A DNA stretch of 64,000 bases, taken from NCBI GenBank assembly GCA_020073605.1, contig JAIQEW010000004.1, positions 62,001 to 126,000 of the forward strand, in the 5' to 3' direction. Shown piece after piece: positions 1 to 64,000 of the stretch (its first letter is position 1; the number at the start of each line of letters is the position of its first letter). This DNA comes from Terriglobia bacterium (lineage in GTDB: Bacteria > Acidobacteriota > Terriglobia > Acidiferrales > UBA7541). Under the pieces are notes generated by a model that was not told the origin of the DNA, made no database searches, and saw only the letters and a list, made by a program, of their open reading frames with translations. The position numbers and the translations under genes were made by a program.

Positions 1-588
1 CAAGCGCCGCCCGAGTTGCGGCCCGCGTTAAAGAACCAGGCGGAGCGATTCCCGGCGCGCGGCATGAATGTGCGCCGGCTCGATCATTGGAATGGGCTGG
101 CGGTTGACATTAGAGCCAACCGCAAGTTTTTTGAGGATTATCTCGGCTTTCGGCTGACGGAACAGATCGTGCTGGACGACGGCACGGAAGCCGCCATGTG
201 GATGACCTGCACCAATAAGAGTTATGACTTCGCCTACACGCATGACCACACGGGATCCAGGGGACGGTTTCACCATGTCACCTACGCGGTCAACAGCCGG
301 GAAGAGGTGCTGATTGCCGCGGATATCGCGCTCGAACACGGCGTCCGCATCGAGACCGGGCCGCACAAGCATGCCATCCAGCAGACCTTCTTTTTGTATC
401 TGTTCGAGCCCGGCGGCAACCGCGTGGAAGTCGCCAATGCCGGAGCACGCCTGATTCTGGCGCCGGACTGGAAGCCGATTCGCTGGACCGAAGCCGAACG
501 CCTGAAAGGCCAGGCCTGGGGCCTCAAAACAATCGAGTCGTTTCACACCTACGGCACTCCTCCGGTGGAGGTGCTCACCAAGGCGTGA
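1..588 (+). CDS. Extradiol (catechol 2,3-dioxygenase-like) VOC protein, 3' part
   Basis: This is the C-terminal part of a vicinal-oxygen-chelate protein. The frame is open to the first base of the window, so the true start lies upstream and the TTG at 16 is only an internal codon. Visible motifs are RLDHWN (metal His), FHHVTYAV (second metal His region) and FLYLFEPGGNRVEV (metal Glu), in the order and spacing of the catalytic domain of type I extradiol dioxygenases. Such enzymes cleave catechols next to the hydroxyls using Fe(II) or Mn(II). The substrate cannot be read from this fragment. A GC-rich hairpin follows the stop. Ring-cleavage and methyltransferase genes downstream on the same strand support an aromatic-catabolism role. 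Confidence 0.8.
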   Translation, partial: QAPPELRPALKNQAERFPARGMNVRRLDHWNGLAVDIRANRKFFEDYLGFRLTEQIVLDDGTEAAMWMTCTNKSYDFAYTHDHTGSRGRFHHVTYAVNSREEVLIAADIALEHGVRIETGPHKHAIQQTFFLYLFEPGGNRVEVANAGARLILAPDWKPIRWTEAERLKGQAWGLKTIESFHTYGTPPVEVLTKA

Positions 589-594
589 GCGGAA

Positions 595-624
595 GCCGGG
601 GGAGCGGCGGCCCCGCTCCCCGGC
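595..624 (+). terminator. GC-rich hairpin after the VOC gene
   Basis: Seven bases after the stop codon, GCCGGGG(G)AGCGG pairs with CCGCTCCCCGGC around a 5-nt loop: a 12-bp stem with one bulged G. There is no real U-tract after it, only GTCTCG. It is placed like a terminator or 3'-end stabiliser; intrinsic termination is not certain. Confidence 0.5.
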
Positions 625-1191
625 GTCTCGTGTGATCGCGTGGCTTTGCAGAACCCAATTGAAGGGTTAGCGGAAGCCGAGCGCAAGGCCGCGTACGCGG
701 ATGCAGGCTCAAGGTAAAGCTGCATCCGCTCCTTCTTTCTTTTTGTCCAATTCGATCCGAACCTCCTCTTTACCCGCCTTCGGCGCACTCGATGCCACAG
801 CGTCACTCTCCGATGTGATCTGTGGACCCCGGGGCTTGGACCTCCCGGCCGGGTCCCGTAACACTTCTTGGGGTGTGGCGCGCCGCTGACGACGGCGAGC
901 GTGCCTACCACGATAGAGCCAAGCAGCGAATTGCGAGGTCAGCGTCTTGAAATCCGTGGAATGTGTGTATTCAACAACAGAACGGTTGCAGACACAGCGA
1001 GAAACAAGAACACACTCGCCGATGGAACGATGAGCGGATGCAAGTTGATGTTGACACGGACATACAGACCGTAGTAAGTACCCGCAGCAGATTAGGGGTA
1101 TGGGCGAGGCTGTTCCCGGGGGAGTAACCGCACGCCGTTCGGACGCCTGCGCCACATTGAGATCGGACACCTGATGTCCGAGAGGTGGGTA
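625..1191. other. Intergenic region, no gene recognised
   Basis: About 570 bases between the terminator-like hairpin and the receptor gene. The short open frames on both strands have no recognisable protein features. It presumably carries the promoter and 5' leader of the receptor gene. I could not identify a convincing -35/-10 pair, operator or structured leader. Confidence 0.5.
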
Positions 1192-4100
1192 ATGAGAAAA
1201 CATTCCGTTCTGGCAATCGCGCTTGTGATCGCGGCTGTGCTTGGTTGTGCGAATTCGGCATTTGCGCAAGCGGGTGCAGCGACTGCGCAATTGAACGGCA
1301 CCGTGACAGACGCGAGCGGAGGCAGCGTCGCCGGCGCCACGATCAGCGTTCGCAACACGGCCACGAACACCACGTCCACGACGACCTCAAATGAGCGTGG
1401 ATCCTACACCGTCGCCAATCTGCCCCCGGGTAACTACGAGCTGAATGTCGTCTACACGGGATTTGGAAACTACAAGCAGACCGGAATCGTGCTGACGGTG
1501 GGCCAAAGCGCCACCATAAATCCCACCTTGCAGGTTGCGGCTCAGGGCGAAAAGGTCGTGGTGACCAGTGAAGCCCCGGTGATTGAGCCAACCAAGACGG
1601 AGATCAGCCAGGTTGTCGAAAGCCAGCAGATTCAGTCGCTGCCCATCAGTGGCCGCCTGTTCACGGATTTCGCGCTCTTGACTCCCGGTGTGGCCACCAG
1701 CCGGACGTCGCTCGGCACAACGATCACCGAGTTCGAGGTAACGCAGATCTCCTTTGGCGGCATGCGATCTTTCAGCAACGAGATTACGGTGGACGGCGCC
1801 GATTTCGTCAACACCGTCACCGGCGTGCAGCGAGCCACGCCCCCGCAGGATGCAGTGCAGGAATTCCGCGTGGTGAACAACAGTTTCGGCGCGGAGTACG
1901 GCCGGGCGATCGGGGGAATCGTCAACATCGTCACCAAGTCCGGCACGAACGACCTCCACGGCTCGGTCTACGACTATTTTCAGAACAACGTCACCAACTC
2001 GCGCTCGAGTCTGCAGAAGGCCCCGCTGCAACCGTTCCTGCTGCCGAATGAATTGCGGCACAACCAGTTCGGCGCCACGCTCGGCGGTCCGCTCGTGAAG
2101 GACAAGACTTTCTTCTTCATCAACTATGAGGGCAAGCGGCGGGCGGAAACTCCCAACTTTTCTCCCAACTTCGTGAACAACCTTGAAAATATCGACATCG
2201 CGAGGGGTTTCATGGGACTCTCGCCGGAAAATACGTCCGTCTTAAAGACTGCGGATAACGACTACGGTTTTGCGAGGCTCGACCATCAGATCAGCGCCAG
2301 TAACCGTCTGGCCCTCCGCTACGTAGTCGAGGACGCGCGCGACTTGAACGAACTCGTCGGCCAGACGCTCGATGGGGGCGGCATCGGTTCCCCCAGCGGC
2401 GGACGGAATCTCTTCATCCGCGATCAGTCCGTGGTGGGGACGTTGAGCTCGATCGTGACGCCCAATCTTGTCAACACCGCCCTGGTGCAGTACGCCCGGC
2501 GCCATTACAACTTTCCCGGGGTCACGGGCGAGCCGGACCTGCTTGTTGAAAACGACCTGGACTTCGGGCACAACTTTGGCATTTACGATCGCGTCTACGA
2601 GACGAGGCTGCAAGGTGCGGACTCGGTGTCCTGGGTCAAGGGCAATCACCTGGCAAAATTCGGGTTCGACGGCAACTACGTGTGGAGCGCGACGAACTTT
2701 CCCGGCTTCACACCTGCAAACATCCGTTTCCCGAGTCTCGACTGTATGTTTGCGTTCGCCAATTTTGTGAATTTTATGAATGGCAACCCCGGCTCGATTG
2801 GTGATGCTGGCGGTTGTCCGCCCTCGTACATGGCTACTCAAGGGGTGGACATCACGTTTTGGGGCACGCTGCTTCCGAGAAGCAATTGCGCAGATATCAA
2901 CGGAGGGTCCTGTGGCGGAGGGTTTTTCAACGGAATCCTCCCGGACAGCGGCTATCCCCCCAATGCGTTTGTCCCGGCCCAGTTCGAGCATTCCGCCTAC
3001 TACTTGAACCACGGTTACTGGGGCCTGTATGCGCAGGACCAGTGGAGGGTCACTCCCAAGCTGACGTTCAATTACGGCTTGCGGTGGGATTACGAATCGG
3101 GCTTGGGGATACAGATCGATCCCTTCTACCACGCTTTTCAGCCCAAGGTCGGCTTGGCGTATGCTCCGGACAGCAAGACGGTGATTCGCGCCGGTTACGG
3201 GCTGTTCTTTGACCGCAACAACATGAGTTTCTTCATGATTCCAGGCGGCCAGAAAACGATGCCGGGCTTCATGTGCAATACGAATGGGCCTGGCGTCAAA
3301 GGTCCGGCTGTGCTCGATCCCTCATGCGCTACTGCTCTGGGGGATGCGGGTGGGGATCCGGCGAATGCCGTAGCCATCCAGATGCCGATGGTCCGGACAG
3401 GGGCGGACACTGCCGGGTGGCAAGTGGGCGCAATTCCGGGGTCTGCGGCGTCAATCCCCTGCGCACTACCACCGGACGCAGTTATTCGTCCGCAAGGGAC
3501 AACGCCTCCGTGCCCTGCCGGATCAACCAGCATTGCCATCGCGGCGCTTATCGGCTTGGAAGTATTGGACGGAAATCCCCATCCCTATCCTCCATCTGTT
3601 CTCACTGGTACTTGCATCGACGGAGGAGGCGCGTGCGGCGTTGGTGCCGGGGGAATTGACCGCCATAACGGCAAGCTTCCCTACGCCCACCAAGCCAGTC
3701 TCCAGATCGATCGCCAATTCGGAGGAGGATTTGCGCTCGAGCTTGGGTATCTTTTCGTGGGCGCGCACAGGCTGGTCCGCGGAAACAATCTCAACGTCCA
3801 GTGCCCAAGTGGTACGAGCAAGCCCGGCAATCCTCTCGCTGCCCAAGGGTTGCTCAACCCGAACGGCACGCTCTCGCCCTGCGATGGAACCCCAATTCTC
3901 GGGCCGTTGGGGATCGGACCCATCTTCAATCCGTTGTTCAACCCCGCCCTGCCAACAATCTTCAATCCGACGGGGCTGGAATTCGTTGGATACCCGTTCA
4001 ACCCGGGCGGACTTAGCGCCGGACTGCTGGACTACAACAACGACGTTGCCAACGCCAACTACCACGGGCTGGCGTTGACGGCGACCGAGAAGTGGGGGAA

Positions 4101-4860
4101 GTACCTGAATCTGACCGCGAACTACACGTATTCGCACACGATCGACAATGGGAACTTCACCACGTTCATCAACCTGCCTCCGAACCAGTTCGATTACGCC
4201 CCAGAGCGGGGCAATTCCAACCAGGACGTGCGCCACCACCTCGTGACGAACTTCACCCTGGCTGCGCCGAAGGATAGCTTCCTCCGGAACTTTGAATTCA
4301 GCAGCATCATCACGCTGCAGTCCGGGCGGCCCTTCACGATCTACGCCGGGGAAAACATCCTGGGGGATCAGGGCGGCGGCACCACGGACCGCACGGGCGG
4401 CTTGGACCAGACGGGGCTTCCGGGGACCAATTGCCCGTCAGTGGGCCACTGCCGTACGCTCATATCGAGGAACACTTACGTCGGCAAGCCGCTGTATTCC
4501 TGGGACTTTCGCCTGTCCCGCGCGATTCATCTGACCGAGAGCCTCAAGCTCGATCTGATGGTGGACGCGTTCAACGCGCTGAACCGGGCGAATGTCGACG
4601 AAGTGAGTTACATTTACGGGCCGGTATTCTGCGGAGACCCCCCGGCAATTCCAAGGCACTTCAACGATGCAACGACGCGGGCCATCCAGAACGGGTTGGT
4701 GTCGTGCGCCACGCAGCAGGCGGCAGGCAATCCGGGAGCGTGGTTAGACCTCGGGATGATACCGCTTAACATTGATATCGCTCCCAATAAAAACTTCGGA
4801 AAGCCGAGGACGATGTTCAACCCGCGGCAGTTCCAGTTCGCGGCTAAGTTCTCGTTCTAA
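1192..4860 (+). CDS. TonB-dependent receptor, Oar/CarboxypepD_reg-like type
   Basis: Large outer-membrane beta-barrel receptor. The start at 1192 (MRKHSVLAIA) is preferred over ATG 1174 because GAGAGGTGG sits just upstream and the product then begins with a clean signal peptide ending near SAFAQ. Residues ~35-115 form a carboxypeptidase-regulatory-like beta-sandwich (LNGTVTDASGGSVAGATISV). A plug domain follows (GRLFTDFALLTPGV, VDGADF, GAEYGRAIGGIVNIVTKSG). The rest is a long barrel ending in FQFAAKFSF with a terminal Phe, the usual outer-membrane insertion signal. No separate TonB box was identified. This architecture is greatly expanded in Acidobacteriota. The ligand is unknown; the catabolic genes downstream suggest an aromatic or plant-derived substrate, which is inference. 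Confidence 0.92.
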   Translation: MRKHSVLAIALVIAAVLGCANSAFAQAGAATAQLNGTVTDASGGSVAGATISVRNTATNTTSTTTSNERGSYTVANLPPGNYELNVVYTGFGNYKQTGIVLTVGQSATINPTLQVAAQGEKVVVTSEAPVIEPTKTEISQVVESQQIQSLPISGRLFTDFALLTPGVATSRTSLGTTITEFEVTQISFGGMRSFSNEITVDGADFVNTVTGVQRATPPQDAVQEFRVVNNSFGAEYGRAIGGIVNIVTKSGTNDLHGSVYDYFQNNVTNSRSSLQKAPLQPFLLPNELRHNQFGATLGGPLVKDKTFFFINYEGKRRAETPNFSPNFVNNLENIDIARGFMGLSPENTSVLKTADNDYGFARLDHQISASNRLALRYVVEDARDLNELVGQTLDGGGIGSPSGGRNLFIRDQSVVGTLSSIVTPNLVNTALVQYARRHYNFPGVTGEPDLLVENDLDFGHNFGIYDRVYETRLQGADSVSWVKGNHLAKFGFDGNYVWSATNFPGFTPANIRFPSLDCMFAFANFVNFMNGNPGSIGDAGGCPPSYMATQGVDITFWGTLLPRSNCADINGGSCGGGFFNGILPDSGYPPNAFVPAQFEHSAYYLNHGYWGLYAQDQWRVTPKLTFNYGLRWDYESGLGIQIDPFYHAFQPKVGLAYAPDSKTVIRAGYGLFFDRNNMSFFMIPGGQKTMPGFMCNTNGPGVKGPAVLDPSCATALGDAGGDPANAVAIQMPMVRTGADTAGWQVGAIPGSAASIPCALPPDAVIRPQGTTPPCPAGSTSIAIAALIGLEVLDGNPHPYPPSVLTGTCIDGGGACGVGAGGIDRHNGKLPYAHQASLQIDRQFGGGFALELGYLFVGAHRLVRGNNLNVQCPSGTSKPGNPLAAQGLLNPNGTLSPCDGTPILGPLGIGPIFNPLFNPALPTIFNPTGLEFVGYPFNPGGLSAGLLDYNNDVANANYHGLALTATEKWGKYLNLTANYTYSHTIDNGNFTTFINLPPNQFDYAPERGNSNQDVRHHLVTNFTLAAPKDSFLRNFEFSSIITLQSGRPFTIYAGENILGDQGGGTTDRTGGLDQTGLPGTNCPSVGHCRTLISRNTYVGKPLYSWDFRLSRAIHLTESLKLDLMVDAFNALNRANVDEVSYIYGPVFCGDPPAIPRHFNDATTRAIQNGLVSCATQQAAGNPGAWLDLGMIPLNIDIAPNKNFGKPRTMFNPRQFQFAAKFSF

Positions 4861-4914
4861 CGAGGAAGGTTGTGGAAAAGCGGTCGGCGTGAAGGGCGAA
4901 ACAAAAGGGCCTCT

Positions 4915-6075
4915 ATGACAGCGTCAGCCCCGCATGATCCGCCCTTTCGCGCCGACCAGGTGGGCAGCTTGCTGAGGCCGCCGGAGCTGAAGAAGCTCCG
5001 CCAGGAGCATGCGGCAGGCAAAGTCTCGGCGGACGAACTCCGGTCGTCCGAGGACGCGGCCATCCTAAGGGTTGTCGCCCAGCAGGAGCAGGTCGGCCTG
5101 CAATCCATCACGGACGGCGAATTCCGCCGCGAGGACTTCTACACCGATTTCTTCGTGCGCGGGCTGGGCGGCGTCGAGGTCCGTCAGGAACAGACAGTCG
5201 CATTCTTCATCGACCATGAAGGCCGCAAGATTCCCGTACCATGGACGCAGGTCGTTTCGCGCCTCCGCTGGCGAAAGCCGATTTATGCCGAGCATTTCCG
5301 GTTCCTCAGCTCGCTGACGAAGCGAACGCCCAAAGTGACCGTGCCTTCGCCGATCATTCTGCATTTCACCTGCGGAGAGGTGGCGATTCGCAAAGCGGCC
5401 TACCCGGATATGGACCTTTTCTGGGCGGACATCACCGACGCTTACCAGAAAGAGATGCGGTCGCTTTACGAAGCGGGCTGCCGTTACTTGCAAGTCGACG
5501 ATCCGCCGATGGCCACGCTCTGCAACGAGAAGTTCCAGGCCATGATGAAGGGCCGCGGCGACGACCCGGACCATGCGCTCAACGAGCTTTATCCCGAAAT
5601 GATCAATCGCGCGTTCGCGAATCGCCCTTCGTCACTGCATCTGGCGATGCATCTTTGCCGTGGAAACAACCAGAGCGGATGGTTTGGCGAGGGCGGGTAT
5701 GATCCCGTCGCCGAAGTTCTGTTCAACAAGATCAACGTCGACTCGTATTTCTTGGAATACGAATCGGAGCGCGCAGGCGGTTTCGAGCCGCTGCGCTTCG
5801 TGCCGAAAAACAAGACGGTTGTGCTCGGCCTTGTGTCGAGCAAGCTGCCGCAGTTAGAATCGAAGGACATGCTGAAGCGCCGCATCGACGAGGCCGCCAA
5901 GTACATCGATATCGACCAGCTCGCGCTAAGCCCGCAATGTGGGTTCGCCAGCTCAGCTGAAGGGAATCGGTTGAGCGAAGAAGAGCAGTTCGCGAAGCTG
6001 CGCCTGGTCGTAGAAGTCGCAAACGAAGTATGGGGTCAGGAAACGGGCACTTCCCGTATGAGGAGAGCGGTATGA
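4915..6075 (+). CDS. Core MetE-type (cobalamin-independent) methyltransferase
   Basis: 386-residue protein matching only the C-terminal catalytic barrel of cobalamin-independent methionine synthase; MetE is about 750 residues. Zinc-site residues are kept: H246-x-C248 (AMHLCRGN), a Glu in the EYESE segment and C342 in SPQCGF. It therefore probably activates a thiol such as homocysteine, or CoM in the related epoxyalkane:CoM transferase. ATG 4915 is preferred over TTG 4870 because homology starts at FRADQVGSLLRP. The stop overlaps the next gene's ATG in an ATGA, so translation is probably coupled. The methyl donor is unknown. Pairing with a ring-cleaving dioxygenase makes an aryl-methyl or folate-linked step plausible, but that is inference. 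Confidence 0.8.
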   Translation: MTASAPHDPPFRADQVGSLLRPPELKKLRQEHAAGKVSADELRSSEDAAILRVVAQQEQVGLQSITDGEFRREDFYTDFFVRGLGGVEVRQEQTVAFFIDHEGRKIPVPWTQVVSRLRWRKPIYAEHFRFLSSLTKRTPKVTVPSPIILHFTCGEVAIRKAAYPDMDLFWADITDAYQKEMRSLYEAGCRYLQVDDPPMATLCNEKFQAMMKGRGDDPDHALNELYPEMINRAFANRPSSLHLAMHLCRGNNQSGWFGEGGYDPVAEVLFNKINVDSYFLEYESERAGGFEPLRFVPKNKTVVLGLVSSKLPQLESKDMLKRRIDEAAKYIDIDQLALSPQCGFASSAEGNRLSEEEQFAKLRLVVEVANEVWGQETGTSRMRRAV

Positions 6076-7043
6076 ACTATCCAGCCACCGGATATCATCA
6101 CATCACCGCCTGCGCCGGAGGCGCGCAGGAAGACGTTGATTTCTTTACCGGCATCGTAGGCCAGCGGCTCGCGAAACAGACAGTGCTGATGGACGGGAAG
6201 GCCCCGCACTATCATATGTATTACTCGAACGCGAACATCGAGCCCGGCTCGATCATGACCACGTTTCCCTACAGCCGCATCATGGGGAGACGCGGGTCGG
6301 GGCAGGTGCAGTCGATCACCTACACGGTCTCCAAAGGTTCGCTGCCTTTCTGGCGCGAACATTTCAAGCGGCACAAAGTCGAGCATGGCGCGGTGGAGGA
6401 GCGTTTCGGGCAGGGATTCATTCGATTCAGCCACCCTTCTGGCATCAGCTTTGAGGTGATCGAAGACAAGGACGACACGCGCGAAGGCTGGACGACCAGG
6501 GAGATTGGGGCATCCGAATCGGTGCGCGGATTTCACAGCACTGTTCTTTCGGTGCGCGACGTGGGTGAACAGGAGAAGTTCCTCATCGAGGCGATCGGCT
6601 TCCGCAAGACGGGTGTCGACGGTGCGTACCACCGCTTCGAGATCAGCAGCGGGGGCGCAAACAAAACGCTGATCCTTCTGCACGAGCCCGATCGCGCCCC
6701 GGGCAGCTGGACGTTCGGCGCGGGCACGGTCCATCATATCGCGCTGTGGGTCGCCGACGACGAAGCGCTCGCCGCGCAGAAGGCGATTTACGAGGAACTC
6801 GGCTACACCGACGCATCCGAGATCAAGGACCGCTTTTACTTCCACTCCATGTACGTTCGCTCGCCGGGCGGGATTTTGGTCGAATGCTGCTGCAACGTGC
6901 CTGGCGGATTCGAGAAAGATGAAAAGGCGAGCGAGCTGGGCACAAAGCTTCATCTCCCTCCGTGGTTTGAAGACCGCCGCAAGGAGATCCTGGCCACACT
7001 CGAACCGGTCGTTGCGCCGCCGGGGTCAACCTCTCGAAACTAG
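6072..7043 (+). CDS. Ring-cleaving VOC dioxygenase (PcpA/LinE/MhqO-like)
   Basis: Two-module vicinal-oxygen-chelate protein of 323 residues. The ATG at 6072 overlaps the upstream stop and has AGGAG six bases before it. Metal-ligand motifs are HHIT near the N-terminus, HHIAL in the second module and the Glu in LVECC. This layout is typical of hydroquinone-type or uncharacterised 'ring-cleaving dioxygenases' (PcpA, LinE, MhqO group), which use Fe(II) to open hydroquinones or related phenols. The exact substrate cannot be read from sequence. It is sandwiched between two core MetE-type methyltransferases on the same strand, which suggests one pathway. Confidence 0.8.
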   Translation: MNYPATGYHHITACAGGAQEDVDFFTGIVGQRLAKQTVLMDGKAPHYHMYYSNANIEPGSIMTTFPYSRIMGRRGSGQVQSITYTVSKGSLPFWREHFKRHKVEHGAVEERFGQGFIRFSHPSGISFEVIEDKDDTREGWTTREIGASESVRGFHSTVLSVRDVGEQEKFLIEAIGFRKTGVDGAYHRFEISSGGANKTLILLHEPDRAPGSWTFGAGTVHHIALWVADDEALAAQKAIYEELGYTDASEIKDRFYFHSMYVRSPGGILVECCCNVPGGFEKDEKASELGTKLHLPPWFEDRRKEILATLEPVVAPPGSTSRN

Positions 7044-7050
7044 TTTCGAG
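7033..7050. repeat. Perfect 18-bp palindrome across a stop codon
   Basis: CTCGAAACT followed by its exact reverse complement, covering the last codons and TAG stop of the ring-cleaving dioxygenase gene. It may be an operator, an mRNA hairpin, or chance. No U-tract follows. Confidence 0.6.
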
Positions 7051-7079
7051 TGATCGATGTCTAAAAACCGGGCCCGCGA

Positions 7080-8255
7080 ATGAAGCGAAGCGAAAAGCGC
7101 ATTCTCACTACGCACGTCGGCAGTATGGTGCGGCCGCAGAAGTTGCGTGATCTCGCCGCAGTGGCCCATGAATCTCCCGAAAATCAGAAGCGCTACGATG
7201 ATTGCTTGCGCGAGTCTGTAGCCGAAGTGGTCAAGATGCAGGCCAAGGTCGGCATTGACATCGTCAGTGACGGCGAATACGGGAAATCCAGTTGGTCGAA
7301 TTACATACTTGAACGGATCACCGGCTTCGAGCACCGGCCGGATCAATTGCGCCCGGTTCTCTGGCTGGGGCGCGACCGTGATCGGTTCCCCGAGGTAATG
7401 GCCGCTGAATTCCCCCGAATGGCTTCCGGTGTGCCGACGGTGGCGTGTGTCGGCCCCATCAAGTACCGCGATCGCAGCAGCATCGACCGTGACATTCGCA
7501 ACCTGAAAGCCGCGCTGCGATCGGTGAGCGTCGAGGAAGCGTTCCTTCCCGTCGTCGCGCCCGCCAGTTCGGCATACGATGGCGTCAACGAATACTATCC
7601 GAATGAAAAGGAATACGTGTACGCCATCGCGGACGCGCTGCGCGAGGAGTACCGGGCCATCCATGACGCCGGATTGGTCATACAGGTGGACGACGCGGTC
7701 CTCGCCAACATGTATGATCACTTCGTGGAAAAAAGCCCCGAGAACTACCGTCAGTGGGCCGGTCTGCGCATCGAAGCGCTCAACCACGCTCTTGAGGGAA
7801 TCCCCGAAGATCGCGTCCGGTACCACATCTGCTTCGGCAGCTGGCATGTGCCCCATCTTTCCGATGCGCCTCTGGAAGAAATCGTTGATTTCATCCTCAG
7901 CGTGCGCGCCGGTGCGTACTCGATTGAAGCGGCGAATCCGCGCCACGAACACGAGTGGCGCGTTTGGGAGACGAGGAAGCTCCCGGAGGGAAGGATTCTG
8001 ATACCCGGCGTTGTGACGCACCACACGATCACGGTGGAGCACCCCCGCCTAGTCGCCGATCGAATTCTCCGCTTTGCGCGCCTGGTGGGACGCGAAAACG
8101 TAATCGCGGGCACGGATTGCGGTTTTGCTCAAGCTCAGTTCATCCAGCGCGTGCCGCCGTCCGTGATGTGGGCGAAATTCGAGGCTCTGGTGGAAGGAGC
8201 GCGCCTAGCCAGCGCCGAGTTGTGGCAGAAAAGCAGGAGCGTCCAGCCGTCGTAG
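7080..8255 (+). CDS. Core MetE-type methyltransferase, second copy
   Basis: 391-residue protein of the MetE C-terminal barrel family, distinct in sequence from the copy at 4915. It opens with the family motif (RILTTHVGSMVRP). Candidate zinc ligands are H249-x-C251 (YHICFGSW), a Glu in the YSIEAANP segment and C347 (GTDCGF). It lacks the N-terminal half of methionine synthase. It sits 36 bases after the dioxygenase, with the palindrome at 7033-7050 in between. No strong Shine-Dalgarno is visible. It probably transfers an alkyl group to or from a zinc-bound thiol. Two non-identical copies around a ring-cleavage enzyme argue for a specialised role rather than methionine synthesis. Confidence 0.8.
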   Translation: MKRSEKRILTTHVGSMVRPQKLRDLAAVAHESPENQKRYDDCLRESVAEVVKMQAKVGIDIVSDGEYGKSSWSNYILERITGFEHRPDQLRPVLWLGRDRDRFPEVMAAEFPRMASGVPTVACVGPIKYRDRSSIDRDIRNLKAALRSVSVEEAFLPVVAPASSAYDGVNEYYPNEKEYVYAIADALREEYRAIHDAGLVIQVDDAVLANMYDHFVEKSPENYRQWAGLRIEALNHALEGIPEDRVRYHICFGSWHVPHLSDAPLEEIVDFILSVRAGAYSIEAANPRHEHEWRVWETRKLPEGRILIPGVVTHHTITVEHPRLVADRILRFARLVGRENVIAGTDCGFAQAQFIQRVPPSVMWAKFEALVEGARLASAELWQKSRSVQPS

Positions 8256-8307
8256 TCGATGGGGGCGCATCACAGGATTTCTTCGGTATCGAAATCAAGG
8301 GGGGGAG

Positions 8308-10182
8308 ATGAATTCGAATCGATTTTGGGCACTTCGGCTCGGACGTTCAGTTTCCATTCTTGTCTTGATCGTTGCGATGGCAGCGGGCGTTTCGGCTTGG
8401 GCGCAGGGGCAAGCGCCGGCCGCAGGGGCGCCTCCGGCTCAACAGGGCGGCACTCCGGCGGATAGGGCTGCGGCAGCCGCAGCGGCGATGAAGGCGCCTT
8501 TCGCGCCGTTTCACATCATCGGCAATATTTACTATGTGGGTTCGACCGGTATCGCCTGCTACGTGATCACCACGCCGGCCGGCGACATTCTTCTCGACAC
8601 CGGCTACCCCGACATGGCCCCGCAGATCGAAGACAACATCAAAGCGCTGGGCTTCAAGCTTTCGGACATCAAAATCCTGATCAATAGCCATGCTCATGTC
8701 GATCATGGCGGCGGTCTTGCGGAACTGAAGAATGCGACGGGTGCGAAACTCGTTGCGATGGCCCAGGATGTGCCGTATCTGGAAGGCGGCGGGCACAACG
8801 ATGTTTTGTTCCACGACCAGAATCTGTTTCCTGCAGTGAAAGTCGATCGCGTCATCCACGACGGCGACACCGTGGCTCTTGGCGGCATCACGCTGAAAGC
8901 TTATCTGACTGCGGGTCACACGCCTGGCACCACCACCTGGACCATGACGACCCAGGACAAAGGCAAGTCGTACAACGTCGTCTTCCTCGGCTCGGTCGTG
9001 GCGGTTCCCACGAACAAGCTCGTCGATAAGTCCGACGCACCGGCAACCTATCCGGGGATCAAGGCCGATTTCGATCATGCCTTCGCCGTGGTGAAGGGGC
9101 TTCCGTGTGATGTTTTCCTCTCGTCGAACGGCTCTTTCTTCCAGATGCAGGAGAAGCACGATGCCTTGTTGAAGGGCGCGGATCCGAACCCGTTTATCGA
9201 TCCGGCGGGTTACCAGGCGTACGTTGCGCGCTCGGAAGCCTCGTATCAGCGGATCCTCCAGAATCAGATCAGCGGGAATGTGGCCGCTGCCCAGCCATCG
9301 CAGCAGGGTGGCTCCGCGCAATGCGATCGTGCGTGTCTATTGATGACCACCAATATCTATTTGGCCGCCCTCGTGGCGCACGATCCTTCGATCGTGAAGT
9401 TTTCGCCGGACGCAAAGTTCGTCGAAAACACCGTCCCGATGAAACCCGGCGAGGGGCTTTGGAAGACCGCCTCTGCCATCCCGACGACTTTCAAGATTTA
9501 CGTGCCCGATACCGTTTCTGGGGAAATCGGCTTCCTGGGCGTCATGGAGGAGAACAATAGACCGATTGAGCTGGGGCTGCGGCTGAAGATTCGCGACGGC
9601 GAAGTCGTGGAAGCCGAGCACCTGATCGCTCGCAATCTTCGCGATACCAGCCTCCCCAACCTTCAGTTGCCGCGACCGGGTCTCCTGAAGGTAGTTCCGC
9701 CGGATCAGCGTTCCCCTCGCGATGAGATGTTGAAAATCGGGGCTTCCTATTACGAGGCCCTCACGACCAGCAACGGACACGCCGCACCGTTTGCCGATGA
9801 CTGCGTCCGCCGCGAAAACGGCTTTCAGACCACGGGCAATCCTCCTCCTGCTACCCCGGGCTTCGGCAGCATGGGCGCGCTGGGCTGCGCCGCCCAACTG
9901 GATACTCGAGTGATGAGCTACATCAAGAGGATCGAGCCGCGGCGCGTGGAAATTGCCGATCCAGAAACGGGGCTTGTCTTCGGCCTTTCGCAGTTCCGCC
10001 ATCCGATGGAGGAGAAGGCGCTGAAGATCGTCGGCGTGCCCGGTGTCGATCATGTGGACATGAATTTCAAGCCGTTCGATCTTCCGGCCGCGCACATCTA
10101 CAAGATTCAAGGCGGCAAGATTCACGAGATCGAGGCCATGGGGTTCTCAATGCCGTATAACTCAAAGACTGGCTGGGAATAG
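8308..10182 (+). CDS. Exported B3-type metallo-beta-lactamase-fold protein with extra C-terminal domain
   Basis: 624-residue protein with a signal peptide (hydrophobic core ~15-28, cleavage near SAWAQ), an Ala/Pro/Gln-rich linker and an MBL domain (~52-320). Zinc residues H128, H130, D132 and H133 (HAHVDH) and H204 (TAGHTPG) are present. The position that normally supplies the last histidine reads CDVFLSSNGSFF, with N274 instead of His. A second domain (~340-624) has no function I recognise; parts look NTF2/SnoaL-like. The purine-rich GGGGGGAG lies immediately before the ATG. True beta-lactamase activity is doubtful given the missing ligand; hydrolysis of another lactone or ester is possible. 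It may be the last gene of the block starting at 4915. Confidence 0.8.
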   Translation: MNSNRFWALRLGRSVSILVLIVAMAAGVSAWAQGQAPAAGAPPAQQGGTPADRAAAAAAAMKAPFAPFHIIGNIYYVGSTGIACYVITTPAGDILLDTGYPDMAPQIEDNIKALGFKLSDIKILINSHAHVDHGGGLAELKNATGAKLVAMAQDVPYLEGGGHNDVLFHDQNLFPAVKVDRVIHDGDTVALGGITLKAYLTAGHTPGTTTWTMTTQDKGKSYNVVFLGSVVAVPTNKLVDKSDAPATYPGIKADFDHAFAVVKGLPCDVFLSSNGSFFQMQEKHDALLKGADPNPFIDPAGYQAYVARSEASYQRILQNQISGNVAAAQPSQQGGSAQCDRACLLMTTNIYLAALVAHDPSIVKFSPDAKFVENTVPMKPGEGLWKTASAIPTTFKIYVPDTVSGEIGFLGVMEENNRPIELGLRLKIRDGEVVEAEHLIARNLRDTSLPNLQLPRPGLLKVVPPDQRSPRDEMLKIGASYYEALTTSNGHAAPFADDCVRRENGFQTTGNPPPATPGFGSMGALGCAAQLDTRVMSYIKRIEPRRVEIADPETGLVFGLSQFRHPMEEKALKIVGVPGVDHVDMNFKPFDLPAAHIYKIQGGKIHEIEAMGFSMPYNSKTGWE

Positions 10183-10184
10183 AC

Positions 10185-10207
10185 CAGATCGAAGAGCGGG
10201 CGATCTG
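10185..10207 (+). terminator. Weak hairpin after the MBL-fold gene
   Basis: CAGATCG and CGATCTG form a 7-bp stem with a 9-nt loop three bases after the stop codon. No U-run follows, so termination is only a possibility. Confidence 0.3.
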
Positions 10208-10599
10208 CAGGTCTGATTGGATGCCGGCTGCCGCAGGAGTGCGTCGCGTGGCCTGGGACGAACTGGGGCACGCGACGCCAGCTGGATATGAACTGCTTGG
10301 CCGAAGCGGGCGAGTCGGCTGAGCGCCCGCGCTTAAGCTTTTGGCGCCTTCGAGTGCTGGTGCTTTAACGCGGAGTCCAACTGCCTTCAGATGCCTATGT
10401 TCGTTGAGAAGTGGATGTACTTAGAGAAGTTCCACCCCGCTACATGACGTTGGTAAGGGCTAGACGAAACAACCGCATAATGCTTCCTTAATTCCTTCGC
10501 AAGCCGACTGTCATCGGTTCGAGCTGTGCCGTCAACTCGTTTACGGTAGGCGCACGCTCGCGGCCTTGAATGATGAATGGTAGTGGAGGAAATGTTAAG
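10208..10599. other. Intergenic region, no gene recognised
   Basis: About 390 bases of non-coding sequence between the MBL-fold gene and tRNA-Pro(UGG). No recognisable protein, structured RNA or mobile-element remnant was seen. It should hold the upstream part of the tRNA promoter. Confidence 0.5.
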
Positions 10600-10626
10600 A
10601 AGTGCTTTAGAATCAAGAAAGCACTT
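10600..10626. repeat. 9-bp inverted repeat just upstream of tRNA-Pro
   Basis: AAGTGCTTT and AAAGCACTT form a perfect 9-bp stem with a 9-nt loop, ending five bases before the tRNA. A -10-like TAGAAT (10608-10613) lies inside it, but no good -35 was found at normal spacing. It could be an operator over the tRNA promoter or a leader hairpin. Confidence 0.5.
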
Positions 10627-10631
10627 CATGT

Positions 10632-10708
10632 CGGGGCGTAGCGCAGCCTGGTAGCGCGCCTGCCTTGGGCGCAGGAGGTCTGGAGTTCAAATCTCCACGC
10701 CCCGACCA
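10632..10708 (+). tRNA. tRNA-Pro (anticodon UGG)
   Basis: 77-nt cloverleaf. The acceptor stem is CGGGGCG paired with CGCCCCG, followed by discriminator A and an encoded CCA. The anticodon stem CCTGC/GCAGG holds loop CTTGGGC, giving anticodon TGG (proline). The T arm is GGAG-TTCAAAT-CTCC. All arms are intact, so it should be functional. Confidence 0.96.
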
Positions 10709-10905
10709 GTTTTCTTCCACTGTCTCTTTGAGCAGCAATGGAAGCTCGTATCCGCAACCTCTTGCAACATTTGCGCGCCGGTTCGCGACCCGAAGGTGGC
10801 AAGGAGTAGATCCGAACGGGAAGTGCTCGCGGAAGTTTCCGGCGCCGACGGGCTCCAGGTTTATATACAATGAAGGACTGCGCCGAATGGGTGGGCGCCT
10901 CTTTT

Positions 10906-12114
10906 ATGGTGACACTCCAGACAATTCAAGCTGCAGCTGGCCGCATTCGCGAGTCGATCTACCGCTCGCCCTTCGTGCGGTCGGAAACGTTTTCCAAGCT
11001 GACCGGCAATTCGATCTTCTTCAAGCTGGAAAACCTCCAAATGACGGGCTCCTACAAGGAGCGCGGGGCGTTGAACAAAATTCTCCTGCTGACGGAGCAG
11101 GAGCGCGGGCGCGGCGTGATCGCCGCATCGGCCGGAAATCACGCGCAGGCGGTGGCGTATCATGCGACGAAGCGCGGCATCAAGGCTCAGATCTGCATGC
11201 CGCTGACGACGCCGCTCGTCAAGGTATCGGCGACGCGCGGTTACGGCGCCGAGGTGATCCTCTACGGCGCGAACTACGATGAGGCGTGCGAGGAAGCCTT
11301 GCGCCGTTGCGCCGAGCGGAACCTCACGTTCATTCACCCCTTCGACGACGAGAGTGTGATTGCGGGCCAGGGCACGCTCGGAATCGAAATGCTCGAGCAG
11401 CAGCCCGAGATCGAAGTCCTTGTCATTCCCGTAGGCGGAGGCGGATTGATTTCGGGCGTCGCCTGCGCGGTCAAGGAGACGAATCCGAAAATACAGGTGA
11501 TCGGCGTGCAGACTTCGAAGTTGCCTTCGATGAAGGCGGCGCTCGAACACAACGGTCCGGTGACCCTGCCCGCGAAAACGACGATCGCGGACGGCATAGC
11601 GGTTCGCTGCGCGGGCACCATTACATTTCCGCTGGTAAAGAGGTACGTGGACGACATCATCACCGTGGACGACGAAGAGATCGCCAACGCGATTTTGCTG
11701 CTGCTCGAGAAGGAAAAGACGCTCGCAGAGGGCGCAGGAGCCGTGGCGACGGCGGCCGTGCTGCAACACAAGATTCCGCACAAGGGAAAGAGGGTAGGAG
11801 TCTTTATCGGCGGCGGCAACATCGACGTGTCTCTGCTATCGCGCATCATCGAACGCGGCTTGGTGAAGGACGGGCGCCTGGTGCGCCTGCGCATCCACCT
11901 ACCCGACCATCCGGGGGCGCTGCAGCGGCTTGCCGGCGTGATCGCCGAGCAGCAGGCGAATATCGTCGAAACGAATTACGACCGGGCGTACTACGGAGTC
12001 CTGCTCGGCGATACCGTGATCGACATTACGATGGAAACTCGCGGGCCGGAGAATGTGGCCGAGCTTACTGCGGCCCTGGATGCCGCCGGCTATTCGCACG
12101 AGCGCGTGCTGTAA
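10906..12114 (+). CDS. ilvA: Threonine ammonia-lyase with C-terminal ACT domain
   Basis: PLP enzyme deaminating threonine (or serine) to 2-oxobutyrate, the first step of isoleucine synthesis or of threonine breakdown. The PLP lysine lies in GSYKERGA, the Asn loop in ASAGNHAQ, and the phosphate-binding glycine loop is VGGGGLISG. A single ACT-like regulatory domain follows from about residue 325 (RIHLPDHPGALQRL). The ~400-residue length fits the short ACT-containing form (TdcB/short IlvA) rather than the long enzyme. I prefer ATG 10906 (MVTLQTIQ) because family homology begins there; ATG 10870 would add 12 residues. It is followed after 42 bases by a co-directional aminotransferase. Confidence 0.9.
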   Translation: MVTLQTIQAAAGRIRESIYRSPFVRSETFSKLTGNSIFFKLENLQMTGSYKERGALNKILLLTEQERGRGVIAASAGNHAQAVAYHATKRGIKAQICMPLTTPLVKVSATRGYGAEVILYGANYDEACEEALRRCAERNLTFIHPFDDESVIAGQGTLGIEMLEQQPEIEVLVIPVGGGGLISGVACAVKETNPKIQVIGVQTSKLPSMKAALEHNGPVTLPAKTTIADGIAVRCAGTITFPLVKRYVDDIITVDDEEIANAILLLLEKEKTLAEGAGAVATAAVLQHKIPHKGKRVGVFIGGGNIDVSLLSRIIERGLVKDGRLVRLRIHLPDHPGALQRLAGVIAEQQANIVETNYDRAYYGVLLGDTVIDITMETRGPENVAELTAALDAAGYSHERVL

Positions 12115-12156
12115 TGAACCGGCGAAGATGACCGCGCTCGCACGCCGGAACCAGCC

Positions 12157-13344
12157 ATGTTTTCAAAGCGAACCGATTGGAAGCTTGAGGAAAACGCGTA
12201 CACGCAGGCCCTGCGCCGGCACCGCGAGTGCGGCACGCCGATTCTGGATTTGACGGTCTCGAATCCGACAGAGTGCGGATTCCAGTACGATGAGGCCGCC
12301 ATCCTCTCCGCTTTGCACAATCCCGAGGTGCTGCACTACGATCCGGAACCGAAGGGCATGCTGCAGGCGCGGGCGGCGGTCGCCGGGTACTATCAGGAGA
12401 AGAACCCCGGTGCCCGCATCGATCCGGAACGCTTCATCCTCACGACGGGCACGAGCGAAGCGTACTCATTTCTATTCCGGCTGCTGTGCGAGCCGGGCGA
12501 CGAGGTGGTGACCGCGCATCCCAGCTATCCGCTGTTCGATTTTCTCGCGACCATCCAGGATGTGAAGCTCCGCCCATTTCATCTCGTTTACGACCACGGC
12601 TGGCAGATCGATTTTCAAAGCCTACGAGAATCCATTGGCCCACGAACGCGCGCGATCCTTCTCGTTCACCCGAACAATCCAACGGGACATTTCATAGGAA
12701 ATGACGAAGCTGGGCAGTTGAATGCAATTTGCGGAGAGCATGACCTCGCTCTGATCGTCGATGAGGTGTTTGTGGATTACGAGAGGCGCGAGACGCCGGC
12801 GCGCAAGAAGAGGCATGGAAGTTTCGTATGCAACGATCGAGCGCTTACGTTTGTGCTGAGCGGCCTGAGCAAGATCGCGGCGCTGCCGCAGATGAAAGTG
12901 GGGTGGATCGCGGCCGGCGGACCGGAGTCGCTCGTTCGCGATGCGATGGCCCGCCTCGAAATCATCGCGGACACGTATCTATCAATGAGTGCGCCCCTGC
13001 AACATGCGGTCCCGGCTCTTCTCGAGCAGCGCAAAAAGATGCAACCCCAGCTCATGGCAAGGATCGAAGCGAACGTCGCACAACTGGATGAGCAGTTGGT
13101 GCGGCAGATGCTGGTCTCACGCCTTGTGATTGAAGGCGGCTGGTACGCGGTGCTGCGCGTTCCCGCGGTCCAGTCGGATGAGGAGCTTGCCATTCGGCTG
13201 CTCGAAAGGCGTTCGGTTCTGGTCCATCCGGGACACTTCTACGAGTTTCCTGACGAAGGCTACCTCATTGTGAGCTTGCTCGCGAGAACCGACGAGTTTG
13301 CCGAAGGCGTGGCGCGGCTGCTGGAGCTCATTCGCGCAGGATAA
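12157..13344 (+). CDS. Class I/II PLP aminotransferase
   Basis: 395-residue fold-type I aminotransferase. Visible motifs are the Asn/Pro substrate loop (HPNNPTG), the aspartate contacting the PLP pyridine nitrogen (IVDEVFVDY) and the Schiff-base lysine in SGLSKIAALPQMKVGW. The family includes alanine, aspartate and aromatic aminotransferases. Specificity cannot be assigned, but the AlaA-like spacing makes pyruvate/2-oxobutyrate or alanine plausible. It follows the threonine ammonia-lyase by 42 bases on the same strand and may share its mRNA. A strong inverted repeat lies just after the stop. Confidence 0.85.
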   Translation: MFSKRTDWKLEENAYTQALRRHRECGTPILDLTVSNPTECGFQYDEAAILSALHNPEVLHYDPEPKGMLQARAAVAGYYQEKNPGARIDPERFILTTGTSEAYSFLFRLLCEPGDEVVTAHPSYPLFDFLATIQDVKLRPFHLVYDHGWQIDFQSLRESIGPRTRAILLVHPNNPTGHFIGNDEAGQLNAICGEHDLALIVDEVFVDYERRETPARKKRHGSFVCNDRALTFVLSGLSKIAALPQMKVGWIAAGGPESLVRDAMARLEIIADTYLSMSAPLQHAVPALLEQRKKMQPQLMARIEANVAQLDEQLVRQMLVSRLVIEGGWYAVLRVPAVQSDEELAIRLLERRSVLVHPGHFYEFPDEGYLIVSLLARTDEFAEGVARLLELIRAG

Positions 13345-13386
13345 AGCGGGGCAGGGAAGTCGTCGGCGGAAGAAATGTGGGACCGG

Positions 13387-13423
13387 GCAGACGGGCGGAA
13401 AGATCTTAGCGAAGCCCGTCTGC
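13387..13423. terminator. Bidirectional terminator-like hairpin between convergent genes
   Basis: GCAGACGGGC and GCCCGTCTGC form a perfect 10-bp stem with a 17-nt loop. It lies between the aminotransferase gene and the convergent cytochrome c gene and could serve both strands. U-tracts are weak. Confidence 0.6.
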
Positions 13424-13447
13424 GCCGGATGCTACAGGAAAGCGCTT

Positions 13448-13873
13448 CTACTTCTTCTTGCCAAATGCGCTGCGCACATAGGCAACGAGGCTCTGAATCT
13501 GGTCCTTGTTCAGAGTGTTCTTGAACGGGGGCATGTTGTTTTTCCCGTTCATAATCTGGTCAGCGATCTGCTGGTCGGTCATCTTCTGGACTACATCGGA
13601 ATGCATATCGGGGGCTTTCAGAGCCTTCCCAGTGGGCGTGCCGGTCCCATCCGCGCCGTGGCAGACCGCGCAATTCGTCTTGAATGCCTGTTCGCCGGCG
13701 GCGTTATCGGCCGCGGGCCTAGCTCCGGCGCGGGATACAAACGCGAGAGCCACGACAGCGACCAAGGCCCCCAAAATGATTGCAGAAGAACAACGCCGCA
13801 CCGCCCGCTGGAACGAAGTATCACCGATTGAACTGGAATTGTCTGAAGACGTGCACTTATCGTGGTGGAACAT
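13448..13873 (-). CDS. Small class I c-type cytochrome
   Basis: 141-residue exported monoheme cytochrome. The start at 13873 (MFHHDKC) is chosen because a perfect AAGGAGG lies just before it; an earlier ATG at 13891 lies upstream of that site. A membrane or signal segment covers ~25-48 (AIILGALVAVVALAFVSRAGA). The heme motif is CAVCH and the likely axial Met is in NNMPPF. The fold resembles cytochrome c6/cbb3-type small electron carriers. It probably shuttles electrons in the periplasm to a terminal oxidase; a caa3 oxidase is encoded further along the window, but no direct link is shown. Confidence 0.88.
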   Translation of the reverse strand: MFHHDKCTSSDNSSSIGDTSFQRAVRRCSSAIILGALVAVVALAFVSRAGARPAADNAAGEQAFKTNCAVCHGADGTGTPTGKALKAPDMHSDVVQKMTDQQIADQIMNGKNNMPPFKNTLNKDQIQSLVAYVRSAFGKKK

Positions 13874-14070
13874 CCATCCTCCTTTTCGCATGAATCTCGT
13901 TTACCGTGCGAACCTAGCCTGTCGGTCCGGGTTCGCGCTTAATCCGTCATCGCCCTCATAATACTAAGATGCAGCGGATGCGGGGTTCGTTACGCCTGAC
14001 CAGCGTACTTGAACACTATTCTGCAACAGCAACGGGCTGTCTGCAAACGGAAATGGCCGCCTGTGCCGGG

Positions 14071-14099
14071 TTGCCGCCGAGCGCAATCCAACGTAAACT
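14071..14099 (+). promoter_or_regulatory. Promoter-like pair upstream of tRNA-Pro(CGG)
   Basis: TTGCCG and TAAACT are separated by 17 bases, each matching the sigma-70 consensus at 4 of 6 positions. Predicted initiation is about 15-20 bases before the tRNA 5' end, as expected for a tRNA gene. Confidence 0.4.
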
Positions 14100-14122
14100 G
14101 TATGCATTCAATGAGGCAAGTT

Positions 14123-14200
14123 CGGGGCGTGGCTCAGCCTGGCTAGAGCGCCTGGTTCGGGACCAGGAGGCCGGTGGTTCAAATCCACTCGCCCCGACCA
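14123..14200 (+). tRNA. tRNA-Pro (anticodon CGG)
   Basis: 78-nt tRNA with acceptor CGGGGCG paired to CGCCCCG, discriminator A and encoded CCA. The anticodon stem CCTGG/CCAGG encloses loop TTCGGGA, anticodon CGG (proline). All arms are intact. A degenerate direct repeat of its 3' 49 bases lies 5.1 kb downstream at 19259-19307, the pattern left by integration at a tRNA 3' end or by a segmental duplication. Confidence 0.96.
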
Positions 14201-14469
14201 TTCTTTTCACTAGGTTATTTAGCACTCCCCGTTTTTCGTCTACGCCGAAGTCCCCACAGGCAGTCATCCAGAAGGGGCGAATGTTGTACGACACGCTGCG
14301 CCCGTACTTGGTGCTCGGTCATAGCCCACCTGCCCCCGCGGCTTATACATGACAGTGCCGAATCCAAATCCGCAGCCGATGGCTGTGGTATAAGGACGCT
14401 CTCACTCTCACTGAGCTCGGTACAAGGTATGGGCTCGGTCAGTCTGGTCTGAGAAAGGAGATCGATTCG

Positions 14470-15057
14470 ATGTGGACGAAAGTGATGGCGACGATCTGTA
14501 CGGGGATGCTCATGCTGGTTGTCGTGCAGGCACAGCAGAAAGCCGCTAGATCATCGAACAAAGCGATGGTGCTCACGGCTCAGGACTACATCGAGATTCA
14601 ACAGTTGGCGGCCCGCTACGCTTACGCGATAGACAAGTGCACCAACAGCGGCTACGACTACGCCGACCTGTACACGCCGGATGGTGTCTTCAGCGTCTCA
14701 GATGAAAACGGCGTACCCGCTACTGGCAGGTTTCAAGGACGCGATAGATTGGCTCAGGCTGCCGGAGGAGGAAAGGGAGGCTGCATAGATCCAAGAACGG
14801 CGCCTGATAGGTACAGCATGGGTCACATTGTTGCCAACCATGTGATCACTCCGGCGCCCGGAGGCGCTACCGGGAAAAGCTATCTTCTCGTTGTCGGCTT
14901 CGGAGATCCGATGGCCAAAGAGAGCGCCAGCAATCCAGTCAGAGCCTATTCGTGGGGCGGGTACGACGATGTTTATGTGAAGACTCCAAAGGGTTGGCGC
15001 TTCAAGTCGCGAGTCCACGTCTGGCCTGGCATGCCGGATTCGCTCCGCGCACACTAG
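14470..15057 (+). CDS. Exported SnoaL/NTF2-like protein
   Basis: 195-residue protein with a signal peptide (hydrophobic core TICTGMLMLVVVQA) and one NTF2/SnoaL-like cone-shaped domain (YIEIQQLAARYAYAIDKCT...LYTPDGVFSV...GRDRLAQ). This fold is used by ester cyclases, dehydratases and small-ligand binders, and function cannot be inferred from fold alone. GAAAGGAG lies upstream of the ATG. It is the first gene after tRNA-Pro(CGG), inside the segment bounded by the tRNA relic, and is followed by the probable selenoprotein gene. Confidence 0.75.
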   Translation: MWTKVMATICTGMLMLVVVQAQQKAARSSNKAMVLTAQDYIEIQQLAARYAYAIDKCTNSGYDYADLYTPDGVFSVSDENGVPATGRFQGRDRLAQAAGGGKGGCIDPRTAPDRYSMGHIVANHVITPAPGGATGKSYLLVVGFGDPMAKESASNPVRAYSWGGYDDVYVKTPKGWRFKSRVHVWPGMPDSLRAH

Positions 15058-15125
15058 AAGGTATCGGGCGGGTGGCTCAGGCTCTGGCGTTTGTTTTTGG
15101 CGTGCCTCATGCTCGGTTTGTGAGC

Positions 15126-15161
15126 GTGGGGCTTTTTACCTTTCATTCTCCAGTGCCCCAC
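15126..15161 (+). terminator. Possible terminator hairpin after the SnoaL-like gene
   Basis: GTGGGGC and GCCCCAC pair over a 22-nt, T-rich loop, 69 bases after the stop. The long loop and lack of a trailing U-tract make this weak. Confidence 0.25.
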
Positions 15162-15301
15162 ACAACGTCACGCAGTACGCCTCCGACGCTATCTAACGGT
15201 CGGTGTGGTATCATCCGCCCATTCGCAAACATAATTCGGGAATCAGTCCGACGTGAAAGGGTGGGCATCCGCCGAAAGAAGATGTGAGGAGGTAAAACGT
15301 C

Positions 15302-17080
15302 ATGGATAGGCGAAAGATGTTGGCATTATTGGGAATCAGTCCGGCCCTGGCAGCCAGTGCTCCAGCGTACGCAGGAACGGCTCCCAGAGGCATTGCGGAA
15401 GAGTCTTCCGCCGGCAGCGATGGCTCGATCACGGTCATGAACCCCGCTATCGCCGGAAAGCTGGCGACGCGGGCTCCTCTGGTGCCGCCGCTCACGGACC
15501 TGGACAACAAACTGATCTACATGATCAATCTTTCTTGGGAGGGTCCGGACGCCGCGAACTACTTTTACGGAGCGATGACGGAGTGGCTGCAGAAGCATTA
15601 TTCCGGCGTCAAAACGGTAGTGAAGGTCACGGCGGAGGGCATGTTTGGCAGCGACGCCGCGATCCTCAAGGAAATCACTGCCAACCATGCCGATGCGGTG
15701 ATCGTCGGCGTTGCTGGTTGAAACGGCTGCTGCGCGGCCGTGAGCCGCTGGGCAAAGCAAATCCAGATGCAGTGCAAAATTCCCGCCATTGGCGTCGCCT
15801 CCTCCAATATCGTGCATTACGCCACGGGTTACGATTTCAAGTACAGAAACGGCATGCCGATCCGATACGTTGCGGTGCCGTTTCCTTTCACGGGCCAGCC
15901 ACGCGCTGTCGACGTGGGCTATGTAACCGGCAAGGACATTCTGACGGGCCAGCCGTTGATGACCGCCGTGGCTGGCGCACTCACTGCTCCTCTAACGGCC
16001 GAGGAAAAAATATCGGGACCGCCGCCCGGCGCGGAGGCCGAGCCCAGGTTCCTCCCGGCCAGCTCCGAGGAGAACCTGCGGCAGTTGTTTGAGGACAAGG
16101 GATGGACCGATTTCAACTCGATCGTCCTGCCCACCGAAAAGCGTGTCACCGCCATGCTCAAGGGCACCAGCCACAAGCCCGATGAAGTGATCAGCACCGT
16201 CGACATCACCGGCGGGGCGCGGCAGCTCACTGTCGAGAAAGTGGCCATTGGCGCCGTAATGGCCGGGGCCTCGCCGGAGCACTTTCCGGTGATTCTGGCT
16301 CTTGCGACGCAAGCGCCCTTTGGCAACTCCACCAGCTCGATGGCGAACATGATCGTGATCAGTGGCCCGATCCGCAAACGGCTCAACTTCAATTCCGGGA
16401 CCAATGCCCTGGGTCCGTACAATCGGTCGAATGCCGTCGTCGGCCGCGCCTTCACGCTGATTTCCAAGACGGTGGGCGATCTCCGCAACAACGTCAATGC
16501 TTGGGAAAGCTTGGGCAGTAATTTCCAATACAACAATCTCTGCTTTGGCGAAAACGAAGAGGGTCTGCCGGAGGGCTGGGAGCCCCTGCACGTTCAAATG
16601 GGCTTCAAGCCCACTGACAACGTCGTCACGGTCGGGACAGGCTGGAGCAGCATATCGAGCGTCGGGGGCAGCCAGAGTCTCTATCCAACCCATTTCCTGA
16701 TGCGCGACTACATGCGCTCGCTTTCCGCATCGGGCTCGTCTGCCACCATCATGCTGGACCCAACCGTAGCGGCTCTGCTCAAAGACACACATGGATTCAA
16801 GACCAAAGCCCAATTGAGCGAATGGTTCTCGCAAAACGTGGAGAAGACGGCCGCATCTTATTGGGGAAACGGCGTCATTCAAAGCACGGCTGTGCCGTTT
16901 GCGTTGCAGGGCCTTGAACCTTACGCAAGCTGGAGAAAGCTTCCGGATGACGCCCTGATCAAGCCATTTACGAACTCCAGGGCTATCCACGTGGTCGTAA
17001 CGGGCGGAAAGATCCAGACCACGTGGTTCGTCACGGATTTCGGCATGCGGCGTGGCATATCGATCGACGCATGGATGTAG
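15302..17080 (+). CDS. UGSC-family probable selenoprotein, TGA read as selenocysteine at codon 140
   Basis: One 592-residue frame interrupted only by an in-frame TGA at 15719-15721. The sequence before the TGA (ADAVIVGVAG) and after it (NGCCAAVSRWAK) matches the UGSC selenoprotein family, whose motif is U-x-x-C after a GVG/GVA strand. Read through, the site is U140-N-G-C143-C144. AGGAGGT lies eight bases before the ATG. The N-terminus has a DRRKMLALLG Tat-like or lipoprotein-like signal ending near AYAG, so export is likely. Residues ~30-250 are the UGSC domain; ~270-592 form a second conserved-looking domain of unknown role. A hairpin fitting bacterial SECIS rules follows the TGA. A thiol/selenol redox role is inferred. 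A periplasmic rhodanese follows. A nonsense mutation is the alternative, but more than 450 intact codons follow. Confidence 0.85.
15719..15753 (+). promoter_or_regulatory. Putative bacterial SECIS element
   Basis: UGA at 15719-15721 is followed by a stem GCGGC/GCCGC (15734-15738 with 15744-15748) and apical loop CGUGA. A lower helix can form from 15729-15731 with 15751-15753. The apical loop begins 17 nt after the UGA and has G at its second position, both within published bacterial SECIS rules (loop 16-37 nt from UGA; G among the first two loop bases). Such GC-rich hairpins also arise by chance. Confidence 0.55.
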
Positions 17081-17145
17081 AATAGATGTGACAGGCCAGG
17101 GCATGGGGCACCTGCCCCGTGCTCGCGTCCTGGAATGGAGTGGAT

Positions 17146-17676
17146 ATGAAGCCGCAATGGTTGGCGCGCTTCCTGGTGGGAGCGCTCGTCCTCATGCCTG
17201 TGGGGCTTTCGTCCCACAGCTTGCCGAATGGCTCGCAACAGAGCTCTCCCCCGGCGAAAACAGGAAACAACGCCTCGGCTTCCACAAAAGACGAGTTGCC
17301 TTTCCCGCAGGTGCCGCGGATCACCGCTGAGCAGGTGATGAGCCTGATGAAGGAAAAGGGGAAAGTCGTGCTCGTGGATACCGACGATGCGATCACCTAC
17401 GAGGCCGAACACATCCAGGGAGCCATCAACATCACCTACGATCCCAGCGTCGCTCTCCGCAGCGCGGACGACATGCTCAATGCCCTTCCGGGCGACAAGA
17501 TGATCGTCTTCTATTGCAATTGTCCCCATGAAGAAGACAGTGCGCCCATGGTCATGGAGATGTGGGAGCTCAATTACGATCGCGCCAACGTCAAGGCCTT
17601 GCAGGGCGGCCTCGCTCGCTGGGAACAGCTCGGCTATCCCTTGGCCGGCACCGATCTGCCAAAGAAAAGTAACTGA
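17146..17676 (+). CDS. Exported rhodanese-like protein
   Basis: 176-residue protein with a signal peptide (FLVGALVLMPVGLSS) and one rhodanese domain. The domain has the usual opening (ITAEQVMSLM...VVLVDTDD) and an active-site loop beginning FYCNCPHEED with C124 and C126; C124 aligns best with the catalytic sulfur carrier. Start 17146 is chosen because GGAGTGG precedes it and the signal peptide then starts normally; GTG 17119 is less likely. Rhodaneses move sulfane sulfur, and some bind selenium. It lies 65 bases after the UGSC selenoprotein gene on the same strand, so a shared periplasmic sulfur/selenium redox role is possible but unproven. Confidence 0.85.
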   Translation: MKPQWLARFLVGALVLMPVGLSSHSLPNGSQQSSPPAKTGNNASASTKDELPFPQVPRITAEQVMSLMKEKGKVVLVDTDDAITYEAEHIQGAINITYDPSVALRSADDMLNALPGDKMIVFYCNCPHEEDSAPMVMEMWELNYDRANVKALQGGLARWEQLGYPLAGTDLPKKSN

Positions 17677-17785
17677 CGGCGGCCTGACGAAGAAAGCTCT
17701 CTCGGAACCTAATTCCTACCGGCCTGATCTCATTCACCCACCTCGGCGTGTCAATGCAGAGAATCGTTCGACACGAACGGGTCAG

Positions 17786-19213
17786 TCATTCTTGAGAGAC
17801 AAGATGTGGTTTGCCCATGTACCGCGCGGCAAATTCCAGGAATGACGGCCAGTTCGGGCCATCGGTATGACCTCCCTCGTGCTGCCGGAAGGCCAAATCA
17901 CCTTTGATTAACGGAGTTCCGATCGGGGGCATCGTCGCGGCGCCCAGCCCCCTCTTGCCGAGAAGTTTGTACACCGGCCCGGCCGCCACTTCGGCCATGA
18001 ACTGGCCTCGGTCGTCCACCCATCCGCCCTCGACCTGGGGGGACCCGCAACTGATGAAGACGGGACGTGGTGCCGCAAGAGCGATGAGTTCGTGAGCGTC
18101 TACAGGCAGATCCTTTGGGTTCAGCGGGCCGGCATACTTGAGAAAGTTGCCTGCCATCCAATGGTATTCGCCGGTGGCTGCCAGGTTTTCAACGGTCTCG
18201 CCGAAGTTGCGCCGCAGTATTTTGGCTCCCCCAGCTCCCGAGGAACCGACAAGCGCAATCGCGAAACGCTGGTCGTAGGCCATGGTGACCAGCGCCGCCT
18301 TCCCGTAGCGCGACAGCCCCTCAATGCCAACCCTCTTCGCATCCACCTCTTTGTCAGTCTCGAGGTAATCGAGAAAGCGGCTCGCTCCCCACGCCCACGC
18401 ACGCAACGTTCCCCAGTCATCCAACTTGCGCGGTTGGCCTTTATTGCAGAGGCCGATGATTCCATGCGTGAGGCCTGCTCCACTGTCAGCCTGAAAACTG
18501 GTCGGGATGATGACTGCATAGCCCCAACCCTTGGCCACAACTTGCTCCTGCCACGTCGGGCCAGGAGGTGCCGGCGGAATCTTTTGGCCGCGAGCTTCCA
18601 GTTGCGCGCGGAGGCGCAGCATGACGGCGGGGTCGAATCCGAACGTCATAATTACCGGCACCGGACCCGCGCTGACGGCGGGCGTCGTCAAGGTCGCCTG
18701 GATGTCCACCGCGATGGACGGATATGCTGAGTTATCGACGTGCCCCACGAGCTTTCTCGTGATGACGGGCGTGTCGCCGCTTGTTTCCTGAATGGAGCTT
18801 GCCACCTCCCAATTCACTTTGGGCGTGTCCTTCGGTGCTCGCCCGTAGACTTCCCGGTCGAAGTCCTCCACAATTTCGGGGCGGCGTTTACTCCACCACA
18901 TCTTCGCCGTTGTGACCTTCCTTCCATTCTTCAATGCAAGTGCAGACGGCAATTCCGGATACGGGTTGGCCTTCGATTCATCGAAATTTGCCGCGTTGGG
19001 TGAGGCAGGGTTCGCGTCTGGTGCGTTGCGGAGCGAGGAGATATGCAATAGATCCAGGATCCTCTGATGGTCCTGCTCAGATGTTAGTTCCACAGGCGGC
19101 GAATGACCGATCTCCGGTGGTAGGGCGAGGCCGACCCGAGAAGCAAGCAGTCCACCGATCAACGGCACCGCGATCAAACCGAATGACCACGGAATCGACC
19201 GCTTGCTACGCAC
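17786..19213 (-). CDS. CE15-type glucuronoyl esterase
   Basis: Alpha/beta-hydrolase of carbohydrate-esterase family 15, which cuts ester bonds between lignin alcohols and 4-O-methylglucuronic acid on xylan. The nucleophile elbow is GLSRYGKAAL (family G-x-S-R-x-G-K). The catalytic histidine is in HEGGHTDGPNW. FVSSSGAGG-like and SCGSPQVEGGW segments are also typical. I choose GTG 19213 (VRSKRSIPW), which gives a signal-anchor (FGLIAVPLIGGLLA) with AAGGGAAA upstream. Longer frames starting further upstream would run into the tRNA relic. It suggests plant-wall degradation. It is the last gene inside the segment between the tRNA and its relic. Confidence 0.85.
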   Translation of the reverse strand: MRSKRSIPWSFGLIAVPLIGGLLASRVGLALPPEIGHSPPVELTSEQDHQRILDLLHISSLRNAPDANPASPNAANFDESKANPYPELPSALALKNGRKVTTAKMWWSKRRPEIVEDFDREVYGRAPKDTPKVNWEVASSIQETSGDTPVITRKLVGHVDNSAYPSIAVDIQATLTTPAVSAGPVPVIMTFGFDPAVMLRLRAQLEARGQKIPPAPPGPTWQEQVVAKGWGYAVIIPTSFQADSGAGLTHGIIGLCNKGQPRKLDDWGTLRAWAWGASRFLDYLETDKEVDAKRVGIEGLSRYGKAALVTMAYDQRFAIALVGSSGAGGAKILRRNFGETVENLAATGEYHWMAGNFLKYAGPLNPKDLPVDAHELIALAAPRPVFISCGSPQVEGGWVDDRGQFMAEVAAGPVYKLLGKRGLGAATMPPIGTPLIKGDLAFRQHEGGHTDGPNWPSFLEFAARYMGKPHLVSQE

Positions 19214-19258
19214 AGGTTTCCCTTTGCAGTTGCATATTCTTTCAGCTGACTCTGGAAT

Positions 19259-19307
19259 CTGGTTCGGGACCGAGAGGCCGGTGATCCACATTCACACGCC
19301 CCGAGCA
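19259..19307 (+). pseudogene. tRNA-Pro(CGG) 3'-half relic (att-like direct repeat)
   Basis: Ungapped alignment to the last 49 bases of tRNA-Pro(CGG) (14152-14200) gives 41 identities by my hand count. It covers the anticodon loop (TTCGGGA), variable region, T arm and terminal GCA in place of CCA. There is no 5' half, and substitutions disrupt the T and anticodon stems, so it is non-functional. It lies in the same orientation as the intact gene. Confidence 0.8.
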
Positions 19308-19332
19308 TTTCTTCCCAGTGCGATGTCGAAAT

Positions 19333-19932
19333 CTAGAGTGGCTGCCCGGAGAGCCAGGCGCTGCCGCGAGCGTAAAGCGCTTCAACCTCGGGACCGGTCA
19401 GGCCCGGCATGTCGAGCTTGATCTTGTATCCGATCTGCGTTTGTAGGTAGGCGAGATGACGGTAGCCCTCGCGAAACTTCGCCAGGAGCTGCGGATCGAG
19501 GCTGAGCTTGGCCGCTGGATCGACGGGATCCATTCGGTCCTTTTCGTAAATCGGCTGGCGCAGAACGAAGCCCCAGCGCCCTCCGCGCTTTTCGAGGAAA
19601 TCGTAGAACCGCCCGGTGCACACAACATCGCACACGACATCGTGAACCGGAGCGCGCTGCGAAATTGTCATTTTGGTCTGTGCGATCGCGCGCGTGCCTC
19701 GCACCTCGATCGTGCTGCCGCCGAGAAAGTGCAGAATGCGCACGCCCTTGGCGAAACCCTGGTTACTCATCTCGATGAACTCATCGGCGGTGCCCTGGGT
19801 CCATGTGGCCATCATGCGTCCCTCGTCGTGCCAGAGGCTGCGGAATTCCTTCCAAAGACAGGCGTCGCGCCAGACAACCCAGTTTTCAACCATCTCGCGA
19901 ATCGTCAGCCGCTCGGCCATTTCGTCGGTCAT
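19333..19932 (-). CDS. SnoaL/NTF2-like protein
   Basis: 199-residue cytoplasmic protein (no signal peptide). ATG 19932 (MTDEMAERLTIREMV) is preceded by TGGAG; frames starting further upstream are spurious. The N-terminal ~140 residues show the SnoaL/aromatic-dioxygenase-beta-like pattern (WVVWRDACLWKEFRSLWHDEG...FEKGVRILHFLGGS-type strand, YDFLEKRGGRW). The C-terminal tail is helical. Function is not known; this family includes ring-hydroxylating dioxygenase small subunits and dehydratases. Its position 320 bases downstream of a LigC-like dehydrogenase on the same strand suggests an accessory role in aromatic catabolism. Confidence 0.75.
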   Translation of the reverse strand: MTDEMAERLTIREMVENWVVWRDACLWKEFRSLWHDEGRMMATWTQGTADEFIEMSNQGFAKGVRILHFLGGSTIEVRGTRAIAQTKMTISQRAPVHDVVCDVVCTGRFYDFLEKRGGRWGFVLRQPIYEKDRMDPVDPAAKLSLDPQLLAKFREGYRHLAYLQTQIGYKIKLDMPGLTGPEVEALYARGSAWLSGQPL

Positions 19933-20057
19933 TGTGAGCTCCAGCGTCGGTTTTGGATCACGGCAGAGTCTACACCGAGAAGTAATGGTGACCAAAGGCG
20001 GCGACCAAGATCCTGGCGTTTGAAAAATGAAGTTTCTGAGACGTGCACGGCATCGTA

Positions 20058-20256
20058 TGCGACGGGGACGATACCAGTGGCAAGCGTCGCGCTGGTGCTC
20101 GGAATTCACCGGCTCATGTGGGAAGGATTGACGCCGACCAATGTGATCGGCAATGCGGTGGCCACCATTGTGGTTGCAAAGTGGGAGCGTGCGCTGGATG
20201 AAAAGCGGCTCCATTCCGTCCTCGACGGAAGAATGGGTGCCGCGCCTCGAGGCTAG
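20058..20256 (+). pseudogene. C-terminal remnant of a DctA-type dicarboxylate/cation symporter
   Basis: In the otherwise empty gap between two minus-strand genes, a plus-strand frame reads GTIPVASVALVLGIHRLM, then TNVIGNAVATIVVAKWE and LDEKRLHSVLDG, ending in TAG at 20254-20256. This is the last transmembrane/C-terminal segment of C4-dicarboxylate:cation symporters (IPVAGLALILG..R.M, TN.IGNAVATIVVA.WE). The remaining ~85% of the gene is absent, so it is a deletion remnant. Its last bases overlap the stop of the LigC-like gene. Confidence 0.8.
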
Positions 20257-21221
20257 ACTCTTGACTGTGCTTTCGCCGAAGAGTTGAGGATGCGTTCGAG
20301 CCGGTCCAGGACCTGCATCGCCGTGAAGCACTGAGCAACGCTGGCATTCGGCTCGCGCTTCTCCTTGATTGCCGCGAAGAACTCGCGGTCCTGAAGCTCG
20401 ATGCCGTTCATCGACACGGCGACGTTGGACAGGTCGATCTTCTTGTCGTCTCCATCCACGAGGTCGTCGTAATAGGCTTGGTACGTGCCGTTGTCGCAGA
20501 TGTAGCGGAAGCGCGTGCCCAGCGGTCCCTTGTTGTTGAACGACAGCGACAGCGTGCAGATCGCTCCCGACGGCACCTTGATCACGATCCCCAGGTCCAT
20601 GGCGATCTTCAACTCAGGGTGCATCGGGCCCTGCACGGCGTAACAGTCGGAAGCGAGCTCGCCAGTCTGATACTGGAACAGGTCCACCGTGTGGCAGGCG
20701 TGGTGCCATAGCAGGTGATCGGTCCAGCTTCGGGGCTGTCCGGCCGCGTTCATATTGGTCCGCCGGAAGAAGTAGGTCTGCACGTTCATCTGCAGGACCT
20801 TCAGCTCGCCGGCCTTGATCCTCTTGTGAACGTACTGATGGCTGGGGTTAAAGCGTCGCGTGTGGCCCCCCATGCAGACGACGCCGGTTTCCTTCTGAAC
20901 CTTCACGAGACGCTCGGAATCAGCCAGGGAATCCGCGATAGGAATCTCGATGTGCACGTGCTTGCCGGCACGCATGCACTGCTCGCCCTGCTTCGCGTGC
21001 ATCCCAGTGGGAGTCGCGAGGATCATCGCTTCAAGGCCCGGCTGCTTCAGGCTCTCGGTGAGATCGCCGGTCCAATGGGGAATCTTGAACCTCTTTGCGA
21101 CTTCTGCAGTGGCCGTCTGATTTCCGCCCGTCAGGGTGATAACTTCGATGCCCGGAATATTGGCCAGAGCCTCCAGATGCTTCACGCCGAAAGCGCCTTG
21201 TCCGGCAAGACCGACCTTCAT
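20253..21221 (-). CDS. ligC: LigC-like 4-carboxy-2-hydroxymuconate-6-semialdehyde dehydrogenase (Gfo/Idh/MocA family)
   Basis: 322-residue NAD(P)-dependent oxidoreductase. The N-terminal Rossmann motif is GLAGQGAFG. The sequence follows LigC of the protocatechuate 4,5-cleavage pathway closely in recalled family segments (GHTRRFNPSHQY, YFFRR.NMNA, RSWTDHLLWHHACHTVD, SLSFNN.GPLGT.FRYICDNGT). LigC oxidises the semialdehyde from protocatechuate 4,5-cleavage to 2-pyrone-4,6-dicarboxylate. A LigB-LigA-type dioxygenase that could supply this substrate lies 3.8 kb away on the same strand. The gene is read away from the divergent TldD gene. No other pathway genes (ligI, ligJ, ligK) are visible, so they must be elsewhere or absent. 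Confidence 0.85.
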   Translation of the reverse strand: MKVGLAGQGAFGVKHLEALANIPGIEVITLTGGNQTATAEVAKRFKIPHWTGDLTESLKQPGLEAMILATPTGMHAKQGEQCMRAGKHVHIEIPIADSLADSERLVKVQKETGVVCMGGHTRRFNPSHQYVHKRIKAGELKVLQMNVQTYFFRRTNMNAAGQPRSWTDHLLWHHACHTVDLFQYQTGELASDCYAVQGPMHPELKIAMDLGIVIKVPSGAICTLSLSFNNKGPLGTRFRYICDNGTYQAYYDDLVDGDDKKIDLSNVAVSMNGIELQDREFFAAIKEKREPNASVAQCFTAMQVLDRLERILNSSAKAQSRV

Positions 21222-21454
21222 GTATGTGCTCCCCTAAATGGAATTGTGACCAACAACGTTACCACAAACTGTGTCGAGAGGTAGCCTTCCAGGCTGCGAG
21301 TCGTCATGGCACGCCCTAAGCGTGCCGGGGCCTCATCACCACGGCCGCCAGTTGATTCTTTTCTTTTCGAGATCAAACGTGTAGAGTGCGTTCACCCAGT
21401 ACCAAGGGAGTCATATCCGAAGTTAGCAATTCATACCGGGGGCAGGAAAAGAGC

Positions 21455-23158
21455 GTGAACACGCCCACCAAAATAGTATTCACCTTGTGCCTGCTGTTCG
21501 GCCCTCAAGCTCTTTTCGCGCAGCAACAGCCAGCGGATCCGATCGTTACGGCCATGCGCCAGGAACTCGACCGCTCCATGCAGGACTTCAAGAAAACTTC
21601 CGTTCCGCCGTATTTTCTCTCCTACGAGCTTACTGACAATCGCGCGATCAACGTGTCTGCTGCTTTCGGGACACTGATTTCGACTTCCGATCGGACAACC
21701 AGAGTCCTTGACGTTGATCTGCGAGTCGGCGATTACAAACTGGACAGTACACATCCGTTGCGCCAGGAGACTTTTTCCGAGCCGCTGCAGGAGCTTGAGG
21801 AGAAGCGAAACATGCCGCTCGACGATGATCCCTTGGCATTGAAAGTGGCTCTCTGGCAAGCCACGGAAGGGCACTACAGAAGGGCGGTTGAGCGGCTGCA
21901 GCAGGTCCAGGCGAATGTGCAGGTTAAAGTCGCGCAGGAGGACCAGTCTCCGGATTTCTCCCACGAGAACCCTCACGTCTATTCGGAACCGATCGCAGGT
22001 TTCTCCGTGGATGAAAAAGCGTGGGAGCAGAGACTGCGCAATTTGACGAACCCCTTTGCGGAGCATAAGGAAATTCTGGACGCCAGCGCGCAGTTGGATG
22101 CTGAAATCGAGACCCGGCGGTATGTGAACAGCGATGGAACCGAACTCAGGATGTCGACTCCTTTCTACCGCCTCATCATCTCGGCCACGGCCAAGGCCGA
22201 CGACGGAATGGAACTGCCGCTGTATCAAACCTATATGTCTTTTCGCCCGGATGGGTTGCCGGATGAGGCCGCTCTCGCGGCCGACGTAAGCAAGATGATC
22301 GACATGCTCTTGGCGCTCACCAAGGCGCCGTTGGCCGAGCCTTATACGGGTCCTGCCATACTCTCTGGCCGCTCGAGCGCGGTCTTCTTTCATGAAATTT
22401 TTGGACATCGTGTCGAGGGCCAACGGCAGAAGAACGAGGACGACGCGCAGACGTTCAAGAGAAAAGTGAATCAGTCGGTGCTCCCCAATTTCCTCTCCGT
22501 CTACTCCGATCCGACGTTGCGGCAACTGAAGCACACGGAGTTGGTCGGGTACTATCCGTTTGACGATGAGGGCGTGCCGGCCCGGCGGGTCACGATTGTG
22601 CAGAACGGAGTTCTGAAGGAGTTCCTGATGTCGCGCGCCCTCATCACCGGCTTTGACCATTCGAACGGACATGGCCGCCGCCAGCAAGGTTTCCCGGTGG
22701 CAGCGCGGCAATCGAATCTGATCGTCGAATCCTCCAAGTCCGTTTCGCGGGGCGAACTCAAGAAGATGCTGATCGAGCAAATCAAGGCTGCGAAGAAGCC
22801 TTACGGACTGTTCTTTGACGATATCGAGGGTGGATTCACGTTTACCCAGCGAGTCGTGCCCAACGCATTCAATGTGCGGCCGACAGTTGTGTATCGCGTC
22901 TATCCGGACGGCCGGGAGGAGCTGGTCCGCGGCGTGGACCTGATCGGAACGCCTCTCACCTCGTTTAGCAAGATCGTCGCCGCGGACGATGACGTGGCGG
23001 TCTTCAACGGTGTTTGCGGAGCTGAATCGGGATGGGTGCCGGTCTCCGCGAGTGCGCCGGGGATGTTGATTTCGCAAATCGAAGTCCAGCGAAAAGAGAA
23101 ATCACAGGAGCGTGCGCCGCTGCTGCCCCCGCCGCCCGCCTCCGCCGGGAACAATTGA
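21455..23158 (+). CDS. Exported TldD-type zinc metallopeptidase
   Basis: 567-residue protein of the TldD/PmbA family (peptidase U62/M103). The zinc motif HEIFGHRVEG matches the family HExxxH. The C-terminus has the family signature (VCGAESGWVPVSASAPGMLIS). GTG 21455 is the chosen start: AGGAAAAG precedes it and the product opens with a signal peptide (IVFTLCLLFGPQALFAQQ). E. coli TldD is cytoplasmic and unfolds and degrades peptides such as microcin precursors and antitoxins together with TldE. Export makes this pair unusual. The catalytic-site-less partner starts three bases after the stop, so the two are probably co-translated. Confidence 0.88.
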   Translation: MNTPTKIVFTLCLLFGPQALFAQQQPADPIVTAMRQELDRSMQDFKKTSVPPYFLSYELTDNRAINVSAAFGTLISTSDRTTRVLDVDLRVGDYKLDSTHPLRQETFSEPLQELEEKRNMPLDDDPLALKVALWQATEGHYRRAVERLQQVQANVQVKVAQEDQSPDFSHENPHVYSEPIAGFSVDEKAWEQRLRNLTNPFAEHKEILDASAQLDAEIETRRYVNSDGTELRMSTPFYRLIISATAKADDGMELPLYQTYMSFRPDGLPDEAALAADVSKMIDMLLALTKAPLAEPYTGPAILSGRSSAVFFHEIFGHRVEGQRQKNEDDAQTFKRKVNQSVLPNFLSVYSDPTLRQLKHTELVGYYPFDDEGVPARRVTIVQNGVLKEFLMSRALITGFDHSNGHGRRQQGFPVAARQSNLIVESSKSVSRGELKKMLIEQIKAAKKPYGLFFDDIEGGFTFTQRVVPNAFNVRPTVVYRVYPDGREELVRGVDLIGTPLTSFSKIVAADDDVAVFNGVCGAESGWVPVSASAPGMLISQIEVQRKEKSQERAPLLPPPPASAGNN

Positions 23159-23160
23159 GC

Positions 23161-24957
23161 ATGGTTTTCAGAGGGACAACTGTGCGCTCGAAATGGGTCT
23201 TCGTGGCCTGGGCAATCCTTGCCGCACCACTCTTGCAGGCCCAACGCCAGGAAGATGTGATCATGCGCGCGATGAAGGATGAGTTGGCTCGCTCCATGAG
23301 CCAGTTGCAGCTTCCGCAGATGGAGAAGCCATATTTTCTTGCGTACCGCGTGCAGGACATCACGCAACACGAGATATCCGCGACGCTGGGGAGCCTGACT
23401 TCCAGCAGCGGACCTCCCGTTCGTAGTCGGCTGATCGGCGTGGAACTTCGGGTCGGCGACTACAGCCTCGACAACACCAACTTCTTCTCCATGCGCAGTT
23501 TTTCCGGCGGAGCCATGTTCGGTGGCATTGAGCAAGGCTCTCTGGACGACAACTATGCGCAGATCCGGCGTGAATTTTGGCTCACGACGGACAAAGAATA
23601 CAAACAGGCGCTGGAGAATCTGTCCGCGAAGAGAGCGGCGCTAAAGGGGCGAGGTGGCAACGAGAATATTCCCGACTTCAGTAAAGAAACGCCCGTCACG
23701 GTAAACGAACCTTCCGCCGCAGTCGTTACACCTAATCTCGGCGAGCTCGAATCGACCGCGCGAGACCTTTCAACCGTCTTCCGATCTGCTCCGGAAATCG
23801 ACAGGTCCTCCGTCGCGATTCGATATAGCGACGTCTATACGCGATACGTGAACAGTGAGGGCACGTCGTTTACCCGCTCCGAGCCGCTGATCAAGCTGGA
23901 AGTGACCGCGCAGACGCAGGCGGCGGACGGCTTGCCGATCTCGGATTCGTTTGAGGTCTATGTCCGTAACCCCGCGGAGATGCCTTCCAGAGACGCGTTG
24001 CGCGCGCGCGTCCAACAAATGTCTGCGTCGATCGTGAAACTTCGCTCGGCGTCTTCGCTCGATCGCTACAACGGCCCAGTCTTGTTCGAGGGAGCAGCCG
24101 CGGGCGAGATTTTCCTTCAGCAATTTGGCTCGCGGCTGGCCACGGCGCGAACTCCGGCGAGCGATAACCCGCAATTCGAGATGGTGTTCGATCAGATGTT
24201 GGATCGCCTTGGCGGTCCTCCGCTGCAGGACAAAGTCGGCGCGCGTATCCTCCCGAGCTTCATCTCGGTGCGGGATAATCCCTCGCAAGCCACCTTCAAC
24301 GGGGTCGCTTTGCTTGGGAGTTCGCCCGTGGACGATGACGGCGTCAAGACGCGGGAAACGGTCCTTGTAGATCGCGGCGTTCTCAAGAACCTACTTGCAT
24401 CGCGAGTCCCGGTTCGCGGCATCCTGCAGAGCACCGGGAGCCGCCGCGGCTGGGGGGCTCTCCCCAGCAACATCTTTGTCACTTCCGAGAAGACGATGCC
24501 AGCCGATGAACTGAGAAAAGAGTTGCTACGCCTCGCAAAGGAAAGAGGACTGGACTACGCCCTTGTGGTTCGAAGGGTCGGAGCGGGATCCCAGGAGTCT
24601 CTCCTTGAGATGGCCAGACAGATGGCGTCCGCGCAGAATAACTCTCAATCTATTCCGGAAGTGTACAAGCTCTATTCTGACGGACATGAGGAGCCTCTCA
24701 GGGGTGTGCGCATTTCAGACTTGCCTGCGGAGTCGTTCAAGGAGATCGTCGCGACGGGAGGCAGTCCGGTGCTCTATAGTGACGAACTCATGCCGCGTTT
24801 GAATTCCCTGTTGTCCATGGGGCTTTCTTCCGGAGGCAACTTGCCGGTGGTTTCCTGCGTAAGCCCCGCACTGCTCTTTGAAGAAGTTTCCTTCGCGAAA
24901 AGCGAAGGCCCGTTTCCACCGACGCCCGTATCGCCCTCACCGCTTGCGCAAAAATGA
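23161..24957 (+). CDS. Exported TldE/PmbA-like partner lacking the zinc motif
   Basis: 598-residue paralogue of the preceding gene with its own signal peptide (WVFVAWAILAAPLLQAQ). Where TldD has HEIFGH, this protein reads GEIFLQQFGSRL, with no HExxxH. This is the situation in TldE/PmbA, which supports TldD in a heterodimer. ATG 23161 starts just after the upstream stop; GTG 23182 is an alternative. The C-terminus is extended and divergent. The adjacent order, matched length and loss of ligands fit a dedicated periplasmic TldD/TldE complex. Substrates are unknown. Confidence 0.85.
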   Translation: MVFRGTTVRSKWVFVAWAILAAPLLQAQRQEDVIMRAMKDELARSMSQLQLPQMEKPYFLAYRVQDITQHEISATLGSLTSSSGPPVRSRLIGVELRVGDYSLDNTNFFSMRSFSGGAMFGGIEQGSLDDNYAQIRREFWLTTDKEYKQALENLSAKRAALKGRGGNENIPDFSKETPVTVNEPSAAVVTPNLGELESTARDLSTVFRSAPEIDRSSVAIRYSDVYTRYVNSEGTSFTRSEPLIKLEVTAQTQAADGLPISDSFEVYVRNPAEMPSRDALRARVQQMSASIVKLRSASSLDRYNGPVLFEGAAAGEIFLQQFGSRLATARTPASDNPQFEMVFDQMLDRLGGPPLQDKVGARILPSFISVRDNPSQATFNGVALLGSSPVDDDGVKTRETVLVDRGVLKNLLASRVPVRGILQSTGSRRGWGALPSNIFVTSEKTMPADELRKELLRLAKERGLDYALVVRRVGAGSQESLLEMARQMASAQNNSQSIPEVYKLYSDGHEEPLRGVRISDLPAESFKEIVATGGSPVLYSDELMPRLNSLLSMGLSSGGNLPVVSCVSPALLFEEVSFAKSEGPFPPTPVSPSPLAQK

Positions 24958-24988
24958 AGCGATTATGACACCCGCCCCGGGCCGCGAG

Positions 24989-26173
24989 TTATTGGGTCGC
25001 GCCTGCTTTTTCGACTTCTGCTTTGGCGGCACGAAGCTTGCGCAACTCGGCGTGTATCCGGATCACAGCCATCCACATACCCAACGGGTGCGCACCCGCC
25101 GTCACGAGCGGATGGACCTGTCCGTCCCGGAACTTCTCGATATCGTCGTCCTGGAGAGTCTCCAGCACTTTCGCTTCCTCGGGCGTCATGCCGTACTCCT
25201 TCGCCACGGACGGAAGATCGTGCACCAGCCGGAGCCGGAGTTCTCTTTTCTTTCGGCTGTCATAGAGAACCTTGTTCAGCTTGTACGCCGCTGGAGAGGG
25301 GTGCTTGTAAAATTCATAGCCACCCTTGAACTCGTACTTGGCGGCCGCCTCGGCTCCTTCTTTAGACGGACCCGTTCCCTTGTGCGGGAGGAAGCGCATG
25401 ACCGCATGGCCGTGATGCCACGTCGGCTGATATGTGATCAGCTCGCCCGGCTCATTCCCGATCGCGCCGAACAGGATCATCCACGACAGCATTTCCGTGT
25501 TCCCGACCTCATCCAATTGCTCGTTGGTCAGGTTGATGAGCGTTTGGTGATTTCCCTTTTCCATTTGGGCGATGGCCCAGTGGTCGAAGTCAAAGTCCGG
25601 CTTGGGGTATTTCCACGTGCCAGGGAAATGCGACATCCCTCCGCTGGCAACGATTGCGACTCGTTCGGGCCGGTCCGCGATCACCTTTGCGATCGCCTTC
25701 CCCAGCTCCGCGCAGCGCCGCGCCGTCGGCAGGGGTGGGAGATACGCATTGACGAAAATAGGGACGACGGGAATTGGGCGCTTCTCGATCACCCATTCGT
25801 ACACCGCCGCGAACGCATGTCCGAGGACCGCATCCTGCGAGTAGCCCAGGTCGAAGCCGGCGTGCATGAGCTTGTCCAGCAAGTCTTCGGCCAACCCCTG
25901 GTGGATTGGCAGTTCGTATTTCCGGCCGGCAAACTCAGCGTGGGAAAACTCGCCTGACATGATGGCAAACGTAGGAACGGAGCTGAGGAAGAACGTCTCG
26001 AGATGGTCGCTGCCGATCACGATCACGGCATCCGGCTTGCTTTCCTCAAGGTCCTTGCCAATCAAGCGCATCGCGGCAATATCGGCATCAAGCTGCTTGG
26101 GGTCCTCGCTCGGTGGAAAGTCGAAGAGCTGCGGGGCATGAACGGTAGCGAAAGCTGCCACAATCTTTCCCAT
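24989..26173 (-). CDS. Fused LigB-LigA class III extradiol dioxygenase (protocatechuate/gallate 4,5-type)
   Basis: 394-residue fusion. The N-terminal LigB-like catalytic domain has candidate Fe(II) ligands H12 (ATVHAPQL) and H57 (GSDHLETFF), a Glu in GNEPGELITY, and the catalytic-base region GGMSHFPGTW. The last ~100 residues form a LigA-like helical domain (KEYGMTPEEAKVLETL...AHPLGMWMAV). The same B-A order and similar length occur in gallate dioxygenases (GalA/DesB, ~420 residues). Substrate is probably protocatechuate, gallate or 3-O-methylgallate. A LigC-like dehydrogenase nearby supports 4,5-cleavage of protocatechuate-type substrates. The start MGKIVAAF fits LigB N-termini. Confidence 0.85.
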   Translation of the reverse strand: MGKIVAAFATVHAPQLFDFPPSEDPKQLDADIAAMRLIGKDLEESKPDAVIVIGSDHLETFFLSSVPTFAIMSGEFSHAEFAGRKYELPIHQGLAEDLLDKLMHAGFDLGYSQDAVLGHAFAAVYEWVIEKRPIPVVPIFVNAYLPPLPTARRCAELGKAIAKVIADRPERVAIVASGGMSHFPGTWKYPKPDFDFDHWAIAQMEKGNHQTLINLTNEQLDEVGNTEMLSWMILFGAIGNEPGELITYQPTWHHGHAVMRFLPHKGTGPSKEGAEAAAKYEFKGGYEFYKHPSPAAYKLNKVLYDSRKKRELRLRLVHDLPSVAKEYGMTPEEAKVLETLQDDDIEKFRDGQVHPLVTAGAHPLGMWMAVIRIHAELRKLRAAKAEVEKAGATQ

Positions 26174-26346
26174 GGTTAGTTCCTCATTTCTAATCTGTTA
26201 GAACGCGCCTCAGTCGTTCTGCGCTGCCCAATCTTTAGGCTCAGAGCGCGGTGCTCGAGCGCGAGACCTATGCTGCGATTGTTGCGGAAACCGCCAGACT
26301 TCGTCAAGAGAAACCGTCTGAAACCGGATGCACAGCAGACTTTGTT

Positions 26347-29028
26347 TCACGTTGTGAGCGGGTCGGCTTTTTCGACGTCAATCTCTAGGTCCTCGATCGC
26401 CTGTTGAACGACCGAAGCCTGAATCTTCCCCTCACGCAGCAGCTCGTGCAGTGTGGCCAAGGTGATGAAGCGCGCGTCCACCTCGAAGAAGTTGCGAAGG
26501 GAATCCCTGCTCTCGCTTCGGCCAAAGCCGTCGGTGCCAAGCGAGGCCATCCGCCTGGGCATCCACCGGCTCACGAGATTCGGCAGGGCTTTCAAATAAT
26601 CCGTTGCGGCTACCAACACACCGGGAGCTTCGGCAAGGCATTGGGAAACGTAAGGCACGCGCGGTTTCTCGGCAGGGTGCAGGAGATTCCAGCGCTCCGC
26701 TTCGATGCCGTCGCTGTAAAGCGCCTTGTAGCTCGTGACACTCCACACGTCCGCGGCGACGTGGTATTTCTCCTCGAGAATCTCCTGAGCTCGCAGCACC
26801 TCGCGGAGGATCGCCCCGCTCCCAAAAAGCTGAGCGCGAAGCTTCGACTTGGCGTTGGCGGCCGCCTTGTACCGGTACATCCCCTTCAGGATGCCCTCTC
26901 GCGACCCGGGTGGCATCGCAGGCATCGCGTAGGGTTCATTCATCACGGTAATGTAATAGAAGATGCTTTCCCCTTTGACGTACATCCGATCGATGCCGTC
27001 TTCGATGATCACGGCGAGTTCGTAAGCAAACGCGGGATCGTAGGCTCGAAGGGTCGGTATGGGAAGGGCAAGCACGTGGCTGTTGCCGTCCTGGTGCTGG
27101 AGACCTTCCCCGGCCAGGGTGGTGCGCCCCGCCGTGCCTCCCAGGAGGAACCCGCGGCACCGCGTGTCCGCCGCGGCCCAGATCAAGTCGCAAACGCGCT
27201 GGAGCCCAAACATCGAGTAAAAGATAAAGAACGGAATCGTGTTGATTCCGTGCGTGGCATAGGCGGAACCGGCCGCGATGAACGAGGACATCGATCCGGC
27301 TTCCGTGATGCCTTCTTCCAATATCTGTCCGTCTTTGGCCTCTTTGTAGTAAAGCAGCGTGTTCATATCGACTGGTTCGTACAGCTGCCCGCGGCTGCTG
27401 TAGATGCCTACCAGCCGAAACAAGGATTCCATGCCGAAAGTGCGCGCTTCATCCGGGACGATAGGGACGATCAATTTGCCGATTTCCGGATCGCGCAGCA
27501 TCTTTCGCAACATCGCGACGAAAGCCATCGTGGTTGAGACTTCCCGTCCTTCGCTTCCCGTCAAGAATTCTTCGAAGAGTTCGCCCCGATTGCCCACCAA
27601 CGGCTTCGAGCGAACGCTGCGTCGCGGCACGTAGCCACCCAGCCTTTCACGACACGCCCGGAGGTATTGAATCTCGGGGCTGTCGTCGGGTGGCCGGTAG
27701 AACGGCACTGTGGCGATTTGATCTTCGGTGATGTTAAGGCCGAACCGCTCGCCGAAATGCCTGAGCGTGTCTTCGTCCACCTTCTTCTGCTGGTGGGTGA
27801 CGTTCCGTCCTTCTCCGGCCTCACCAAGGCCATAACCCTTGATCGTGCGGGCCAGGATAACGGTGGGCGATCCCTTGTGCTTGACCGCAGCCTTGTACGC
27901 CGCATAAACCTTCTTTGGATCGTGTCCGCCTTGGCGCAGCGTGCGGAGTCTCTCGTCAGAAATGCTCTCGACCATTCTTAGCAACCGCGGATCGGCCCCG
28001 AAGACGTGCTGCCGGATGTAAGCCCCCGATTCCACAACAATCTTTTGGTATTCGCCGTCGACCATTTCGCCCAGGCGTTTGGCGAGCAGCCCGTCAGCGT
28101 CCTGTTCGAAAAGCGGATCCCAGTCAGAACCCCAGATGACCTTGATAACGTTCCAACCAGCACCGCGGAATGCGGCCTCCAATTCCTGAACGATACTGCC
28201 GTTGCCGCGCACGGGCCCGTCGAGGCGCTGGAGATTACAGTTCACGACAAAAATAAGATTGTCGAGGTTTTCGCGGGAAGCGAGAGTGATTGCACCCAGA
28301 GCCTCCGGCTCGTCCGTTTCGCCGTCTCCCAGGAAGGCCCAGACCTTGGCGTCCGTTGCCGGTTTGAGGCCGCGGTCCTCCAAATAGCGGTTAAATCGAG
28401 CCTGATAAATCGCCATGATCGGACTCAGGCCCATCGAAACGGTGGGGAATTCCCAGAAGTCGGGCATCAGCCACGGATGCGGATACGACGATAGCCCTCC
28501 ACCCGGCTTGAGTTCGCGGCGAAAATTCTCGAGTTTCTCCGCGGACAGGCGGCCCTCGACGAATGCGCGCGCATATACTCCCGGCGCGGCGTGGCCCTGG
28601 AAATAAATCGTGTCGCCCTCAAAATTCTCAGTACGTGCCCGGAAGAAATGATCGAACCCCACCTCGAAGAGAGTGGCGACCGACCCAAAAGTGGAGATAT
28701 GGCCGCCGATATTGTGCTCCACGCGGTTGGCCCGGACCACCATGGCAAGGGCGTTCCAGCGGATGAGGCTTTTGATCTTTCGTTCGATTTCCTGGTCGCC
28801 GGGGAAAGCGGCCTGCTGGCTTACGTGAATCGTGTTCACATACGGCGTGTTCGCCGTAAAAGGGACTTTCACACCGGAGGCCAAAGCTCTGCTGCGGATT
28901 TCTTGCAGGATCCGGGACGCCAAGCCGGGCTCGCCCCTTTCTACGACGGCATCGAATGACTCAATCCATTCCCATATCTCTTCGAGTTCATCGATCTGGG
29001 AGGGATAAATGTCAGGACGTGCGGCCAT
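26347..29028 (-). CDS. aceE: Pyruvate dehydrogenase E1, homodimeric type
   Basis: 893-residue thiamine-diphosphate enzyme decarboxylating pyruvate and passing acetyl to lipoyl-E2 (E. coli AceE is 887 residues). Key segments are GGHISTFGSVATLFEVGF, the ThDP/Mg motif GDGETDEPE...NCNLQRLDG, and TIKGYGLG. The start at 29028 (MAARPDIYP) is chosen for homology; ATG 29076 would add 16 unsupported residues. No E2 or E3 is adjacent. A separate heterodimeric E1 and an E2 are encoded 5-8 kb upstream on the same strand, so two E1 types coexist. About 170 bases upstream are free of genes and may contain the promoter. Confidence 0.95.
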   Translation of the reverse strand: MAARPDIYPSQIDELEEIWEWIESFDAVVERGEPGLASRILQEIRSRALASGVKVPFTANTPYVNTIHVSQQAAFPGDQEIERKIKSLIRWNALAMVVRANRVEHNIGGHISTFGSVATLFEVGFDHFFRARTENFEGDTIYFQGHAAPGVYARAFVEGRLSAEKLENFRRELKPGGGLSSYPHPWLMPDFWEFPTVSMGLSPIMAIYQARFNRYLEDRGLKPATDAKVWAFLGDGETDEPEALGAITLASRENLDNLIFVVNCNLQRLDGPVRGNGSIVQELEAAFRGAGWNVIKVIWGSDWDPLFEQDADGLLAKRLGEMVDGEYQKIVVESGAYIRQHVFGADPRLLRMVESISDERLRTLRQGGHDPKKVYAAYKAAVKHKGSPTVILARTIKGYGLGEAGEGRNVTHQQKKVDEDTLRHFGERFGLNITEDQIATVPFYRPPDDSPEIQYLRACRERLGGYVPRRSVRSKPLVGNRGELFEEFLTGSEGREVSTTMAFVAMLRKMLRDPEIGKLIVPIVPDEARTFGMESLFRLVGIYSSRGQLYEPVDMNTLLYYKEAKDGQILEEGITEAGSMSSFIAAGSAYATHGINTIPFFIFYSMFGLQRVCDLIWAAADTRCRGFLLGGTAGRTTLAGEGLQHQDGNSHVLALPIPTLRAYDPAFAYELAVIIEDGIDRMYVKGESIFYYITVMNEPYAMPAMPPGSREGILKGMYRYKAAANAKSKLRAQLFGSGAILREVLRAQEILEEKYHVAADVWSVTSYKALYSDGIEAERWNLLHPAEKPRVPYVSQCLAEAPGVLVAATDYLKALPNLVSRWMPRRMASLGTDGFGRSESRDSLRNFFEVDARFITLATLHELLREGKIQASVVQQAIEDLEIDVEKADPLTT

Positions 29029-29202
29029 AGTTGGCTGAACCTTTTCCTTTAGAGTTCCAAGGCGATCCGCTCGCAATCTTGGTCACTTACAATGATACAT
29101 TATTTTCGCAGCGCAGTCCGTGAATGCGAACGGCGAGGTTCAGAAGAGTTCAACACAATTGCAGGGATTCGTGAGTCTCGTTCTCCGCCTACATCATTCG
29201 GG

Positions 29203-30537
29203 TCATCGTCCGGACCACGGGTGTTGAGCCGCAAATTCGCGGATTACCTGAGAAAGAGTTAGCGCGCTTCGCTCGACCACGCCGTACGTCACGCGCACCA
29301 CGGGCTGCGAAATCTGAATGATCCGCGCGAGATCGATCGGAGTCGCGACCACGACGGCATCGCAAGGGGTCCGGCGAATCGTTTCCTCGAGTTCGGCGAG
29401 CTGTTTTTTGCCGTAGCCCATCGCCGGAAGCAGAAGCCCGATGCGGGTGAAATGCGCGAAGACTTCGCGCAGGCTTCCCACCGCATATGGCCTGGGGTCT
29501 ACCTGTTCCGCCACGCCCGCCTGGCGGGCAGCGACCACGCCCGCTCCGTAAGCCATCTGGCCATGAGTCAGCGTCGGACCGTCTTCAATCACCAGGACTC
29601 GCGCGCCGCGAAGCCGTTCCGGATGATCCACCGAGATGCGAGAAAATGTTTCGATGACGCGCGCTTTGGGGTTGCGCTCGCGCGCGTCGCGCCGGATGGT
29701 TTCGACATCTGCCTCGAGAGCGGAATCGACTTTGTTGATCACGATTACGCCGGCCCGGAGAAAGTTGACTTCGCCGGGGTGGTACAGCAATTCATGCCCG
29801 GCGCGATGCGGATCGGCGACCACGATTTCGAGGTCGGAATGGAAGAAAGGAGTGTCATTGTTACCTCCATCCCAAACGATGACTCCGGCTTCTTTCTCCG
29901 CCTCGTCCAGAATGTTTTTGTAATCCACGCCCGCATAGACAACCGTCCCGTCACGAAGATGAGGTTCGTATTCCTCGCGCTCTTCGATCGTGCACTCGTG
30001 CTTATCGAGATCGGCAAACGCGGCAAACCGCTGGCAGGCCTGGCGGGCGAGGTCACCGTAGGGCATCGGATGCCGGACGACCACCGGTCGCGCGCCCATT
30101 TCCTTCAGCAATTCGACGACGCGGCGAGAAACGGGAGTTTTGCCGCAGCCTGTGCGCACGGCACAAATGGACACGACCGGCCGGCGAGATTGCAACATCG
30201 TGCGATCCGCACCCAGCAACAAGAAATCACAGCCTGCAGCGATCGCGCGCGAGGCGAGGTCCATCACCTGATTGTGAGAAAGGTCGCTATAGGAGAGCAC
30301 GGCCGTATCAACCTTCTCTTTCACGATGAGCTGTTCCAGTTGCTCCTCGGGCACGATGGGAATGCCGTCGGGATAGAGCGGCCCGGAGAGTTCGGGAGGA
30401 TAGCGGCGGCCGGAAATGTCGGGAATCTGCGCGGCGGTGAAGGCGACCACTCGCGATTCCCGGTCTTGGCGGAAACAGACGTTGAAGTTGTGGAAGTCGC
30501 GGCCCGCTGCACCAAGGATGGCAATGCGACGCTGCAT
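29203..30537 (-). CDS. Cyclic 2,3-diphosphoglycerate synthase-like P-loop protein
   Basis: 444-residue protein resembling archaeal cyclic 2,3-diphosphoglycerate synthetase (about 460 residues), which cyclises 2,3-bisphosphoglycerate with ATP. It has an N-terminal Rossmann-like domain (RIAILGAAGRDFHNFN) and a P-loop CAVRTGCGKTPVSR, then VIVWDGGNNDTPF and VIVINKVDSA, typical of P-loop NTPases. ATG 30537 has AGGAGG five bases upstream. Bacterial homologues are often annotated simply as GTPases, and product formation in bacteria is poorly documented, so the function is tentative. It is divergent from the small HhH protein gene. Confidence 0.75.
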   Translation of the reverse strand: MQRRIAILGAAGRDFHNFNVCFRQDRESRVVAFTAAQIPDISGRRYPPELSGPLYPDGIPIVPEEQLEQLIVKEKVDTAVLSYSDLSHNQVMDLASRAIAAGCDFLLLGADRTMLQSRRPVVSICAVRTGCGKTPVSRRVVELLKEMGARPVVVRHPMPYGDLARQACQRFAAFADLDKHECTIEEREEYEPHLRDGTVVYAGVDYKNILDEAEKEAGVIVWDGGNNDTPFFHSDLEIVVADPHRAGHELLYHPGEVNFLRAGVIVINKVDSALEADVETIRRDARERNPKARVIETFSRISVDHPERLRGARVLVIEDGPTLTHGQMAYGAGVVAARQAGVAEQVDPRPYAVGSLREVFAHFTRIGLLLPAMGYGKKQLAELEETIRRTPCDAVVVATPIDLARIIQISQPVVRVTYGVVERSALTLSQVIREFAAQHPWSGR

Positions 30538-30642
30538 ATGAGCCTCCTGAACGGATCGCCTGTCTTGCGTGATATACACTACTGCGTTCGTCCGCAGAAG
30601 AATCACATAATCCGTCTAGGCGCGGACCGGGAACACCCCACA

Positions 30643-31098
30643 ATGCCTCCAAAGACTTCCTATGCCAGGCGCTTGCAGATCGATCTAGCGTCGAAAAAGG
30701 AGAGGGAACTTTTCAAATGGTTTCTGGCCTGCCTGCTTTTCGGGAAACCCATTCAGACGGAGATTGCGGAACGGGCATACCGGGAACTTGTGAATGCGCG
30801 GCTAACCAGCCCCAAAGCTGTCCGCTCGGCTGGATGGGACAAGCTCGTAGAGCTGCTGGATCGAGCGCACTACGTCCGGTACGATTTCTCGACTGCAACG
30901 AAACTTCTTGAGGTTTCGGAGGAGTTGAGGCGCCGCTACGGCACGGTCAAGAACCTCCTGGCCGGAGCGCGAACGCCTTCTGAGCTTTCCAAGAGATTAC
31001 AGGAATTCAAACACATCGGCCCTGTGACGGCGCGGATCTTCCTGCGAGACGTTCGCCCCATCTGGTGCCGGAGATCGGCGCCGGCCAGGCGGAAGTAA
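30643..31098 (+). CDS. Short HhH-GPD/endonuclease III-like protein
   Basis: 151-residue protein, mostly helical, with a helix-hairpin-helix segment FKHIGPVTARIFLRDVRPIW at residues ~118-137. It resembles the first part of endonuclease III-like proteins but ends only about 12 residues after the HhH, before the position of the catalytic Asp and the Fe-S cysteines. It may be a DNA-binding protein without glycosylase activity, or a 3'-truncated or frameshifted gene. ATG 30643 gives the sensible start; the long open frame upstream is antisense to the neighbouring gene. No good ribosome-binding site is visible. Confidence 0.6.
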   Translation: MPPKTSYARRLQIDLASKKERELFKWFLACLLFGKPIQTEIAERAYRELVNARLTSPKAVRSAGWDKLVELLDRAHYVRYDFSTATKLLEVSEELRRRYGTVKNLLAGARTPSELSKRLQEFKHIGPVTARIFLRDVRPIWCRRSAPARRK

Positions 31099-31131
31099 AC
31101 CTGCTCGCCGCGGCGGGGAGATTTCATGCGA

Positions 31132-32202
31132 CTAGGGTCCAGCGGCCTTTCCTGCATCCTCCCGGGTAGAGCTACTGATTTCCAGGCAACGCCCTCCCGG
31201 ATCCCAATTCGCCGTTGAGCCGAAGGGCGTGCAGAGCCTTTGCATCTTCTGGGCGATGGCCATCTCATAGACTCCTTCAGCGCGGCGGGCCTGACACCGG
31301 CGAATCATGGTCGGATACAAACGCAATCCGCGCGGGATTCGATCCTGCACCTCCACTACATAGATGAACGATTCATCGTTGCGCTCAATCGGGTCGACCG
31401 CATAGTCGTCTACAAGATTACCCGCGCTATAGAAGATCGGGCGCTCCTTATAGATCTCAATTCCTCGGAACACGTGGCAGGAATGACCAAAGATCACGGT
31501 GGCACCGGCGTCAATCAGGGCGTGGGCGAACGCAACATGCCCCTCCTCCGGGAGATAACCCCAGTTGGATCCCCAGTGACCCGACACAATCAGGAGATCC
31601 ACGGCATTCCTTTGCGTGCGGACGATTTCCAATAGTCTCTGCGCCCGCCGGTCCTTCAGGTCCACGGGGACATAGAACACGCCCGGTTGATCTGCCTTGG
31701 CTTCCCAGCCCGGCTCGTTATCCGTAAAGGCCAGCAGACCAAGCTTTATGCCGCGGACATTGCTGATGGCGAGCCGCGAGGCCTCCTCAAGGTTTTTCCC
31801 AGCGCCGCTATGGACAATTCCCGCACGATCCAGGATCTCCAGCATCTGAAACATTGCGTCATAGCCGTAATCGAGAACGTGATTGTTGGCTAGGGAAACG
31901 GCATTGATTTGCGCCGCCTCGAGCACAGCGATATTCTTCGCCGCCGAACGAAAGTGGAATACCTTGGGATGCGCGGACCATGGTTCGCCTCGATCGGAGA
32001 TGACGCACTCGAGATTGCACATCCGCCAATCGGCGCTTTGCAGGATCGGCAGCGTATCTCCCCACGGACTTTCGGGCGGCGCGCCTTCCAAGACTTCGTT
32101 CACCAGACGTCCAAGCATGCAGTCACCAAGCAACGCCAGTTGGAGTTTCTCGCTCACGTCCTGCTCGGGCGTGCCTCTCTTGATGCGCTCTGTGGTACTC
32201 AT
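31132..32202 (-). CDS. CapA-family metallophosphatase-like protein
   Basis: 356-residue protein of the CapA/PGA_cap family, calcineurin-like fold. Recognisable segments are LALLGDCMLGR, CNLECVISDRG, VSLANNHVLDYG, LLIVSGHWGSNW, FGHSCHVFRGIEIY and PIFYSAGNLVDDY, which supply metal-binding Asp, Asn and His residues. Classical CapA acts in poly-gamma-glutamate capsule export, but this copy has no signal or anchor and no capBC beside it. Its start overlaps the stop of rtcA by ATGA, so it is the last gene of the acs/PDH operon. Function in that context is unknown. Confidence 0.85.
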   Translation of the reverse strand: MSTTERIKRGTPEQDVSEKLQLALLGDCMLGRLVNEVLEGAPPESPWGDTLPILQSADWRMCNLECVISDRGEPWSAHPKVFHFRSAAKNIAVLEAAQINAVSLANNHVLDYGYDAMFQMLEILDRAGIVHSGAGKNLEEASRLAISNVRGIKLGLLAFTDNEPGWEAKADQPGVFYVPVDLKDRRAQRLLEIVRTQRNAVDLLIVSGHWGSNWGYLPEEGHVAFAHALIDAGATVIFGHSCHVFRGIEIYKERPIFYSAGNLVDDYAVDPIERNDESFIYVVEVQDRIPRGLRLYPTMIRRCQARRAEGVYEMAIAQKMQRLCTPFGSTANWDPGGRCLEISSSTREDAGKAAGP

Positions 32203-33233
32203 TGCTTACCGCCGCTAATCCGAATGGAGCCGGGTTTGCCAATTGCCCCGTCGATCTCAATAGAAACCGGAAGAAACATTTTGACGACCTCTGCGTTCGT
32301 CGTCAGATGTTGCGTGATTTTGGAGGACCGCACTTCGGACGCTCCCGAGGCCAGAGCCAGGGGGACTACTAGTTGGTCGGCGAGATAGTGGTCCACGCTT
32401 CCGTCGGTTGACAGAAAATCGCGCAACTCCATTACCGCTTCATCCGCCACGCGCTCGGCAGGCTTTCCTCGTGCCCCAAGCCCATAGAAGCAGCATTGAG
32501 AGTTTTCAAACTCCGCGAGGAGCAACAGGAGCGTCCCGATCGATGGGGACGGCAAGAAAAGGACCTCGAATTCGACGATTTCGGACAGCTTGCCGAGTTT
32601 CTTCAACGCTTGCTTCTTCTGACGCTCCGCCACATCTGCGCTCAAGTTTGCCACGGCCGAGACGCCCCGGATTCTCTTCAGAGGCCCTCGATCCGTGAGG
32701 CGCAACGGGGAAAGCTCTGCGGTCGGGTGAACCACAGCACGAATCCGTCCGCCGCCTCGCGGATAGAATCCGGCGGATTCAAGTTCCAGTTCAATCGCGA
32801 AGCCGATCTTTCGCATGTAATGCAGCCAGTGGAGTTGCAAATAGTGAAAGCAGGGGCTCCACGGCACGTGCGTGCCACCAATGAGACTGATCGTTGAATC
32901 GGCATTGCCGAGACTCAGGGGATAGAGAACAGTTTGAAGCACGAGCGAAGTGGACCCTGCCGTGCCAATATCAAAATGAAATTCACCTGAACGGATTCCA
33001 CCAGGCTCAAAGATCAGCTCTCGTGAGCCGAACCGGTCGCCTTCCACGCGCGCCATCCCAACAGCGCCGGCCGCTTCAACCGCCTTCAGGTGCTGGGGCA
33101 TCAGTCCCGGCTTCGAGCGGCGGCGGCGAATGTTTGTCATGCGGAAAGGCTTCCCTGTGACCACCGCCAGTGCCAGCGAAGTCCGGAGAACCTGCCCGCC
33201 TCCCTCGCCGATCGATCCGTCGATATTGAGCAC
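32199..33233 (-). CDS. rtcA: RNA 3'-terminal phosphate cyclase
   Basis: 344-residue enzyme that converts RNA 3'-phosphate to 2',3'-cyclic phosphate with ATP through a covalent histidine-AMP. The family opening is GSIGEGGGQVLRTSLALA. Also present are RRRRSKPGL, GGTHVPWSPCFHYL, FYPRGGGRI and the histidine in ITQHLTTNAE, which aligns with the adenylated catalytic His. It overlaps capA and lies 27 bases after the acyl carrier protein gene, an unusual operon for RNA repair. No RtcB or RtcR is nearby. Confidence 0.95.
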   Translation of the reverse strand: MLNIDGSIGEGGGQVLRTSLALAVVTGKPFRMTNIRRRRSKPGLMPQHLKAVEAAGAVGMARVEGDRFGSRELIFEPGGIRSGEFHFDIGTAGSTSLVLQTVLYPLSLGNADSTISLIGGTHVPWSPCFHYLQLHWLHYMRKIGFAIELELESAGFYPRGGGRIRAVVHPTAELSPLRLTDRGPLKRIRGVSAVANLSADVAERQKKQALKKLGKLSEIVEFEVLFLPSPSIGTLLLLLAEFENSQCCFYGLGARGKPAERVADEAVMELRDFLSTDGSVDHYLADQLVVPLALASGASEVRSSKITQHLTTNAEVVKMFLPVSIEIDGAIGKPGSIRISGGKQ

Positions 33234-33260
33234 TTGCTCCGAGACCTGTGCGGGAAGCCG

Positions 33261-33509
33261 CTACGTACCGCCATGAGATGCAAGGTAGTCGACGCAGCCA
33301 TCCAGGGTGGCCAGCTTGGGGTAGTCCGCTTCCGGGATTTCTACTTTGAATTCCTTGTGAAGCCCGATGACAAAGTTCAGCAGGTCCATGGAGTCGATGT
33401 CGAGCTGGTCGCGGATTCTAAGGTTGGGCTTGAGCTGAGACAAGTCGGCCTCCGGAGCAATTTGACCGAGGGCGCGAAGAACCGTTCCCCTTATCTCGTC
33501 CTTCGTCAT
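33261..33509 (-). CDS. Acyl carrier protein
   Basis: 82-residue helical carrier with the phosphopantetheine attachment site at Ser in [10 protein letters not shown], surrounded by the usual acidic residues. Its ATG overlaps the stop of the E2 gene (ATGA), so translation is coupled to the dehydrogenase complex. It is not the housekeeping fatty-acid ACP context (no fabD, fabG or fabF). A carrier tied to Acs and PDH genes suggests transfer of an acetyl or acyl group, but no acyltransferase partner is visible. Confidence 0.9.
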
Positions 33510-34690
33510 AGCTTCTCCGGTTCTTGCAGGATCCGGTCGATGGCGGCCAGAAAAAGCCCGCCGCGATGGCCGTCGGTCACGCGATGATCCCCAGACAATG
33601 TGGCCGTGAGAACGGGCCGGGAGACAATCTGACCTCCCGATGACCAGGGACGCTCCGTGATCTTGCCAAAGCCCACCAGCGCGACCTGCGGAGGGTAGAT
33701 GATGCCGAAGACGGCCTCGACGCCCTGCTCTCCCAGGCTGGTGACCGTGATCGTGGGATCGCTCAGCTCCGAACTCCGCAACGACCCGGCCCGCGCCCGC
33801 TGGACAAGATCGCGGAAATTCTTCATGAGCTCGTCGAGACTCTGGCGGTCGGTGTTGTGCAGAGCCGGAGCGATGAGTCCGCCACCTCTCAGCGAGATAG
33901 CCGCTCCTACATGTATGTCAGTTAGTTGGACGGCCTTCCCCGCGCTCCACACGGAGTTCAGTTCCGGCACGTCGTGCAGCGCCAAGGCTACAGCCTTGAC
34001 GAGGAGCACGCCATACACCAGCCGATCCTCCACCGAACGCTTCAGATTTTCCTGCGTAAGCCACGCCATGACGCGGCTCATGTCGATTGCGGTACTCAAG
34101 TAGTAGTGCGGGATTTCGCGCTTGGACCTCGCCATCGCAGCGGCAATCGCTTGTCGCATGCGCGCCCGGCGATCCAACTCCGGGGTGGGCGCCGGTTGTG
34201 GCGCTCTAGCCTGCGCCGCCTTCTGGACGTCTTCCAAAGTGATTCGGCCGCCGGGCCCCGTTCCGGCCAAGGAAGCCAGGTCAATCCCGAGCTCGGCCGC
34301 TAGCTTCTTGGCCACCGGAGATGCGTGTACTCGGCCCGGCTCGCTTGGTGTTACGGCAGGACGTGGAGGCAAAACAGGCGCCACCGGCTTAGCTGGAGCC
34401 GCTTCGCTCGGCACAGCTTTTGGAGCAAGGGGCGCTTCGGCTTTAGCGGCCTCGCCTTCCTGTCGGATGATGGCCAGGACGGTTCCGACAGGGACCTTTT
34501 CTCCCGGCTGGACGAGGATTTTTTCGATGACGCCGCTGGTGAAGACTTCTATTTCAATGTCCGCCTTGTCCGTCTCGACATCGGCGATGATGTCGCCTCG
34601 GCGAACGCTCTCTCCGACATTCTTACGCCAGCCCAAAAGCTTGCCTGCGCTCATGTCTGCACCGAGCTGCGGCATGACGAATTCAGTCAT
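33506..34690 (-). CDS. pdhC: 2-oxo acid dehydrogenase E2 (dihydrolipoamide acyltransferase)
   Basis: 394-residue protein with one N-terminal lipoyl domain (lipoyl Lys in VETDKADIE), an Ala/Pro-rich linker, a peripheral-subunit-binding domain ([18 protein letters not shown]...GRITLEDV) and the catalytic domain ending with SGDHRVTDG, which provides the catalytic His. It transfers the acyl group from lipoamide to CoA. It overlaps the E1 beta gene by eight bases and the ACP gene by four. Pyruvate as substrate is inferred from E1 similarity; acetoin or branched-chain oxo acids are alternatives. Confidence 0.92.
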
Positions 34691-35666
34691 GGCGAGAGAT
34701 CATCTCCCTAGCCGCGCTCACGATTTCCTCAACCTTGGGCAAGGCCGCCGTTTCGAGGTGCTTCGCGTAAGGCATGGGCACCTCGGCGCTGCAGACGCGC
34801 GCTACGGGCGCGTCGAGATCATCGAAGGCATTCTCCACGATCTGGGCGCTGATCTCGGCGGAGAAGCTTCCTGTGCGCCAGCCTTCGTCAACCACTATCG
34901 CCCGGTGCGTCTTTGCGACGGAAGCCAGAATCGTCGGCGTGTCCAGAGGTCGCAACGATCGCAGGTCGATCACTTCCGCCTCGATGCCTTCCTGCGCCAG
35001 GCGATCGGCTGCCTGCATCGTCTTGCCGAGCGTTCCACCGTAGGTGATAAGCGTGACGTCCTTACCCTTGCGAGTTACGGACGCATGAACGATGTCGATG
35101 AGTTGCGCTGCCTCGTCAACTTCACCTTCCAGCGGATACAGAGTGGCGTGCTCGAAGATGAAGACAGGATCGGGTTCGTGAAGGGCCGCCAGCAACATGC
35201 CGTATGCGTCTGCCGCGGTCGCCGGCGTGAGGACTTTGATTCCGGGGATGTGTGCGTACCAGCCTTCCAGACTGTGAGAATGCTGCGCCGCCATCTGGCG
35301 GCCGCCTCCGGTGGCGACGCGCACGACGAGCGGCACGTTAAATTGTCCGCCGGACATGTGCCGCAAAGTCGCGGCGTTATTCAGAATCTGATCCATGGCC
35401 AACATGCTGAAATTCACGGTCATGATCTCGACAATCGGGCGCATCCCGCCCAGCGCGGCCCCGATTCCCGCGCCCACGAAGGCCGATTCTGAAAGCGGCG
35501 CATCGCGAATTCGTTCAGGCCCGAACTCTTCGAGCAGGCCGAGGCTAACCGCGAAAGCCCCGCCGTATCCGCCGACATCCTCGCCCATCAAGAACACGCG
35601 AGGATCTTCGCGAAGAGCTTTGCGTATGGCCGCCCGTGCCGCTTCGCGATAAGTCATCTTGGTCAC
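34683..35666 (-). CDS. pdhB: 2-oxo acid dehydrogenase E1 beta subunit
   Basis: 327-residue transketolase-type beta subunit. Typical segments are [71 protein letters not shown] and RSLRPLDT. Together with the alpha subunit it forms the heterotetrameric E1 decarboxylating a 2-oxo acid, most likely pyruvate. Its ATG overlaps the stop of the alpha gene (ATGA), giving coupled translation. Confidence 0.93.
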
Positions 35667-36661
35667 GTTGTTACCGGCCCCTCGACATCCTTCAGCAGGT
35701 CTTCGATCGGCTCCGGAGCGCTCTCCTCCGCGAATCGGACGGCTTCATCTATCTCCGCCGCGATTTCCGCTTCGATGCGATCCAGATCGGAATCGGCCAG
35801 GAATCCCCATTCCCTAAGGCGAGACTGGAAGAGCGGGATCGGATCGCGCTTCTTCCACTCTTCGATTTCCGCTTTCGTGCGATACAAGTCGGGATCGGCC
35901 ATCGAATGAGCGCGGAAGCGGTAGGTCTTGAGTTCCAAGAGAAACGGCCCATTCCCGCTTCGCACGGACTGCGCGGCCTGCTTCGCGGCCGCTTCGACCG
36001 CGAGAACGTCCATTCCGTCCACGGCACTTGAACCCAAGCCGTAAGCGCCGGCCTTGCGGCTGATATCCGTCTGCGCCTGATGGCGCGCCAATGCGGTGCC
36101 CATCGCGTACAGATTGTTCTCGCAGAGAAAAACGACAGGAAGCTTCCACAGCGCGGCGAGGTTCAGCGATTCGTGAAACTCGCCCTCGGCAACGGCGCCG
36201 TCACCGAAGTAGCAGCCTGTGATCCTGCTTCCGCCCTGCATCTTTTCAGCCAGCGCGAGACCAACGGCGATCGGCAAGCCGCCTCCCACAATCGCGTACC
36301 CGCCATAGAAGCGCCGGCTCGCATCGAAAAAGTGCATCGAGCCGCCGTGCCCGCGGCTGCACCCGGTGACTTTTCCGAACATCTCGGCCATCAAGACGCG
36401 GGCGGGGATGCCGCGCGCCAGCGCGTGCCCGTGCTCTCGATACGTCGCCACAATGGCATCTTCGGGAGAGAAAGCCTGCATCGCGCCGACGCCCGTCGCT
36501 TCCTCACCGATATACAGATGAAGGAAGCCGTGAATCTTCTGGAGGCTGTACATTTCCGCCGCTTTCTCCTCGAACCGGCGGATGCGCAGCATCTCCCGCA
36601 GCAAGAACAGGGCATGCTCCCGGTCGACCGGCGGGCGTTGCGAAAGCGTGGTGGCGGACAT
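35663..36661 (-). CDS. pdhA: 2-oxo acid dehydrogenase E1 alpha subunit
   Basis: 332-residue thiamine-diphosphate-binding subunit with the GDG...NN motif ([17 protein letters not shown]...FLCENN) and [11 protein letters not shown] plus [17 protein letters not shown], typical of pyruvate and acetoin dehydrogenase E1 alpha. The phosphorylation-loop-like region [17 protein letters not shown] is also conserved. It starts exactly one base after the acetyl-CoA synthetase stop codon (TAAATG), so it belongs to that operon. Confidence 0.93.
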
Positions 36662-38425
<1,764 letters not shown>

Positions 38426-38549
38426 TATGCGACCCCAGCCGCGCTGACTTACTTCTTGTTAGTTGCGTTCGTATCTCATTCCGTTCATACATCTCTATCA
38501 CCGTCGAGACCATTTACACAAACCGGTGGCGAGCCAAATCAATGGTTGG

Positions 38550-39023
38550 CTACGGATTGATACCCATCTTCTCGTGTTCCACTGGCACCTCCTCGGCCAG
38601 AACCTGGGGTTCCAAGACGGTTCGGCTATTGAGCGAGCGCGCCACAAGACAGGTCTTCTCGGCCTTTTCCAGAAGGCGATTGGCGCGTTCAACATCCTTT
38701 TGAAGAGCGATCTTCAGCCGGGGACGCAAGTTGACCTGAGTGAAGCGCCAGCCTCCTTCCTCCTTTTGAAGGACACCCTCAACTTCCAGATCGAGCGACG
38801 TAAACTCGAACTTGGAGGCATTGGCGATGCCGGAAAACGTACTGACGAAGCAGCCCGCTACGGCTGCGACGAAAAGGTGTTCTGGCGTCCAACAGCCGGC
38901 CTCCCCCTGAAATTCGGGAGGGGCACTGAACTTAATCGTGGGTTGGATTCCGTCGGCGCTGGCAAGGCCGCTGCGGAGAGTCGTGGAGGATGCGTTGACG
39001 CGGTAGTTGTATTGATGTTCCAT
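38550..39023 (-). CDS. OsmC-family peroxiredoxin-like protein
   Basis: 157-residue OsmC/Ohr-type protein that reduces organic hydroperoxides through two cysteines. Redox candidates are the Cys in VAGCFVSTF and the Cys in EKTCLVARSL; the peroxide-site environment LRSGL near the N-terminus also fits. AGGAAAGGATGGGAAG lies upstream of the ATG. It is divergent from the PEBP gene, so the 220-base space between them holds both promoters. Confidence 0.88.
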   Translation of the reverse strand: MEHQYNYRVNASSTTLRSGLASADGIQPTIKFSAPPEFQGEAGCWTPEHLFVAAVAGCFVSTFSGIANASKFEFTSLDLEVEGVLQKEEGGWRFTQVNLRPRLKIALQKDVERANRLLEKAEKTCLVARSLNSRTVLEPQVLAEEVPVEHEKMGINP

Positions 39024-39245
39024 TTCTTCCCATCCTTTCCTGCAAAATGCAGATGCTCGGGCGCCGGCCGGTTCATTTGAAGGGTATTCTCAGGAGGTGG
39101 TGGAAGGCGTGACTACTGTCACCCGATTTCGTGATGCCCGTCACAACGTCCGGAACGCACTTGCGCCAATCTCGAAGTGGAACAGAGCAAGGAGGCTTGG
39201 CGAGACGGCGTGCGGGCGAGTGAAGTAGCTTTGGAGGGGGCATCA

Positions 39246-39704
39246 ATGGCGCTTCGACTGACTACAACGGCTTTCCGAGGAGCCGATATTCCGAAAAAGT
39301 TCACCTGTGATGCGCAGGACGTTTCTCCGGCGCTGGCCTGGAACGATCCTCCGACAGGAACGGAGACCTTCGCGCTCGTCGCGGATGACCCGGACGCCCC
39401 CGGCGGCACTTGGGTGCACTGGGTGATCTTTGATCTTCCGGGCGACATGCGCGAATTGCGCGAAGGCGTGCCAAAGGACCGTGAACTATCCACCGGCGCT
39501 CGCCAAGGGCGCAACGATTTCGGAAAGATTGGTTACAACGGGCCGTGCCCGCCAAAAGGGACCGTCCACCGCTACTTTTTCAAGCTCTACGCCCTGAACT
39601 CCAAAGTGAACCTCAAGCCCGGCGTCAGCAAGGGCGAACTCGAGCGGGCCATGAAAGGGCACATTCTGGCCCAAGCCGAACTCATCGGGAAGTTCGGACA
39701 CTAG
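39246..39704 (+). CDS. PEBP-family protein (YbhB/YbcL type)
   Basis: 152-residue phosphatidylethanolamine-binding-protein family member (Raf-kinase-inhibitor-like). Motifs are FTCDAQDVSPALAW, DDPDAPGGTWVHWVIFDLP (the ligand-binding pocket motif), and GRNDFGKIGYNGPCPPKGTVHRYFFKLYAL. ATG 39246 with GGAGGGGG upstream is chosen over the longer frame from 39177. No signal peptide is seen. The cellular role of bacterial homologues is mostly unknown. Confidence 0.92.
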   Translation: MALRLTTTAFRGADIPKKFTCDAQDVSPALAWNDPPTGTETFALVADDPDAPGGTWVHWVIFDLPGDMRELREGVPKDRELSTGARQGRNDFGKIGYNGPCPPKGTVHRYFFKLYALNSKVNLKPGVSKGELERAMKGHILAQAELIGKFGH

Positions 39705-39740
39705 CACTGCACAGGCGGGCGAAGTGGACGACAGCAGGCG

Positions 39741-41162
39741 CTAGAACGGTTCGGACACGGGCGCATTTCTTTGCAGCGCTCGTATCTTCAAAAGGCGGTG
39801 CAGCGCAATCAAGATAATGATTGCCACCGCAACCGCATAGGGCCAAACAGGGGCACTCTCCGGAGCGCGGGGCACTGTCTCGAGATTGGCGGTGACTTGG
39901 CCTTGATCGCCTTCCCGGCGCACGGAGGCACGCAGTTCCCAAGCCCCTGAACTCGGAAGGTCGATGGTGCCTGCTTGAAGCAGTTTGTTGGCGGACTCCT
40001 CGTGCGTCGCGCGGACCACTCCCGGGCTGCCCGCGCCGTTGACGGGCTGAACTGAAAGGTCCACTTCGGCGTCTAGGATCGTCTCGTCCGAGTGCGCATC
40101 CTGGACCAGCACAGAAATATCGGATGGACCGGCAGGCACAGGATCCTGCGGTGCAAAGACGCTGACCTTAAACGGACCCGCAACGGATTGTGTGCGGACG
40201 ACCGCTTCATCGATGTCGATCTTTTCGGGAGCGAGCCAGCCGTAGGCCAGCGCGGCCACCGGTAGCGCCAACATCAGGATCGCCAGGACTGCCCGCCGTG
40301 AGCCGGTCTCGATCGGCGCGGATTCTTTCCGAACTTCGAGCGCCGGTCTCGAGGGCGAGAGCAATCGCACCGTGATGGCGACAGCAGGAACAAGGAAGGC
40401 AATCGATCCGACCACCCACATGGAGACGCCGGCCACCACCTGATCGCTCTGGGCGGAGATTCCGGTGAGGCGCGGTACCGCCGAGTATGACGGGTAAAGC
40501 ACTCGGTCAGAAAACGTAAGAAAGGCCGACAGGGCGGTGTTGACGAAATCAGCCAACAGCAAGTAGATCGGAAGCGCCCACGCGGGCCATCGAGCCCGGC
40601 TGGGCCACGGCTGACAGACTGGCCACCAGAACAGCAGCGAGGCCACGAGAAACGTGGCGTGTTCTGCCTCGTGCCATCCCGAAGAGTGCAAGGCCAGCTC
40701 GTAGGCTTTCGGGACGTGCCAGCCAAGCATCGCAAGCGCCAGAGCCAACCAACCGAACGCGGGATGCGTCAACATCCCGCCCAGCCGCTGTAGCGCGGGC
40801 GAGCTTAGGAATGGACCCAGAACGTCTCGCGCAACCCAACGCGGCAGACCGTGAAGCAATGGAATCGCTGGCTCGCCGAGGAGGATGAGCGGCGGCACCA
40901 GCATCATCAGAAGCATGTGCTGGAACATGTGATCGGCAACGAAGAACGGATCGAAGGCGTCGATGGGAGATGCGAGCGCCAGTTCCAGAGTCGCGAGGCC
41001 GCTCAGGAAACAAACCAGCCGGCGCGCGCCGAAGCGATCGGGCATCACCGGGCGGAGCGCGCTCCAACCGCGGACGTAAAGAAGCGCCGTCAGCAGGTTG
41101 AGCGCGGTGACCCAGGGTGGAAAGGACCACGATGCAAGAACGGCTAGAGCCGCGGGAGACAT
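39741..41162 (-). CDS. ctaG: CtaG-type oxidase assembly membrane protein fused to a FixH/YtkA-like domain
   Basis: 473-residue protein. Residues 1-~270 are a multi-spanning caa3_CtaG domain (HMFQHMLLMMLVPPLILLGEP and WHEAEHATFLVASLLFWWPV, with conserved His). Residues ~300-430 form an extracytoplasmic beta domain (GPFKVSVFAPQDPVPAGPSDISVLVQDA) resembling FixH/YtkA, then a last transmembrane helix. CtaG proteins help assemble copper centres of caa3 oxidases. It is the last gene of the cta operon. The fused domain is not part of standard CtaG. Confidence 0.82.
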   Translation of the reverse strand: MSPAALAVLASWSFPPWVTALNLLTALLYVRGWSALRPVMPDRFGARRLVCFLSGLATLELALASPIDAFDPFFVADHMFQHMLLMMLVPPLILLGEPAIPLLHGLPRWVARDVLGPFLSSPALQRLGGMLTHPAFGWLALALAMLGWHVPKAYELALHSSGWHEAEHATFLVASLLFWWPVCQPWPSRARWPAWALPIYLLLADFVNTALSAFLTFSDRVLYPSYSAVPRLTGISAQSDQVVAGVSMWVVGSIAFLVPAVAITVRLLSPSRPALEVRKESAPIETGSRRAVLAILMLALPVAALAYGWLAPEKIDIDEAVVRTQSVAGPFKVSVFAPQDPVPAGPSDISVLVQDAHSDETILDAEVDLSVQPVNGAGSPGVVRATHEESANKLLQAGTIDLPSSGAWELRASVRREGDQGQVTANLETVPRAPESAPVWPYAVAVAIIILIALHRLLKIRALQRNAPVSEPF

Positions 41163-41218
41163 CGGCAGCTTCTAGCGACCGCCCGCAGACGCCGATTTCG
41201 ACGAGGCAATCGCGCCTC

Positions 41219-42073
41219 TCATGAGTGGTTGTTTTCCTCGTCCATCATGCCCGGTGTTTCCACACCGGCTCGCGCCGCGAGCGGGTACTGCCACGTCGGT
41301 ATTCGCACCTGCCGCACCACCACGAGTCCGGCCACAATTCCGAAGCCGATCTGTGAGGCCAAGAACCACCACCAGTCAATTCGCTGGTTGAGGATCGGGT
41401 CCACAATGTCCAGGATTGAGTGAAGAAACCCAGTCCATACCAGTGGGGCGAAGACCCCACCTAGCAAAATCGGCCGCCGCGCAAGCATGGGGAGAATGGC
41501 GCCGTAGAGAAGTCCGACCAATACTGAGGTGGCGAGGTGCAGCACTGTGGCCACCAGCAACAATTCGATGTGGAAGGCCTCAACCTGCGCCGTGCTGACG
41601 TCGATGTGCTCATACACGATCGCGCCGAGCAGATTGATCGGGTACCAGATGCTGCCGTGGCTGACGATGCCGTAGAACATGGCGAGCACGGCCATCGCCA
41701 CGCCACCCGCGAGGCCTCCCTTGATGCCCGCCGAAATCGGATAGATTTCCAGCGGCAGGCGCGCGCGATGCGGAGCGGCTTGCACCGCGGCCATGCGCGT
41801 CACCTTGCGGTGCGGCGTTGCAATTTGCACGGGCGCCGCGGACACGGCAACCATTTCGTGCCGATCGTGAGGCAGCACCTGCCGGGCCCATCCGACGCCC
41901 GCCACGAGCGAAAGCGCGATTCCAACCACGCTGACGATGTTGGTGCTCAGCAGACCCGCCGCCATGAGCGTGAGTCCCAGAGCCAGAACGGCCGGCCAAG
42001 CCGTCGGAGCTGGCAGAGCCACGTGCTCCGGCGCGGAATGCATCGCTGGATTCGATTGATGTTGTGCGGTCAT
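41219..42073 (-). CDS. Membrane protein of the caa3 oxidase operon (CtaF-like N-terminus)
   Basis: 284-residue integral membrane protein. The first ~60 residues (TAWPAVLALGLTLMAAGLL...VVGIALSLVAGVGWARQVLPHD) resemble small subunit IV/CtaF-type oxidase proteins. After a basic linker, about four further helices follow (GGLAGGVAMAVLAMFYGIVSH, LLLVATVLHLATSVLVGLLYG, LLGGVFAPLVWTGFLH, FLASQIGFGIVAGLVVV). No catalytic motif is seen. Position between subunit III and CtaG supports a structural or assembly role. Confidence 0.65.
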   Translation of the reverse strand: MTAQHQSNPAMHSAPEHVALPAPTAWPAVLALGLTLMAAGLLSTNIVSVVGIALSLVAGVGWARQVLPHDRHEMVAVSAAPVQIATPHRKVTRMAAVQAAPHRARLPLEIYPISAGIKGGLAGGVAMAVLAMFYGIVSHGSIWYPINLLGAIVYEHIDVSTAQVEAFHIELLLVATVLHLATSVLVGLLYGAILPMLARRPILLGGVFAPLVWTGFLHSILDIVDPILNQRIDWWWFLASQIGFGIVAGLVVVRQVRIPTWQYPLAARAGVETPGMMDEENNHS

Positions 42074-42101
42074 TTGAATTTCGACTGCTCTCCCCTAGGG
42101 T

Positions 42102-42698
42102 TCATCGGCCCAAGCCGTAAACCACAGTGAACACCACCACCCACACGGCGTCGACGAAATGCCAGTAGAGCGAAAGCACTTCACACCGCTCCCAGTGTTC
42201 GCACTTCACCTTGCCCAGGAGCGCCAGAATCATCACGATCGCGAGCGCGATCAAACCAACCAGTACGTGAGATGCATGCAGGCCGACCAGGGAGTAATAA
42301 GTCGTGCCGAAGAGATTCGTCTGGATCGTGAAGTCTTCCTGGGAAATCAGATGGTGCCACTCGCGTCCCGTCCCGATCAGGAAGATCGCGCCGAGTGCGA
42401 GAGTGGCGAACCAGAAGAGCGCGAAGCTACCCGTCTTGCCCTTGCGCAATGCCGCGACCGCCCAGTGCATCGTCAGGCTGCTGGAAAGCAAGCAGACGGT
42501 GATGAAGATCGGAACGCTGAGAATCTGGCGCGGCGTGGGCCCCGATATGCTCTTGCCGATGTAGAGGATATAAGCGGCCACGAATATCGTGAAGATCGCG
42601 GACTCGGCAATGATCAAAGAAAGCATTCCGACGCGCCCGCGCGACGGAAGTTTCCACGGAGCTTCGTTGGCCGCCATGGCCGCAGGTATTGCGCTCAT
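42102..42698 (-). CDS. ctaE: Cytochrome c oxidase subunit III
   Basis: 198-residue five-helix type subunit III. Recognisable segments are GMLSLIIAESAIFTIFVAAY, LLSSSLTMHWAV, YSLVGLHASHVLVGLIALAIV and YWHFVDAVWVVVFTVVY. ATG 42698 (MSAIPAAMAANEAPWKLPSRG) is used; upstream codons in frame run into the ctaD gene. It lies about 30 bases after ctaD in the same operon. It stabilises the catalytic core and may aid oxygen access. Confidence 0.92.
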   Translation of the reverse strand: MSAIPAAMAANEAPWKLPSRGRVGMLSLIIAESAIFTIFVAAYILYIGKSISGPTPRQILSVPIFITVCLLSSSLTMHWAVAALRKGKTGSFALFWFATLALGAIFLIGTGREWHHLISQEDFTIQTNLFGTTYYSLVGLHASHVLVGLIALAIVMILALLGKVKCEHWERCEVLSLYWHFVDAVWVVVFTVVYGLGR

Positions 42699-42729
42699 CG
42701 ATCGCACCGAGCCTTTCTCGAGTCGCGGT

Positions 42730-44391
42730 TCATTCGTACTTCCAATCTGGATCTTCGGGGTGTTTGATATCCCACAGCGGTCGGCGGCTGCGCACCTCCG
42801 GGATCGCGGCGAAATTGTAGTCGGGGGGCGGGGAAGTGGTGGCCCATTCAAGCGTCCATGCATCCCACGGGTCGTTGCCCGCCGGCGCGCCTTTGAAATA
42901 CGACTGGATCATGTTGTAGACGAAGATCAAGACTGCGGCCGCCTGAAAGACTACTCCGATTGAAGAAAGCAGATTCCAGGTCTCCCAGCCTCGACCGGGT
43001 TCGTACGTGTAGACGCGGCGCGGCATGCCGAGCAGTCCGGGAATGTGCATGAAATCAAACGTCAGGTGAAATCCGATCACCATGATCCAGAAGTGCCACT
43101 TTCCCAAGGTCTCGTTCAGCATCCGGCCCGTCATCTTCGGGAACCAGTAGTAGAACGCGGCGAAGATTGTGAAGAGAATGCCGCCCACGATTACGTAGTG
43201 AAAGTGCGCCACCACGAAATAGGAATTGCTGAGCTGCCAATCGAAAGGCGCCGTGGCCAGCATGATGCCCGTCAGCCCGGCGATCAGGAACTGGAAAAGG
43301 AATCCGGTGCAGAAGAGCATGGGTGTAGCGAAACGAATCTTGCCGCCCCACATCGTCGCCAGCCAGTTGAAAATCTTGATGCCCGTCGGCACGCCAACAA
43401 TCATGGTCGTGAGCACAAAGAAGGCGTTCCCATACGACGGCATGCCGACCGTGTACATGTGGTGCGCCCAGACGCCGAGGCTCACGAAACCGATTCCCAC
43501 CGAAGCCGCCACCATCGCCGGGTATCCGAACATCGCCTTGCGCGAAAACACCGGAACTATTTCCGAGACGAATGCGAAGCAGGGGATGATCAGGACGTAC
43601 ACCTCCGGATGGCCGAAGATCCAGAAGAAGTGCATCCACATCACAACGGAGCCGCCCGCCGCCGTGTCGAAGAAGTGCCCGCTCATGTAGCGGTCGACCA
43701 TCAGCATGATCTGGGCGGCAGTGAGCGGGCTGATTGTGACGAGCACCAGACCGCCCATCACCAGATTCATCCAGGCGAGCAGAGGCATCCGGCCCAGCGT
43801 CATGCCCGGGCAACGCATACAGAGGATCGTAGCGATGAAATTCACCGCTCCCCCGACGCTGCCAACGCCGGCCAGCAGGATGGACAAAGTCCAGTAGTCG
43901 GTGCTGTGGCCTGGAGAGTAAGTCGTTGAGGTAAGCGGCGCGTAGGCGAACCACCCCACGTCCGGTGCGCTGCCTCCTTGCAAGAAGCTGCCGCCCGCGA
44001 AGAAACTGGCGTAGAGCACAAAGCCCCCGAACGCGGTCATCCAGAAGCTGAAGGCATTCAGTCGCGGAAAGGCCATGTCCCGGGCGCCGATCATCAGCGG
44101 CACCAGGTAATTGCCGAAGCCGAAGAGAATCGGCATGGCGACAAAGAAGACGCCCGTGGTCCCGTGCAGCGTGAACAGCCGGTTGAAGGCTTGCGGCGAC
44201 ATGAAAGACGCGTGCGGGTGCGCCAGCTGAATGCGCATGAGGATGGCTTCGATCCCCATGATCACCAAGAAGAGCAGCGAGTACACGATGTACATCAACC
44301 CGATCTTTTTGTGATCGGCAGTAAACAACCACTCGGAGACGACTCCCCGCGAGCTTTTCGGAATCGCCATCGGTATTGATTCGGACGCCAT
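42730..44391 (-). CDS. ctaD: Cytochrome c oxidase subunit I
   Basis: 553-residue catalytic subunit with the heme a/a3-CuB centre and proton channels. Visible are FTLHGTTGVFF, FWIFGHPEVYVLIIP (CuB His, and the Glu of the D-channel in the GHPEV form of A1-type oxidases), VSLGVWAHHMYTVG (CuB His pair), IKIFNWLATMWGG (K-channel Lys/Thr region), and YFVVAHFHYVIVGG (heme ligand histidines). Short N-terminal extension. It follows ctaC and precedes ctaE, typical of a caa3 operon. Confidence 0.96.
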   Translation of the reverse strand: MASESIPMAIPKSSRGVVSEWLFTADHKKIGLMYIVYSLLFLVIMGIEAILMRIQLAHPHASFMSPQAFNRLFTLHGTTGVFFVAMPILFGFGNYLVPLMIGARDMAFPRLNAFSFWMTAFGGFVLYASFFAGGSFLQGGSAPDVGWFAYAPLTSTTYSPGHSTDYWTLSILLAGVGSVGGAVNFIATILCMRCPGMTLGRMPLLAWMNLVMGGLVLVTISPLTAAQIMLMVDRYMSGHFFDTAAGGSVVMWMHFFWIFGHPEVYVLIIPCFAFVSEIVPVFSRKAMFGYPAMVAASVGIGFVSLGVWAHHMYTVGMPSYGNAFFVLTTMIVGVPTGIKIFNWLATMWGGKIRFATPMLFCTGFLFQFLIAGLTGIMLATAPFDWQLSNSYFVVAHFHYVIVGGILFTIFAAFYYWFPKMTGRMLNETLGKWHFWIMVIGFHLTFDFMHIPGLLGMPRRVYTYEPGRGWETWNLLSSIGVVFQAAAVLIFVYNMIQSYFKGAPAGNDPWDAWTLEWATTSPPPDYNFAAIPEVRSRRPLWDIKHPEDPDWKYE

Positions 44392-44469
44392 AGCCTATTC
44401 TTTCTTCGAACTCCCCGTCGCTCCGGGTTTCAGTTCCGATCGTGCTGTGCCCATAGAGCGATTCATGGC

Positions 44470-45525
44470 TCAGTGAAGCGTCAGCAGATACGCCGTCACC
44501 TGGCCCAGCTCTTGATCGCTAAGATCCGGAACCGGCATCAGAGATCCCGGCTTGATCGCGTTTGGATTGTGAACCCATTGGCGCAGGTTCTCGGGCGTAT
44601 TGGGCAGTGCGCCGGAAGCGATCGTGTCCCGGCTCATCAAGTGAGTGAGATCGGGCCCGACCTTTCCGGCGGCGATTGTTCCTCGGATCGTGTGACACGC
44701 AAAGCACGCCTTCGTCACGAACAGCGCCTGTCCTGCTGCCACCGACGGGTCCGAGTTGGCCGGTTGCTGTTGTTCACGCACCCAGCGGTCGAAATCCTCT
44801 CGGCTCTGCACGTACACTCGCAGGAGCATCTTGGCGTGTTGCGTTCCGCAATATTGCCCGCACTGGCCGAGAAAGAGTCCCGTCTCCTGAGGGTCGATCC
44901 ACATCGTGTTGGGATGGTTTGGAATCAGGTCGGTCTTTCCGGCCAGCCGCGGAACCCAGAAGGTATGGTCCACGTCGGCGGAAAGCAGTGCGAGATACGT
45001 CGGTGTGGGATTCTTGGAATCACTCACCGGCACGTGCAGTTCGTTGGCGGTGACAAGCCCGAATTGGGAATAGCGGTATTCCCACCAGAACTGGTGTGCT
45101 ACGGCCGTCACGCTGACCGCGCGGTCGGGAGCTTTGGCGTCCTGCACGCGGTGGATTACTTGCGCCGTGCTCACGAACAGCACGACGACGATGAGCACCG
45201 GCAGCACGGTCCAGGCCAATTCCATCTGGTTGCTGCCGTAGACCTGAGGCGGCTCGGAATCATCGTCATGCTTCCGTTTCCGGAACTTTATGACGGCGTA
45301 TGCCAACAGGCTGAAGACAATCACGAAGATTGCGCCGGTCACTTCGAGCAAAAAGATCGAAAGGCGGTATATGGAATGAGCAGGCGTGGAATCCGGCGCG
45401 AAGATGTTCGTGGGGCTGATCGCATGGCGAAGCGGCGCAGCCAGCGTTATGGTGACGGTGCAGAAGAGCAAAATGAAAAGCCACAGCCCGCACTTCTGCC
45501 AAAGCTTGAGGCCTACTATCTGCAC
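44470..45525 (-). CDS. ctaC: caa3-type cytochrome c oxidase subunit II with fused cytochrome c
   Basis: 351-residue subunit with a signal or anchor helix, a second transmembrane helix (LEVTGAIFVIVFSLLAYAVI), a third (LAWTVLPVLIVVVLFVS) and the CuA cupredoxin domain. The CuA site is CGQYCGTQHAKM (two Cys, His, Met). The C-terminus adds a monoheme cytochrome c domain (CFACH, with Met in SLMPVPDLS), defining the caa3 type. It is first in the operon ctaC-ctaD-ctaE-membrane protein-ctaG. A CRP/FNR-type palindrome lies about 120 bases upstream. Confidence 0.95.
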   Translation of the reverse strand: MQIVGLKLWQKCGLWLFILLFCTVTITLAAPLRHAISPTNIFAPDSTPAHSIYRLSIFLLEVTGAIFVIVFSLLAYAVIKFRKRKHDDDSEPPQVYGSNQMELAWTVLPVLIVVVLFVSTAQVIHRVQDAKAPDRAVSVTAVAHQFWWEYRYSQFGLVTANELHVPVSDSKNPTPTYLALLSADVDHTFWVPRLAGKTDLIPNHPNTMWIDPQETGLFLGQCGQYCGTQHAKMLLRVYVQSREDFDRWVREQQQPANSDPSVAAGQALFVTKACFACHTIRGTIAAGKVGPDLTHLMSRDTIASGALPNTPENLRQWVHNPNAIKPGSLMPVPDLSDQELGQVTAYLLTLH

Positions 45526-45642
45526 CTACCGGCTCCCTATGGACAGGCACCAACCGTACGAACACTCCTGCTTCGTGCGCCTGGCCGTCCGAATGTGCGC
45601 TTTAAACAGCCGCCCTTGATCGCACGAAATGCGTTTCCACGA

Positions 45643-45658
45643 TGTGACGTATATCACA
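45643..45658. promoter_or_regulatory. CRP/FNR-family binding-site-like palindrome upstream of ctaC
   Basis: TGTGA-N6-TCACA, a full match to the two half-sites of the CRP consensus, lies in the 216-base gap upstream of ctaC, centred ~125 bases before its start codon. The gap has no other recognisable gene. A regulator of the CRP/FNR family controlling the oxidase is plausible; no such gene is visible in this window. Confidence 0.5.
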
Positions 45659-45741
45659 ATTTGGGGGCCACATGCGGCATGGCGTCGAAGAGCTTCTTGT
45701 AGGCCGACGTTGCGTGATTCCATCACGGCCGCTCCAACAAT

Positions 45742-48700
45742 CTATGGATTTTTGCTGAGCTTGCGGAAGTACTCGGCCACCGCGTCCTGATAGCCGGATG
45801 GCACGGTGAGCGGATCGCTGCTGCGGACCTGTCCCGACTGCTTCCCGTCGGCTGCGCGCTGCAACTGCAGCTCGAGCTTGTCCACGTCATTGAGCACTTG
45901 CGTGTGGAGTTGCTCGACGAGCTCCGGATTTCCCGGAAATCGTTTCGGGTCCAGCCGCTGCATCTCCCGGATGAGCTCCTCGACCTGGCGCAGAGTCTCG
46001 GGATCGGACTGCACGGATTCGCGAAGCTGGTTCAAGTCGCCCAGACTCTGTTGATACGTGCGTTCGGGATCGTAGGGCGCAGGAGACGAATTCGGATCGG
46101 CCGCCCTCCGTCCCTCTGTTGAGTTGTTGCCTGTGTCAATCCACCAGTTGTTGCGGCCGCCGCCGGCGTAGCCGCCGCGATTGCCGCCGTACGCACCGTT
46201 GTCATCGACTTGCGCTCCGGGACCTTGTTGCCCGCCGGCCCCGCCCTGCTGTCCGGCTTGCGCGCTCTGGTTCTGCCGGCCTTGCCGTCCGCCCGGTGCA
46301 TTGCGATCGCCGAAGGCGCGGTCGAGCGATTCGAGCCGGTTGCGCAAACGCCCCACCTGATCGAGCGCGCTTTCCGAATTCGGCTGCTCGCCAGTTCCCA
46401 GCGCCTGCTGAGCCTGGCGAATTTGCTTGCCAAGCCGGTCGAGTCCGGAACTGATCGCGGATTCTCCGGAATTGGGATCGGGATAGACGCCGCGGCGCAG
46501 GCGGTCCGCGCCTCGCTGAATGCGGGTTTGCAGGTCCGACTCATCCAATTGGCCGAGCGCATCCCGCAACGCGGATGCCGAGGGGCGATTCGTGGGAGCC
46601 AGATCGCGCGCGGCATCGCGCATGTTCTTTTCAAGGCGCGCGAGATCGTCGGCGAGACGCTGGCGATCTTCCGCCAGCCTGCTCTGCTCCTCATATCTAT
46701 TTTGAGGATTGTCCGAGGAGTCCTCTGAATCTTGCTGCCCGAAAAAGCGGCGAGTCCGATCGACCTGCTCGCCGTGTTCCTTCGAGATCCGATCGGCTTC
46801 GGAGGCCATCGAGTTCAGGCGCTCTGAAGCAGCCTGGTGCTGCATACCGCTCAGCAAATTCTGCGCCTCGCGCAATCGGTCGGCGGCGCGGCGGGCGTCG
46901 GCGTCATTCCTCTGCGGCGAAGCCGCGCGGCGCATATCGTCATTCGCCTGGCGGAGACGGTCGAGCGCTTGCCGGGCGCGCGAGTCGGAGCCGCCCTGCG
47001 AGCCGGACGCGCTTGGCTGACCCGAGCTGGATTGGCCGTTGGACGAGTTCGCTCCCTGCGGAGTGCTCTGCGCGAGCTGCTCGATCTGCCGCTGCAGCTC
47101 CTCGGCCTGGCGGCGCAACATCTCCTGCTGCCATCTCTGCTCGAAGGATTGGCCGTTGCCTGCGCGGCGCTGGTCCGCCAGTTCTTGCTGGCGCCGGGCC
47201 AATTCATCGAGCTTCTTGAGCGCCTCGTCGATCTCCTCGTTGCGCTGGCTTGCCGAATCAGCCGTCTGCTTTGTTTCGTACTGGTTTTTCTGCGTGTCCA
47301 GCTCGAGATCAAACAGGCTCGCCAGGTCGCGCCCGGCGCCGCCGACACCGCCTCCCCCTCGGTTGCCGAAAGCCACCTGAATCTGCCGGAAAGTAGCCTC
47401 GGCGCGCAGCAGGTGCTGGAGCGCCTTCTGCTCGTTCGGAATGGCATCGCTCCATTTTCGTTGCTGCAACTTTTCCGAAGCCGGGCCCATCGCCGCGGCG
47501 GCGGCGTTCATTTCCTGTTGGAAGCCGCTGAACTCCGCGTTCTCTTGCGTCAAGTCGCGCATCTGCAGGCGGCCGGCCAGCGAAAGCGCCTGTTCGCGCA
47601 GCTTTTCCTGCACGCCGGAAAGGAATTTCGCGTTCTGGACGGCCTTTTCCTGGGAAGCGCTTTTGTCGCTCGATTGTTTCCACGTGGCCGCGATGATCTC
47701 CTTTTCGCGCTGGGAAATCTCCTCCTGATTGCCTCCGCCGCCGGCTCCACCGCCCCCGCCACCGGATTGTTGAGACTGGGAGAATTCCCGCTCGAAAGGT
47801 TCGGCCTGAATGAAGAACATGTCCGTGCGCGACTCGGCGCGGGCATCTTTTGCCGTTGCGTACAGGCTCACGATATCGCCCGGGACCACGTGAAAATCTT
47901 CCAGAGAGATCGTGGCCGCGCCATCCGCCGTCTTTTCGCCCCTCTGCTTGAGCAGATTGACGCTTTGCTCCGCGCCGCCGTTGACGGAGTAGTGCAGCTG
48001 GAAGTCGTTGAGGCCAAACGGATCGTCGGCCTTCACGGAGACAGCGACTTCCTCAATCGGGCTGGCTTGGTAGTCGCGTCCGGGGCGTGCGATGGCGACG
48101 TTCGGCGGCTCCGCCTTGCTCGCCTCGATGAAGAAATCCTCGGAGACGCGCACGGGCTGCCCCTGGTCGACGGCGGCGATGTGGTACGCGCCGTCCTTTT
48201 CGATCCGGATGCTGCCTTTGTAGACGTTGGCCTCGCCGCCGGAGAGCTGAATCTCTGTCCGATCGTCGAGAACCAGGACGCCATCGCGCAGCGGCCGATC
48301 CGTCACGATCTCGAGGCCCGCGTCGGTGCCTTCAATCGCACGAAGATCGCCCCCGTGCTCGTCCACGGCGTTCTTCAATCCCGTCCACGCCGGGAAATGA
48401 TAGGTCACGCGGACCTGCTTGATGGAAGGCAAGTCGGCCACGCGGATATTGAAGTGGCGCGAGCGCAGGGCGCCCGCCTCGACATAGTATTCGACGCTTT
48501 CCGGCAGCCCGGCGAATACGAATTGGAAGCCGGAGCCGCCCGGTTGCGGCTGCATGTTGAGCTGTTCCCACTTCGACGTGCTTTGATAGCGGGCGTAGAG
48601 ACGAGCTCTGTCGGTCTGCAGGCCGATGGGTTGGGCGGTAACAAGTTCATCCGCATTGCGCCGCACCGTCACATCGCCGGGACTCACACGAATATCGTAA

Positions 48701-49251
48701 AAGGGAGCCACACCTTTGGGCGGACCTGCCCACAAGAGTGCGGCGCCGTATCCGAGAAAGCCCGGTCCGGCCAGAATCATCCAGAGAAGCACGGCGAGCG
48801 AAGCAGCGCCAACGCCTACGGACGCGAGCAGTGTTCGATTCGGAACAAGGCTCGCGGCTTCGGCCTGGCGAGCCACGGCAACGGTGTCCGCGGCCAGTAG
48901 ATCGAGAAAAGGCTCGTTCTCGTCGCGATCGCGCTCGGCAAAAGTGATCAGCCTCTGTTCGAATTGCGGAAATGCGCCTTCTGCCTTGCGCGCGGCCCAG
49001 CGGCGATTGAGTCTCCACAGGGGAATCCCGAGGCCGAAAGCCGCGCAGAAAACGAGCGTGAAAAGCAGAGCCAGGCGCGCTCCGGTCAGGCTGATCTTCG
49101 AGAACGCGAACAGGTTGATGATGAGGACCAGCACCAAGGTGGCCGCGAGCGCGGCCAAAATCAGGACGGCGGCTCCCCGAAGCGCCGTGCCCAGCCGTAT
49201 GCGCCGCTCCAGGCCTTCCAGGTAGGAGTTGAGCTGTTCGCGTGCGCTCAT
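45742..49251 (-). CDS. Large membrane-anchored coiled-coil protein, DUF4175-like
   Basis: 1169-residue protein. The N-terminus has transmembrane helices (~20-45, ~55-75 and ~140-165), then a beta-rich extracytoplasmic region (~190-500). A long Gln/Arg/Glu-rich helical region follows (many QQELADQ, LRRQAEELQRQ and DRLRQA segments), with low-complexity Gly/Gln/Ser-rich tracts and a C-terminal helical domain. This is the DUF4175 layout seen in Bat-like operons. ATG 49251 overlaps the upstream gene's stop and has GGGAGGAAG before it; longer frames are spurious. Role unknown; probably a scaffold or envelope protein working with the MoxR, DUF58 and VWA genes upstream. Confidence 0.8.
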   Translation of the reverse strand: MSAREQLNSYLEGLERRIRLGTALRGAAVLILAALAATLVLVLIINLFAFSKISLTGARLALLFTLVFCAAFGLGIPLWRLNRRWAARKAEGAFPQFEQRLITFAERDRDENEPFLDLLAADTVAVARQAEAASLVPNRTLLASVGVGAASLAVLLWMILAGPGFLGYGAALLWAGPPKGVAPFYDIRVSPGDVTVRRNADELVTAQPIGLQTDRARLYARYQSTSKWEQLNMQPQPGGSGFQFVFAGLPESVEYYVEAGALRSRHFNIRVADLPSIKQVRVTYHFPAWTGLKNAVDEHGGDLRAIEGTDAGLEIVTDRPLRDGVLVLDDRTEIQLSGGEANVYKGSIRIEKDGAYHIAAVDQGQPVRVSEDFFIEASKAEPPNVAIARPGRDYQASPIEEVAVSVKADDPFGLNDFQLHYSVNGGAEQSVNLLKQRGEKTADGAATISLEDFHVVPGDIVSLYATAKDARAESRTDMFFIQAEPFEREFSQSQQSGGGGGGAGGGGNQEEISQREKEIIAATWKQSSDKSASQEKAVQNAKFLSGVQEKLREQALSLAGRLQMRDLTQENAEFSGFQQEMNAAAAAMGPASEKLQQRKWSDAIPNEQKALQHLLRAEATFRQIQVAFGNRGGGGVGGAGRDLASLFDLELDTQKNQYETKQTADSASQRNEEIDEALKKLDELARRQQELADQRRAGNGQSFEQRWQQEMLRRQAEELQRQIEQLAQSTPQGANSSNGQSSSGQPSASGSQGGSDSRARQALDRLRQANDDMRRAASPQRNDADARRAADRLREAQNLLSGMQHQAASERLNSMASEADRISKEHGEQVDRTRRFFGQQDSEDSSDNPQNRYEEQSRLAEDRQRLADDLARLEKNMRDAARDLAPTNRPSASALRDALGQLDESDLQTRIQRGADRLRRGVYPDPNSGESAISSGLDRLGKQIRQAQQALGTGEQPNSESALDQVGRLRNRLESLDRAFGDRNAPGGRQGRQNQSAQAGQQGGAGGQQGPGAQVDDNGAYGGNRGGYAGGGRNNWWIDTGNNSTEGRRAADPNSSPAPYDPERTYQQSLGDLNQLRESVQSDPETLRQVEELIREMQRLDPKRFPGNPELVEQLHTQVLNDVDKLELQLQRAADGKQSGQVRSSDPLTVPSGYQDAVAEYFRKLSKNP

Positions 49252-51266
49252 TCTTCCTCCCTCTGCACCCCTAAGTATCGGCTGGCAAGCAGCGATTCCG
49301 CAACTGCCGCCGCCAACACCAGGAGCATCGCATACCACCAGAAGCTGTACGGCTTCGTTGGCTGTCGCACCGGCTCCCTTCCTGCGTTGGCAGCAGGCGG
49401 CGGTTCTTCCTTCGGTTTGCCGCTCCACAACGAGAGCACGTCGTCCGGAATTACGGCGAGATCGGATTCACGCCTGTCCGCGTTCACGCCGACGACATCC
49501 TGGCGGCCGTTGGCCAGGTGGAGTTCGTAGAAGCCCGCCTGCGTTAGCTGGTAAGCCGAAGCCGAGGTCGCTTCTTTCAAAGAAAGAGGCCGGCGGCCGG
49601 CGGGGTCGATCACTTCGACGCTCACGGCCTGTTCCTTGGCCGTCCTCAAATCGAGAAAGGAATCGACCGAGCGAGAACCGCCACGCCGCTCGGTGCCCGA
49701 AAGATAGCGGGCGGTCCGCTCGACGAACGGCACGAAAATCGGATGCAGCGGAAAATCATTCGTGAGATTGTCGAGTCCGGAGGCGAGCAGCAGCACGCGC
49801 CCCTCGCCGATTTTCTTGTCCAGCAGCAGCGGCGTCTGGTCCGTCAACCGGGCGATCACGCGTGAGTTCGCGGCGTCCACCGCCACTGCGTAATAGAATC
49901 TCACGCCGGCCCACTGCGCCACCTTCCCGGCAGCAGGAGACGAAGAGTCGGTCTCTCCCACGGTCATGAACCGCTCCGCTTCGCGCGAATAATAGTGAGA
50001 CCCGAGCGCGTTGTCGCCAAAGACGGGGATGCTTGAACGGCGGGCGGAAGAAGTTCCCGCTGCGATCAGCACGCCCCCGCCGCCGCGAACGTAACGCAGC
50101 AAGTCGTTCTCAAGGGACGAAGGGAGCGATGACACGTCGGAAAGGACAACGAAGGCGTAGGGAGAGAGCTGCGTATTGGCGGCACGCTCCACGCTGACGC
50201 TGTCCACGGCGAACGCCGATGCAGCCGCGGCTGCCAGGGCAGAGGCAAAGTAGACCGGCGACCGCGAGTCGCTCGCGTCGTGCACGAGCAACACCCGCTG
50301 CGGATCGAATCGCCCCACGGCGAACATGTATCCGTCGTCTGCGCGGAGGGGATCGGCCGAATCGATTCTCACTTCGCACCGGCTGAATCCATACGGCACA
50401 TCGAGCGACTGGAACTCCACGGATGCGCGTCCCCCGGCTGGCACGGCGACGCTGCGCGTGGCAATCGTCTTGCCGTTAACCACAAGCGACACGCTGCGGG
50501 TGGCGGCGGGAGTCCCATAACCAGCGACGACCGCTTGCACGTGCGCCTTCTTCATGTCCCAAACCTCGCCCGGAGCGTTCACGTCCTCAACTGCCCAATT
50601 CGGCACCGCGCTCTTCACAACCGGATGGAGAACGAGCGAGACGCCGTCCGGCAGGGCCATCTCCGCGAAGTTCGCCGGCATGTCGGATTTCTGCATGTCG
50701 CTGAATACGTGAAGTTCGACGGGAGCTCGAACATTCTGACCAATCGACCGCACGGCGTGCGCCAACTCGCCCAGGCTGCCGCGCGAGTCGCCGGGGACGA
50801 TGCTTTCCACCGCGGCGCGCAGTGTCGCGGAATCCTCGATCGGCTGGGTCAGCACGCTTACTTGGGAGCCGAATGCCACAATCTGCGCGCGCTCCGCAGG
50901 GTTTCGATCGGCGAGAAGGGAAAGCGCATCGCGCTTCGCGTCCGCCAGCCGCGAACCGGCGCGCATGCTGAATGAGTTGTCGATGGCGAGGAGCAGAAGC
51001 TTGTCACCGGACGCGCTTGCGACCGGCCGGTTGATATAGGGGCTTGCGAAGGCGAGTGCCAGCAACGCAAGAAGGGCGAGACGCAGGGAAAGCAGCAGAA
51101 GGTAACGCAGACGGCGATGCCGAATCGAGCTTTGCGTGCGGTGCTCGACGAACATGAGCGAGCTGAACGGCTGCGGAGTGGTGGTGTGGCGGCGCAGCAA
51201 GTGAAGGTAGATCGGAATGCCTACCGCCACCGCTCCGGCCAGAAACCAAGGAGAAAGGAATCCCAT
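49248..51266 (-). CDS. BatA-like membrane protein with VWA domain
   Basis: 672-residue protein. The BatA N-terminus has two helices (LSPWFLAGAVAVGIPIYLHLLRRHT... and LLLLSLRLALLALLALAF). A von Willebrand A domain follows (LLLLAIDNSFSM, MIDAS D-x-S-x-S with Thr/Asp downstream) and a further region with a glutamine-amidotransferase-like fold (VRGGGGVLIAAG). A C-terminal transmembrane helix ends it. ATG 51266 overlaps the upstream TGA (TGATG) with GGGGAGG upstream, indicating coupled translation. BatA-type proteins work with MoxR ATPases and DUF58 proteins in envelope maintenance or stress tolerance. Confidence 0.82.
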   Translation of the reverse strand: MGFLSPWFLAGAVAVGIPIYLHLLRRHTTTPQPFSSLMFVEHRTQSSIRHRRLRYLLLLSLRLALLALLALAFASPYINRPVASASGDKLLLLAIDNSFSMRAGSRLADAKRDALSLLADRNPAERAQIVAFGSQVSVLTQPIEDSATLRAAVESIVPGDSRGSLGELAHAVRSIGQNVRAPVELHVFSDMQKSDMPANFAEMALPDGVSLVLHPVVKSAVPNWAVEDVNAPGEVWDMKKAHVQAVVAGYGTPAATRSVSLVVNGKTIATRSVAVPAGGRASVEFQSLDVPYGFSRCEVRIDSADPLRADDGYMFAVGRFDPQRVLLVHDASDSRSPVYFASALAAAAASAFAVDSVSVERAANTQLSPYAFVVLSDVSSLPSSLENDLLRYVRGGGGVLIAAGTSSARRSSIPVFGDNALGSHYYSREAERFMTVGETDSSSPAAGKVAQWAGVRFYYAVAVDAANSRVIARLTDQTPLLLDKKIGEGRVLLLASGLDNLTNDFPLHPIFVPFVERTARYLSGTERRGGSRSVDSFLDLRTAKEQAVSVEVIDPAGRRPLSLKEATSASAYQLTQAGFYELHLANGRQDVVGVNADRRESDLAVIPDDVLSLWSGKPKEEPPPAANAGREPVRQPTKPYSFWWYAMLLVLAAAVAESLLASRYLGVQREEE

Positions 51267-52153
51267 CAATTCCTCCCCTGCCGGATCGTGAGGTATTCGC
51301 GAAGGGCGCCGTCGAGCGGCTGATCCGTCACCAACAGGTGATAATCCATTCCCGCGCTGCGAGCGCCGTCGCGCAACGCCTCGATGTGCGCATTGATTTT
51401 CCCGCGGTATTCGTTGCGCATGTACTCCGGGGTCACTTCCACACGCTCGCGCGTTTCGAGATCGACCAAGACTGCTGGCTCGCCGAGATCAGGGCGAATC
51501 TCCTTCGGGTCGAGGACGTGAAATAGAACTACTTCGTTTCCGTGGAACCGCAAGGGCTCGATGGTCCGGATGATTTTCTCGGCAGACTCATAGAAATCGG
51601 AAATGATCAGGACGATACCGCGCCGCCTGAGAAACTCCTGGAAGTGGTGAAGCGGCTTGGCGAAGTCCGTGCGGGCGCGAGGCTCGGCCATCTCCAGCCC
51701 GCTCAGCAATCGGTGGAGCTGTCCCTGCCGCGTGGAAGGCCGGATGTAGTTGCGCACTTCGTCGTCGAAGACGATCAGCCCCGCGGCGTCGCGCTGATCC
51801 CGGATGGCAAGATAGAACAGGGAAGCGGCCGTGAAACGCGCGTAGTCCATCTTGCTCACGCCGTGCGATGTGTAATTCATGGAATTGCTCGCGTCGAGCA
51901 GGACGGTCAGCGGGCTGTTCGTCTCCCCGCGGTAGCGCTTCAGGTAGGCGCGCTCGGTGCGGGCGAACACGTTCCAATCGACGTGGCGCAGATCGTCTCC
52001 GGGCGAATAGGCGCGGTATTCAGCGAATTCCTGGCTGAAACCGAAGTCCGGCGAACGGTGGAGACCCGCGACGAATCCGTCCACGACGGTCTTGGCGACC
52101 AGGTCGAGACCCGAAATCGCGCCCAGCACCGACGGATCGAGAAAGCGCTGCAC
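51266..52153 (-). CDS. DUF58 protein
   Basis: 295-residue cytoplasmic protein of the DUF58/VWA-like family. Typical segments are DFGFSQEFAEYRAYSPGDDLRHVDWNVFARTERAYLKRY, then the VWA-like metal site LLDASNSM and IISDFYES. Start GTG 52153 (VQRFLDPSVLGAISG) lies two bases after the MoxR stop, with AAGGGAG upstream. DUF58 proteins are found beside MoxR ATPases in most genomes and are thought to be their partners. Confidence 0.88.
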   Translation of the reverse strand: MQRFLDPSVLGAISGLDLVAKTVVDGFVAGLHRSPDFGFSQEFAEYRAYSPGDDLRHVDWNVFARTERAYLKRYRGETNSPLTVLLDASNSMNYTSHGVSKMDYARFTAASLFYLAIRDQRDAAGLIVFDDEVRNYIRPSTRQGQLHRLLSGLEMAEPRARTDFAKPLHHFQEFLRRRGIVLIISDFYESAEKIIRTIEPLRFHGNEVVLFHVLDPKEIRPDLGEPAVLVDLETRERVEVTPEYMRNEYRGKINAHIEALRDGARSAGMDYHLLVTDQPLDGALREYLTIRQGRN

Positions 52154-52155
52154 GG

Positions 52156-53184
52156 CTACGCTCCCTTGGGTGGCGGCATGTGCTCCAGCAGGCGTCGCAG
52201 GATTTCGTCCGAATCGATCCGGTCCGACTCCGCGTGGAAGTTCAGCAGGATGCGATGGCGGAGTACCGGGATCGCGAGTGCCGTGATGTCCTCGTAGGTC
52301 ACGTGGTAGCGCTTGCGCGATAGTGCTCGCGCCTTCGCCGCGAGAACGATGAATTGCGCGGCCCGCACGCTCGCCCCATAGTTCACGTACTTCTTGATGA
52401 AGTCCGGCGCGTGATCGCTCTTGTAGCGCGTCGCTCGGACCAGATTCACCACATATTGCGCAAGCGAATCCCCGATCGGCACCATCCGCACGAGCTTCTG
52501 GAAGTCGAGGATCTCCTCGGCATTCGTGACGGCCTGAACCTCTGCCGCGCGATTCGTGGTCGTCAGGTCCACGACCTTCACTTCGTCCTCGGCGCTCAGG
52601 TAATCGAGCACCGTATTGAAGAGAAAGCGGTCGAGCTGAGCCTCGGGCAGCGGGTACGTGCCTTCCAGCTCGATCGGGTTCTGCGTCGCGAGCACGAAAA
52701 ATGGCGCCGGCAGCTTGTAGTGATTGCCGCGAACCGTGCAGGAAAGCTCCTGCATCGCCTCCAGCAGCGCCGACTGCGTTTTCGGGGGCGTGCGGTTGAT
52801 CTCGTCGGCCAGCAGAATGTTTCCGAAGATCGGGCCGGGCACGAACGTCCACCGGCGCCGCCCGGTCGCGGCGTCTTCCTCAATAATGTCGGTGCCCGTG
52901 ATGTCCGACGGCATCAGGTCCGGCGTGAATTGAATCCGACGAAACTCGAGGCCGAGCGTCTGCGCGATCGTGCGGACCATCAGCGTCTTGGCGGTTCCCG
53001 GCAGTCCGGTGATCAGGCAGTGCCCGCCCACGAACAGCGCCGTCAGGATCTGGTCGAGCACCTCTTCCTGCCCGACGATCACCTGGTGGACCTGCGCGAG
53101 AATGCCGTCGCGCACGGCCTGGAACCTCTCGACGCGCTTCCTTAGTTCTGCGGAATCCAGTTTCACTTCAGCGGGTGTAGCCAT
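52156..53184 (-). CDS. MoxR-family AAA+ ATPase
   Basis: 342-residue AAA+ ATPase. Walker A is GLPGTAKTLM, Walker B LLADEINRTPPKTQSALLEAM (the MoxR signature), sensor segment FVLATQNPIELEGTYPLPEAQLDRF, and the arginine finger region lies downstream. MoxR proteins act as chaperones for metal or cofactor insertion into, or activation of, VWA-domain partners. It sits between a TPR protease-like gene and DUF58 with 2-3-base gaps. Confidence 0.95.
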   Translation of the reverse strand: MATPAEVKLDSAELRKRVERFQAVRDGILAQVHQVIVGQEEVLDQILTALFVGGHCLITGLPGTAKTLMVRTIAQTLGLEFRRIQFTPDLMPSDITGTDIIEEDAATGRRRWTFVPGPIFGNILLADEINRTPPKTQSALLEAMQELSCTVRGNHYKLPAPFFVLATQNPIELEGTYPLPEAQLDRFLFNTVLDYLSAEDEVKVVDLTTTNRAAEVQAVTNAEEILDFQKLVRMVPIGDSLAQYVVNLVRATRYKSDHAPDFIKKYVNYGASVRAAQFIVLAAKARALSRKRYHVTYEDITALAIPVLRHRILLNFHAESDRIDSDEILRRLLEHMPPPKGA

Positions 53185-53187
53185 TCT

Positions 53188-55398
53188 TCATTGCCTCGTG
53201 TTGGGATACTGAAGCTGCAACAGCAATTTCTGAGCGGGCCGGTAGTCCGGAGCCGCCTCAAGCGCGGCCAGGACACTTTCCTGCGCCTTGTCCCGCCGTC
53301 CTGCGGCAAAATACGCCTGCGCCAGATGAAACTCCGCGGACGCTTTATCCAGAGGGTGCAGAGCCACGACGGCGCCGTATTCCCGGATCGCGCCGCCGTA
53401 ATTCTTCTCGCTAAACCACAGGTCGCCAAGTTGGCGGTGCAGCTCTTCGTCGTTCACCGGATAGATGTAGTTGATTCGATCGAGCGTGGCTGCCGCTTCT
53501 TTCGGCTCGCCGAGCTGCTCTTCGAGAGCCGCGAGCTCCTTGAGGGTTTCCGGTCGCTCCCCGCCGATCTTCTCGTAGTCCGTGAGGACGGCTGCCGCGT
53601 CCTGCTTGTTTCCCTTCGCGAGATACGCTTCCGCGAGGAACTCATACGCATTCGCGTCGTAAACGTAGTCCGGATACATCCGGCGAACCTCGTTGCCTTT
53701 CGCGAGCACATCGTCATATTGCTTGTTCCGGGCCAGGACGGCCAGTTCCTTGAGCTTCGTCCGCCACTCATCGAAGCTCGCCGCCGTTTTGCCCACATCC
53801 TTATCAAGCCACGTCTGAAACTCCCGGTCGAACTCCTCCGGTGTCATCCCAAGGTTTTCTCGAATTGCTTCCGGCGTCGTTTTGAGCTGCGCGAACGAGT
53901 GCACCATGTCGAGCAGCTTGTCGTTGCCCCAACGATTCTGGATGTAATCGCAGATGCGGCCCGCCTGAAAATAGGAAACCACCACCTGCGCGGGGTACTC
54001 GGGGCGAACGAATCCGCGATCGAGTTCAGCGACAGGGAGCAGCTTCTTGTCGCGAACCGCCACGACGATCTCCGGCGTCATCCGGTCGCCCCACTCGGGC
54101 GAAGCCTGCGTCTCTTCGTGGACCGCGAGGCCCTCGGTGAACCATCGCGGCACGCGATGATTCGTGGCCGTGAGAATGAAAACGTGGCTCATCTCGTGCC
54201 AGAGCGTGCTCGCCCAATTGAAGTCGCCGGGCTTGCGTGCCGAAGGGCTGTCCATCGCGACCACTTCTCCGAAGGTAACGCCGAGCGCTCCCAGCCCCGG
54301 CAAGCCCATGGTGCGCACGGCGAAGTCCTCGTGGTCCGGATAGACCTCCACCTGCACCGGCCCCGGCAGCTTCATCTTGTATTTCTTCTCATAGGTGGCG
54401 ATCGAGCGTTTCAACACATCTTCAAAATACGGATACAAAAGATCGGCTTCCTTCTCTTGAAGCCTCAGAGTGGTTGTCTCATCCTTGAAAGTGACGAAGT
54501 TCTTGTAGCTGTCGAGCAGGCGCAGACTGTTGACCGTCGCTTCATCTCGATAGCCGTTGTTGTAGCACAACTCAAGCTGGCGGCGCGGCTCCTCTTCCTG
54601 CCCCAGGCGCATCAGGTTGATTCCCAGCTCCGACCGCGCGGCCCACAACTCCGGATCGGCCGCGATGGCCTTGCGATAGTAGGCCACTCCCTCTTCGTAC
54701 CGGCGATTGAGCACCAGATGGCGCGCCACAATCGCGTAGCCTTCGCCGTAGGATGCATTCACCTGGCGGATCTTTTCGAACCAGGCATCGGGGGAGCGGT
54801 CGGCCAGAATCTCGACGCTGGCATGGATCGCCATCGCGTCGAGCGCTTCAGGAGAGATTTTCAGCGCTTGGTCTGCCTGCTCGACCGCCTGCGACGTGTT
54901 GGAATCCTCCAGCGCAAGATTCGCCATCAGTTCATGCGCTTCCACGAGTTTGGGATCGAGCTCCAGCGCTTTCGCGGTCCATTGGGGGGCCGCGCTGTCG
55001 AATCCGTCGGCGCTGACGACGGCAAGCCCCAGGCAAGCCTCGGCGTTTTTCGGATCGATCGAGAGGGCTTCCTTGAAAAGACTCTCGGCATCCGCGTTGT
55101 TGAACCGCTCGTGCAGCAGGCGGCCCCAACGGACACGGTATGCGGCGTTCTTGGGAGACTGCGCCACGGCGGAGCGAAACTCCTTGTTCGCGTCGTCGTA
55201 CATTCCCAGGCCCCAGAATCCTTCCGCGCGCAGGTAGGAATCGCGTTCGTGTGTGAGCGTTTCGTAGCAGGCGTGCGCTTCCGCGCGACGGCCGTGCTTG
55301 CGCAGAGCCTGGCAATCGCCCGGCGTCCCGGCGCGAGCAGCGATGGCACCCGCAGCGATCGCAGCGCACAATACCGCGGCTCGCATTGCCCGCGTCAC
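53188..55398 (-). CDS. Exported TPR protein with HExxH peptidase-MA-like domain
   Basis: 736-residue protein with a signal peptide (AAVLCAAIAAGAIAARA), N-terminal tetratricopeptide repeats (~30-290), a gluzincin domain (~320-560) and C-terminal TPRs. The zinc motif is TLWHEMSHVF with a downstream Glu in RWFTEGLAVHEE, as in peptidase-MA families. Start GTG 55398 overlaps the upstream stop (GTGA); ATG 55386 is an alternative and still leaves the signal peptide. It may process or organise envelope proteins of the same operon. Substrate unknown. Confidence 0.82.
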   Translation of the reverse strand: MTRAMRAAVLCAAIAAGAIAARAGTPGDCQALRKHGRRAEAHACYETLTHERDSYLRAEGFWGLGMYDDANKEFRSAVAQSPKNAAYRVRWGRLLHERFNNADAESLFKEALSIDPKNAEACLGLAVVSADGFDSAAPQWTAKALELDPKLVEAHELMANLALEDSNTSQAVEQADQALKISPEALDAMAIHASVEILADRSPDAWFEKIRQVNASYGEGYAIVARHLVLNRRYEEGVAYYRKAIAADPELWAARSELGINLMRLGQEEEPRRQLELCYNNGYRDEATVNSLRLLDSYKNFVTFKDETTTLRLQEKEADLLYPYFEDVLKRSIATYEKKYKMKLPGPVQVEVYPDHEDFAVRTMGLPGLGALGVTFGEVVAMDSPSARKPGDFNWASTLWHEMSHVFILTATNHRVPRWFTEGLAVHEETQASPEWGDRMTPEIVVAVRDKKLLPVAELDRGFVRPEYPAQVVVSYFQAGRICDYIQNRWGNDKLLDMVHSFAQLKTTPEAIRENLGMTPEEFDREFQTWLDKDVGKTAASFDEWRTKLKELAVLARNKQYDDVLAKGNEVRRMYPDYVYDANAYEFLAEAYLAKGNKQDAAAVLTDYEKIGGERPETLKELAALEEQLGEPKEAAATLDRINYIYPVNDEELHRQLGDLWFSEKNYGGAIREYGAVVALHPLDKASAEFHLAQAYFAAGRRDKAQESVLAALEAAPDYRPAQKLLLQLQYPNTRQ

Positions 55399-56321
55399 TT
55401 GTCCAACTCTCCCTGAACGCGCGCCAGCTCCACCAAAGCCTCCGTGAGCTGCTGCTTATAGTCCTCTTCGGACATCGCTGCTTTGCCGTATTTCAGCGCG
55501 TCGATTTTCTGTTCCAGCTCTTCCTTCTTGGCGAGCAGTTCTCGCTTTGCCGGGTCAAGGGCAGCCGTCTGCGCCGCACCCATGCGGACGAGCGTGAGGC
55601 TTGAAAGCAACAGGCCTTCGCCGGTCTCTGTTGAAGGCGTTCGGACGGCCTCGTTCTTCCCCGTGTCTTCGAACACGGCGTGCTCCGTGGCGAGACGCTT
55701 CTGCGATTCGTAGAATCCGGCCGCCTTATTCGTTGCGTATTGGAATGCTTCGAGTGCGGTGATCGCGTCGTTCTTGTCCACGTCGGCGCTCGGATCGCGC
55801 AGCGCTTCAACCCAGTAGCGAGCGAACACCGTCGCGTTCTTCTCGGTTCCGGTCTTCGTGGCGGCGATCACGGCTCGTCCGGGCTTCTCAAGAGCTGCAA
55901 TCGAGCCGCCGCTCGCGCTCGTGGTATTGACGATCAACTGCCGCTTGGCGGCAATGTGGTCGCACAGCGCTGCCAGGTCTCCGCCGGAAATATCCGGCCC
56001 AACAAGATTAAATTTGTATTCGAATCCGTCGAACGAGCCGTGTCCGATGAGGATCAGGACGAAATCGTCGTTTGGTTTGGCGTTCCGGGCGATATCGGTG
56101 AGCGTGTCACTCAGCCGCGTACGGGTTGCGTCATTGCCCGTCAGCGTGTAAACGTGTGCCTCCCCGCCCGAGGCCTTAAAGAGCTTGTCGAGATCGGCGG
56201 CCATTGCCTTGAAACGCTGATCGTAGTCCGGCTCACCGCCCAAGCCGGCGACGGTCACGAAATAAGTCCCGGCGTGGGCGGGCTGCGCAAACAGCCACAG
56301 GCACGCGAGGCACATCGCCAT
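55395..56321 (-). CDS. Exported caspase-fold (C13/C14-like) protein with catalytic Cys replaced
   Basis: 308-residue protein with a signal peptide (MAMCLACLWLFAQPAHAG). A caspase/legumain-like core follows: a first strand TYFVTVAGLGG, FVLILIGHGSFDG (the dyad His position) and a strand LIVNTTSASGGS where these enzymes usually have a Cys before x-SG; here the aligned residue is Ser. The C-terminus is a helical or coiled segment (KREELLAKKEELEQKID-like). ATG 56321 is used; the reading frame upstream overlaps the preceding gene. It may be an inactive or serine variant; the role is unknown. Confidence 0.7.
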   Translation of the reverse strand: MAMCLACLWLFAQPAHAGTYFVTVAGLGGEPDYDQRFKAMAADLDKLFKASGGEAHVYTLTGNDATRTRLSDTLTDIARNAKPNDDFVLILIGHGSFDGFEYKFNLVGPDISGGDLAALCDHIAAKRQLIVNTTSASGGSIAALEKPGRAVIAATKTGTEKNATVFARYWVEALRDPSADVDKNDAITALEAFQYATNKAAGFYESQKRLATEHAVFEDTGKNEAVRTPSTETGEGLLLSSLTLVRMGAAQTAALDPAKRELLAKKEELEQKIDALKYGKAAMSEEDYKQQLTEALVELARVQGELDK

Positions 56322-56332
56322 GAATGCGCTTC

Positions 56333-58594
56333 TCAAACGATCCCCCACTTCCGGCGCAGCAGCCACTCGGACATCCTCAGCAAAAGAATCAGGATGAACA
56401 CTGCGGGCATGTTCCACAGCTCCTTGGTTTCGCGAACGGTGATTCCGGCCTCGGAAAACGGAATCTCCTCACTCAGCTTCGAGAGTTCCTCAGGCCGGTA
56501 ATAGCGCCCGCCGGTCTGCGAAGCGAGCCTCTCGAGCAATTCGCGGTTTTGTTCGGCATGGAAATTCTCCGCCACGCCGTCCATCCTCTGAAAAGTCACG
56601 ACGTCTCGGCCCATTTCCTGGCCGCCTTGTGCCGCTGTCACCTCGGCCACGTAAGAGCCTGGTTTTTCCGCCGTCCATTCGGCTTGGTAGGAGCCCGGCG
56701 TTTCGGGAACCGGGCTCATCTCCACCATGGCTGAGATGCCGCTCGGACCGACGACGTGAGCTTCCACTTGCGCGTCGGCTGCCGGTTGATAGCCTCTGTC
56801 CCGAACCTCGGCGGAAAGCTGAACGTGACCGTCGTCGAAAAGCGTTTGGCTTGGCACGGATGCCACGATTTCTCCGCGCGTGTCCGCGACGAGCCAGCGC
56901 AGCAATTGCCGCCAGAACATGTCGTGCGTTGTGTCCCCGAGCGGCTGGCTCATCTGCCAGCGCCATGTGCCGCCTGTGGCAAGCACGGCGGTTCTCCCGC
57001 GGCCGTAATTCTCCGTGATGAGCAGAGGCATCGTGTGGCCGCCGGCCTTCATTTCAGCCAGCACCGCCGCGCCTGGTTTGGGTGTTCCGGTTTCCTGGTA
57101 GTCCATCAGGTAGGGAAGCTTCTTCCATCGCTCCACATTGCGGTCGGGATCATCCACCAGGCGACAAATGGTGCTGTCCGCTCCCGCAGGCGTCAGCTCG
57201 GCCGTCGCGGGCGCACGATGGAACGTATCCTTCTTGTTCGGCAAGGCCACCGGGAGCAAATCGCTCACGCTCGAGCCGCCCCAAACGCCATCGCCGAGTG
57301 CGGAGCGCCCTCCAAGAAAAAGCAAACCCCCGCCGCGGCGGTCCACAAAGTCGCGCAGCAGGTCCTGCTGAGCCGGCGTGAAGTAGCCTGCCTCCACGGA
57401 GCCAATGATGATCGCCTGGTAGCCGAAGAGATCTTCCGCGCGAGTGGGGAAGCCGTCTGCCAACTCCTTCGGATCGCTGATGCCCTGGCGATAGATTTTG
57501 TTCTCGGTCGTCCGCAGCATCGACACGACCTGCACGATCCGGTCGTCGTCTTCGGCGCGCCTGATGAATTTGTATTCCCACCGCGGCTCGCCCTCCACAT
57601 AGAGTATCCGCCGTTTGTCGGATTCGACGTTCACGAGCCGCGTGACCGAATTGTTGGCGCGGTTATCTTCCCCGGGCAGCGGATCGATTGAGAATTGCAA
57701 TGCCTTGGCGCCTGCTTCTCCTGCGTTGAAGAGCAGGCCTTCGGTCTGGATGCTTCCGTCGCCCGCAAGAGTGATCTCGCGCGTCGCCAGAGTCTTTTCG
57801 CCGTCGCGAGCCGTCAGCGTGGCTTTGCGTCCCGCGTATCCAGCTTGATGAAAGGTGATGGTAGCGGATAGACGCGAATCCGCCAGAGCGCGCGGGGCGA
57901 CCACGACGTCGTTAATTTCAGTGTCGTTGGGAATCCGCTCCAATCCCAATCCGACCGCATGCACCGGAATGCGCCTGCTTCTCAGCGCCGAAATCGTATC
58001 GAGGTCGATGCCGCCGGAATTGTCGGCCCCATCGCTGAGCAGGACGATCGCGCCGATGGGCAGTCCGGACGTTTCAGTAGCCAGTTGTTTCAAGCCGTCG
58101 CCGATGCGAGTGGCCGGAGCCGAAGCTTCTCGGACTTCTTGCAGGTCCGGGATTTGTGTCAGATGGCTGTCGAGACGATAGAGGCGCGTCTGAAAATTCT
58201 TGTTCAGCGCGGCGAGCACCCCATTCTGAAGAGCCTTCACGGCCTGCGCTTCCCGGGTGGCCCCATTCTCGGTGATACCCATGCTGCGCGAGTCGTCGAG
58301 AAGAATCGCGATGATGTTTTGCTGCGGCTTGAGCTCCGCAATCACGATGGCGGGCCGCCAAAGCAGGACGAGCAACAGTCCAGCCATCGCAAACTGGAGC
58401 AGCCAAATTACGCCCGCGCGCCAGATGTTCACTCGCGGGGCGGCCTGCTTCAGGCGGGAATGAATCAGAAATGCCAGGCCGGCGGCGCACGCGGCAACGA
58501 GGCAGAGCAAAATCCACTTCGGCCAGGAGCCGAGCAGCACGAACTCGCCCCTGGAAAACATCGCGATCGGATACTTGAATAGGAATTGAAACAT
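56333..58594 (-). CDS. VWA-domain membrane protein with amidotransferase-like domain
   Basis: 753-residue protein with two N-terminal transmembrane helices (WILLCLVAACAAGLAFLI and AGVIWLLQFAMAGLLLVLLW), a VWA domain (IAILLDDSRSM, LLSDGADNSGG), Ig-like beta domains, and a glutamine-amidotransferase-like Rossmann domain (AIIIGSVEAGYFTPAQQDLLRDFVDRRGG-type strand-helix). A late transmembrane helix (MPAVFILILLLRMSEWLL) precedes the end. ATG 58594 is used; a TTG or GTG slightly upstream is possible. It overlaps none of its neighbours by more than a few bases. Confidence 0.8.
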   Translation of the reverse strand: MFQFLFKYPIAMFSRGEFVLLGSWPKWILLCLVAACAAGLAFLIHSRLKQAAPRVNIWRAGVIWLLQFAMAGLLLVLLWRPAIVIAELKPQQNIIAILLDDSRSMGITENGATREAQAVKALQNGVLAALNKNFQTRLYRLDSHLTQIPDLQEVREASAPATRIGDGLKQLATETSGLPIGAIVLLSDGADNSGGIDLDTISALRSRRIPVHAVGLGLERIPNDTEINDVVVAPRALADSRLSATITFHQAGYAGRKATLTARDGEKTLATREITLAGDGSIQTEGLLFNAGEAGAKALQFSIDPLPGEDNRANNSVTRLVNVESDKRRILYVEGEPRWEYKFIRRAEDDDRIVQVVSMLRTTENKIYRQGISDPKELADGFPTRAEDLFGYQAIIIGSVEAGYFTPAQQDLLRDFVDRRGGGLLFLGGRSALGDGVWGGSSVSDLLPVALPNKKDTFHRAPATAELTPAGADSTICRLVDDPDRNVERWKKLPYLMDYQETGTPKPGAAVLAEMKAGGHTMPLLITENYGRGRTAVLATGGTWRWQMSQPLGDTTHDMFWRQLLRWLVADTRGEIVASVPSQTLFDDGHVQLSAEVRDRGYQPAADAQVEAHVVGPSGISAMVEMSPVPETPGSYQAEWTAEKPGSYVAEVTAAQGGQEMGRDVVTFQRMDGVAENFHAEQNRELLERLASQTGGRYYRPEELSKLSEEIPFSEAGITVRETKELWNMPAVFILILLLRMSEWLLRRKWGIV

Positions 58595-58638
58595 CACCAG
58601 CACCACCGCGCGACCCGATCGCGGCCCCAAACCCTCTG

Positions 58639-59454
58639 TTAGTGCGTCATGCCGTACATGATGTAGTTGAGTCCCACGCGGAATGCCAGCGACGCGAACT
58701 TCTCCGGATACTCAGCCGTGTCCGCCCATTCCCACGCGTCTCCGAGGTGCATGTTGTGGCAAATCGCGACCATCACGCGCCCTTTGTCGTCGCGAATGGC
58801 GCGCCACTTGGGAACATAGCCGTCTTTTTCATACGTCCTGCCCGTCGCGACGTACTGCTCGCCCGGAACCTGAAAACGTTCGCCAAGATCGTAGAGCACA
58901 TGAAAAATCTCGTCGTTGTCGTTCAGATCCTCGATCGGGCGGTTGGGAAGCACCATGCGCATTCCTTCCATGAAGTTCTGCCAATCGGCCGTGCCGTGGA
59001 AGTCGTCCACCATCAGAAAGCCGCCCTTGAGCAGGTAATCCCGCAGCCGCTTGGCCTCCGCGTCCGTGAAAGACCAGCTCTCCACTTGGACGGCGTAAAC
59101 CCACGGATAGTCGTAGATTTCGTCGCTGTCGAGATCGACGACCTGTTCCGTGGACCGGGCTTGAATTCGAGTGAGGCGGCGGAGCGCCATCAGGAATTGC
59201 CGGTCGGCCTTCGGGTAGTCCCGGGACCAAGACGCGCCATAACCATACCCGTATCCGTAGCCGCCGCCCTGGCCGACTCGGGGCGTGTAGCGCAGCCTCG
59301 ACCAGTAAAACTCCGCCTTCTCGCTGTTGTTCCCGGAATAGTATTCGGGACCACCTCCCCCAAACCACTGGGCCCCATTCACTCGGAGGACGATCAGAAC
59401 GCTGGTCAGGCATACGAGGAAGAACACGACCGAAACGCGTGGCGGAATCCTCAT
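58639..59454 (-). CDS. DUF4159 protein
   Basis: 271-residue protein with an N-terminal signal-anchor (VSVVFFLVCLTSVLIVL) and a DUF4159 domain, a GATase-like fold often found with MoxR/VWA operons (FLMVDDFHGTADWQNF, FHVLYDL, ICHNMHLGDAWEWADT). A Gly/Tyr repeat (GGGYGYGYGYG) lies near residue 70. ATG 59454 (MRIPPRVSV) is chosen because the upstream open frame has no recognisable content. It is the first gene of the eight-gene run ending at 45742. Confidence 0.8.
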   Translation of the reverse strand: MRIPPRVSVVFFLVCLTSVLIVLRVNGAQWFGGGGPEYYSGNNSEKAEFYWSRLRYTPRVGQGGGYGYGYGYGASWSRDYPKADRQFLMALRRLTRIQARSTEQVVDLDSDEIYDYPWVYAVQVESWSFTDAEAKRLRDYLLKGGFLMVDDFHGTADWQNFMEGMRMVLPNRPIEDLNDNDEIFHVLYDLGERFQVPGEQYVATGRTYEKDGYVPKWRAIRDDKGRVMVAICHNMHLGDAWEWADTAEYPEKFASLAFRVGLNYIMYGMTH

Positions 59455-59659
59455 GCGATTTCTCGATCCGCCACGAGGGTAGCAGATAGCGTCCCCGCCT
59501 CCAATACCGGTCGGCTGGCGCGGCGATTCCGGTCTTGTCGGCGTGATTGAGGCGTGAGACGATTTCGCGTCTGCGGCGGTTTTCGATGCGCTCGCACAGC
59601 GTTTTGAGCGCGCCTGAGCGCGCAAGATGCGCCTTCGTCGGTCTCCATCGAGGGGAATC

Positions 59660-61105
59660 GTGAAGCGACGAGATTTCATGCAGCTGGGAGCGGGCGCCTT
59701 TCTGCAAGCGGGCGCTGCGCGGCTCCTCCCCCAGCAAATGCAGATGCAGACCAACGATGCGCCGCCCGAGGCGACAAAGGCCGACCTCACGCTCCGCATC
59801 GCTCCCGTGACCGTCGAGCTGGCTCCCAACCATGTCATCAGCACGATCGGGTACAACGGCACGTCGCCGGGCCCGCTTCTTCGCATGCGCGAAGGCAAAG
59901 CCGTCACGGTGGATGTGATCAACGAGACCGACGTTCCGGAATTCGTACACTGGCACGGCCTGTTCATTCCCTCTGAAGTGGACGGCTCCGAAGAGGAGGG
60001 CACGCCGCCCGTGCCTCCGCGTGGGCGGCGGCGATATCAATTCACTCCGCGCCCTGCCGGGACGCGCTGGTATCACACGCATGCCATGGCCGGCTCCGAT
60101 CTTCACCGCAGCACCTACACGGGGCAATTCGGTTTTCTCCTGATCGAATCGGGAAATGACGCGGGGCACTACGATCAGGAGATTTTTCTGGCGCTGCGCG
60201 ACTGGGAGCCTTTCTTCTCCAACATGGAGGAGAACGAAGCGGCGGAAGAAGGCGGCATCGGCCCGCAACCCGAAAAGCCAGCCGTCCTCGACACGCGCCC
60301 TAACGGCCTCGAAGTCACCTCCCAGATGTTTTCGATCAACGACAAAGCCTTGGGCGCGGGCGAGCCAATCCGCGTGAAACCGGGCGAGCGGCTGCTCGTG
60401 CATGTGCTCAACGCCAGTGCCATCGAGAACAAGCGCATCGCGCTGCCGGGCCACCAGTTTCGCGTTCTTGCGCTCGACGGCAATCCCGTTCCCACGCAAG
60501 CGCTCACGGACGTACTCGCGCTGGGTCCCGGCGAGCGCGTGGACACCTACGTCGAGATGAACCAGCCCGGAGTGTGGATTCTTGGCGCGACCGACGACAA
60601 CATTCGCAACGCCGGTCTCGGCGTCATCGTCGAGTACGCGAACCAGCACCGCCAGCCCCAGTGGGTTCCGCCGGCGAAGCCGGTGTGGGACTACACGGTC
60701 TTCGGGCGCGCCGCGTCGCCGCCGTCACAGCTTCCCGAACACACGATCAACATGGTTTTCGAGAAGATTCCGAGCGGATCGGGCCAGTTCAACACCTGGC
60801 TTGTCAACGGCAAGCCGTATCCGCACGACCGCGAATTCGTTCTTCAGGAAGGCGCTCGCTACAGGATTGTCTTCCACAATCGGTCAGACGACGCGCATCC
60901 CTTGCACATGCATCGCCACTCGTTTGAACTCATCAACATGAACGGAAAGCCCACGGCGGGCGTGATGAAGGACACCGTGGTCATCCCGTTTTACGGCCGC
61001 GTGGCCGTCGATCTGCTCGCCGATCAGCCGGGACTGACTCTCTTTCACTGCCACATCCAGCACCACATGGATTTCGGTTTTAAAGCGCTGTTCCGCTACG
61101 CATGA
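59660..61105 (+). CDS. Tat-exported multicopper oxidase
   Basis: 481-residue laccase-type oxidase. GTG 59660 gives VKRRDFMQLGAGAFLQAGA, a twin-arginine signal, with AGGGGAATC upstream; a start at 59627 is less likely. Copper-binding motifs in order are HWHG, HTHA, HPLHMHRHSF and HCHIQHHM, covering type 1, 2 and 3 sites. An acidic insert (EENEAAEEGG) occurs mid-protein. It may oxidise phenols or metals such as Cu(I) or Mn(II); the substrate is not determinable. It is divergent from the DUF4159 operon. Confidence 0.93.
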   Translation: MKRRDFMQLGAGAFLQAGAARLLPQQMQMQTNDAPPEATKADLTLRIAPVTVELAPNHVISTIGYNGTSPGPLLRMREGKAVTVDVINETDVPEFVHWHGLFIPSEVDGSEEEGTPPVPPRGRRRYQFTPRPAGTRWYHTHAMAGSDLHRSTYTGQFGFLLIESGNDAGHYDQEIFLALRDWEPFFSNMEENEAAEEGGIGPQPEKPAVLDTRPNGLEVTSQMFSINDKALGAGEPIRVKPGERLLVHVLNASAIENKRIALPGHQFRVLALDGNPVPTQALTDVLALGPGERVDTYVEMNQPGVWILGATDDNIRNAGLGVIVEYANQHRQPQWVPPAKPVWDYTVFGRAASPPSQLPEHTINMVFEKIPSGSGQFNTWLVNGKPYPHDREFVLQEGARYRIVFHNRSDDAHPLHMHRHSFELINMNGKPTAGVMKDTVVIPFYGRVAVDLLADQPGLTLFHCHIQHHMDFGFKALFRYA

Positions 61106-61241
61106 GGACGGCGCCACAAACAGCACCACGCGATGGCGCGCCCGTCTCGGGATTTGGTCAAGCCGGTCAACTAGGGCTGGAGAAGCCGGTGGGATTCGGA
61201 GGTCAACGCGAGCGCGATGTGGAGAGGGGTTCGCGATTTGG

Positions 61242-61730
61242 CTAAAAGAATGCGATCGCGCGCCCCGCGAAGATGAGTGCGATCCACAGGAATAGCGAGA
61301 TGCCCGCCCAGCGCCTTGCGTTGACCGGTGCGAGGGGAGCGCTGTCCCACGCGGCCACCGTTCGGTACGCGCCAAAATGAAATGCCATCGCGTTCAATCC
61401 CGCCAGCAGCAGAATCAACATCGAAATCCAGAACATGATGTTGCCGTAGTATTCCATCGGATCTGACATCGCAAGGAGTGTGCCGGTGATCAGAAGGATG
61501 ACGAAGCCGGTCCATTTCCATGCTCGAAACTGGCCGATCACCTGCGATACCGGCACGCCCCGCATCGCCAATCCCAGCACGCGCAGATTTCCCATGACGG
61601 CCATTCCGCCAAACACGGCAATGCTGATCACGTGAAGGATTAGAAGGACCGGATACTCGTAGGTGCCTTCCCGGAGCGAGACGCTCAACGGCGTCCGGCT
61701 GAGCCATTCGCAGAATCTCAGTAGCGACAT
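61242..61730 (-). CDS. DUF6644-like four-helix membrane protein, copy 4
   Basis: 162-residue protein with about four transmembrane helices (YPVLLILHVISIAVFGGMAV, WTGFVILLITGTLLAMS, MLILLLAGLNAMAFHF, ISLFLWIALIFAGRAIAFF). A His in the first helix (ILHVIS) and RxLGL plus GRAIAF are shared with the three genes upstream. Function unknown. It is the last of four tandem paralogues transcribed together. Confidence 0.75.
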   Translation of the reverse strand: MSLLRFCEWLSRTPLSVSLREGTYEYPVLLILHVISIAVFGGMAVMGNLRVLGLAMRGVPVSQVIGQFRAWKWTGFVILLITGTLLAMSDPMEYYGNIMFWISMLILLLAGLNAMAFHFGAYRTVAAWDSAPLAPVNARRWAGISLFLWIALIFAGRAIAFF

Positions 61731-61770
61731 CGGAGAAAAGCCTCCCCAGATCAGAGCAGCGTTAGCTCCA

Positions 61771-62247
61771 CTAAAGGTTCCCGATCCACATTCCGGCGAG
61801 CAGCACGCATAGCCAGAGACCCAGCGAAACGACGGCCGCCGGCTTGCGCCATCCGAGCGGGGCGGAGTCCGCTGCGGGCGCCGTTGCCCTCCGTATCACC
61901 GTGAAGTGAAAAATCAGCGCCACCACTAGAAACAGCATCTTGTTGCGAAAGGCAGTGATCTGTACGTATTCGCGGGGATCGCCCGAGAAAAGATACGGCC
62001 CCGTGGTCAATTGGATGAGGATGCCGGTCCAGATCCACGGAGCCAGTTCCTTGGCAAGCCGCGAAACAGGCTGGCTTCGCAGCGAGATGCCAAGCAGACG
62101 GAGGTCAAGAATGACAACCGTCCCAACCAGCAGCGTGAATCCGCAGATATGGATCGCCTCGACGACGGGGAATACCCACTCCCACCGCGCTATCGGATTC
62201 AGCGGGAGCGCTTCCGGGACGCCCTGGAGAATGTGCGCTAGCAACAT
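61771..62247 (-). CDS. DUF6644-like four-helix membrane protein, copy 3
   Basis: 158-residue paralogue. The helix-1 pattern is WVFPVVEAIHICGFTLLVG, then LDLRLLGISLR, WIWTGILIQLTTGPYLFS and FLVVALIFHFTVIRR. ATG 62247 (MLLAHILQGVPEAL) has GAGG upstream; the longer open frame overlaps the neighbour and is rejected. Conserved Glu and His in helix 1 (VEAIH) match copies at 62262 and 62808. Function unknown; a heme or quinone-binding role is only speculation from the buried His. Confidence 0.75.
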   Translation of the reverse strand: MLLAHILQGVPEALPLNPIARWEWVFPVVEAIHICGFTLLVGTVVILDLRLLGISLRSQPVSRLAKELAPWIWTGILIQLTTGPYLFSGDPREYVQITAFRNKMLFLVVALIFHFTVIRRATAPAADSAPLGWRKPAAVVSLGLWLCVLLAGMWIGNL

Positions 62248-62261
62248 TTTGCGATGGCCTC

Positions 62262-62786
62262 TCAGTTCATCCAGACGCTTGCGGAGGTGACCGAGGTCGT
62301 GACGTATCCGATTGCCCGGCCGCCAAGTCCGACCCCCGCCCACAGCACGAGCGAAATCACGGCGACCAGCCTGCGCCACAGCGGCGACACCCGGCTTTCA
62401 TCGGACATCGCCACCTTGCGATGGATCGTGAAAGTAAAGAGGATCGCCAGCACAAGCGACGACATCTTGACCTGAAAAGCCCAGTTCCCGTACATCTTCA
62501 CGGCCTCGGTCGAGAACAAGAGGAATCCAGAGACCAGCATCACCGCGAGGCTTCCGAGCGTCCACGGGCGGACCTCCCGCGCGAGCTCCGAGGAAGACTC
62601 CCCCCAGAATCGAAAGCCGAGGAGGCGCAGGTTGACGATCAGGATCGTGCCGCCGAGCACGCCCAGGGCGAGAAGATGGAAGATTTCGACGAAGGGGAAA
62701 AGCCACCTGGAATCGCGGATCCCGTGGCCGAAGAACGAGTTGTTGCACCACTGGCAGAAAGACAGCACCAAATGTTTAAGCCACAT
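62262..62786 (-). CDS. DUF6644-like four-helix membrane protein, copy 2
   Basis: 174-residue paralogue with helix-1 motif WLFPFVEIFHLLALGVLGG, NLRLLGFRFWG, then VMLVSGFLLFSTEAVKMYGN, FQVKMSSLVLAILFTFTIHRK, and a C-terminal helix ending GGRAIGYV. The start MWLKHLVLSFCQW is similar to copy 1 (MWFSDFLQW). Tightly spaced with its neighbours. Confidence 0.75.
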   Translation of the reverse strand: MWLKHLVLSFCQWCNNSFFGHGIRDSRWLFPFVEIFHLLALGVLGGTILIVNLRLLGFRFWGESSSELAREVRPWTLGSLAVMLVSGFLLFSTEAVKMYGNWAFQVKMSSLVLAILFTFTIHRKVAMSDESRVSPLWRRLVAVISLVLWAGVGLGGRAIGYVTTSVTSASVWMN

Positions 62787-62807
62787 CGGCGGCTGACCTC
62801 CCAGTGC

Positions 62808-63308
62808 TCATGGCGGCGGCAGCACGTACGCGATCGCCCGCCCCGCGGCGACGATCAATACCCATAGCATGATGGACACGACGCCTACCACTTTGGCGCC
62901 CCGCGGCGTTTTCGGATCGAGATCCCATTCCGCCACCTTGCGGCCCACGGTCAAGTTGAAAACCATGACATTCAGACCGGCGAGCACCAGCATGACCATC
63001 TTCGCCTTCAGAAAAAACGTGCTGTAGAAGGACACTGGATCGGCGCAGAAGAGCAACGTCCCCGTCGCTACCATCACCGCAAAGCCTCCGAATAGCCACG
63101 GGTTGAGTTTTCCCAGCACGTCGGAAACCTTTCTGCGTTTGAGGCAAACCCCCAGCAGACGCAGATCGAGCAGCACCGCGAATCCCAGAAACATGGTCAA
63201 GGTCAGAACGTGGACGGTCTCGACGATCGGCTCGGCCCACGTCGATTCGCGCATCGTAATACTGAAAGGCGTGTTCGCGAGCCACTGCAAGAAGTCAGAG
63301 AACCACAT
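62808..63308 (-). CDS. DUF6644-like four-helix membrane protein, copy 1
   Basis: 166-residue paralogue: WAEPIVETVHVLTLTMFLGFAVLLDLRLLGV, VMVATGTLLFCADPVSFYS, LKAKMVMLVLAGLNVMVFN, then a helix ending AGRAIAYVLPPP. It has the clearest family match of the four. It lies 75 bases downstream of an exported-type unknown gene on the same strand, probably in one operon. Confidence 0.78.
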   Translation of the reverse strand: MWFSDFLQWLANTPFSITMRESTWAEPIVETVHVLTLTMFLGFAVLLDLRLLGVCLKRRKVSDVLGKLNPWLFGGFAVMVATGTLLFCADPVSFYSTFFLKAKMVMLVLAGLNVMVFNLTVGRKVAEWDLDPKTPRGAKVVGVVSIMLWVLIVAAGRAIAYVLPPP

Positions 63309-63383
63309 CCGTCATCCTCGGGAAAACTCCCTGCATTGATCTGCGCATGCGCGCTCCCCGCCCGGCAGGTCTTTGTCGCCGCG

Positions 63384-64000
63384 CTATTTCGCCTCGCACG
63401 GCGTGGGACTCCACCCGGAAGCATCGGGGAGCTTCTTGAACTGCGAGCTTGTCAGGTAGGGCTGAGCCAGATACTGGGGATCGGTCACGATGGCTGTCAC
63501 GATGAGCCACGTATCGCCGTTCGGCTCCTTGAAGCTGTCAAAATACTCTTCCACCACCGCATTCGCGCCGTAAGGCACTCCATTCTTCCGCACGTATCCC
63601 GGCCGCAAATCCTTCGTGATGATTTTCATGTAGCCTTCTTCCGGCGGCCTTGCAGCGCCACCCGCACCCACGACGACGGGCATTATGAATCCTCGGGGCC
63701 TGAGCCCTTCCCAGCTTGCAACGGAATATCCCTGCCATGTAGGGGGCCCGCTCGACGGCGGTACGGCTTTGCCAAAATGAAAAAGACGGCTCTGTTTCCC
63801 GGCATCGGTTTCCACCCGGAGAGTGTTGTCGTCGTCCCATGTGATGTGCAAGCGCGTCGGCGCTCGCATGATGGCCCCGGCGCCGTAGGACTTGCACTGA
63901 TCGCCGCTCGCCTCGTCCTTCGCCGGATCCCACGCGTTGGCCATGCGTTGGCCTTCGGGCGTAAGAATTATGCCCGCGAAGTCGCCTTTGCCAGGAGTGA
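63384..64000 (-). CDS. Unknown protein, 3' part only
   Basis: The frame is open from the right window edge; upstream codons read GKGDFAGIILTPEGQRMANAWDP, so the ATG at 63944 is internal. The visible 205 residues include a beta-rich region (RLHITWDDDNTLRVETDAG), GYMKIITKDLRPGYVRKNGVPYG and EYFDSFKEPNGDTWLIVTAIVTDP. No catalytic motif is recognised. Co-orientation with the four DUF6644-like genes suggests a shared transcript. Confidence 0.7.
   Translation of the reverse strand, partial: TPGKGDFAGIILTPEGQRMANAWDPAKDEASGDQCKSYGAGAIMRAPTRLHITWDDDNTLRVETDAGKQSRLFHFGKAVPPSSGPPTWQGYSVASWEGLRPRGFIMPVVVGAGGAARPPEEGYMKIITKDLRPGYVRKNGVPYGANAVVEEYFDSFKEPNGDTWLIVTAIVTDPQYLAQPYLTSSQFKKLPDASGWSPTPCEAK

Follow-up and report, generated by a model that had tools for sequence, protein, structure and literature searches.

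Does the in-frame TGA at codon 140 of the reading frame at 15302-17080 end a gene, mark a damaged one or encode selenocysteine (Sec), and what kind of protein would extend across it? The window analysed here, a stretch of 64,000 nucleotides from a Terriglobia bacterium of the Acidobacteriota, belongs to a draft assembly of 3.66 Mb in 30 contigs that is 94% complete. MAGs of the Acidobacteriota, several of them labelled Candidatus Acidiferrales, are its nearest named relatives. On the forward strand of the window, the frame consists of 592 codons followed by a TAG stop (17078-17080), and the TGA is its sole interruption. The features that we assign to the gene and its immediate surroundings are as follows.

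15286-15292 (+): Shine-Dalgarno-like GAGGAGG, read directly from the sequence, 9 nt upstream of the ATG
15302-17080 (+): predicted two-domain UGSC-superfamily selenoprotein gene, 592 codons and TAG, with TGA codon 140 as Sec
15302-15373 (+): Tat-like signal peptide (MDRRKMLALLGISPALAASAPAYA, with AxA ahead of the likely cleavage site), based on a motif of the paralogues; the cleavage site is a prediction
15434-16012 (+): UGSC domain, residues 45-237, based on a PF24696 match to residues 48-199, an AF2 model and fold comparison
15719-15721 (+): UGA codon for Sec140, TGA in 52/52 extracted homologues
15728-15730 (+): Cys143, the putative partner of Sec140 in a UxxC motif, Cys in 52/52 homologues
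15734-15748 (+): proposed bacterial SECIS apical hairpin GCGGC-CGUGA-GCCGC, loop from 17 nt past the UGA, based on comparison
16058-17077 (+): C-terminal domain, about residues 253-592, with no Pfam or NCBIfam family and no PDB relative by sequence
17146-17676 (+): gene for a secreted rhodanese-domain protein with a YCNCPHEEDSA motif, directly downstream (Pfam Rhodanese, 50.7 bits)

The first-pass annotation had read the two open stretches on either side of the TGA as a single frame with more than 450 intact codons after it. Translation of 15302-17080 agrees: 452 codons follow the TGA, and the residues around codon 140 in the read-through product are VIVGVAG-U-NGCCAAV. At 60% GC, the probability that 452 codons would stay open by chance is about 4e-7. 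Third-position GC is 0.75 after the TGA as compared with 0.71 before it, and in comparison with five homologues the part after the TGA differs mostly in third codon positions and is better conserved than the part before it. Given this coding composition, the third-position changes and the tiny chance of openness, we consider the frame to be one gene and not two chance ORFs. Judging from these comparisons, the 452 codons 3' of the TGA are under purifying selection.

TGA occupies this codon in 52 of 52 extracted family genes, and Cys follows three residues later in every one. These genes come from the window genome and its relatives, from a second family of the Acidobacteriota and from one MAG labelled Deltaproteobacteria; the extraction required a U-x-x-C motif, which biases the set toward invariance of both TGA and Cys. 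An independent homology search that made no use of the motif found one TGA in every full-length match. In the window genome itself the gene is present ten times, in every case with a single in-frame TGA, and the other nine copies are 31-53% identical to the copy in the window. Among the extracted homologues, no Sec-type member has Trp, Arg or any other sense codon at the site, and no stop other than TGA occurs there in the 52. A nonsense mutation or a sequencing error at a codon that was formerly sense would leave a single in-frame stop like this one, and the source is a draft assembly of 30 contigs. However, homologues from several genomes and each of the ten paralogues have TGA at the same codon, and neither the strong purifying selection after the TGA nor the full Sec machinery of the genome fits with such an accident. 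We consider this explanation extremely improbable, and the first-pass view that decay was unlikely holds.

The window genome encodes SelB (369 bits), SelA (562 bits) and SelD (370 bits), all above curated cut-offs, as well as a tRNA-Sec with the anticodon TCA (UCA), such that the search proposed earlier for selA, selB, selC and selD recovered all four. Across 297 Acidobacteriota genomes, SelA is present in all 31 that have TGA-bearing UGSC genes as compared with 191 overall, a contrast that is inflated by relatedness. The combination that was expected to speak against Sec, a missing machinery together with Trp, Arg or a stop in homologues, is the opposite of what was found, given that the machinery is present and TGA is invariant in Sec-type members. 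Read-through in itself fits any decoding, and Trp or Cys could be inserted by a near-cognate tRNA or under a reassigned code. However, TGA serves as a normal stop in the window, where it terminates 17 of 33 mechanically chosen long ORFs, and thus it is not reassigned. The dedicated tRNA-Sec and SelB, the UxxC context and a bacterial SECIS-type hairpin also argue against insertion of another amino acid, to which we give very little credence. With TGA and the following Cys conserved and a complete Sec machinery in the same genome, the hidden selenoprotein suggested at first pass is supported by comparison, and residue 140 is almost certainly selenocysteine.

Bacterial SECIS elements are described as having an apical loop 16-37 nt past the UGA, a G within the first two loop positions and a stem of 4-16 bp (PMC13188914). 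The window hairpin, with a 5 bp stem and a CGUGA loop that starts 17 nt past the UGA, falls within these limits, and an equivalent hairpin occurs in 52/52 homologues, where the loop starts 16-21 nt past the UGA. The hairpins average -7.2 kcal/mol, whereas 468 control windows taken from these genes average -1.6, and synonymous shuffling gives a median P of 0.16 at the UGA and 1.0 in the controls (Mann-Whitney 1e-24, with relatedness not corrected). The window hairpin (-9.7 kcal/mol in the scored form) and 44% of the homologue set lie at or below the energy threshold of -7.5 kcal/mol. By codon homozygosity, codons +2, +6, +7 and +8 all rank in the top 9 of 173 comparable columns for fixed codon choice. 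When one register is used, all 33 unique sequences have standard pairs at the three inner stem positions, the outer pairs are less consistent, and two-sided changes are seen at single stem pairs (G-C to A-U and G-C to C-G). Folding of the whole region (48 nt from the UGA) against synonymous shuffles gives a weak signal, with a mean z of -0.53 as compared with -0.10 in controls, and in the free window RNA the minimum free energy structure is a competing hairpin closer to the UGA (z only -0.96). Given that the whole-region energy is unremarkable and that the competing hairpin is the preferred structure of the free RNA, we base the SECIS proposal on the apical hairpin; we assume that a decoding ribosome would melt the competitor. 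Comparison among homologues marks the hairpin just 3' of the UGA as the putative element that directs Sec insertion.

The protein had been placed in the UGSC family, and the read-through product scores 28.5 bits over residues 48-199 against the Pfam UGSC model PF24696 (curated cut-off 25), with paralogues reaching 110 bits. The Sec site and the Cys three residues on are also supported. In place of the literal U-G-S-C tetrapeptide the window protein has U-N-G-C, and U-G-S-C is present in a paralogue of the same genome (L017, G000:C22). With the NCBIfam equivalog UGSC_fam (NF041046) the window protein obtains 28 bits, under the cut-off of 125, and the separate UGSC gene of locus L091 obtains 153.6 bits. 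Based on the UNGC motif and the low NF041046 score, we assign the window protein to a divergent two-domain UGSC branch. It has in common with the PF24696/NF041046 family the homologous region and a UxxC after the third strand with Sec at the same place, whereas UNGC, the signal peptide, the fused C-terminal domain and the large paralogue sets set it apart.

An AF2 model of residues 45-237 (pLDDT 83, pTM 0.84) predicts a three-layer alpha/beta, Rossmann-like domain in which Sec140 sits between strand 3 and the next helix. Foldseek and VIA matched this domain to generic alpha/beta folds, with receiver, B12-binding and GTPase domains in the best rows. A thioredoxin-like fold was proposed for UGSC in an earlier report (PMC2398784); thioredoxin folds are absent among the matches listed by Foldseek and VIA for the domain model, although such matches may lie beyond the listed rows. 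Neither the UGSC part nor the C-domain part had a relative in profile searches of PDB sequences, and no relative was found in viral contigs.

The location of Sec140 within the fold is relevant to a further alternative, that translation really ends at the TGA and a second, translationally coupled protein starts at GTG 15740. This GTG lies 18 nt past the TGA, and both domains exist as separate genes elsewhere. However, a stop here would cut the UGSC domain itself at the strand 3/helix junction instead of separating the two domains at their border near residue 240, it would deprive the protein of Cys143 and the motif, and TGA is the only stop seen at the site. Coupled half-proteins are therefore highly unlikely in our view. 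We regard the selenoprotein and two-domain reading of 15302-17080, leaving aside any role in a pathway, as very probable. The glycine and proline reductase selenoproteins GrdB and PrdB also have a U-x-x-C motif and depend on partners. Their likeness to the window protein, a U-x-x-C motif in a partner-dependent selenoprotein, is a resemblance only, and no sequence match to the window protein was found in Pfam or NCBIfam.

Homologues of the fused type with Cys at the Sec position, which customarily serve as a second line of evidence for Sec, were not found. In TGA-less paralogues most or all of the motif is gone, and most of the TGA-less members examined have neither Sec nor Cys in it; one has Leu (CTG) at the Sec position and retains the Cys at +3. 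The UGSC-fusion paralogues thus illustrate the loss of Sec without replacement by Cys. Tandem fusion paralogues that lack both residues in the motif occur at L104 (G037:C67), L113 (G274:C58) and L105 (G113:C100), and the redox function of these proteins may have been lost or changed.

The added C-terminal domain noticed at first pass is real, common to the paralogues and about 340 residues long. Multidomain membership is not new in itself, given that a 2008 report described a UGSC/Unknown_1 fusion in Global Ocean Sampling data (PMC2398784, Figure S1A). That fusion is like the window gene in that it combines a UGSC domain with an uncharacterised domain, and Unknown_1 may well be the same C-terminal domain. 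The C-terminal 340 or so residues of the window protein had no match among Pfam models, NCBIfam models or PDB sequences, and in a full-length AF2 model based on seven sequences the C-domain is poor (pLDDT about 20-45 past residue 400).

In other Acidobacteriota the C-domain occurs without a fused UGSC domain, and a separate UGSC gene with a TGA is present in almost the same set of genomes. The two genes are adjacent or close in L091 and L106-L112. Such two-gene systems have the same two domains as the window gene, but they are unfused, have no signal peptide that we noticed, have other neighbours and in several cases include a redoxin. This redoxin is at the N-terminus of the C-domain protein in L108, L109, L111 and one L091 gene, and the C-domain proteins of L110 and L112 have an unmatched N-terminus with a DCPTC motif. 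Outside the redoxin part, in which the strong PDB matches fall, the separate C-domain proteins had no Pfam, NCBIfam or PDB match. The fusion in one lineage, the adjacency in another and the exchange with a thiol-redox domain all indicate that UGSC and the C-domain act jointly in a redox step. The C-domain proteins of L091 and L106 have tails that end in CTDGTCEL and CEDGTCSL, whose paired cysteines bring flexible redox tails to mind. A second Sec site in the C-domain was also considered and rejected, because the in-frame TGAs of C-domain-only frames fall at or beyond the protein ends and not inside the domain.

The motif (D/N)RRKxLxLLGxSPALxA is found at the start of eight of the ten copies in the window genome, in agreement with the Tat-like signal recognised at first pass, and a ninth copy has a Sec-type signal. 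Based on its Tat-like signal, the window protein is predicted to be exported to the cell envelope.

In a second Acidobacteriota family (f29) these fused genes are also abundant, with 6 to at least 18 Sec-coding members per genome (at least 18 in both G122 and G113, at least 16 in G274 and at least 15 in G258). A survey that covered more than 5,200 bacterial genomes gave 26 and 33 for UGSC, apparently organisms and genes (PMC5029168). Because standard annotation would split each gene at the TGA, the abundance of UGSC fusions in soil bacteria is easily overlooked. We rejected the idea of a record-size selenoproteome, given that 46 selenoprotein genes are reported in Desulfosediminicola flagellatus (PMC12013277); the counts given here are for the UGSC-fusion family alone. 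At L018 (G000:C21:465000-480000) and L119, three tandem UGSC-fusion selenoprotein genes with a GHUSTC motif lie by PQQ dehydrogenase and cytochrome c genes.

No function is given for UGSC in the literature surveyed, and the neighbouring genes, which encode quinone-dependent dehydrogenases, cytochromes and a sulfur-transfer enzyme, may provide the first clue. As at the window locus, a secreted rhodanese is encoded directly downstream of the homologues in L022, L024, L025 and L027; in L023 the rhodanese is the terminal part of a PQQ dehydrogenase-cupredoxin fusion, and one further locus of the window genome also carries a rhodanese. In L025, from the MAG labelled Deltaproteobacteria, the rhodanese gene beside the UGSC fusion (2235-2684, +) has an in-frame TGA of its own, with YCSU-ASDSESAG as compared with YCNC in relatives, followed by a hairpin with the loop GGUCU. 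This rhodanese is probably a second selenoprotein in the same gene pair. In the window genome, 4 of the 8 loci (6 of 10 copies) have a PQQ dehydrogenase no more than 3 kb away; with some 26 PQQ-domain genes spread over 3.66 Mb, about 0.5 such loci would be expected, and a simple binomial gives a P of about 0.001. A PQQ dehydrogenase also lies downstream of orthologues in L020 and L021. Cytochrome c genes recur at the window-genome loci, two of them recognised by Pfam and a third by similarity. The window gene has the rhodanese and no PQQ dehydrogenase beside it, and three other loci also have none within 3 kb.

In the mechanism that we propose, UGA140 would be decoded as Sec by the SelA, SelB, SelD and tRNA-Sec of the same cell, guided by the downstream hairpin, and the Tat-like signal would send the protein to the cell envelope. 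Sec140 and Cys143, where a helix of the Rossmann-like UGSC domain begins, would together act as a U-x-x-C redox pair. Based on the motif, Sec140 may attack or reduce a substrate and be recycled via a selenenyl-sulfide with Cys143. The C-domain would serve as the constant partner, which elsewhere is encoded by a neighbouring gene and often fused to a thioredoxin-like redoxin. Co-occurrence and fusion point to this partnership, and the CxxC of the redoxin could, in a conjectural electron flow, supply electrons. A thiol-redox role of the UGSC fusion is probable. The paralogues may belong to periplasmic modules for oxidation that also include PQQ dehydrogenases, cytochrome c or cupredoxin, and a rhodanese; the context is observed, and that they have a role within PQQ-linked periplasmic oxidation seems to us an even proposition. 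More doubtful is the specific possibility that UGSC and the C-domain are a selenium-dependent component of periplasmic PQQ oxidation, with one paralogue per dehydrogenase or substrate and a Cys- or Sec-rhodanese as partner. If this were true, it would represent a previously unrecognised class of selenoenzyme, multiplied to 10-18 copies per genome in some soil Acidobacteriota.

Alternatively, the Sec site may be right and the protein an unrelated Sec enzyme (e.g., a nucleophilic dehalogenase, a peroxidase or a protein that handles metals or metalloids) that has PQQ neighbours owing to their abundance in Acidobacteriota. This is a substantial possibility, if somewhat short of an even one. The number of PQQ-domain genes in the genome would favour it, as would the window gene and three other loci that have none nearby, and separate UGSC genes in other genomes are near fatty-acid or CoA-transferase-like genes. 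However, the excess of PQQ dehydrogenases over expectation, the three orthologues in other genomes that share this context and the recurrence of cytochrome c and rhodanese genes argue for the PQQ-linked modules.

In aquatic metagenomes UGSC ranks with the most abundant families of selenoproteins, and UGSC selenoproteins, including the fusion to Unknown_1, are already known (PMC2398784). To judge from the surveyed literature, what is new is that the family has an exported form, has multiplied, is constantly paired with the C-domain and redoxin, and lies in a PQQ/cytochrome/rhodanese context. UGSC thereby gains a constant partner domain, an exported form, a lineage-specific multiplication and a context that points to concrete experiments. 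Elsewhere in the window, two adjacent genes of the PmbA/TldD family are found at 21386-24957, and two tRNA-Pro genes, with TGG and CGG anticodons, lie within 3.5 kb of each other at 10632-10708 and 14123-14200.

Follow-up and report, generated by a model that had tools for sequence, protein, structure and literature searches.

The window, i.e. the whole stretch of 64,000 nucleotides that was analysed, carries two adjacent genes on its forward strand (Table 1) whose products are related to the TldD and TldE (PmbA) proteins of Escherichia coli and are referred to below as D and E. The tldD-like gene starts with a GTG at 21455, immediately 3' of the purine-rich run caggaaaagagcGTG, and its stop codon occupies positions 23156-23158. 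The tldE-like gene follows after a spacing of 2 bases, from an ATG at 23161 to a stop codon that ends at 24957. An alternative start of the tldE-like gene, a GTG a few codons 3' of the ATG (VRSKW..., preceded by agaggga), would leave its signal sequence intact. The extent of the pair (21455-24957) had been given correctly by the first-pass annotation.

Table 1. Features of the tldD-like/tldE-like gene pair in the window.
Feature	Position	Strand	Basis
tldD-like gene, putative catalytic subunit, 567 aa	21455..23158	+	PF19289, PF19290 and 5nj5 matches; HEIFGH and Cys aligned with TldD zinc ligands
Putative Sec signal of the tldD-like product, ~22 aa, cut ...ALFA/QQQ	21455..21520	+	author-defined criteria
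HEIFGH (HExxxH) metal-binding motif	22391..22408	+	sequence; aligned with E. coli TldD
Codon of putative third zinc ligand, Cys of NGVCGAESG	23015..23017	+	aligned with E. coli Cys454 region
tldE-like gene, inactive partner, 598 aa	23161..24957	+	PF19289; HExxxH replaced by FLQQFGS; N-domain fold match
Putative Sec signal of the tldE-like product, ~27 aa, cut ...LLQA/QRQ	23161..23241	+	author-defined criteria

Both products carry the PmbA/TldD C-terminal domain PF19289 (cut-off 22 bits), D with 102.2 bits (E 3e-29) and E with 58.8 bits (E 5.6e-16). The central domain PF19290 was matched by D just above its cut-off (23.9 bits versus 20.9, E 6e-5) and was not listed for E, and in the Pfam search neither protein matched the N-terminal PmbA/TldD domain profile at E 0.001. 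The latter profile is presumably PF01523. The best solved relative of D is E. coli TldD (PDB 5nj5, E 7.2e-14) and E weakly matches the Thermotoga PmbA 1vl4 (E 6.4e-4). Scores against the NCBIfam TldD equivalogs NF008006 and NF040952 were only 44.6 bits (cut-off 513) and 82.1 bits (cut-off 635), and the PmbA equivalog cut-off was likewise missed by far. By these profile scores the pair is a member of the PF19289 superfamily, yet not a TldD equivalog. Annotating such proteins as TldD/PmbA, together with the cytoplasmic role that the name implies, is unsafe.

TldD/TldE proteins are widespread and their normal role is described as unclear; the metal ligands of E. coli TldD are His262, His267 and Cys454 and both chains are required for activity (PMC5810440). 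The E. coli pair (MEROPS M103, 5nj5) and the window pair share two homologous chains that both end in PF19289, with HExxxH and a distal Cys in only one of them. In the alignment, HEIFGH of D faces the E. coli HEAVGH and VCGAE the region of Cys454, while E reads IFLQQFG(S) at the HExxxH position and has lost both the motif and the distal Cys. The motif claimed for the first protein and its replacement in the second are thus both found in the alignment. The same division holds among the relatives of the pair, which are longer than ordinary TldD and TldE and are called long D and long E: HExxxH and Cys are kept in 34/34 aligned long D and HExxxH is absent from the aligned long E. The differences with E. 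coli lie elsewhere. The window chains are ~100 aa longer, their N-domain is barely alignable, and the tldD and tldE genes are unlinked in E. coli whereas those of the window are adjacent.

A further difference concerns the active-site clamp, which is tethered by Lys456 and Asp272 in E. coli TldD (PMC5810440). Equivalents of these residues are almost entirely missing from exported D: Glu270, the other residue of the tether, is conserved in 34/34 long D, whereas Asp272 is found in 1/34 and Lys456 in 0/34 (Ala in 33). Both are kept in all but 2 of 17 ordinary D, E. coli included. The geometry of the site or its substrate may therefore differ from those of E. coli. The two residues are lost together while the metal ligands persist, which points to a remodelled clamp and not to decay. 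These changes could also be read as those of an enzyme that is no peptidase, namely an amide hydrolase (N-deacetylase) whose substrates, outside the cytoplasm, would be small molecules or compounds of the cell envelope. The family reportedly includes N-deacetylases, according to the title of a review, and the clamp residues and N-domain are strongly unlike those of E. coli TldD. The metal site, however, is as in the peptidases and no biosynthetic cluster surrounds the window pair, which makes an amide hydrolase quite improbable.

In both N-termini of the window pair, a basic n-region is followed by a hydrophobic core, and a small-x-small site stands ahead of a Gln. D begins with MNTPTKIVFTLCLLFGPQALFA, where the predicted cut is followed by QQQ, and the N-terminus of E ends in VRSKWVFVAWAILAAPLLQA, where it is followed by QRQ. 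Signals were scored with author-defined criteria, i.e. a hydrophobic 10-residue core with a net positive charge ahead of it and a small-x-small site behind it, any start codon 14-75 aa ahead of a conserved anchor being accepted. An identical test on internal start codons served as control. With these criteria, fixed only after the N-termini had been inspected, both window proteins passed, as did 38/40 long D and 39/40 long E of related pairs, against 0/28 ordinary TldE, 4/16 ordinary TldD and 17/1895 internal start codons. The signal peptides that the first-pass annotation had assigned to both proteins are thereby borne out and extended to the relatives. The misses among the long proteins are the D of locus L105 and both D and E of locus L111. 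By eye, the N-terminus of the latter E looks Tat-like.

Hydrophobic N-termini can arise from misread start codons, in which case the pair would be an ordinary cytoplasmic TldD/TldE. The few members without signals (the D of L105 and L111) would fit such a reading, but the signals are a near-constant feature of long D and long E that ordinary TldE lacks altogether, and hydrophobicity is kept despite the divergence of the letters. The latter is visible in loci L009-L013, whose D N-termini have diverged in sequence and retain the signal-like form. The cytoplasmic reading is accordingly disfavoured and highly improbable. Another reading accepts the periplasmic location and denies the cleavage: an uncut hydrophobic stretch would keep both proteins tethered to the inner membrane on its periplasmic side. 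The cut is a predicted one, and the D of L096 and L100 show, by eye, a Cys behind a lipobox-like stretch. The window pair and its close relatives have a small-x-small site directly ahead of Gln, which speaks against the tether; this reading is considered rather improbable. Signal peptidase would then release both chains.

TldD export is in itself nothing new, because Tat-like signals occur on some ordinary TldD and on a TldD-related protein of Parabacteroides. The four ordinary TldD that passed the signal test carry a Tat-like RRxF and their neighbours have no signal. Similarly, the TldD-related protein WP_010183233.1 of Parabacteroides distasonis starts with MNINRRDFIK, and its partner WP_211744342.1 is devoid of signal. 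These systems, i.e. that of Parabacteroides and those of the acidobacterial loci L029, L031, L034 and L115, resemble the window pair in having an exported-type D and an adjoining E gene. They differ from it by the ordinary size of TldD and by a Tat-like signal on D only, so that E may be co-exported folded. The acidobacterial ones also fall outside the clade of the long proteins. The detection of TldD in a Leptospira exoproteome was considered as further evidence of export and rejected, since it was found with plainly cytoplasmic proteins (PMC5881292). A search of the literature at the level of titles returned no work on exported TldD/TldE. What sets the long lineage apart, judging from the predicted signals, is thus not the export of TldD, already known, but a Sec signal on both chains, which E. 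coli TldD/TldE lack and which is the mark of this lineage.

The phylogeny separates the two kinds of pairs. In a tree of 91 rows and 544 columns, long D and long E formed one clade (SH-aLRT 100), separate from ordinary D and ordinary E, and the trees of the tests described below recovered this clade with equal support. This tree was obtained from an alignment of 111 rows, which omitted loci L081, L094, L098, L099, L103, L104, L106 and L110, by removing 20 near-duplicates, and samples one phylum plus E. coli. The opposite topology, in which D groups with D and E with E, is the one expected if a single ancient duplication had produced all pairs. This hypothesis was formulated with the first tree already at hand and was rejected three times: on the C-domain of 86 rows (the 91 minus L036_cD, L045_cD, L105_lD, L102_lD and L102_lE) it was 48 log units worse with p-AU 0.034, on the full length of a hand-chosen set of 51 rows 118 log units worse with p-AU 1.9e-5, and on the C-domain of these 51 rows, the only test in which the metal-site columns were removed, 66 log units worse with p-AU 1.7e-4. 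The comparison with cytoplasmic TldD/PmbA, proposed in the first-pass annotation, thus went against the grouping of each exported chain with its cytoplasmic namesake. Profile comparisons gave a similar picture. The N-domain profiles of long D and long E matched each other over 265 columns (E 4e-68), whereas long D and ordinary D shared only 70 columns (E 3.6e-5) in the N-domain and were matched with E 9.4e-24 in the C-domain.

The stem branch of the long lineage amounts to 1.8 changes per column, and such a long stem could falsely draw long D and long E together. The exported proteins would in that case be orthologues of TldD and TldE, alike through long-branch attraction or a shared adaptation to export. 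The first C-domain test was indeed modest (p-AU 0.034), but the two others were far stricter, one of them being free of both the N-domain and the metal-site columns, and a single duplication is judged unlikely. As exported D and E are nearest to each other and the trees with a shared duplication were rejected, the pairing of an active with a dead chain most likely arose twice, the second time independently of E. coli TldD/TldE. An active common ancestor would mean two or more losses of the metal site. The claim that the heterodimer design was kept in an exported version is therefore well supported for the exported active/inactive pair itself and not supported for the word kept, as exported D and E are sisters in the trees. 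The fuller scenario that we favour by a small measure is that a TldD-like ancestor became exported and was duplicated, that one copy lost the metal site, and that the N-domain was rebuilt and the clamp changed, giving a periplasmic pairing independent of the cytoplasmic one. A dead subunit that evolved twice would imply that enzymes of the TldD family strongly need a dead partner. The comparison of the two would then show which traits are required of the partner, such as closing the shell, gating the pore or holding the substrate.

Structure predictions from six sequences were of limited quality. The D model (mean pLDDT 36.6) was too poor for a fold search. The E model had a mean pLDDT of 47.6 overall and, from residue 31, matched the PmbA/TldE structure 3qtd_A (Z 11.2, rmsd 3.7, 212 aligned), unrelated structures reaching at most Z 5.9. 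It informs on the N-domain, whose TldE-like fold in E is a further likeness to E. coli. With models this poor, E. coli serves as the template for the assumed shell, pore and interface. Overall, we consider it probable that the pair forms a Sec-exported, periplasmic, heterodimeric zinc peptidase, paired independently of that of E. coli, which trims unfolded or linear peptides, mainly for clearance or scavenging. Both chains would come from a bicistron, cross the membrane unfolded via Sec, lose their signals to signal peptidase and fold outside the cytoplasm. D and E, which would go back to a single TldD-like ancestor through a further duplication within the lineage and the loss of the metal site in one copy, would pair into a hollow shell as in the E. 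coli model. The metal site of D (His, His, Cys) would face the cavity, E would contribute no catalysis and close the shell, and unfolded or linear peptides would enter through a narrow pore to be trimmed. As far as sequence goes, the window pair works like TldD/TldE, of which it is an exported and well-conserved variant.

The genome of the window contains eight PF19289 genes that form four adjacent pairs, three of them long (C20, which is that of the window, C21 and C29) and one ordinary and signal-less (C23). The ordinary pair (G000 C23, L014) resembles that of the window in its adjacent D and E genes and in the HESIGH motif and Cys of its D. It differs by its size (486 and 450 aa), by the absence of signals and by its place on another branch of the tree. 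A long-D profile found matches with E <= 1e-60 in 46/297 genomes across the phylum (23/167 genera) and, with E <= 1e-30, in 60/61 genomes of the window's family (13/13 genera), figures that describe sampling inside the phylum and imply no claim of restriction to it. At the E 1e-60 level, 44/46 genomes had at least two matches. D preceded E on the same strand in 38/38 fetched loci holding both, often with an overlap of 4 bases between the two genes. In genome G119, E lies immediately downstream of D, which leaves G033 as the only lone D among the 46. In G051 both are present, on different contigs. A scan of contigs with patterns of one protein returned five loci, assigned to Acidobacteria, Acidobacterium or Candidatus Acidiferrales. 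Searches of phages, plasmids and viral contigs yielded no match that spanned 80% of the query length. Present in nearly every genome of one family, the exported branch offers a setting free of cytosolic proteases in which the role of TldD/TldE can be studied.

The gene neighbourhood bears on the substrate. The window pair is flanked upstream by a Gfo/Idh/MocA oxidoreductase gene and downstream by a gene for a LigB-like protein, both on the opposite strand. It has no conserved neighbour in common with L009-L013, and the genes next to it, or next to its five nearest relatives, give no hint of a specific substrate. One of the paralogous pairs of the same genome, C29, lies ~3 kb from pqqB and pqqE, with a TonB receptor gene on the opposite strand between pqqB and the pair. 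The gene tldD has been discussed together with PQQ in the literature. A general link with PQQ was nevertheless rejected, because pqqB/E are near only one of the examined loci. The C29 neighbourhood also bears on a different role, in which the exported enzyme would mature one specific exported peptide, i.e. a modified natural product or a cofactor precursor. The removal of leader peptides by E. coli TldD/E provides a precedent (PMC10885120, PMC5810440). The intervening TonB receptor gene, the lack of nearby pqqB/E at the other examined loci and the lack of a common neighbour between the window pair and L009-L013 all weigh against such a processing enzyme. Precursors are, moreover, usually modified in the cytoplasm. 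A role in maturation is therefore viewed as having a low probability.

Clearance or scavenging of peptides is preferred to the maturation of one product because the pair is near-universal in the family, occurs in three copies in the genome of the window, lacks a constant partner gene and is accompanied, in one of its branches, by M16 peptidase genes. In this paralogous branch, M16 genes lie no more than ~5 kb from the pair at L016, L107 and L109, and at L103 an M16 gene is present but distant. Two M16 genes at L109 form an uninterrupted same-strand run with D and E. The genome has five M16 matches in total, of which two are located there.

The window's genome holds a second pair of the exported long lineage, and a TonB receptor gene on the opposite strand separates that pair from the pqq genes. 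Exported pairs of a paralogous branch have M16 peptidase genes alongside in three fetched loci (L016, L107 and L109) and farther off in a fourth (L103). In L109, the peptidase genes and the pair are uninterrupted and lie on the same strand.

A single long-type TldD with the motifs HEAVGHRLE and WCG is encoded in genome G033 (L105), for which neither a signal peptide nor a long TldE-like partner was found. In the tree, this protein is itself long-branched and lies close to the base of the long clade. It possibly resembles an ancestor that predates the proposed second duplication, i.e. a TldD/TldE split inside the long lineage.

Signals were also surveyed in 16 ordinary TldD from a single phylum and in one Parabacteroides pair. 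Tat-like RRxF signals were observed on the ordinary TldD of L029, L031, L034, L115 and L118, and the adjoining TldE genes have none. The TldE-type partner devoid of a metal site may be co-exported in a folded state together with such a TldD. In the alignment, the Cys ligand of the ordinary TldD of L113 and L115 is replaced by Asp (DGK), a replacement likewise noted for Gemmatimonas in PMC5810440.

Coordinates of the TldD-type loci and of the window proteins lacking a Pfam match
Location	Positions	Feature
L015 (G000, C29)	771-10138	second long pair; pqqB and pqqE ~3 kb away
L105 (G033)	4968-6620	lone long-type TldD
L118	2464-5317	ordinary TldD with Tat-like signal and adjoining TldE
Window	29203-30606	467 aa protein; no Pfam match at E 1e-5, no NCBIfam match at 1e-10
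Window	45742-49428	1228 aa protein; no Pfam match at E 1e-5
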